This document shows, in pieces, positions 1 to 22,040 of a DNA stretch of 22,040 nt (position 1 is the first letter of the stretch; every line of letters begins with the position of its first letter). Made by a program: the position numbers and the translations under genes. The stretch lies in IMG/VR virus record IMGVR_UViG_3300035687_000024, positions 1-22,040 of that record; one strand, given 5' to 3'. This stretch comes from a virus. A model generated the notes under the pieces. The model made no database searches and was not told where the DNA came from. It worked only from the letters and a program-made list of their open reading frames with translations.

Positions 1-101
1 GCCTGTGGGCGTCCAGTCGTTCAGCATCACCTTTGCGCGGATGTCGATGTCGCCAGTGATGTCGAGCGCTGCACTGTCCGGTGTTGAAAAATAGTTACTG
101 G
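1..101. repeat. 101-bp direct repeat, copy 1 (minor tail gene)
   Basis: It is identical base for base to 5246-5346 in the same orientation and reading frame. It may continue past the left edge. It encodes the first ~33 residues of the LamG-like domain. Confidence 0.93.
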
Positions 102-402
102 ATACGCCAGGCAGAATTCCATACTTGCCCAACAACCCGCTGCCCTCGATCGCGGACTGCTCCCAGTTGTGAATGGCGAAGCGCCCCGCCTGCCCGCCCA
201 GCTCGGCCAGGAAGGCGCGCATCAGGCGGCGCTGTTCCTCGCGCAGCGGCGGCCACTCGGCGGTGAAACCCCAGCGCGCACCGGGCAGCTCGTAGGTCTG
301 CACCGACTTGGACAGCGGCGACATGCCGACCAGGGTGTTGGACAGCAGGCGCCAGCGCAGGCGCGCCGGGGCGCCGATGTCAGGGAACGTCAAGGTGGTC
401 AT
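1..402 (-). CDS. Minor tail protein with inserted LamG-like domain, partial (cut by window edge)
   Basis: The frame is open from an ATG at 402 to the window edge, giving 134 codons with no stop, so the C terminus is missing. The ATG overlaps the tape measure stop (ATGA, 399-402). Residues 1-88 look like the N-terminal half of a minor tail protein commonly found just after the tape measure in lambda-like siphophages: an SNT...SPLS..VQT.ELPGARW stretch, then a GGQAGRF stretch. This identification is from recall of the family. From about residue 90 the sequence changes to a LamG/concanavalin-like start (ILPGVSSNYFSTPDSAALDI) that also occurs inside the head-closure protein at 4217-5452. The last 101 bases are identical to 5246-5346. 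The function is probably a tail-tip structural role with a displayed carbohydrate-binding-type domain. The downstream half cannot be seen. Confidence 0.75.
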   Translation of the reverse strand, partial: MTTLTFPDIGAPARLRWRLLSNTLVGMSPLSKSVQTYELPGARWGFTAEWPPLREEQRRLMRAFLAELGGQAGRFAIHNWEQSAIEGSGLLGKYGILPGVSSNYFSTPDSAALDITGDIDIRAKVMLNDWTPTG

Positions 403-2249
403 CGGGTGGCTTTCGCGAAGCTGCCGTTGCGCTGCATGCTGCGCATGATTTCGGACTTGGCGCGGCCGACAGCCATATTCGTCATGCCCATGATCGTCTG
501 CATATCGGACCGTGAGTCGATGTTATTGACGATCGTGACGTTGATGCCGCCACCGACGCCCAGCTTGTGGTTCGGCGTGATGTGGCCGGACGCACCCGGC
601 GTGAACATCTCCGGGCCGTTCTCGCCGACCAGGTAGGTTTTCATGCCGTCCACCGGGCCGCCGCTGGCCTTGGCGCCACCGAACAGGCCGCCGATGGCGT
701 CGCCAAACCAGTCACCAGCCGCGCCCATGATGGGCTGGAAAAAGCCCTTATAGAGCTGCTGCTCGATCATCTCCTGGAAGAAACTGCGGAACACGTCTTT
801 CAGGGTGTCGCTGCTCATCTTGCCGTCGACGATGGCCTGGGCGAACACCTTGGAGGTCTGGCGGCCGAACCCCTCGATGGCGTCGATCATGTCCTTGGAC
901 GCCTTTTTCTGGTCGTCCGCCATTTTCTTGTTGGCCTTGTCGCCGGCCTCGATCGCATCCTGGATGGCGTCGTCACTGCGCTCCATGTAGGCGCGCTCTT
1001 CGCGCAACAGCTTCATGCGCGCCTTGATGTTCTCTTCCTTCTGCTTGTCGCCGGCGTTGATCGCGTCCTGGATGGCGGACTCGCTGTCGGCAAAATACTG
1101 GCGTTCGGCCCTCAACGCCGCCATCTTGTCGCGGATGGCCTTCTCGTGCGCGCGCTCGGCGGCGGTCAGCCGCGCCTTGCGCTGGGATTCGGTTTCGCCT
1201 TCCTTCGGCGCCGCCCCTTTGCCCCCGCCGCCGGTGGCTTCCGCGGCGTTGACCTGCTCGCGGATTTTTTGCAGGGTGCCGAGCTCGCGCTCGAGCTGGG
1301 CAATCTGGTCGCCCAGCTCGGCCACGCTGCCCTCGCCCGTGGGGATGCCGAAGGGGTCGATCGCCTGCGGGGCCGCGTTGGCCAGTTCCTTGCGCTTGGC
1401 CCGCAGCCGGTCCAGCTTCTGGGTGAGGTCGACAATGCGCTCGGAAACCGGCGTGCTGGAAAAGCCGATCGACAGCGCTTCCAGCCACGACCCGGTGGCG
1501 TCCTTGGCCGCCAGCATCTGGCTGGTCATGCGCGCCAGGTTGCCGATCAGCGGATTGGCGATGGTCTTGCCGATGCCCTGCAGCTGCTCATGCAGGCGGG
1601 TCAGGTTGTCGTTGAATTCCTCGGCCGCGCGGGCGGTTTCGGTGGTGATGATCTGCCCGGCCTTGCGCGCTTCCTCGGCCATGTTGGCCAGCCCCGCGGC
1701 GCCGCCGTTTAACAGCGGGATCAGATCGGCGCCGGCCTTGCCGAACAGGTCCATGGCAATCCTGGTTTTACCGGCACCGTCTTCCATGCCGGCGAACTTC
1801 TCGGCCACTTCGCCCAGCACCTGCTCGGTGGTCTTGGCCTTGCCGTTGGCATCGGTCAAGCTGATGCCCATGCGCGCGAAGGCCTTGTCGCCCTCGTCGA
1901 TGCTCTTGTTCAACTGCTTGACCCCGGTGGACAGGGAATCCATCGACACATCGGCCAGCTTGCCGGCGTATTTCAACGCCGACAGCGACTCGACACTGAC
2001 CCCCACCTTTTGCGAGAGCTTGCCCAGCTCGTCGGCGGCGTTGGCCGTGCCCTTGACGAACAGGGCAAAGGCCCCGGCGGTGAGGCCCGCCGTCAGCCCG
2101 CCGATCAGGCCCTTGACGAAACTCAAGGCCGTGCCCATCTGGTCGCTGGCGCGGCGCACGATGCCGGCGGCCTGGTGCATGTCCTGCTGCAGGCGGGCGA
2201 CGTTGGTCGACAGGTCGATCAGCAACCCGCCAATTTTGTCTGCGGCCAT
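399..2249 (-). CDS. Tail tape measure protein
   Basis: This 616-aa protein sets tail length and helps DNA passage through the tail tube. The start at 2249 follows an AAGGGA ribosome site and lies 10 nt after the GT frameshift stop at 2260. Residues 1-40 are helical, residues 41-66 form a Gly/Ala-rich hydrophobic segment typical of tape measures, and residues 200-460 are charged and coiled-coil-like. The C terminus (about 538-560) has the VGENGPEMFTPGASGHITPN stretch common at tape measure ends. Two adjacent ~36-aa copies lie at residues 376-411 and 412-446 (AIQDAI.AGDK core). At 616 aa it is short for the family and implies a short tail. The position right after the G/GT genes supports the call strongly. 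Confidence 0.93.
   Translation of the reverse strand: MAADKIGGLLIDLSTNVARLQQDMHQAAGIVRRASDQMGTALSFVKGLIGGLTAGLTAGAFALFVKGTANAADELGKLSQKVGVSVESLSALKYAGKLADVSMDSLSTGVKQLNKSIDEGDKAFARMGISLTDANGKAKTTEQVLGEVAEKFAGMEDGAGKTRIAMDLFGKAGADLIPLLNGGAAGLANMAEEARKAGQIITTETARAAEEFNDNLTRLHEQLQGIGKTIANPLIGNLARMTSQMLAAKDATGSWLEALSIGFSSTPVSERIVDLTQKLDRLRAKRKELANAAPQAIDPFGIPTGEGSVAELGDQIAQLERELGTLQKIREQVNAAEATGGGGKGAAPKEGETESQRKARLTAAERAHEKAIRDKMAALRAERQYFADSESAIQDAINAGDKQKEENIKARMKLLREERAYMERSDDAIQDAIEAGDKANKKMADDQKKASKDMIDAIEGFGRQTSKVFAQAIVDGKMSSDTLKDVFRSFFQEMIEQQLYKGFFQPIMGAAGDWFGDAIGGLFGGAKASGGPVDGMKTYLVGENGPEMFTPGASGHITPNHKLGVGGGINVTIVNNIDSRSDMQTIMGMTNMAVGRAKSEIMRSMQRNGSFAKATR
912..1124 (-). repeat. Tandem 36-aa duplication inside tape measure
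   Basis: Residues 376-411 and 412-446 of the tape measure align without large gaps. Both contain a LR.ER.Y..S..AIQDAI.AGDK core. The two DNA copies are diverged but recognisable (ctggatggcg occurs in each). Such duplications in tape measures lengthen the helical rod and so the tail. Confidence 0.7.
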
Positions 2250-2259
2250 GGGATTCCCT

Positions 2260-2795
2260 TCAGTGTTGGGTGCGGCTGACCAGGTGCTTTAACCCGGCAC
2301 GGAATGCGGCCGGGGACTGCGGTTCGGGCGTGTGAAGAACGCGCTTGTACGCGATCCACTCCGTGATCTGACGAGAATCCAGAAGTTGCGCCAGATAGTC
2401 GGGATGCGGGATCCCCAGCTCCAGGCAGAGGTTGAAGAGAAACCTTCGCTTGGGCTGGGCTCGGATTTTTTTTCGGCGTCCTCCAGGTCTTGCAGGCGCA
2501 GCCGGTTCAGCTGCGTGGCGAGGTGGCCCAGGCGGGTGACCACCTTGCCCTCTTTTTCATAGAGGGCGGCGATGTCGGCCTCGGTGAACAGCAACTGGCC
2601 GGCTTCGTCCACCAGGGTGAACGCCAGGATGCGGCTGCAGCGATCGAGCACCGTGGCGTCATCATTCGCCCCGGCCTCGTAGTCCATCAAATCCTTGCCG
2701 CCCATCACCTGCAGCCGCACCTCACCGCCCCACTCCGGCACGGGCACCACCTGCGTGATGCGCGGCCGGGACAGGATCTGCTCTTTGGTCAGCAT
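2260..2795 (-). CDS. Tail assembly chaperone GT, -1 frameshift product
   Basis: The predicted product starts at the G ATG (2795), reads 110 codons to the A8 run at 2473-2466, slips back one base, and continues 68 codons to TGA at 2262-2260, giving about 178 aa. The -1 frame is open and encodes a conserved-looking segment (FLFNLCLELGIPHPDYL, then DSRQITEWIAYKR). This is the usual look of the T part (DUF4035/gpT type), and it has no ATG of its own. In lambda-like phages G and GT bind the tape measure and recruit tail tube protein during assembly. The gene lies between tail tube and tape measure, as expected. The heptamer A AAA AAA is in the correct zero-frame phase for -1 slippage. Frameshift use is inferred, not shown. 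Confidence 0.8.
2289..2795 (-). CDS. Tail assembly chaperone G (zero frame)
   Basis: The zero-frame ORF has an ATG at 2795 and a TAA at 2291-2289, 168 aa. Residues 1-110 (start MLTKEQILSRPRI, later LFTEADIAALYEKEGKV) look like a phage tail assembly chaperone. After the lysine codons at the A8 run, the zero frame becomes Ser/Arg/Trp-rich (EGFSSTSAWSWGSRIP). This region is the shadow of the conserved T reading frame and is probably a poorly constrained tail of the G product. The gene starts 7 nt after the tail tube stop. In the family the unshifted product is the major one. Confidence 0.75.
   Translation of the reverse strand: MLTKEQILSRPRITQVVPVPEWGGEVRLQVMGGKDLMDYEAGANDDATVLDRCSRILAFTLVDEAGQLLFTEADIAALYEKEGKVVTRLGHLATQLNRLRLQDLEDAEKKSEPSPSEGFSSTSAWSWGSRIPTIWRNFWILVRSRSGSRTSAFFTRPNRSPRPHSVPG
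2466..2473 (-). other. A8 slippery sequence for programmed -1 frameshift
   Basis: On the minus strand the codons GCC GAA AAA AAA TCC give an in-frame A_AAA_AAA heptamer. A -1 slip joins the G frame to the 68-codon T frame ending at 2260. I saw no convincing downstream pseudoknot, although a GGGATCCC palindrome lies about 50 nt downstream. A poly-A slip can also arise at the RNA polymerase level. Confidence 0.75.
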
Positions 2796-2802
2796 CGGCT
2801 GG

Positions 2803-3231
2803 TTACTGGTTGGTTTCGACGATGGCGCCGGTGATCTTGATGGTCACCTGCGCCTTCAAGGCGTTGTCCACGGCGCCGGAAATCTGGCACTGGGTGATGT
2901 AGCCGTCGAACTGCCAGCGGGTGACCGGCGCGGTGTCGGAGAAATCCAGCGCGAAGGTCTTTTTGGTGCGGTTGGTGAAGTTCGAGCGCAGCGACTGGTG
3001 CACGGTGTTGTCCGGCGTCCAGTTGAGATCCAACGTGATCTCGCCTTCGTCCTTCAGGCCCGGCAGGAATTCCTTGGCGGTGGAATCCAGATCGGTGACG
3101 TCGATCAGGTTGGCCTGGGCGCTGGGGCCGCTGATGCCGGTGACCCCGGGGATGGCGGTGAACTGGTTGGGCGAGGCGAAGTCGCCGATGTAGATTTTCG
3201 TACCCTGGCTGGAAACTGCGAGCGATGCCAT
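2803..3231 (-). CDS. Major tail tube protein
   Basis: This 142-aa protein polymerises into the tail tube (gpV/TTP-like). It begins MASLAVSSQGTKIYIGD and contains the pattern ITGISGPSAQANLIDVTDLD, then KEFLPGLKDEGEITLDLNW, then VDNALKAQVTIKITG. This is the typical beta-rich tail tube layout of HK97/lambda-like phages. The start at 3231 has a near-perfect AGGAGG ribosome site (3242-3237) with 5-nt spacing, the best in the window, which fits a very abundant virion protein. It is preceded by a terminator-like hairpin and followed by the G/GT genes. Confidence 0.9.
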   Translation of the reverse strand: MASLAVSSQGTKIYIGDFASPNQFTAIPGVTGISGPSAQANLIDVTDLDSTAKEFLPGLKDEGEITLDLNWTPDNTVHQSLRSNFTNRTKKTFALDFSDTAPVTRWQFDGYITQCQISGAVDNALKAQVTIKITGAIVETNQ

Positions 3232-3236
3232 GTGAA

Positions 3237-3264
3237 CCTCCTAAGATAAAAACCCCAACCGGGG
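3237..3264 (-). promoter_or_regulatory. Tail tube leader: short CCCC/GGGG hairpin with T5 and AGGAGG site
   Basis: Minus strand: CCCC (3264-3261), GGTT loop, GGGG (3256-3253), T5 (3252-3248), then AGGAGG at 3242-3237 just before the tail tube ATG. The stem has only 4 bp, so termination is doubtful. It may instead cap or protect the 5' end of the tail tube message. Confidence 0.4.
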
Positions 3265-3273
3265 CGGACGGAC

Positions 3274-3312
3274 AAACAAAAGGCCGCGCCGGAAACGTCA
3301 CCGGTGCGGCCT
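3274..3312 (-). terminator. Rho-independent terminator upstream of the tail tube gene
   Basis: Minus strand: an 11-13 bp stem AGGCCGCACCGG / CCGGCGCGGCCT with one A-C mismatch, an 8-nt loop TGACGTTT, then TTTTGTTTG. It lies 26 nt after the tail completion stop (3338) and separates the neck genes from the tail tube gene. Confidence 0.75.
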
Positions 3313-3337
3313 TGACGGGATGCGGTGTTAAATGCGG

Positions 3338-3721
3338 CTAAATGCTGGCGTCTTTCCACCAGACCGAAAAATCGAGACTCACGCGGTGCACGCGCTTTTG
3401 TTCCTCGTACAGGTCCGAGCGCGAGAGCAGCAGCGCCTTGAAGGTGGCGCCCTCGGCGGGCAGGGCCGCCTTGACCAGGGCGGCCACCGCGTGCGCCTCG
3501 TCGTAGCTGTCGGCATAGACGTCGACCTGGTAGCGGATGTTCCACAGGCCGCCGTCGTGACCCTGCAGGGTGTTCTGCGGGATGCCATCGACCTCGGTGT
3601 AGACCACGGCGGGCAGCAGCGCCCCTTTCTTGATGATGACCGGATAGGCGCGATCGGCGATCAGCGCGGTGAGGCCGCTGGAGGCGGTGAAGTAGGCCTT
3701 CAGTTCCGAGGCTGCGCTCAT
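3338..3721 (-). CDS. Tail completion/terminator protein (DUF3168, gp17-like)
   Basis: This 127-aa protein caps the head-proximal end of the tail tube and joins it to the head. The start ATG at 3721 lies 10 nt after the gp10-like stop and the end is TAG at 3338. The sequence has the DUF3168 layout: a short N-terminal helix (LKAYFTASSGLTALIADRAYP), a strand with PAVVYTEVDG, the central YQVDVYADSYDEA motif, then a C-terminal strand ending in DFSVWW. It stands in the expected order: connector, head closure, gp10, tail completion, tail tube. Confidence 0.87.
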   Translation of the reverse strand: MSAASELKAYFTASSGLTALIADRAYPVIIKKGALLPAVVYTEVDGIPQNTLQGHDGGLWNIRYQVDVYADSYDEAHAVAALVKAALPAEGATFKALLLSRSDLYEEQKRVHRVSLDFSVWWKDASI

Positions 3722-3731
3722 CGAATCACGC

Positions 3732-4217
3732 TCACTTGATCACCTGTCCCAGTCGTTTTTCGATGTAGGCGCGCACCGCCTCGAGGGCCGCCGCAGCCTG
3801 GGTGTCAAACGCCGGGCGCATGAACGGCCGCGCCGCCGCCCCCGGATGGTCCACCTTGGCGCCGAACAGCCGGGCACCGGCCGCCAGCAGCTTGCCCCCG
3901 GCCGTGCCGCCACCGGCCAGGATGACGTGCGGGGCGGTGCCACGCTCCACCAGGTGGGCATAAAACACGCGCTCTTTGCCACCGCCCGCCTTGACCATGG
4001 CGACGATGGCCCCGCGGCGCGCGCGCACCGACACGCGGATGGAGTCACGCAGCTTGCCGGTGCGGGTGGGCACTCGGCGCTTGGCTTCCTGCTCGAACAC
4101 CTTCGCCCCGGCCCGCAGCGCGCCGCGCAGGATGTTGCGCTCCAGCTTGACCGGCAGTTCGCGCAGGGCCTTTTCCAGCTCGGCCCCGCCGCGGATCGTG
4201 AACCCGGTGTCGGCCAT
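3732..4217 (-). CDS. HK97 gp10-like neck/tail protein
   Basis: This 161-aa protein has a start ATG at 4217 sharing one base with the head-closure stop (TGATG). It carries family hallmarks: an amphipathic N terminus (GGAELEKALRELPVKLERNILRGALRAG), the RVPTRTGKLRDSIRV motif, HLVERGTAPHVI, and a RPFMRPAFD end motif. HK97_gp10 proteins act at the head-tail joint or in tail assembly. About 20 extra Gly/Ala-rich residues sit around residues 101-120 between the VERGTAPH and RPFMRP motifs. This is common in family members from GC-rich phages. Confidence 0.88.
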   Translation of the reverse strand: MADTGFTIRGGAELEKALRELPVKLERNILRGALRAGAKVFEQEAKRRVPTRTGKLRDSIRVSVRARRGAIVAMVKAGGGKERVFYAHLVERGTAPHVILAGGGTAGGKLLAAGARLFGAKVDHPGAAARPFMRPAFDTQAAAALEAVRAYIEKRLGQVIK

Positions 4218-5452
4218 CAGGATTGCGCGACCAGCCCCTCGGAGCAGAGCAGTTCCAGTTCGATGTTGCGCTCTTCGAGGTTGCGCAGGTAGTGGATGGT
4301 GAAATACCGCGTGCCGTATTTCACCCGCATTTGATCAGTGACCCCGGCCAGATAACGCAGGCGCACGCTGTGCGTGACCTGGCTGTTGAACTGCTGCGCG
4401 GCGAACAGCTCGCGCCCGGAGAGCGGCGAAATCGAGCACGGGATCGCGGCCTGGAACGTCTGCCAGGTGTCCCCCGGCTCGCCGGAGGGGAAATTGTCCG
4501 GGCCGTCAAAGTCAAGCGGGGCATTGTCGGCGGGCGATGCGATCAGGGCGCGCTCGAAGGTCAGGGTGGCGTTGCCGTAGTTATCGGCATCGACATTGGC
4601 CGCCACGATGTTGAGCTCGTCCGGCGTGCCCACATAGTCGCCCGCGAGCAGCACGCCGCTGGCATTGGGCTTCCAGCCGTCGGTGATGAGCGAAGCGCCG
4701 GTCTGGCCGGCGCCGTTGACCTTGGGCGTGTCTGCGACGATGCCGATCGACGGGCTGCCGCTGCTGTTGATCGTCCAGACTTCGCCGGTGTCGGCAGTCC
4801 AGGTGCTGCCGCTCGTCCAGTCAGAGGGGTCGAACTCGGCGACGACGGTGCCGTCGATGCCGTTGCGGACGTCGGCGTAGTGAACGTGGCCATCAAGGGG
4901 GTCAGATGTCCCGTTCGTGAACATGCCAACCGCAAGCACTGCGGTGCCTACACTAAGTTGGGTGGGACCCGCGCCAGTTTTCGTGGCCCCCAATTGCGTC
5001 CAGGTGATGCCATCCTCGCTGGTGTAGAACTTGACCGCATATTCAGAGGGAGACCCCGCCGCATCCACATCCATGGTGGCTCGAATCCAGTGGGTAGATC
5101 CATCCGCGAATCCAGTGCCGCCAACCGAATCTGCCGTGCGCGCAGTCGAGCCATCGAACCAGCCAAACCTGATCTGCCCCGTGCCGCCAATCAGGCGTAA
5201 GTGATAAGCCGAACTCACGCCGTTCTTGCTTACGATATAGGGGCTGCCTGTGGGCGTCCAGTCGTTCAGCATCACCTTTGCGCGGATGTCGATGTCGCCA
5301 GTGATGTCGAGCGCTGCACTGTCCGGTGTTGAAAAATAGTTACTGGCAACGCCAGGCAAAACCCCGGCCTTGCCCGGCAGCATCGACCCGGCCGGCACCC
5401 AGTGGGCTTTTTCCTGCAGGGTGATGGTGTGACGCAGCTTGCCGGCCCTCAT
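4217..5452 (-). CDS. Head-closure (head-tail adaptor) protein split by a LamG-like insert
   Basis: The start at 5452 (MRAGKLRHTITLQEKA) overlaps the GT8-like stop as ATGA and fits the family N terminus. In-frame upstream codons reaching 5620 belong to the neighbour's shadow. The protein is 411 aa, while head-closure proteins (SPP1 gp16/HK97 type) are usually about 110 aa. Residues 1-16 and 320-411 form the normal protein, with the ISPLSGRELFAAQQ motif at 341-354, MRVKYGTRYFTI, and NLEERNIELELLC near the end. Residues 17-318 are foreign. Residues 31-240 resemble a LamG/concanavalin fold (YIVSKNG, GWFDGS, HWIRATMD, FYTSEDGITWTQLG). Residues 243-316 (KVNGAGQTGASLITDGW to SPADNAPLD) resemble the C-terminal half of the minor tail family seen at the left edge. 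The frame is kept throughout. The likely role is neck closure with a displayed binding domain. Confidence 0.8.
   Translation of the reverse strand: MRAGKLRHTITLQEKAHWVPAGSMLPGKAGVLPGVASNYFSTPDSAALDITGDIDIRAKVMLNDWTPTGSPYIVSKNGVSSAYHLRLIGGTGQIRFGWFDGSTARTADSVGGTGFADGSTHWIRATMDVDAAGSPSEYAVKFYTSEDGITWTQLGATKTGAGPTQLSVGTAVLAVGMFTNGTSDPLDGHVHYADVRNGIDGTVVAEFDPSDWTSGSTWTADTGEVWTINSSGSPSIGIVADTPKVNGAGQTGASLITDGWKPNASGVLLAGDYVGTPDELNIVAANVDADNYGNATLTFERALIASPADNAPLDFDGPDNFPSGEPGDTWQTFQAAIPCSISPLSGRELFAAQQFNSQVTHSVRLRYLAGVTDQMRVKYGTRYFTIHYLRNLEERNIELELLCSEGLVAQS
4499..5404 (-). other. Foreign insert (LamG domain plus tail-protein module) within the head-closure gene
   Basis: This covers residues about 17-318 of the head-closure protein. 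The left-hand part of the gene copy (5246-5346) is identical to 1-101, and similarity fades through 5347-5375, where the two genes share L(P)GK.G(I/V)LPGV at protein level. Codon use looks less GC-rich than in the flanks (attgtaagc and ttatcac type codons), which suggests transfer. No splicing residues, nuclease or stop is present, so it is neither an intein nor an intron. Confidence 0.7.
5246..5346. repeat. 101-bp direct repeat, copy 2 (head-closure gene)
   Basis: This is the second copy of 1-101. Beyond 5346 the two copies drop to roughly 70 percent identity for about 30 bases and then diverge. Confidence 0.93.
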
Positions 5453-6195
5453 GCCACACGCTCCGCGGGCTGCTGGTAAGACCGCCACTCGTCGGCATAC
5501 GCCATGCGCTCGTAGCCTTTCATGTCGGGGGTTCCGTTGGTGAAGTGCACCGCTTTCGGCGGCTGCAGGTAAGGCTCGGAGGGCGGCAGGGTCGGGCTCA
5601 CGCCGACCAGCCAGTTCCACGGCTCCGGCAAAAACCCGATTTCGTTGCTCGCCAGCCAGCGAAAGCCGTGCAGGTCATGCTTGTGCCAGGTGTTCAGGTC
5701 GTGCGGGCTCAAGCGCTGGCAGCCGGCGTGCGCCAGGTTCCACAGCATCAGGCTCGACCAGTTCTTGCGAAAGTAGGCGGTCTGCTGCTGGGCGTTCATC
5801 TTGCTGGTATCCGTTGGCTCGTGCTGGTGCGGCACCACCATCACCGCGTATCTCGGGTCGGCGTGTTCCAGGATCTCGCGCACATCGGCCCGAAACAGGA
5901 AATCGCTGTCGCAGTACAGCGCCCAGCCCGCACGCCCGGCTAACTGCGGCACCCAGAAGCGCGCCAGGGAAAAATCGGTGCTGCAGAATTCGTTGCTGCG
6001 GTGGTCCAGCAATTTCCCATCGACTTCCGAGGTGAGCCGGGTATAGGCGCCGATGTTCTGCAGCATCTTGCGGCCAATGGCGCGCACCGGCACCGGGTCG
6101 GCGGCGTGGTGCTGCAAGGAGCGCTCGCAGACCTGCCAGGCGGTGCGCGCGCGCGCGTCCCAGCCAATGAACACCTCGAGCTCGTTCAGTCCCAT
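5449..6195 (-). CDS. GT8-like glycosyltransferase
   Basis: This 248-aa protein begins MGLNELEVFIGWDARA at ATG 6195, overlapping the FkbM gene by 10 bp. A longer frame to 6255 would only add shadow sequence. It has a GT-A layout: an N-terminal strand (EVFIGWD), a helix with Q.C..SL, the metal-binding DSD at residues 96-98 in YCDSDFLF, a SSLMLWN stretch near 150, then a substrate loop NEIGFLPEPWNWLVG and a C-terminal VHFTNGTPDMKGY. It probably moves a sugar from a nucleotide-sugar to an unknown acceptor in the cytoplasm. It is the last gene of the cassette and overlaps head closure by 4 bp (ATGA). Confidence 0.75.
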   Translation of the reverse strand: MGLNELEVFIGWDARARTAWQVCERSLQHHAADPVPVRAIGRKMLQNIGAYTRLTSEVDGKLLDHRSNEFCSTDFSLARFWVPQLAGRAGWALYCDSDFLFRADVREILEHADPRYAVMVVPHQHEPTDTSKMNAQQQTAYFRKNWSSLMLWNLAHAGCQRLSPHDLNTWHKHDLHGFRWLASNEIGFLPEPWNWLVGVSPTLPPSEPYLQPPKAVHFTNGTPDMKGYERMAYADEWRSYQQPAERVA

Positions 6196-6827
6196 GACAG
6201 GATGTAGTCGCCCGCGATCTCGGCGCGCAGCTTGGCACCGCGTTCCTGCAGCCACGCCACGGCATCGGTTTCGCCCAGTCCGAATTGCCGGGCCTTGCCG
6301 GGTTTTTGTTCGACGCAGATGCAGGGCTTGTTGCGCAGGATGGTCTGCTCGCCACCCATGAGGGCGAACAGCTCGTAGCCTTCGCAGTCCAACTTGATGA
6401 AGTCGACCTCGTGAAAGTCGTATTCGTCCAGCATCATCAGCGGCACGTCATCGCCCTCAGTGACGGTGGTGTCGCCGCTGCTGCTGGGCGCCGTTTGCAT
6501 CGCCACCCGGCCGTGTTGCGCGCCAAGGGCGACGGCATAGAGCAACGCATTGACGGGGCCGACATTGACATGGAAGCACTCGCGGTGCGCGAACACCGGC
6601 TCGAAGGCGTGCACCATGGCGAACCGCTTGGCGAGGTGCATGCTCCACAGCCCGCAATGGGCGCCGACGTCGATCGCCGCGCGGAATTGCTTGACGTGTT
6701 TGAGGGCCGCTTCCAGCTTGTGGTACTGGTAGGTGAGTTTGCCGTCGACCACCTGGTTGCGGTTCTGCATCCACTCGACCAGGTGCGTCTCATTGTCGGG
6801 CAGCCAGACGCCGCCGATATTTTTCAT
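6186..6827 (-). CDS. FkbM-family SAM methyltransferase
   Basis: This 213-aa protein has its start ATG at 6827 overlapping the upstream stop (ATGA). Motif I is at residues 52-60 (IDVGAHCGL), followed by FEPVFAHRECFHVNV, then VDFIKLDCEGYE and ICVEQKPG. These are the standard FkbM signatures. Members O-methylate sugars or other hydroxyls, often in O-antigen or glycan gene clusters. Here it sits between a GT9-like and a GT8-like protein, so methylation of a transferred sugar is the simplest guess. The acceptor is unknown. Confidence 0.88.
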   Translation of the reverse strand: MKNIGGVWLPDNETHLVEWMQNRNQVVDGKLTYQYHKLEAALKHVKQFRAAIDVGAHCGLWSMHLAKRFAMVHAFEPVFAHRECFHVNVGPVNALLYAVALGAQHGRVAMQTAPSSSGDTTVTEGDDVPLMMLDEYDFHEVDFIKLDCEGYELFALMGGEQTILRNKPCICVEQKPGKARQFGLGETDAVAWLQERGAKLRAEIAGDYILSWD

Positions 6828-7585
6828 TGTAAGAAGGTCTCCAGAAGGCCCGTCACGAGCTCGGGCGTGATGCGTTCCATGGCTTGCACGCAATGCGGAC
6901 AGCGCACGCGCATGCCGCAGCCCAGCGGGTGCGCGGGGTCGTTGATGAACACGTTGCGCTGGCTGGCATACCCGGTGACCGCCGGGGCGATGTAGCCGCC
7001 GTAAATCACCACCGCCGGCGTGCCGGTGGCCGCGGCGACGTGGTGCATGCCGCCCTCTGGCACCACCACGGCGCGGGCGCGGGCGATGACCGCCGCTGCC
7101 TGCCGCATGCTGGCCGTGCCGATGAAATCGGCCCCGGTCACGCGCTGGGTGTTCACCGTGCCCAGCTGCGCGGGCTTGATGCCGCGTTTGCGCAGCCAGG
7201 CGACCAGCTGCTCCCAGTTGCGCCAGGGCCATTGCTTGTTGGGGCTGGCCCCCATCTTGAGGGTCGGCTCGACGATCACCCGGCCGGCGTGCTTTTCGCC
7301 GAACAGGGTTTCGGCGTGGCTAAAGTACAGCTCCCCCACCGGCGGGCCCCACGCCTGCCAGGTCCATTGGGTTTCCCCCTTGGCGGCAATGTAGGGGCGG
7401 CGGTAGCCATCACGCGCCCGCAGCTGCTGAAAATCCCCCACCTCGTCGCGGCCGGCGATGCGCGGGTTGTTGTCCCAGGCCTCATGCCAGCGCGGCCGCT
7501 CGTACACCACGCGCACCTTTCTGGGGTCGCGTTCCTGCAGGACACGGGCCTGGCCCGTGACCATGAGCTCATCACCCCAGCCCAC
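6824..7585 (-). CDS. GT9 (heptosyltransferase)-like glycosyltransferase
   Basis: This 253-aa protein uses a GTG start at 7585. In-frame upstream codons read TAG CGC GTG, so no earlier start is possible. It begins with GWGDELMVTGQARVL, resembling the GT9/ADP-heptose transferase N-terminal loop. It ends with the GT9-type C-terminal motif at residues 177-197 (EGGMHHVAAATGTP then AVVIYGG), where the usual D-S-G is replaced by P-E-G-G. A Cys cluster CGMRVRCPHC lies near 219-228. At 253 aa it is shorter than LPS heptosyltransferases (about 320-350). The gene is 3 nt from the upstream stop and 4-bp overlapped with FkbM. Donor and acceptor are unknown. Confidence 0.75.
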   Translation of the reverse strand: MGWGDELMVTGQARVLQERDPRKVRVVYERPRWHEAWDNNPRIAGRDEVGDFQQLRARDGYRRPYIAAKGETQWTWQAWGPPVGELYFSHAETLFGEKHAGRVIVEPTLKMGASPNKQWPWRNWEQLVAWLRKRGIKPAQLGTVNTQRVTGADFIGTASMRQAAAVIARARAVVVPEGGMHHVAAATGTPAVVIYGGYIAPAVTGYASQRNVFINDPAHPLGCGMRVRCPHCVQAMERITPELVTGLLETFLQ

Positions 7586-7588
7586 GCG

Positions 7589-8218
7589 CTACGCCGCCGG
7601 CCAAAGCGGGCGCAGCCAGGCTTCCTGGTCGGCGCGGTGCAACACATGCGGCTTGCGCGGGCCGTGGCAGCACACCACCGCAGCGCCGGCGGGCGGCGTG
7701 GGCTTGCAGTGGTACTTGAACGAACAGACCATCGGCACCGGCAGCGCGTCCCAGCCGCCGAGCGCGGTCAGCCAGTCCTGGTCGCCACGAAAGCGCATCG
7801 CGGCGGGCATGGGTGGGTCATTCATGCGTTCCCAGGCCTCGGCATGTTCGCCGGCATCCCAAACCATCACGCCGCTGCCGTAGTCGTTGACCTTCCAGCC
7901 CCACTGCTCGAGGTGGATGATGCCCTTGTGCTGCACCAGGGCGTCGAGACTGCCGACGATGAAGTTGTCGAGATCGAGATAGAGCACCCGGCCCTCGAAC
8001 AGCCCCGGGCGGAACAGCTCGAGCTTGTTCCACCAGCCGGTTGCGCCCGGCGTCAGGCGGATGGTGTCGACCGCATGGCGGTCCGGATCGTCGGTGAGAC
8101 ACACGAAACGGTACGGCGTGTGCAGGTTCAGGAGCACGCCGGCGAACAGATTGTCGACGTAGCGCCGCCCCTTGCCGCAATAGTTGCCCCACTCGACACA
8201 GGCGACGGTCAGCACCAC
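7589..8218 (-). CDS. Small GT-A-type glycosyltransferase (DxD)
   Basis: The likely start is GTG at 8218 (MVLTVACVEWGNYCG, 209 aa), overlapping the GT2 stop by 10 bp. An ATG at 8266 would add residues that only mirror the GT2 C terminus. Visible features are a PYRFVCLTDDP stretch after the first helix, WWNKLELF, the metal-binding DLD at residues 82-84 in LYLDLDNFIVG, FRGDQDWL, and a final HGPRKPH. This layout matches small GT8/nucleotide-sugar-dependent transferases seen in phage and capsule clusters. The gene is part of a coupled chain with GT2 upstream and GT9 downstream. Confidence 0.72.
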   Translation of the reverse strand: MVLTVACVEWGNYCGKGRRYVDNLFAGVLLNLHTPYRFVCLTDDPDRHAVDTIRLTPGATGWWNKLELFRPGLFEGRVLYLDLDNFIVGSLDALVQHKGIIHLEQWGWKVNDYGSGVMVWDAGEHAEAWERMNDPPMPAAMRFRGDQDWLTALGGWDALPVPMVCSFKYHCKPTPPAGAAVVCCHGPRKPHVLHRADQEAWLRPLWPAA

Positions 8219-8898
8219 TTGCTCCGGAACAGTTCGGCATTGCGCTTGTGCATGGCGCGCGTCCACGCGGCCCGCGTGCCGGCACGCGGATGCTCCACGA
8301 CCACGTCGTCACGCAACAGAAACTTGGCACCGACTCGTTGCAAGCGCATGAGGAAATCGGCGTCTTCGTAGCCGGCGCCCTCGCGGTATTCCTCATCGAA
8401 GCCCCCCGCCTTGTCCCACAGCGAGCGGTGCATCATCGACATGAAGTGGAAGTGCGACCCGATCGGTAACTGGAAATCATCGGCCATCGGCGGCACAGTG
8501 GAGTGCGCATGCCAGCGCTTTTCATCCGGCGACCAGCAGCCAGCCGTGACGTATAGCTCACTACCGTAGTGCTCCACCGGCCACAGCAGCTTGTCCAGAA
8601 CCGGGCCCTGGCTGTGCAAAATCTCGGCGCAGGACAGTGCGATGTATTCTCCCCGCGCGACTTCCACGCCACGATTGATCGGCACGCAAGGGTTCAGCGG
8701 ACGATCCTTAAGAGGCAGCCGCACCACCTCGATGTCTGACCACTCCGGCGGCCTGACAAATGGCATCGGCGAGCCGTCATCGACAACGATGATTTCCAGT
8801 TGTATCCGTTCGAGCTCCGGCTTCAGGGTGACGAGCGCTTTTTCCACCGCTGCCGGCCGCTGCCAATACGGCAGGATCAGGGATACGAACGGCTTCAT
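8209..8898 (-). CDS. Family 2 glycosyltransferase
   Basis: This 229-aa protein has its ATG at 8898 overlapping the radical SAM stop (ATGA). The GT2 fold shows: FVSLILPYWQRPAAVEKAL at the N terminus, the nucleotide-binding VVDDGS near residues 38-43, and GGFDEEYREGAGYEDADF with the ED motif near the end. The usual DxD after the Rossmann half is replaced by ALSCAEIL, so metal binding may be altered. It is short for GT2 and has no membrane segment, suggesting a soluble cytoplasmic enzyme. Substrate unknown. Confidence 0.85.
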   Translation of the reverse strand: MKPFVSLILPYWQRPAAVEKALVTLKPELERIQLEIIVVDDGSPMPFVRPPEWSDIEVVRLPLKDRPLNPCVPINRGVEVARGEYIALSCAEILHSQGPVLDKLLWPVEHYGSELYVTAGCWSPDEKRWHAHSTVPPMADDFQLPIGSHFHFMSMMHRSLWDKAGGFDEEYREGAGYEDADFLMRLQRVGAKFLLRDDVVVEHPRAGTRAAWTRAMHKRNAELFRSKWC

Positions 8899-9938
8899 AC
8901 GAAGTCGACGTGCTCGGGCTTGCCGACCATGTAGCCGATGACCTTGTTGCGATCGTTGAACTGGCAGTGGTGGCAGGATCTCGCATCGAAATCGAAGCGC
9001 CGCGTGGTCTTCAGCCAATCGGCGAAGCGCTGCTGCTTCAAGTCGCCGATCTCGCCGTGCGGGGTGTAGGCGTTGGTGCAGCAGGTGTAGACCTTCTGGT
9101 CGCCGCCGATGTAGACCACGAACTGCTGGTAGCCGCAGAACGAATAATCCGGCGCCTGTTTTTCCAGGTCTTCGACCCGGGCACTGAAAAAATCCACCAC
9201 CTTGAAGCGGGCATCCTGCAGCGCGGCGGCCTCGGCGCGCTGGGCGTTGATGGTGATGAGCCAGGGGCCGCTGTAGTACTCTGCGCCCTGCTCGCTGAAC
9301 ATGGCACTGACGCGCAGGTACGGGATGCCGGCAGCCTTGACCAGGGCCGCGCACTGCGCCAGCTCGTCGGCGTTCTCGCGGGTGACGACGAACCCGACCC
9401 CGACCAACGGCCCTTGCAGCTTGCCGGCGGCTTCGAGCGCGCGCATCACCTGCGGCCAGGCGTGGCTGCGGCGGATGCGCTGGTAGGTCTCGGGCGTGCC
9501 AGCATCGAGGCTGATGCGCAGCCAGGTGAGTTTGGCCAGCACCGGCTGGTCTTTCAGGCGCACGCCGTTGGTGACCAGCCCGGTCTGCATGCCCAGCGCC
9601 TGGGCATGGCCGATGATGCGCTCCCACTCCGGGTGCACGGTGGGCTCGCCCCCGCCGGTGAACTCGATCGCCCCCACCCCGGCCGCGGCGCAGTCGTCCA
9701 GGATCTCCAGCGCCTTGGCGGTGGGGATGAAGCGCTTGGGGTTTTTGTTGCCCTGTTCATCGGCGAAGTTGGCCGTGGAAAACCCGCCTTCCATGCGGTA
9801 GGCGCAGAAGTGGCAATCCTGGTTGCACAGGTCGGAAATGATCAGCTGCACGTGCGTGGGCGCCACGTCGCGCCCGGCGCGCAGATCGGCGATGCGCTCG
9901 ATGTGCCACGCGGCTTTGAGGCTGGAGAAGGCGTTCAT
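8895..9938 (-). CDS. Radical SAM protein with C-terminal cysteine cluster (SPASM/twitch-like)
   Basis: This 347-aa protein has its ATG at 9938 overlapping the upstream stop (ATGA). The [4Fe-4S]-SAM motif C38-x3-C42-x2-C45 (CNQDCHFC) is present, with the GGEP-type motif TGGGEP at 94-99. A second cysteine set at C268, C286, C287, C322 and C325 fits an auxiliary cluster domain. Such enzymes do radical chemistry on peptides or on sugars and other small molecules. Neighbouring glycosyltransferases and methyltransferases point to a modified sugar or a modified polypeptide, but the substrate is unknown. No separate small precursor-peptide gene fits between the overlapping neighbours. Confidence 0.88.
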   Translation of the reverse strand: MNAFSSLKAAWHIERIADLRAGRDVAPTHVQLIISDLCNQDCHFCAYRMEGGFSTANFADEQGNKNPKRFIPTAKALEILDDCAAAGVGAIEFTGGGEPTVHPEWERIIGHAQALGMQTGLVTNGVRLKDQPVLAKLTWLRISLDAGTPETYQRIRRSHAWPQVMRALEAAGKLQGPLVGVGFVVTRENADELAQCAALVKAAGIPYLRVSAMFSEQGAEYYSGPWLITINAQRAEAAALQDARFKVVDFFSARVEDLEKQAPDYSFCGYQQFVVYIGGDQKVYTCCTNAYTPHGEIGDLKQQRFADWLKTTRRFDFDARSCHHCQFNDRNKVIGYMVGKPEHVDFV

Positions 9939-10477
9939 GTCTTCCGGGTATGGATGGCGAAAAACGCGCCGTGGTTATGCTTTTTGTGGAAGTCCTTGCC
10001 GATCAGGCAACGCCAGCCGGGAAAATCGGCCGGGGTCCAGCCGGAGCGGTGCGCCTGCCAGTGCTGGCCCTGCAGCCCCCAGGGGTCGGCCGCATCCCCG
10101 CCGTCCTGCGGCATGAAGCCCAGCGGCGTGAAAATCACCACCTGGTGGCGCGCCTTGGCCACCGCCGCTTTGATGAAGGCCTCGCCCTCGTCGCGCTCCA
10201 TGTGCTCGATCACGTCCAGGGCGACGATGGTGTCCACCCGGTCGATGCGGGCCAGCGCTTCCGTGGCCCGCGCGCGGATGACTTCGAACCCGTGCGCCGC
10301 CAGCACATCGGCATATTCGCCATGGGGCTCGGCGCAAATATGGCGGCTGCAGGGCACCAGGGCCTGCGGGCGGATGCCGGCGCCGACATCGAGCAGGATG
10401 TCGACCTGGTGCAGCCAGCCGGCGGCCTTGCCGAACAGGCGCTTGCGCGGGCCGGTGTGCGGGAGCAGCGCGGTCAT
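9935..10477 (-). CDS. Class I SAM methyltransferase
   Basis: This 180-aa protein begins MTALLPHTGPRKRLFG at ATG 10477, overlapping the previous stop by ATGA. The frame runs to 10519 but the ATGA start fits the local pattern better. Motif I is LLDVGAGIRPQ (about 27-37), followed by an acidic AEPHGEY strand end, then VALDVIEHMERDEG and a FTPLGFMPQ strand. This is a methyltransferase_11/ubiE-like layout as in glycan clusters. Acceptor unknown. It pairs with another methyltransferase immediately upstream. Confidence 0.8.
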   Translation of the reverse strand: MTALLPHTGPRKRLFGKAAGWLHQVDILLDVGAGIRPQALVPCSRHICAEPHGEYADVLAAHGFEVIRARATEALARIDRVDTIVALDVIEHMERDEGEAFIKAAVAKARHQVVIFTPLGFMPQDGGDAADPWGLQGQHWQAHRSGWTPADFPGWRCLIGKDFHKKHNHGAFFAIHTRKT

Positions 10478-11058
10478 GGGTTTCCAACCAAGTCTTTTCG
10501 AATCCAGTGTTGCACCCATTCGCCACGCGGGCCGGGCAGGGTTTGCTCAAGGGTGAGCCCGCATTCGGGCAGCACCGCGCGCAGATCGCAGCGCGCCTTG
10601 CCGTGCTTGTACTGGACCACCCCTTCGGAACCCAGCGGCAGGCGCACCACCAGGCGCTCGCGCGCCAGCGCCGCCATGGCGCGCGCCGAGGCCTCCGGGT
10701 CGGCCAGCTTGTGCAGGATGGCCAGGGCCAGCACCAGGTCGCGCGCCGGCAATTGCCGAATCGCGCCAGTCTCGCGCAGGTCGCAGGGCTCGAAACGGAC
10801 CCGGCCCTGTTGCGCGGCTGGCAGCCGCGCACGCACCTGGTGGGCGGCATGCAGGAACACGGCGTTGTTGTCGAAGCCGCGCACCGAGGCGGCGCCGAAC
10901 TTGACGAACTCCAGCGCGATCAGCCCTTCGGCACTGCCGAAGTCATAGACGGTCTTGCCGCTGGCCACGGCCAGCGCCGGGGCCAGGCCCTGCAGTTGTT
11001 CCTCGACGCTGCGGGCGCCGTGCTGCATGCCCTCGATCGCGAACCAGCCGTTAGGCAT
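10474..11058 (-). CDS. SAM methyltransferase-like protein
   Basis: This 194-aa protein has its start ATG at 11058 (MPNGWFAIEGMQHG), overlapping the previous stop by 8 bp. Motif I is YDFGSAEGLIALEFVKFGA (38-56), followed by a GFDNN acidic strand end and DLVLALAILHKLAD. The C-terminal third (VQYKHGKARCDLRAVLPECG) has a Cys and basic residues. It most resembles small class I methyltransferases of polysaccharide or phage glycan loci. The catalytic role is inferred only from the SAM motif. Confidence 0.72.
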   Translation of the reverse strand: MPNGWFAIEGMQHGARSVEEQLQGLAPALAVASGKTVYDFGSAEGLIALEFVKFGAASVRGFDNNAVFLHAAHQVRARLPAAQQGRVRFEPCDLRETGAIRQLPARDLVLALAILHKLADPEASARAMAALARERLVVRLPLGSEGVVQYKHGKARCDLRAVLPECGLTLEQTLPGPRGEWVQHWIRKDLVGNP

Positions 11059-11854
11059 TGAGCATGTTCCAGCACAGGCCGCTGCGCATTTCGTCCAGGG
11101 TCCACTGGTTATCGGCAACGACTTCCATCCACGGACGGCGCAGGCATTGCGCCTGCGGCGGCGGGCCTTTTTCGATGTACCGCAGATCCGTAAAGGCAAC
11201 CGGCCGCGAAATCGCGTCCTGGCCCATCACGAACGCGGGCACGCCTTCGAGAATCGCCGTCACCGCGCAACCGCTGGAATACGTGACCACCGCGCGCGCC
11301 TGGCGCAGGTCGAGCTTCAGTTGCCGGTATTGCTCGACCTTGTCCGCCGTCCACGGGCGGCAGGTGATCTGCCGGGTGGTGACGGCACGGATGGCCTTGT
11401 GGATGTCTTCCACCCAGTTGCCCGCGTAGCCGGCGACGGTTTTCATGAACTGCGCCGACTGCGGCGCCACCACGATGTGGGCGCCCGTGAAACGCCAGGG
11501 CCTGGGTTCCTGCACCAGCCCGGCCTTGATCAACTGCGCCAGGCGCTGGCCATCGGACACCCCGGTGCCGGGGTGCTGCAGCCGGTTGAACGTCGCCCGA
11601 AAGTAGCCATTGATCAGCGGCGGCTGGCGGCAGCCGTCGAAATAGGCGTTGTCCAGATACACCCAGTCGCGGCCTTCGGCCCTGGCTTGCTCCCACAGGT
11701 GCCGGGTGGCCTCGGTGATGCCGTAGAACGCGGCGGCGCCATCGTGCAACTGCGGCGGGATGGCCTCGGCCACCCGGCCGCCGGCGCCGGCGCAGAACGC
11801 ATCCAGAATCACGCGCGCCTTGCCCTTGCCGGGGGTGGGATAGCCGACGATCAT
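11051..11854 (-). CDS. GT-B/capsule-transferase-like protein, paralogue B
   Basis: This 267-aa protein has its ATG at 11854 overlapping the previous stop (ATGA). Its C-terminal half carries SSGCAVTAILEGVPAF (193-208) and NQWTLDEM (249-256). The upstream gene shows the same two motifs in the same order, so the two are tandem paralogues. A helix-Gly-Ser segment followed by EGxP is typical of donor-binding halves in GT-B enzymes such as capsule KpsC/KpsS-like transferases. The N-terminal part has DNAYFDG and a later RLQHPGTG, which also have counterparts in the neighbour. Sugar transfer is plausible but not proven. Confidence 0.6.
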   Translation of the reverse strand: MIVGYPTPGKGKARVILDAFCAGAGGRVAEAIPPQLHDGAAAFYGITEATRHLWEQARAEGRDWVYLDNAYFDGCRQPPLINGYFRATFNRLQHPGTGVSDGQRLAQLIKAGLVQEPRPWRFTGAHIVVAPQSAQFMKTVAGYAGNWVEDIHKAIRAVTTRQITCRPWTADKVEQYRQLKLDLRQARAVVTYSSGCAVTAILEGVPAFVMGQDAISRPVAFTDLRYIEKGPPPQAQCLRRPWMEVVADNQWTLDEMRSGLCWNMLNA

Positions 11855-12660
11855 GCGGCCGCCTTCAGCTCGCGCAGCCGCACGAAGGGCTCGCCGGTGG
11901 TGATCTCGTCGATGGTCCACTGGCCCCAGGCCATGCGCTGCAGGGCCGCCAGGCGCGCCGCATCGTCGCGCCGGGGCGTTTCCGGGTACCCGCCCCACTT
12001 CAAGGCCGCGCCTTCGCAGATCCAGTGCGGGGCGGCGTAGAACGCGGGCACCCCCTCGATCAGGGCGCGGATCGCGGCCCCGGAACTCCACACCAGGCAG
12101 GCGTGGGCCTGCTCGAAATTCTTGCACAGCCAGGCGACGACTTCCGGGTCGCAGGCCGGCTTGCCGGGGTGGTCCAGCACCACCACCTTGCGCGCGGCGA
12201 GCTTGGCGAGGTGCGCGCCCACGCGCTTGTGCCAATCCGGCGGGCTTGCCATCAGGCGGCTGCCGATGCCGCGCTGGCCGCGGATGACCAGGGCGTGGCC
12301 GTCCGTGCGCCAGGGCTTGACTTCGATGCCGAGTTTTTCCCAGCGGGACCCATCGCCGGTGGGGATGGGCCCGGCGCCGTTGTGCTGCGAAATCGACAGC
12401 GCGTAGTACTGCACGCCGGCGGCATCGAGGCCGACATAGCCGTTCTCGGCGACGAACACCAGTCCGCCTAACTTTTCCCACTTGTCGGCCACGGCCTCGC
12501 CTTCGCCGTAGCGGTTCCAGATCACCAGCACGTCACCTGGCCCGGGCTTCGCGGTCGGATAGACGCTCTCTACCTTCCAGCCGGCGGCGGTGAGTCCGTT
12601 GACAAAGGCGTCACGCCGATAATGCGGCTGCGCCCGGATCATGCAATACGCGCGGTGCAT
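11851..12660 (-). CDS. GT-B/capsule-transferase-like protein, paralogue A
   Basis: This 269-aa protein begins MHRAYCMIRAQPHYRRDAF at ATG 12660 and overlaps the preceding gene by 50 bp. A second Met at residue 7 (12642) is the alternative. The motifs SSGAAIRALIEGVPAF (192-207) and GQWTIDEI (246-253) match the downstream paralogue. An N-terminal HYRRDAFVNGLTAAGW resembles the donor or acceptor-binding start of phage-borne glycosyltransferases. LDHPGKPACDPEV around 162-174 lies between the two halves. Probably a cytoplasmic transferase acting with its neighbour on the same glycan. Confidence 0.6.
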   Translation of the reverse strand: MHRAYCMIRAQPHYRRDAFVNGLTAAGWKVESVYPTAKPGPGDVLVIWNRYGEGEAVADKWEKLGGLVFVAENGYVGLDAAGVQYYALSISQHNGAGPIPTGDGSRWEKLGIEVKPWRTDGHALVIRGQRGIGSRLMASPPDWHKRVGAHLAKLAARKVVVLDHPGKPACDPEVVAWLCKNFEQAHACLVWSSGAAIRALIEGVPAFYAAPHWICEGAALKWGGYPETPRRDDAARLAALQRMAWGQWTIDEITTGEPFVRLRELKAAA

Positions 12661-13315
12661 CGAGTGCCTCTTCGATCGTTGTTTTTTTAAAGCAGCCCAG
12701 GGCGGAATCCGGACTGCAGTTGATGACGTCCACGCCCAGGGCCGCCAGCGGCTTCACCAGCTTCGGGAACTGCTGCAGGAACTCGGCATACACCGAATCC
12801 GCCGTCGGGTCCGGATGCTTGCCGAACCAGTGGGTGCGCACGCTGCGCCCGGCGAGCACGCCCTTCATGTCGAAACCCAGCAGCAGGATCCGCTTTGCCC
12901 CCAGGTGCACGGCCAGGTTGATGCACTGGTACCCGCTGTTGCGCCCCGGCATCACGCCGGTGGGCTCGCTACACAAGGCCTCAGTGGGCTGCTTCGGCGC
13001 ATCGGGCCGGCCGACGTTCTGCACGCTTTTGAGCGTCGGGTCTTCCTTGGCCAGGTGCAGGTTTTCCAGGGTGATGCGCAGCCCCGTGTAGGCCTTGTAC
13101 CAGTCGCTGCGGTGGTGCCAGCGCCACCAGCGGTCGTCGCAGAAGTAGTGCACGTCGCACCACGGGGCCAGGCGCAGCGCATCATTGATGGCGATGACCC
13201 GCGCGCGATGCTTGCAGGCATTGACCTGCGCCGGCGTGAGACTGGGCCCGCCGCCGATGAGCACCACGGTTTCGCCCGGCCACAGCCGCGGCACCGGCCA
13301 GTAGACCGGCTTCAT
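12611..13315 (-). CDS. GGGPS-motif protein (DUF115/GT42-like), first gene of the cassette
   Basis: This 234-aa protein has its ATG at 13315 overlapping the connector stop (ATGA). It has a Rossmann-like start (ETVVLIGGGPSLTP, residues 15-28), then RVIAINDALRL, and a second half with NSGYQCINLAVHLGAKRILLLGFDM. The G-G/N-G-P-S-L motif with a later SG...A...G...I.L.G.D motif is shared by DUF115 proteins and, in looser form, GT42 sialyltransferases. Which of these it is cannot be told from sequence alone. It is common near head genes in phages with sugar cassettes. The last 50 bp overlap the next gene. Confidence 0.6.
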   Translation of the reverse strand: MKPVYWPVPRLWPGETVVLIGGGPSLTPAQVNACKHRARVIAINDALRLAPWCDVHYFCDDRWWRWHHRSDWYKAYTGLRITLENLHLAKEDPTLKSVQNVGRPDAPKQPTEALCSEPTGVMPGRNSGYQCINLAVHLGAKRILLLGFDMKGVLAGRSVRTHWFGKHPDPTADSVYAEFLQQFPKLVKPLAALGVDVINCSPDSALGCFKKTTIEEALDAPRVLHDPGAAALSA

Positions 13316-13941
13316 TCCAGCCGGTAGTCGCGCACCTCGAACGGTGCCAGCAGCGCCTTGACGGCGAAGGGCACCTCGAAAATCGCCGAGTTGGCGGACA
13401 GTTCGCGTTGCTCGTAGAGGTGGCCCACGATCAGCTTCATCGCCGCCTTGACCGAGGCCGGCACGTTCGCGGCATGATCGGTGGGGCTGTCCGATGAGGG
13501 CGCGTAGCCGGCGACGTATTCGATCAGCACCGCATCCACGGCGCCGGGCTTCACCGTGGGCCAGACCACGCCAAAGGCGGGCACGATGCGCGCGGGCATG
13601 TCGTAGAGCCCGGTCTGGTACTGGTCGGCCGCCAGGGTGGCGAGTGCGCCGGCGCTGTCGGTGTACTTGACGTGGGTGACGCTCGACACCGGGCCGCGGG
13701 GCAGCAGAATCTCACGGCACCGGTCGCCCCCAAACCAATTATCCAGGCGCATTTCGTAGGTGCGGCGCACGAATGAGCGGCGGGTGAAGTTCTCGCACCA
13801 CTCGCGCGCGGCGACGATCAGCGCGCTGATCAACGCATCCTGGTCGGTGACGTCGTCGAGGATGCGGCAATGGTCCTTGGCCTCGGCCAAGGTGACCGGC
13901 TCGGCGACGGCGGCGGTCTTGACGGTGAGGCTGTAGACCAT
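13312..13941 (-). CDS. Head-tail connector protein (gp6/phiE125 gp8-like)
   Basis: This 209-aa protein forms the ring bound under the portal that completes the DNA-filled head. The start ATG at 13941 overlaps the 66-aa gene stop by one base (TGATG). The N terminus shows the family pattern VTLAEAKDHCRI, then D..LI..LI.AAREWCENFTRRSF, and a RTYEMRLDNW strand. The second half includes LPRGPVSSVTHVKY and a C-terminal helix VKAAMKLIVGHLYEQRE. It is normally followed directly by head closure; here the 7.9-kb cassette intervenes. Confidence 0.9.
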   Translation of the reverse strand: MVYSLTVKTAAVAEPVTLAEAKDHCRILDDVTDQDALISALIVAAREWCENFTRRSFVRRTYEMRLDNWFGGDRCREILLPRGPVSSVTHVKYTDSAGALATLAADQYQTGLYDMPARIVPAFGVVWPTVKPGAVDAVLIEYVAGYAPSSDSPTDHAANVPASVKAAMKLIVGHLYEQRELSANSAIFEVPFAVKALLAPFEVRDYRLE

Positions 13942-14141
13942 CAGTTAAACAGACGCTGCAGGCGGTTCGGGCGGGACACGGCCTGCTCGGGCGCACCGGT
14001 GACGGCCGCCTCGATGGGCGCCTTCACCGCCTGGCGTAGCCGGATGAATTCCTTGGCCACGCCCGGGGGCAGATCGCGCACCTGCCCCTTGCGGTAGGCA
14101 AAGCGCGCGCCGGCCACGGGTTCGGTGAATTTGATTTTCAT
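13941..14141 (-). CDS. Small 66-aa phage protein between capsid and connector
   Basis: The start ATG at 14141 is chosen because a strong AAAGGAG site (14152-14146) lies 4 nt upstream. An earlier in-frame Met at 14201 would run through the terminator. Sequence: MKIKFTEPVAGARFAYRKGQ, then VRDLPPGVAKEFIRLRQAVK. Small proteins of this type (FAYR.GQ, DLP..VAK.FI) often sit between capsid and connector in GC-rich siphophages. Their role is unknown to me. Possibly a head-stabilising or assembly factor. Confidence 0.8.
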   Translation of the reverse strand: MKIKFTEPVAGARFAYRKGQVRDLPPGVAKEFIRLRQAVKAPIEAAVTGAPEQAVSRPNRLQRLFN

Positions 14142-14178
14142 GGGACTCCTTTGTTTGAACGCACCGGTGGATGCGCTC

Positions 14179-14212
14179 AAAAAAAGGCCCGCCGCTTTCA
14201 TTCGGCGGGCCC
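14179..14212 (-). terminator. Rho-independent terminator after the capsid gene
   Basis: Minus strand: GGCCCGCCG (14211-14203), 8-nt loop, CGGCGGGCC (14194-14186), then T7 (14185-14179). The stem is a perfect 9 bp and nearly all GC. It lies about 20 nt beyond the capsid stop at 14232. Confidence 0.9.
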
Positions 14213-14231
14213 GTCGTGCCCTTAGTGCTGG

Positions 14232-15695
14232 TTAGTTCGGGCTCGGGTGGGTCAGGTGCTTGATCGGATCGGTGCCCGCATCGACGATGTCGCCATCGTG
14301 GCGGCTGAAGGCGTAGAACCCGATCTGGCCATTGGCGATGTGCAGCTCGTTGGCGCGGATCAGCAGCATGCCGGACACATCCCGAATCCAGTACTTGCTC
14401 CAGTCGCCGAAGGCGATGGACTTGTTGGAAGCGGCCACCGCGGCCATGTGCTGGTTGATGGCGTACTTGTAGCCCAGGATGGTGTCCGGCTCGCGCACGG
14501 CAATGCCCGGCGCCCAGATCGGGCGGCTGTCCAGGTCCACCAGTTTCTTCAGCACCTTGATGGTGCCGTCGGCCATCATGAAGCCGGCCTGCGGGCTGCG
14601 ACGATAGGCCGGATCGACCGAGTGCTCCAGGTCCACCAGGTCGGCGTAGCTGACCGAGGTGGCCGACGCAGCGGTGACACCGCTGGAGGATGCCGGGATC
14701 ACGCCGTTGGGCTGGGTGCTGCCGTTGCCGGTGGTGAAGTGGCGGTTGGTACCACGCGCGATCCGTTCGGCGATCCAGCTGCGCACCCAGGCTTCGAGGT
14801 CGAACGCGGAATCCTGCAGCAGTTCCAGCGGCACCAGGCACAGGGTGCGGTAGGTAAACGCCCCGAAGGTGACCACGCCGAAGGTCGGGTCCTGCGGGCT
14901 CGACAGCGCGCTGCCTTCGCCCACGATCGCCGCTTCGTTGCCGGTGTCATCCACGGTCGGCACCGGCACGGAGTTACCCGTGGGGGTAGTCCAGATGCGG
15001 GCCAGTTCGCGCACCCCGCCGAAGTGCAGCATGTTGCCCTGCAGCTCGTTGTAGAACCCCTCGGGGATGGTGTAACCGCCCGCCGCGTTGGTGCTGGACA
15101 TGGCGCGCACTTCACGCCCGCCGGTGCTCATCGGCTCGCCGTCGACCTTGCGGAAGTTGCGGGTGAGCAGCAACTGCTCGTCGGGGTCCAGCGCCTGCAC
15201 GCCGTATTTCATGCCGTCCCAGAAGGCACGCTTGTACTTGGCCTTGGCGTCGGCATGCTGCGCTTCGGTCTGCGCGCTGGACGCCGGGGCCTCGCGGCCG
15301 CTGCGGCGCTCGGTGGCGGAGGTGTTCAGCTCAGAGTCCAGGGCTTCCTGCTTTTCCGCACGGGCAATGGCGGCGGTCTGGTTTATGATGTCCTGGTCGC
15401 GCTTGTCCCACTCGGCCTCGAGTTCCTTGACCCGCGCGGCGTCTTTTTCGGTGGCGATGCGGTCGAGCACCTTGCGGTTTTCCTCGACCAGCGAAGCACG
15501 CTCCTGGCGCAGGCGCTTGGACAGGAACAGGTCGGCGGGCATGGCCGCAGCGCCGGCCGTGACGACGTACTGGCCGAGCAGCACCAGGTTGTCGGGCATC
15601 AGGAACGACGGGTCGAGAATGGCGGCATGTCCGAACAGCGGCACCGCCAGCACGGCCACGAGGGCAATGCTCAGTACGAGATAACTGCGCTTCAT
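14232..15695 (-). CDS. HK97-type major capsid protein with signal-peptide-like N terminus
   Basis: This 487-aa protein has its ATG at 15695 with an AAGGAG site (15707-15702) 6 nt upstream. An ORF extension to 16058 is shadow. Residues about 57-130 are a charged helical delta/scaffold domain (LSKRLRQERASLVEENRKVLD). The mature HK97 fold probably starts near residues 195-205 (MSSTNAAGGYTIPEGFYNEL), with TPTGNSVPVPTVDD, GEGSALS, and a C-terminal SRHDGDIVDAG. Oddly, residues 1-32 read like a Sec signal (MKRSYLVLSIALVAVLAVPL, then FGHAA) and residues 37-51 are hydrophobic too. Met33 and Met52 are possible internal starts; a normal capsid would start near Met52. Confidence 0.92.
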   Translation of the reverse strand: MKRSYLVLSIALVAVLAVPLFGHAAILDPSFLMPDNLVLLGQYVVTAGAAAMPADLFLSKRLRQERASLVEENRKVLDRIATEKDAARVKELEAEWDKRDQDIINQTAAIARAEKQEALDSELNTSATERRSGREAPASSAQTEAQHADAKAKYKRAFWDGMKYGVQALDPDEQLLLTRNFRKVDGEPMSTGGREVRAMSSTNAAGGYTIPEGFYNELQGNMLHFGGVRELARIWTTPTGNSVPVPTVDDTGNEAAIVGEGSALSSPQDPTFGVVTFGAFTYRTLCLVPLELLQDSAFDLEAWVRSWIAERIARGTNRHFTTGNGSTQPNGVIPASSSGVTAASATSVSYADLVDLEHSVDPAYRRSPQAGFMMADGTIKVLKKLVDLDSRPIWAPGIAVREPDTILGYKYAINQHMAAVAASNKSIAFGDWSKYWIRDVSGMLLIRANELHIANGQIGFYAFSRHDGDIVDAGTDPIKHLTHPSPN

Positions 15696-15701
15696 ATGAA
15701 T

Positions 15702-15707
15702 CTCCTT
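15702..15707 (-). promoter_or_regulatory. AAGGAG ribosome site deciding the capsid start
   Basis: AAGGAG lies 6 nt before ATG 15695. It fixes translation at the long form that includes the hydrophobic N terminus, rather than Met33 or Met52, where I saw no comparable site. Confidence 0.75.
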
Positions 15708-15711
15708 AAAT

Positions 15712-15734
15712 AAAAAAAGCCGCCAGGTGGCGGC
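15712..15734 (-). terminator. Terminator-like hairpin between protease and capsid
   Basis: Minus strand: GCCGCC (15734-15729), ACCT loop, GGCGGC (15724-15719), T7 (15718-15712). It lies 24 nt after the protease stop and only 5 nt before the capsid AAGGAG site. Confidence 0.75.
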
Positions 15735-15757
15735 CGTTACGGGCGGTACAGCGGGTG

Positions 15758-16381
15758 CTACTTTAAAAAGTTGCCGCGATCGCGCGATCGCTGGATCAGA
15801 GCGCGCAGATCGGGCCCGGGCGCGGTGAGCCCTTTCGGCGATTGCGTCTTGCGGTAAGCCGCGAGGCTGCGCAGGCCGACATCGGTTTCGACGAAGGCGG
15901 GAAAGGTCACGGGCGAAACATCGAACAGCTCGACCTCGAGCAAGGTGCGCTTGGCGACCTCGCCGGTTTCGTCCCACTCTTGTTTGAGCACCCGAAAGCC
16001 AATCGACATCTGGTTGATGTCGCCGCGCTCGATGCTGACCATCAGGTCGCGCGCCCATTGCGTATCCGGCGGGTCGATGTCGATGGCCAGGCCCACGTCG
16101 TCCTCGGCCAGCTTCAGGGTGCCGGCCTTGTTGCGCCCCAGCACGATGTTGGAATCGTGGTTGAACAGCGCGCGCACGTCGTCCTCGCGAATGGCGCGCT
16201 TGAAGGCCCCCGGCGCGACACGCTCGAGGAACCAGCCGCCGATGTCGGCATCGCGGTTGAACACCGAGGCGTGGCCGACGATGCGGCGGGTTTCCTTGGC
16301 GTCGGCGCGCGCCTCGATCTTGAGCGCATCCATCACAAAGGCGCGGCGCTCGAATTCGTTGTCGGCGGGTTTCTTGTCCAT
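15758..16381 (-). CDS. HK97-type prohead protease (U35/S78)
   Basis: This 207-aa protein cleaves capsid delta domains during head maturation. The ATG at 16381 is preceded by AGGAG, which overlaps the upstream stop (TAGGAG). The family order is visible: IVGHASVFNRDADIGGW (34-50), VAPGAFKRAI, the catalytic His in ALFNHDSN (H75), the catalytic Ser in QMSIGF (S126), then DVSPVTFPAF (154-163). It is directly upstream of the capsid gene, as usual. Confidence 0.93.
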   Translation of the reverse strand: MDKKPADNEFERRAFVMDALKIEARADAKETRRIVGHASVFNRDADIGGWFLERVAPGAFKRAIREDDVRALFNHDSNIVLGRNKAGTLKLAEDDVGLAIDIDPPDTQWARDLMVSIERGDINQMSIGFRVLKQEWDETGEVAKRTLLEVELFDVSPVTFPAFVETDVGLRSLAAYRKTQSPKGLTAPGPDLRALIQRSRDRGNFLK

Positions 16382-16391
16382 GGCGGGACTC

Positions 16392-17030
16392 CTATTGAAT
16401 CAAGTGAAGAACAACGGCTTGTCGGTTGCGCTGGGCCCGGGCCGCGGCGGCCGCGGCGATCCGCTGCTCGATCCGCGTAATCCGGCCCGGCCGGCGCACG
16501 GCGACCGGCACGGCGGCGTCGCCTTCCAGGTCGGCCTGCGCATCCAGCGTGTCATCCTGCTCGACCGACCCCAGATCCAGCCGCAACGCCAGGGTGGCGG
16601 CGGCCGACAGGGTGTCGTCGTCCTCGTCAATGTCGGGCTCGAAGCCGATGTCGCCCGCTTCGCCCACCGCGCCGATCAGCAGCACGGCCGCCGCGGACAG
16701 GGTGTCAGCGGCTTCGGTCAGTGACGCTGCCGACGCAATGGCCAGCGCGGCATCTGCGGCCAGCGTGTCGCCCGCCTCGGTGAACCCGCTGTCCGCCGCC
16801 AGGGCAAGTGCCGCGGCCGCGGCCAGCAGATCGTCGGCTTCGGTCACGGCCAAATCCGCCGTCACCGGGGTGGGGATCAGCGTGGCAGACAGGCTGTCGT
16901 CGGCGTCGGTCTGTGCCAGCGCGCCGGCGACGGTGAGGGCCGCATCTGCCGCCAGCGTGTCGTCGGCGTCGGTGACCGCAAGGTCGGCGGCAATCTCGGC
17001 CTGCGCGCCGTAAAACAGCAGCAGGCTCAT
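16392..17030 (-). CDS. Acidic DDTL-repeat protein, function unknown
   Basis: This 212-aa protein has its ATG at 17030 with AGGAG 5 nt upstream, inside the previous gene's end. Residues 18-170 are about seven imperfect repeats of 20-30 aa, each with a (T/D/E)EADDTLxAxAAL-type core. They are very Ala/Asp-rich with almost no basic residues. The C-terminal 35 residues are the opposite: Arg-rich (RRPGRITRIEQR, RAQRNRQ). Similar DDTLSA repeats occur in phage virion-associated proteins, but I cannot name a function. Its position between portal and protease suggests a head-associated or decoration role. The repeats may vary in number between relatives. Confidence 0.75.
   Translation of the reverse strand: MSLLLFYGAQAEIAADLAVTDADDTLAADAALTVAGALAQTDADDSLSATLIPTPVTADLAVTEADDLLAAAAALALAADSGFTEAGDTLAADAALAIASAASLTEAADTLSAAAVLLIGAVGEAGDIGFEPDIDEDDDTLSAAATLALRLDLGSVEQDDTLDAQADLEGDAAVPVAVRRPGRITRIEQRIAAAAAARAQRNRQAVVLHLIQ
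16521..16979 (-). repeat. About seven DDTL-type coding repeats
   Basis: The period is about 60-66 bp for most copies (the fifth is longer), coding for ...TEADDTLAADAAL... units. DNA copies share gcatctgcgg/ccagcgtgtcg-type stretches. They are coding, protein-level repeats, not CRISPR. Confidence 0.8.
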
Positions 17031-17031
17031 G

Positions 17032-17799
17032 TCACTCCTGCGTGAAGCCGATCAGCCAGCCGGTGTTGCCGGCGTTCGAGCTGTTCACCTGCACGCAGCG
17101 CAGGCCCTGGTTCTGCCGCAGCACGATGCCGTGGCCCCAGTTGATCTGGCGCAGCGGCTCGGGCACCAGTTCCAGCCCGCCCTGGCTGGCGATCTGGATG
17201 GTGGCGGCGTTGGTTTCTTCCGAGCTGATCGAGTAGCTGCGCAAATCGGTGCTCTGCGTGGCCCCGCCCGTGGGCTTGGAGCGGCAGGTGACGTCGGCAT
17301 CGAGCGCGGTGTTGCTGGTATCGGCCGCCCACGGCGTGATGCCCGTACCCCCGGTGCCCACCGCGGTGGTGCGCTCGAGCAGCCAGTCGAACACGATGCC
17401 GGTCACGGCCGTCGTGATGTTCGGGATCTGCAGGATAGACAGCACGCGGATGATGAAGGCCGCATCCGCGTTGAAAAAATCCCAGTGCACGGTGTTGGCC
17501 CCGGCCACATGCACCTGCGACGGGATCAACGCAAAAAACGTGGGCTTGGACCCGATGATGTGGCCGGACTGGTCGGCGTTCATCATCAGCTGGTGCTCTT
17601 TGCCGCTCACCGCATGGGTGGCGACCGTGGCCCCGCTGCCCGGGGTGACCACGATGCTGTCATTGGACAGCGTGGCCTGGACCGCATTGGCGATGGCCAC
17701 GCGCCGGGGAATGCCCGCGCGCTCCTGCGCGTCGATCCAGCTTTTCTGCGAGACCAGCAGCCCGCTGGGCAGCTGGACCAGCCCGCTATTGGCCCTCAC
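17032..17799 (-). CDS. Phage structural-region protein, 255 aa, function unknown
   Basis: The start is GTG at 17799, overlapping the upstream stop as GTGA. No named domain is recognised. The sequence is beta-rich, with an N terminus SGLVQLPSGLLVSQKSWIDAQ, a TLSNDSIVVTPGSG strand pair, a region with RVLSILQIPNITTAVTGIVFDWLLE, and a C terminus NWGHGIVLRQNQGLRCVQ ending in GWLIGFTQE. It is coupled to the 136-aa gene before it and the DDTL protein after it. The likely role is as a virion accessory or head protein, by position only. Confidence 0.75.
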   Translation of the reverse strand: MRANSGLVQLPSGLLVSQKSWIDAQERAGIPRRVAIANAVQATLSNDSIVVTPGSGATVATHAVSGKEHQLMMNADQSGHIIGSKPTFFALIPSQVHVAGANTVHWDFFNADAAFIIRVLSILQIPNITTAVTGIVFDWLLERTTAVGTGGTGITPWAADTSNTALDADVTCRSKPTGGATQSTDLRSYSISSEETNAATIQIASQGGLELVPEPLRQINWGHGIVLRQNQGLRCVQVNSSNAGNTGWLIGFTQE

Positions 17800-18206
17800 G
17801 CGTTGCCGGCGGTGAGGGTGAAGCTGTTGACGGTGACCGCCTGGCCAGCCGCGATGCTGGTGTTATCCACCGTCATGTCCCCGCCGCCACCGGTGGCAGT
17901 AACGCTGCCCTGCATGTGGCACACCGAGGGGCTGCCGGATTCGTAGATGCGAAAGTGGCCAATGGTGCCGCCCGGGGCCAGGCCCGTGAGCGACCAGCTG
18001 CCGTTCTTGCCCTTGGCACCGGCCGCGGCGGCAGTCAACCAGTCCGACGGCAAGGCGGCTTGCGCGAGCAGGGTGCCGCTGGCCGCCGTTGCCGGATTAG
18101 CCGGGGCCGCGCCGCTGCGCAGTTCCATGATCGGTGCCGAACCAATGATGGTTTCGACGGCATCGAGCTTGGCGTTACGCACGGCGGTCGAATACTGGAT
18201 GGTCAT
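17796..18206 (-). CDS. Small phage protein after portal, 136 aa, function unknown
   Basis: The ATG at 18206 overlaps the portal stop (ATGA). It starts MTIQYSTAVRNAKLDAVETI, then GSAPIMELRSGAAPANP, LPSDWLTAA, GHFRIYES, and ends ATGGGGDMTVDNTSIAAGQ plus VNSFTLTAG. It is beta-rich and similar in feel to small proteins found near head genes in many siphophages. I know no assigned function. Decoration or stabilising roles are possible. Confidence 0.8.
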   Translation of the reverse strand: MTIQYSTAVRNAKLDAVETIIGSAPIMELRSGAAPANPATAASGTLLAQAALPSDWLTAAAAGAKGKNGSWSLTGLAPGGTIGHFRIYESGSPSVCHMQGSVTATGGGGDMTVDNTSIAAGQAVTVNSFTLTAGNA

Positions 18207-19798
18207 GCGTCACGCTCCGTCTGGCTCACCTTGACGATTTCGCCGGCGGCGTTGTATTCGATCTTCGATTCGGCGATGCGCGCCGGCAGATGGACGTTCA
18301 CTTCCTGCGGCGGCACATCAACCCGGATTTCATTGCGCACTTCGGGCGCGACATGCACGATCGGGCGCACCGGGTCGACCTGGTTGTTCACGGTGACCTG
18401 CGCCGCCGGTTGCGCCGGGACCACTGTGCGAATCTCGCCCTGGTGCAAATTGACGGTAATCGGGGCATGGTTCACGTTGATTTGCTGGCTTCGCGTGGAC
18501 TTTTGCTCGGGTTTCGGTGGTGTTCCGTCGTCATCCGCCCCGCTATCACCGCCCGCCGGCTCGCTGCCGGGGGCCGGGGGTTCCTCGCCGGGCCCCACCC
18601 CGGTGTTGAGCGGCAGGGCGATGTCGTCATAACCGTCGATGGTGTTCCAGTCCTCGAGCTCGCGCGCCTCGTTGACGCTGATGAACGGCCGGCCCACGGC
18701 GGACTTGTAGCCTTCCATGCGGCTCTTGAAGTCGCCGCGCTGCAGGGCGTCGAGGTTGAACTTGCAATAGAACCCGGTGCCGCGGCCGAACAGCTTGCGG
18801 TTGATCTCCTGCTCAAAATCCACGCACAGGGGCGTGATGGTGTGCTTGGCGTAGCCGATGTCCTGCTGCTCGATGCCGGTGCCCCAACTGGTGGACTTCT
18901 CGGTGTCGCCGCCCAGGTGCGGGGGCACGCCGTACCAGCCGAAAATCTCGCCGCGGCTGAATTTGCGCGCATCGAGCAGCTGCGCGTCCTCGAGCGGCAT
19001 GGTGTAGGTGTGCAGCTTGCTGCCCTCTTCCAGCACCATCACCTTGAAGGCGTCCGACGGGCGGCCGAACTTCTCGGCGATGGACAACGCGAGATTCTTC
19101 TGCGCCTCTTCCTTCATGCGCGCCGGCACTTCGAGGATCGCCCCGGGCTTGGCGCCATTGCCGAAAAAGGCGCTGCTAAATTCCTCCATGGCCTTGGACA
19201 ACCCGAGCGCTTCGCGCTGTTTCTGGATCACCGACACGCCGTCGATGCCGTCGTAGCACAGCCCCGGGAAGTGCAGCACTTCGTCGGCGGGCAGGTCTTC
19301 GTGGCCGTCGGGCAGCTGCACCCGGTAGAACTGGGTGCCGCGCTCGGTGCGGCGAGTCTGCACGGTCCACGGCATCAGCGGATAGAGCGCGCCGGCGGCG
19401 CCGTTTTTCAGCCAGTCGATGCGCGAATAGGCGCGGCCCCACAGCAGCCGGTGGGCGATCATGATGCGGCGCCACTGGCTCGACGTGTGGTACTCGTTGG
19501 GCGAGTCGTGCAGCAAGGCATAAGCCCAGTGCCGCTGCGCGAACTTGCGGCCGCGCTCGTCGCGCTGGTAGACGTGCAGCGGCAAGGCACCCATGGTGTC
19601 GCTGATGATGCGCACCGCGGTGTAGACCGCGCCGATGGTGAGCGCCTTGTCTTCGTTGATCGACACGCCGGAAGCGGTCTTGCCGCCGCCCCAGGCCTCG
19701 GTGATCATCTTGATGATGTCGTTGCCGTTGCCGGTTTGCGAGCGGGTGGATAACCACCCCACCACGCGCCGCGCGACCCAGCTTTCGAGCTTGTTCAT
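18203..19798 (-). CDS. HK97-type portal protein
   Basis: This 531-aa protein forms the dodecameric DNA gate of the head. The ATG at 19798 overlaps the terminase stop (ATGA). Family stretches include VYTAVRIISDTMGALPLHVY, HDSPNEYHTSSQWRRIM, DEVLHFPG, and GEIFGWYGVPPHLGGDTEKS, followed by FISVNEARELEDWNTIDGYD. Residues from about 405 on form a Pro/Gly/Asp-rich linker and a long Val/Pro-rich tail to 531 (HAPITVNLHQGEI, PPQEVNVHLPARI). This is longer than the HK97 portal (about 425 aa). Confidence 0.94.
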   Translation of the reverse strand: MNKLESWVARRVVGWLSTRSQTGNGNDIIKMITEAWGGGKTASGVSINEDKALTIGAVYTAVRIISDTMGALPLHVYQRDERGRKFAQRHWAYALLHDSPNEYHTSSQWRRIMIAHRLLWGRAYSRIDWLKNGAAGALYPLMPWTVQTRRTERGTQFYRVQLPDGHEDLPADEVLHFPGLCYDGIDGVSVIQKQREALGLSKAMEEFSSAFFGNGAKPGAILEVPARMKEEAQKNLALSIAEKFGRPSDAFKVMVLEEGSKLHTYTMPLEDAQLLDARKFSRGEIFGWYGVPPHLGGDTEKSTSWGTGIEQQDIGYAKHTITPLCVDFEQEINRKLFGRGTGFYCKFNLDALQRGDFKSRMEGYKSAVGRPFISVNEARELEDWNTIDGYDDIALPLNTGVGPGEEPPAPGSEPAGGDSGADDDGTPPKPEQKSTRSQQINVNHAPITVNLHQGEIRTVVPAQPAAQVTVNNQVDPVRPIVHVAPEVRNEIRVDVPPQEVNVHLPARIAESKIEYNAAGEIVKVSQTERDA

Positions 19799-21516
19799 AC
19801 GACGATCACCCCGCGTTGTTCGTAGACACTCGGACCCTCTTCGGCATGCAGCGAAGCCCGCCGCATGGCCATCACCGCGGCCACCATGCCGTCAATGCGG
19901 CCGGTGGCCAGGCGCTTGGTGAGCTTGCGGTTGCCGGCGTCATCCGCCACCACCACGGCATTGGCCGCACACATGGTCAGCACCGGATTGTCGTTGTGCT
20001 GCAGCTCGCCGTTGACCAGGTTGCGTTCGAACTCATCGAGCGCCGGGGTCATGTCCTTGTAGCCCTGGCCGAACTCGACCATGGGCGGCAACTCGACCCC
20101 GGCCTGGTCGGCCATGGCGTTGAAGTCGTCGATGCGGTAGCGGTCATATCCCACTTCGCGCACGTCGACCTGCTCGGCGATGGACATCAGGCGCTGCACC
20201 ACGTGCATCTTGTTGATGGCGTGCCCGGGTGTCACTTCGAGCCAGCCCTGGTTGCGCCATAACGTGTACGGCACGCGGTCTTGTTCCTCGCGCTGCAACA
20301 GCGTGTCCTGCGGCAGCCAGAACCAGCACAGCAGGCGCCACTTGTCGGTGGCCTTGACCGGCGGGAACACCAGCGCCAGGGCGGTCAGGTCGCGCGTGCT
20401 GGACAGGTCCAGGCCGCCATAACAGGGCCGGCCGCGCAAATCTTCCAGTGCAAACTTGGCACCGGCGGGCTCCCAGATATGGCGCGAGATCCACGGGTTG
20501 GCGGCTTCCACCCACTGGCAGAAGTTCAGCCGCCGCACGGTGGACTCTTTCGAGGGCATGCCGCGCGCTTCGCGCACCTGCTCGCGCAGGTATTTCAGGC
20601 CCGGCAGGCCAAAGCGCAGGCTGGGGTTGACCTTGTCCCAGCAGGCCTCGTCCTTGAACGGATCGTCGCCCAGATCGAGGGCGCAGACGTAGGCGAAAAA
20701 GCTGTCGTCCTGCACCTCGCCGGCGCACACCCGGCCGGCATATTCGTGGTAGTGCCAGCAGACCGAGTTCTTGTCGGTGCCGCTGTTGGTGATCATGAAG
20801 ATCATCGCCTGGCGCCGGCTCTTGGTGCCGGCGCGCAGCATTTCGACCACGTGCGCGTTCTTGTGCTCGTGGATCTCGTCGAGCAGCGCGATGTGCGGCC
20901 GCGGGCCGGACTGGCCATCGTCGGCACTGATCGGGCGGAAGAACGACCCGGTTGCCACGTAGGCCAGGTTCCACACCTTTTCGTCGCGCCCGCTTTTCAG
21001 GATGCGCGTGCGCAGCGCCGGCGACAGGTCGACCATCGCCACGGCGTCGCGAAACAGGATCATGGCCTGATCCTTTTTCGTGGCGGCCGCGTAGCACTCG
21101 GCGCGCGGCTCGTCGTCGGCGGTCAGGCCATAGAGCCCGACACCGGCGGCCAGCGGCGACTTGCCGGAGCCCTTGGCGGTCTCGACATAGGCCACGCGAA
21201 AGCGGCGGTACCCGTCTGGCGCTTTCCAGCCGAACAGACTGCCGACGATAAAGCACTGCCAGTCGAGCAGCTCGTAGGGCTGGCCCTCGTACTCGCCACC
21301 GTTCAGGCACAGCACGTCGCGGAAGTAGGCGATTGCCCTGGCCGCCGACTCAAGGTCAAAAAAAAGGCCCCGAGCGGGGCCGTTCTTCAGATCATCCAGG
21401 TGGCGCTTGCAGGCGCTGCGGACGTGGGGTCCGGTCTGGATGGTGCCGTCGCAGACTGCGGCGGCGTAGGCGGTGGTCGGGTCAGGTGAAGTACGGCGCC
21501 GCTTTGTCCTGGCCAT
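19795..21516 (-). CDS. terL: Terminase large subunit (Terminase_1/YmfN-like)
   Basis: This is the ATP-driven packaging motor and nuclease. The ATG at 21516 gives MARTKRRRTSPDPTTAYAAA and overlaps terS by 35 bp; an ATG at 21546 is also open. With the shorter start it is 573 aa. Walker A is ETAKGSGKS (112-120), Walker B is IALLDEIHE (209-217), and coupling motif NSGTD is at 244-248. The RNase H-like nuclease shows GGLDLSSTRD (367-376) and a C-terminal GRIDGMVAAVMA with D542. The N-terminal QPYELLDWQCFIVGSLFGWK is typical of the family. Codons for residues 45-54 spell an intrinsic terminator (see separate entry). Confidence 0.95.
   Translation of the reverse strand: MARTKRRRTSPDPTTAYAAAVCDGTIQTGPHVRSACKRHLDDLKNGPARGLFFDLESAARAIAYFRDVLCLNGGEYEGQPYELLDWQCFIVGSLFGWKAPDGYRRFRVAYVETAKGSGKSPLAAGVGLYGLTADDEPRAECYAAATKKDQAMILFRDAVAMVDLSPALRTRILKSGRDEKVWNLAYVATGSFFRPISADDGQSGPRPHIALLDEIHEHKNAHVVEMLRAGTKSRRQAMIFMITNSGTDKNSVCWHYHEYAGRVCAGEVQDDSFFAYVCALDLGDDPFKDEACWDKVNPSLRFGLPGLKYLREQVREARGMPSKESTVRRLNFCQWVEAANPWISRHIWEPAGAKFALEDLRGRPCYGGLDLSSTRDLTALALVFPPVKATDKWRLLCWFWLPQDTLLQREEQDRVPYTLWRNQGWLEVTPGHAINKMHVVQRLMSIAEQVDVREVGYDRYRIDDFNAMADQAGVELPPMVEFGQGYKDMTPALDEFERNLVNGELQHNDNPVLTMCAANAVVVADDAGNRKLTKRLATGRIDGMVAAVMAMRRASLHAEEGPSVYEQRGVIVV
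21358..21386 (-). terminator. Terminator-like hairpin within terL coding sequence
   Basis: Minus strand: GGCCCCG, CT, CGGGGCC, then T8. The 7-bp perfect stem with a 2-nt gap (in practice a 4-nt loop with 6 bp paired) is followed by T8. It codes NGPARGLFFD in frame, so the protein is intact. Whether it terminates is unknown. Confidence 0.55.
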
Positions 21517-21976
21517 TGAAAAGGTCGCCCATCGGCTGGATGGCAATGCGCGTGCGCGCCGCCGGCGACATGCCGAATTGCTGGAACACCGCCATCGCCT
21601 GCTTGAAACTCATCGACTGGGCGATCATCCAGGGGTTGATGTACTCCGCCTTCGCGGGCTTTTCGCTGTCGTCGTCCTTGTCCTCGATCGGGGCGCGGAT
21701 CAGCTCCGTGCCGGTCTTTTGCGCCGCCAGGCGGTACTGGGCAATGGCCACGCAACCCATCGCCAGTAGCGGCACGTCGATCACGGTGAGCAGCTTGGCC
21801 TTGGCCAGCCCTGGTACCACCTCGGCCCACACCGCCGCGGCTTCCGGGTACAACCACGCCGGCGCGGCGAGGTTCGTCAGGTACTCGGGATCCGGCTCCT
21901 GCTTGTTCACCCCGCGCTTGCCGCGATTGCCGGTGATGATCTTCAGGTTGGTCGGTGTTGGTGCTGGGCCTGGCAT
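21482..21976 (-). CDS. terS: Terminase small subunit (P27-like)
   Basis: This 164-aa protein has its ATG at 21976, with AGGA about 8 nt upstream. The N terminus MPGPAPTPTNLKIITGNRGKR is the phage terminase small subunit P27 family signature. It is followed by APAWLYPEAAAVWAEVVPGL and a helical C terminus with FQQFGMSPAARTRI. The protein recognises the packaging start site and hands DNA to TerL. It is the first gene in the visible operon and overlaps terL. Confidence 0.92.
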   Translation of the reverse strand: MPGPAPTPTNLKIITGNRGKRGVNKQEPDPEYLTNLAAPAWLYPEAAAVWAEVVPGLAKAKLLTVIDVPLLAMGCVAIAQYRLAAQKTGTELIRAPIEDKDDDSEKPAKAEYINPWMIAQSMSFKQAMAVFQQFGMSPAARTRIAIQPMGDLFNGQDKAAPYFT

Positions 21977-22040
21977 GCTCGTGTCCTGTTCTATCCTCTA
22001 AGGGGTACCCCTGTCTATCCTGCGGTCTTGCAAGCGTGGT
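21977..22040. other. Non-coding edge upstream of terS
   Basis: No gene is seen in these 64 bases. They hold the terS ribosome site and the repeat-palindrome element. No clear -10/-35 promoter could be assigned. Confidence 0.6.
21985..22021 (-). promoter_or_regulatory. Repeat-palindrome-repeat element upstream of terS
   Basis: Minus strand: AGGATAGACAGG (22021-22010), the 12-nt perfect palindrome AGGGGTACCCCT (22012-22001), then AGGATAGAACAGG (21997-21985). The two flanking copies differ by one inserted A. Nearness to terS fits a terminase binding or cos-like site or an operator. This is inference from position. Confidence 0.35.

Follow-up and report, generated by a model that had tools for sequence, protein, structure and literature searches.

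A lectin-like module shared by the distal tail protein and the stopper protein of a siphophage, with a probable origin by copying from tail to neck

The stretch of viral DNA analyzed here (the window, 22,040 bp) is the entire IMG/VR record IMGVR_UViG_3300035687_000024, and its position 1 is a contig end. The first gene of the window was cut by this contig end and lies directly downstream of the tape measure gene (399-2249). In a profile search it matched phrog_1302 positions 2-82 (E 1.5e-13), and it codes for a distal tail protein (Dit) of the T5 pb9 type; the first-pass annotation had called it a minor tail gene. The second gene of interest is a neck gene with an open frame of 411 aa, which shares an ATGA overlap with its upstream gene (5449-5452) and a one-base overlap with its downstream gene (at 4217). 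It stands before a gp10-like (HK97-gp10-like) gene (3732-4217), a terminator gene (3338-3721) and a tube gene (2803-3231). In this region, an eight-A run was also present on the minus strand of the tail assembly chaperone gene (2466-2473 within 2289-2795, phrog_344), which is likely a programmed frameshift site of the gpG/gpGT type.

The neck gene encodes a head-completion (stopper) protein that carries an insert of about 300 aa in its first loop (Table 1). Residues 320-406 matched PF05521 with 69.4 bits against a cut-off of 25. In model phages, the stopper is present in six copies in the neck ring. The insert consists of a LamG-like domain followed by DitB, the outward-pointing insertion domain of Dit, and as judged by alignment with insert-free relatives it leaves the stopper strands intact on both sides. 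The junction from DitB back to the head-completion protein was read in one contig only, the window. Compared with the SPP1 gp16 structures 2kca and 7z4w, the neck protein gave a weak match (phmmer E 0.63), and a single-sequence structure model of it reached a pLDDT of 30. Upstream of the neck gene, the head-tail connector gene and the head-completion gene are separated by about ten genes on the minus strand (5449-13315), a cargo that is unusual for a morphogenesis operon. The cargo includes several sugar or methyl transfer genes (GT8-, GT9- and GT2-like, and an FkbM methyltransferase) together with a Radical_SAM gene, and possibly modifies glycans of the virion or of the host. Further along the window, diverged direct repeats of 107 nt, 63-71% alike, were observed at 16693-16991 in an alanine-rich frame (16392-17030).

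Table 1. Features of the two module-bearing genes and of related proteins in other genomes. Positions refer to the window except for the two gp46-like proteins.
Feature	Position	Strand	Basis or content
Dit gene, 5' part: core N-terminal half (aa 1-~86), linker and LamG start	1..402	-	phrog_1302
Captured tail-side LamG core	1..101	-	identical to 5246-5346
Diverged left edge of the tail-side module (SGLLGKYGILPGVSS)	102..144	-	70% DNA identity to the neck copy over 30 bp
Neck gene, stopper protein with ~300-aa insert in first loop	4217..5452	-	PF05521, phrog_25
Rest of head-completion protein, aa 320-411	4217..4495	-	PF05521 positions 20-106, E 4.7e-19; phrog_25 head closure Hc1
DitB in neck gene, aa 239-318	4499..4738	-	phrog_1302 positions 86-168, E 4.4e-12
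Neck LamG core, 610 nt	4737..5346	-	phrog_5313, aa 30-230, E 4.7e-17
Neck-side copy of the 101-bp exact repeat	5246..5346	-	identity to 1-101
Head-completion protein N-terminus, aa 1-19, first strand	5396..5452	-	alignment with insert-free relatives
gp46-like protein, L042	835-2121	+	CBM/LamG-like + DitB insert; baseplate J-like gene next
gp46-like protein, L064/L231	frame of 1048 codons (L231)	- (L231)	CBM/LamG-like + DitB insert

A profile search of the LamG-bearing protein of the window (P0001) gave no Pfam LamG match; the domain was recognized through phrog_5313 (E 4.7e-17), and Laminin_G_3 matches were found in 8 of 51 relatives. No solved structure matched the LamG profile by sequence. 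The pairing of LamG with DitB was seen only in the window phage among the 80 best LamG loci. Large tail-type genes (L069, L070, L112 and L100) were also observed to hold four or five members of the LamG family in tandem.

Within the window, DNA comparison demonstrated exact identity between bases 1-101 and 5246-5346, as well as 21 matches in the 30 bases adjoining this repeat (70%); both had been read correctly in the first-pass annotation. Beyond the 30-base edge, the match decayed (25/42 and 32/60), and the similarity was gone past about 40 bases. At the divergence of the neighboring DitB stretch (66% identity), 101 identical bases in a row have a probability of about 8e-19. Since position 1 is a contig end, the 101 bp are the captured length of a longer repeat, so the identity described earlier is exact but falls short of the full repeat, for which a second contig points to about 610 bp. 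An unresolved repeat in a de Bruijn graph also leaves an exact overlap of odd length at a contig end, and the length of 101 may be read as such an overlap. The caution that had been advised over the assembly at the left edge was well placed.

The second contig, IMGVR_UViG_3300041409_000253 (37,983 bp; G001), was identical to the window over 4807-22039, and its start corresponds to window base 22039. Its path runs from the neck gene through LamG into an intact C-terminal half of Dit ending in LFADFVIDAVEAF, followed by further tail genes. About 5 kb is absent from it, comprising the stopper C-terminus, the gp10-like, terminator, tube, chaperone and tape measure genes, and the N-terminal half of Dit. 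A siphophage would hardly be functional without those genes, and G001 was therefore read as an assembler jump across the repeat, the pattern expected from repeat collapse between two real copies. A real deletion phage was considered unlikely, as it would miss the terminator, tube, chaperone and tape measure along with halves of both Dit and stopper. Under the jump interpretation, each copy is bounded by genuine junctions on its two outer sides. The window and G001 do not count as two separate observations: no base differs between them over 17 kb, their ends lie one base apart, and both were probably assembled from the same reads. The assembly break at window position 22040 and G001 position 1 is likewise common to both.

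Combined, the window and G001 define a shared core of 610 bp, neck nucleotides 107-716 (window 4737-5346), in which they differ at three positions (4796, 4805 and 4806). The interior of the tail-side LamG was deduced through G001; direct sequence covers 101 bp of one end together with the exit side. The two questions the first-pass annotation had left for sequence to the left of position 1 were answered in this contig: the tail gene goes on into its own C-terminal half, and the match with the neck copy extends as far as window 4737. The two halves of the phrog_1302 match of the tail gene thus came from different records, the N-terminal half from the window and the C-terminal half from G001, with no contig holding both. 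In Dit, LamG sits between core residue ~86 and DitB, outside the core strands, and the Dits of L043 and L055 carry other inserts at this same site.

The neck insert does not end with LamG. It runs on into DitB, which rejects a duplication of LamG alone, and the flanking genes, earlier described as unrelated, are not wholly so: downstream of LamG, the neck gene carries phrog_1302 positions 86-168, from the family of the tail gene. The DitB stretch of the neck gene and that of the phage's own Dit were 66% identical in DNA (74 of 219 bases differ) and agreed at 46 of 73 residues in protein, with dS ~0.98, dN ~0.33 and dN/dS ~0.33. By comparison, 3 of 610 bases differed in the core (Fisher p 1.5e-43). 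In a tree of 29 DitB sequences, built on 84 columns only, the neck DitB and the own Dit DitB were sisters with support 100/96. The neck DitB has Dit ancestry. The earlier view that both junctions are real was borne out, with two real copies in two virion genes and old diverged edges 66-70% alike. The proposal of a recent duplication or gene conversion stood in part: the core differences (3/610 against 74/219) indicate recent homogenizing or transfer over LamG, but the copying of the module itself is probably old.

The data suggest that Dit and stopper share a lectin-like module, and we favor, with fair though incomplete confidence, an old copying of LamG+DitB from Dit into the stopper, a later homogenization of the LamG core, and a surface of the glycan-binding type at both sites. 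LamG would have been inserted in Dit between the core and the outward-pointing DitB, and the adjacent pair would then have entered the first loop of the stopper protein in frame. The flanks of both copies would have diverged under constraint to about 66-70% DNA identity. Identity of the LamG core over about 610 bp would have been restored recently, most likely through gene conversion between the copies. On this account the arrival of the LamG+DitB cassette in the neck is probably old, and the recent part is confined to the LamG core.

The strongest competitor to conversion is a recent horizontal exchange of LamG, in which a spreading allele entered the two genes separately, or a close relative with this LamG in its Dit supplied the neck cassette; the core would then be recent and the flanks would stem from distinct old backgrounds. 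The G+C content of LamG (0.605, below the 0.63-0.69 of the surrounding genes) resembles that of a recent arrival, the LamG family of the window is common in tail genes of many phages, and the DitB copies differ at 34% of their bases. However, the neck and own Dit DitB were each other's closest relatives among the 29 sequences, both agree closely in a loop that is one residue shorter in most other Dits, and no spreading allele was seen, an exact 35-mer of the window LamG DNA occurring in no other IMG/VR record. We consider horizontal exchange unlikely, at perhaps one chance in four; the sequences are compatible with either process, and gene conversion is the more probable cause of the homogenized LamG core.

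The DitB part behaves as a domain of its own. For the Dit of a relative (L147), an AlphaFold2 model built with 11 sequences (pLDDT 83) matched T5 pb9 (4jmq_A) with Z 16.0 over 172 residues. Residues 83-164 alone matched the Sf6 coat I-domain (7sp4_Y) with Z 8.9 over 81 residues at 26% identity, and matched P22 coat and several tailspikes more weakly. As this part alone matches a coat I-domain, the DitB of the neck is a whole domain and not a random half of Dit. By sequence, the DitB profile gave no convincing match to a solved structure. The Dit insertion domain of T5 and RcGTA has been described as OB-like and adhesive (PMC10276861), and a likeness between a tailspike insertion domain and the domain of P22 coat has been noted (PMC5701251). 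P22-type coat proteins were also observed at L044 (1336-2547, minus strand) and L062 (847-2040, plus strand), with I-domains that match phrog_1302 (best E 8.7e-12, L062); both fell among Dits in the DitB tree with weak support. The P22/Sf6 coat I-domain and the tailspike insertion domain therefore have a fold in common with DitB, and sequence similarity to phrog_1302 as well, but in coat or spike the I-domain is resident and has no adjoining lectin partner, unlike the DitB of the window.

Searches with DitB covered sampled Pseudomonadota genomes, and the matches were mostly Dits. Two Mu gp46-like baseplate proteins (PF07409, phrog_180) were found to carry a CBM/LamG-like stretch plus DitB after their first ~20 residues (L042 and L064/L231, Table 1). 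The order of the modules, the insertion after about 20 residues and the position of DitB before the remainder of the host protein are as in the neck gene; the host gene differs, and the sugar-binding-like modules have no match to the window LamG profile. The L042 DitB grouped with a different Dit lineage (support 96/89), which indicates an independent capture; the L064 row was too long-branched to be placed in the tree. In a survey of 398 genomes, the lectin-like+DitB insert was present in 1 of 20 gp46 matches, the G815 protein, which was already among the cases found. For the stopper, no insert was detected in an alignment of seven viral relatives, nor in the longest-frame rows checked (one order; 43 of 399 sampled genomes had a match). 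No other phage with LamG in its stopper was found, including by a scan of genome contigs with P0001. Three head-completion protein matches with long open frames (G220, G102 and G224) proved to be plain overlapping frames with no insert, and a below-cut-off match with a long open frame (G321) had no match to local profiles.

These cases allow a broader, tentative reading, to which we give somewhat less than an even chance: lectin-like+DitB may be a mobile display cassette, in which DitB folds by itself and carries a sugar-binding partner into loops of unrelated virion proteins, and copies within one genome recombine. If so, one sugar-binding specificity would be spread over several levels of the particle (Dit, stopper and gp46 baseplate). 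The occurrence of LamG, together with a piece of the tail-tip protein, inside the stopper suggests that phages can duplicate surface-display modules from one part of the virion into another, unrelated part.

From their sequence, the LamG inserts are probably a glycan-binding decoration of the neck and the tail tip. The neck insert would face outward and aid adsorption: the cassette would add a glycan-binding-type surface to the neck ring, parallel to that of the Dit ring, and the two rings may give extra weak contacts with host glycans during adsorption. It is rather improbable that the cassette, while real, is useless to the virion and is either tolerated in a permissive loop or carried by an impaired neck protein. 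Inserts in the stopper family look rare, and some residues that are conserved among Dits are gone from the neck DitB (the R of LRxSP), but the open frame and the DitB dN/dS of ~0.33 between the copies speak for selection, and the recurrence of lectin-like+DitB inserts in another virion protein, gp46, points the same way. Least probable is an assembly artifact, in which the neck gene would lack the insert and the contig would combine reads from two genes or from two phages. The window does break off within the repeat at position 1, an odd k-mer of length 101 is plausible, and G001 demonstrates that assemblers jump across the repeat. Against this, both outer insert junctions are unique relative to the tail copy (left edge 70% and DitB 66% alike), the 411-aa frame is open and overlaps its two neighbors by between one and four bases, two contigs contain the left junction, and a matching insert architecture occurs in gp46 proteins of other genomes.

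The old copying from Dit into the stopper, with later homogenization of the core, would be a concrete case of how display modules spread between virion genes, and it bears on the question of why contigs of such phages end within structural genes. Glycan-binding modules on the tail tip and the neck are known already, as is domain shuffling. Within the literature consulted, the stopper as the site, the LamG+DitB unit and an in-genome copy with an identical core and diverged edges are apparently new. The evolved Dits of lactococcal phages carry a CBM (PMC10688798, PMC6669499), a glycan-binding-type module in Dit at the same position of the tail; the Dit of the window differs in that it is of the T5 pb9 type (phrog_1302), its module is LamG, and the module is also present in a neck protein. 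The neck passage structure of 936 phages and TP901-1, with its CBM, likewise places glycan-binding-type modules at the neck of a siphophage, and the neck CBMs of 936 phages bind host cells (PMC6669499). That structure is a separate collar protein with a BppU-like N-terminus, whereas the module of the window lies inside the stopper itself, a PF05521 head-completion protein. Accessory domains common to unrelated virion proteins, as observed here, have likewise been described in the study of domain shuffling by Smug 2023 (PMC10684548) and for promiscuous Ig-like domains by Fraser 2006, as represented in Smug 2023. Compared with those studies, both copies in the window phage belong to a single genome; their DNA is nearly identical and their edges have diverged, which allows the direction of copying to be argued.
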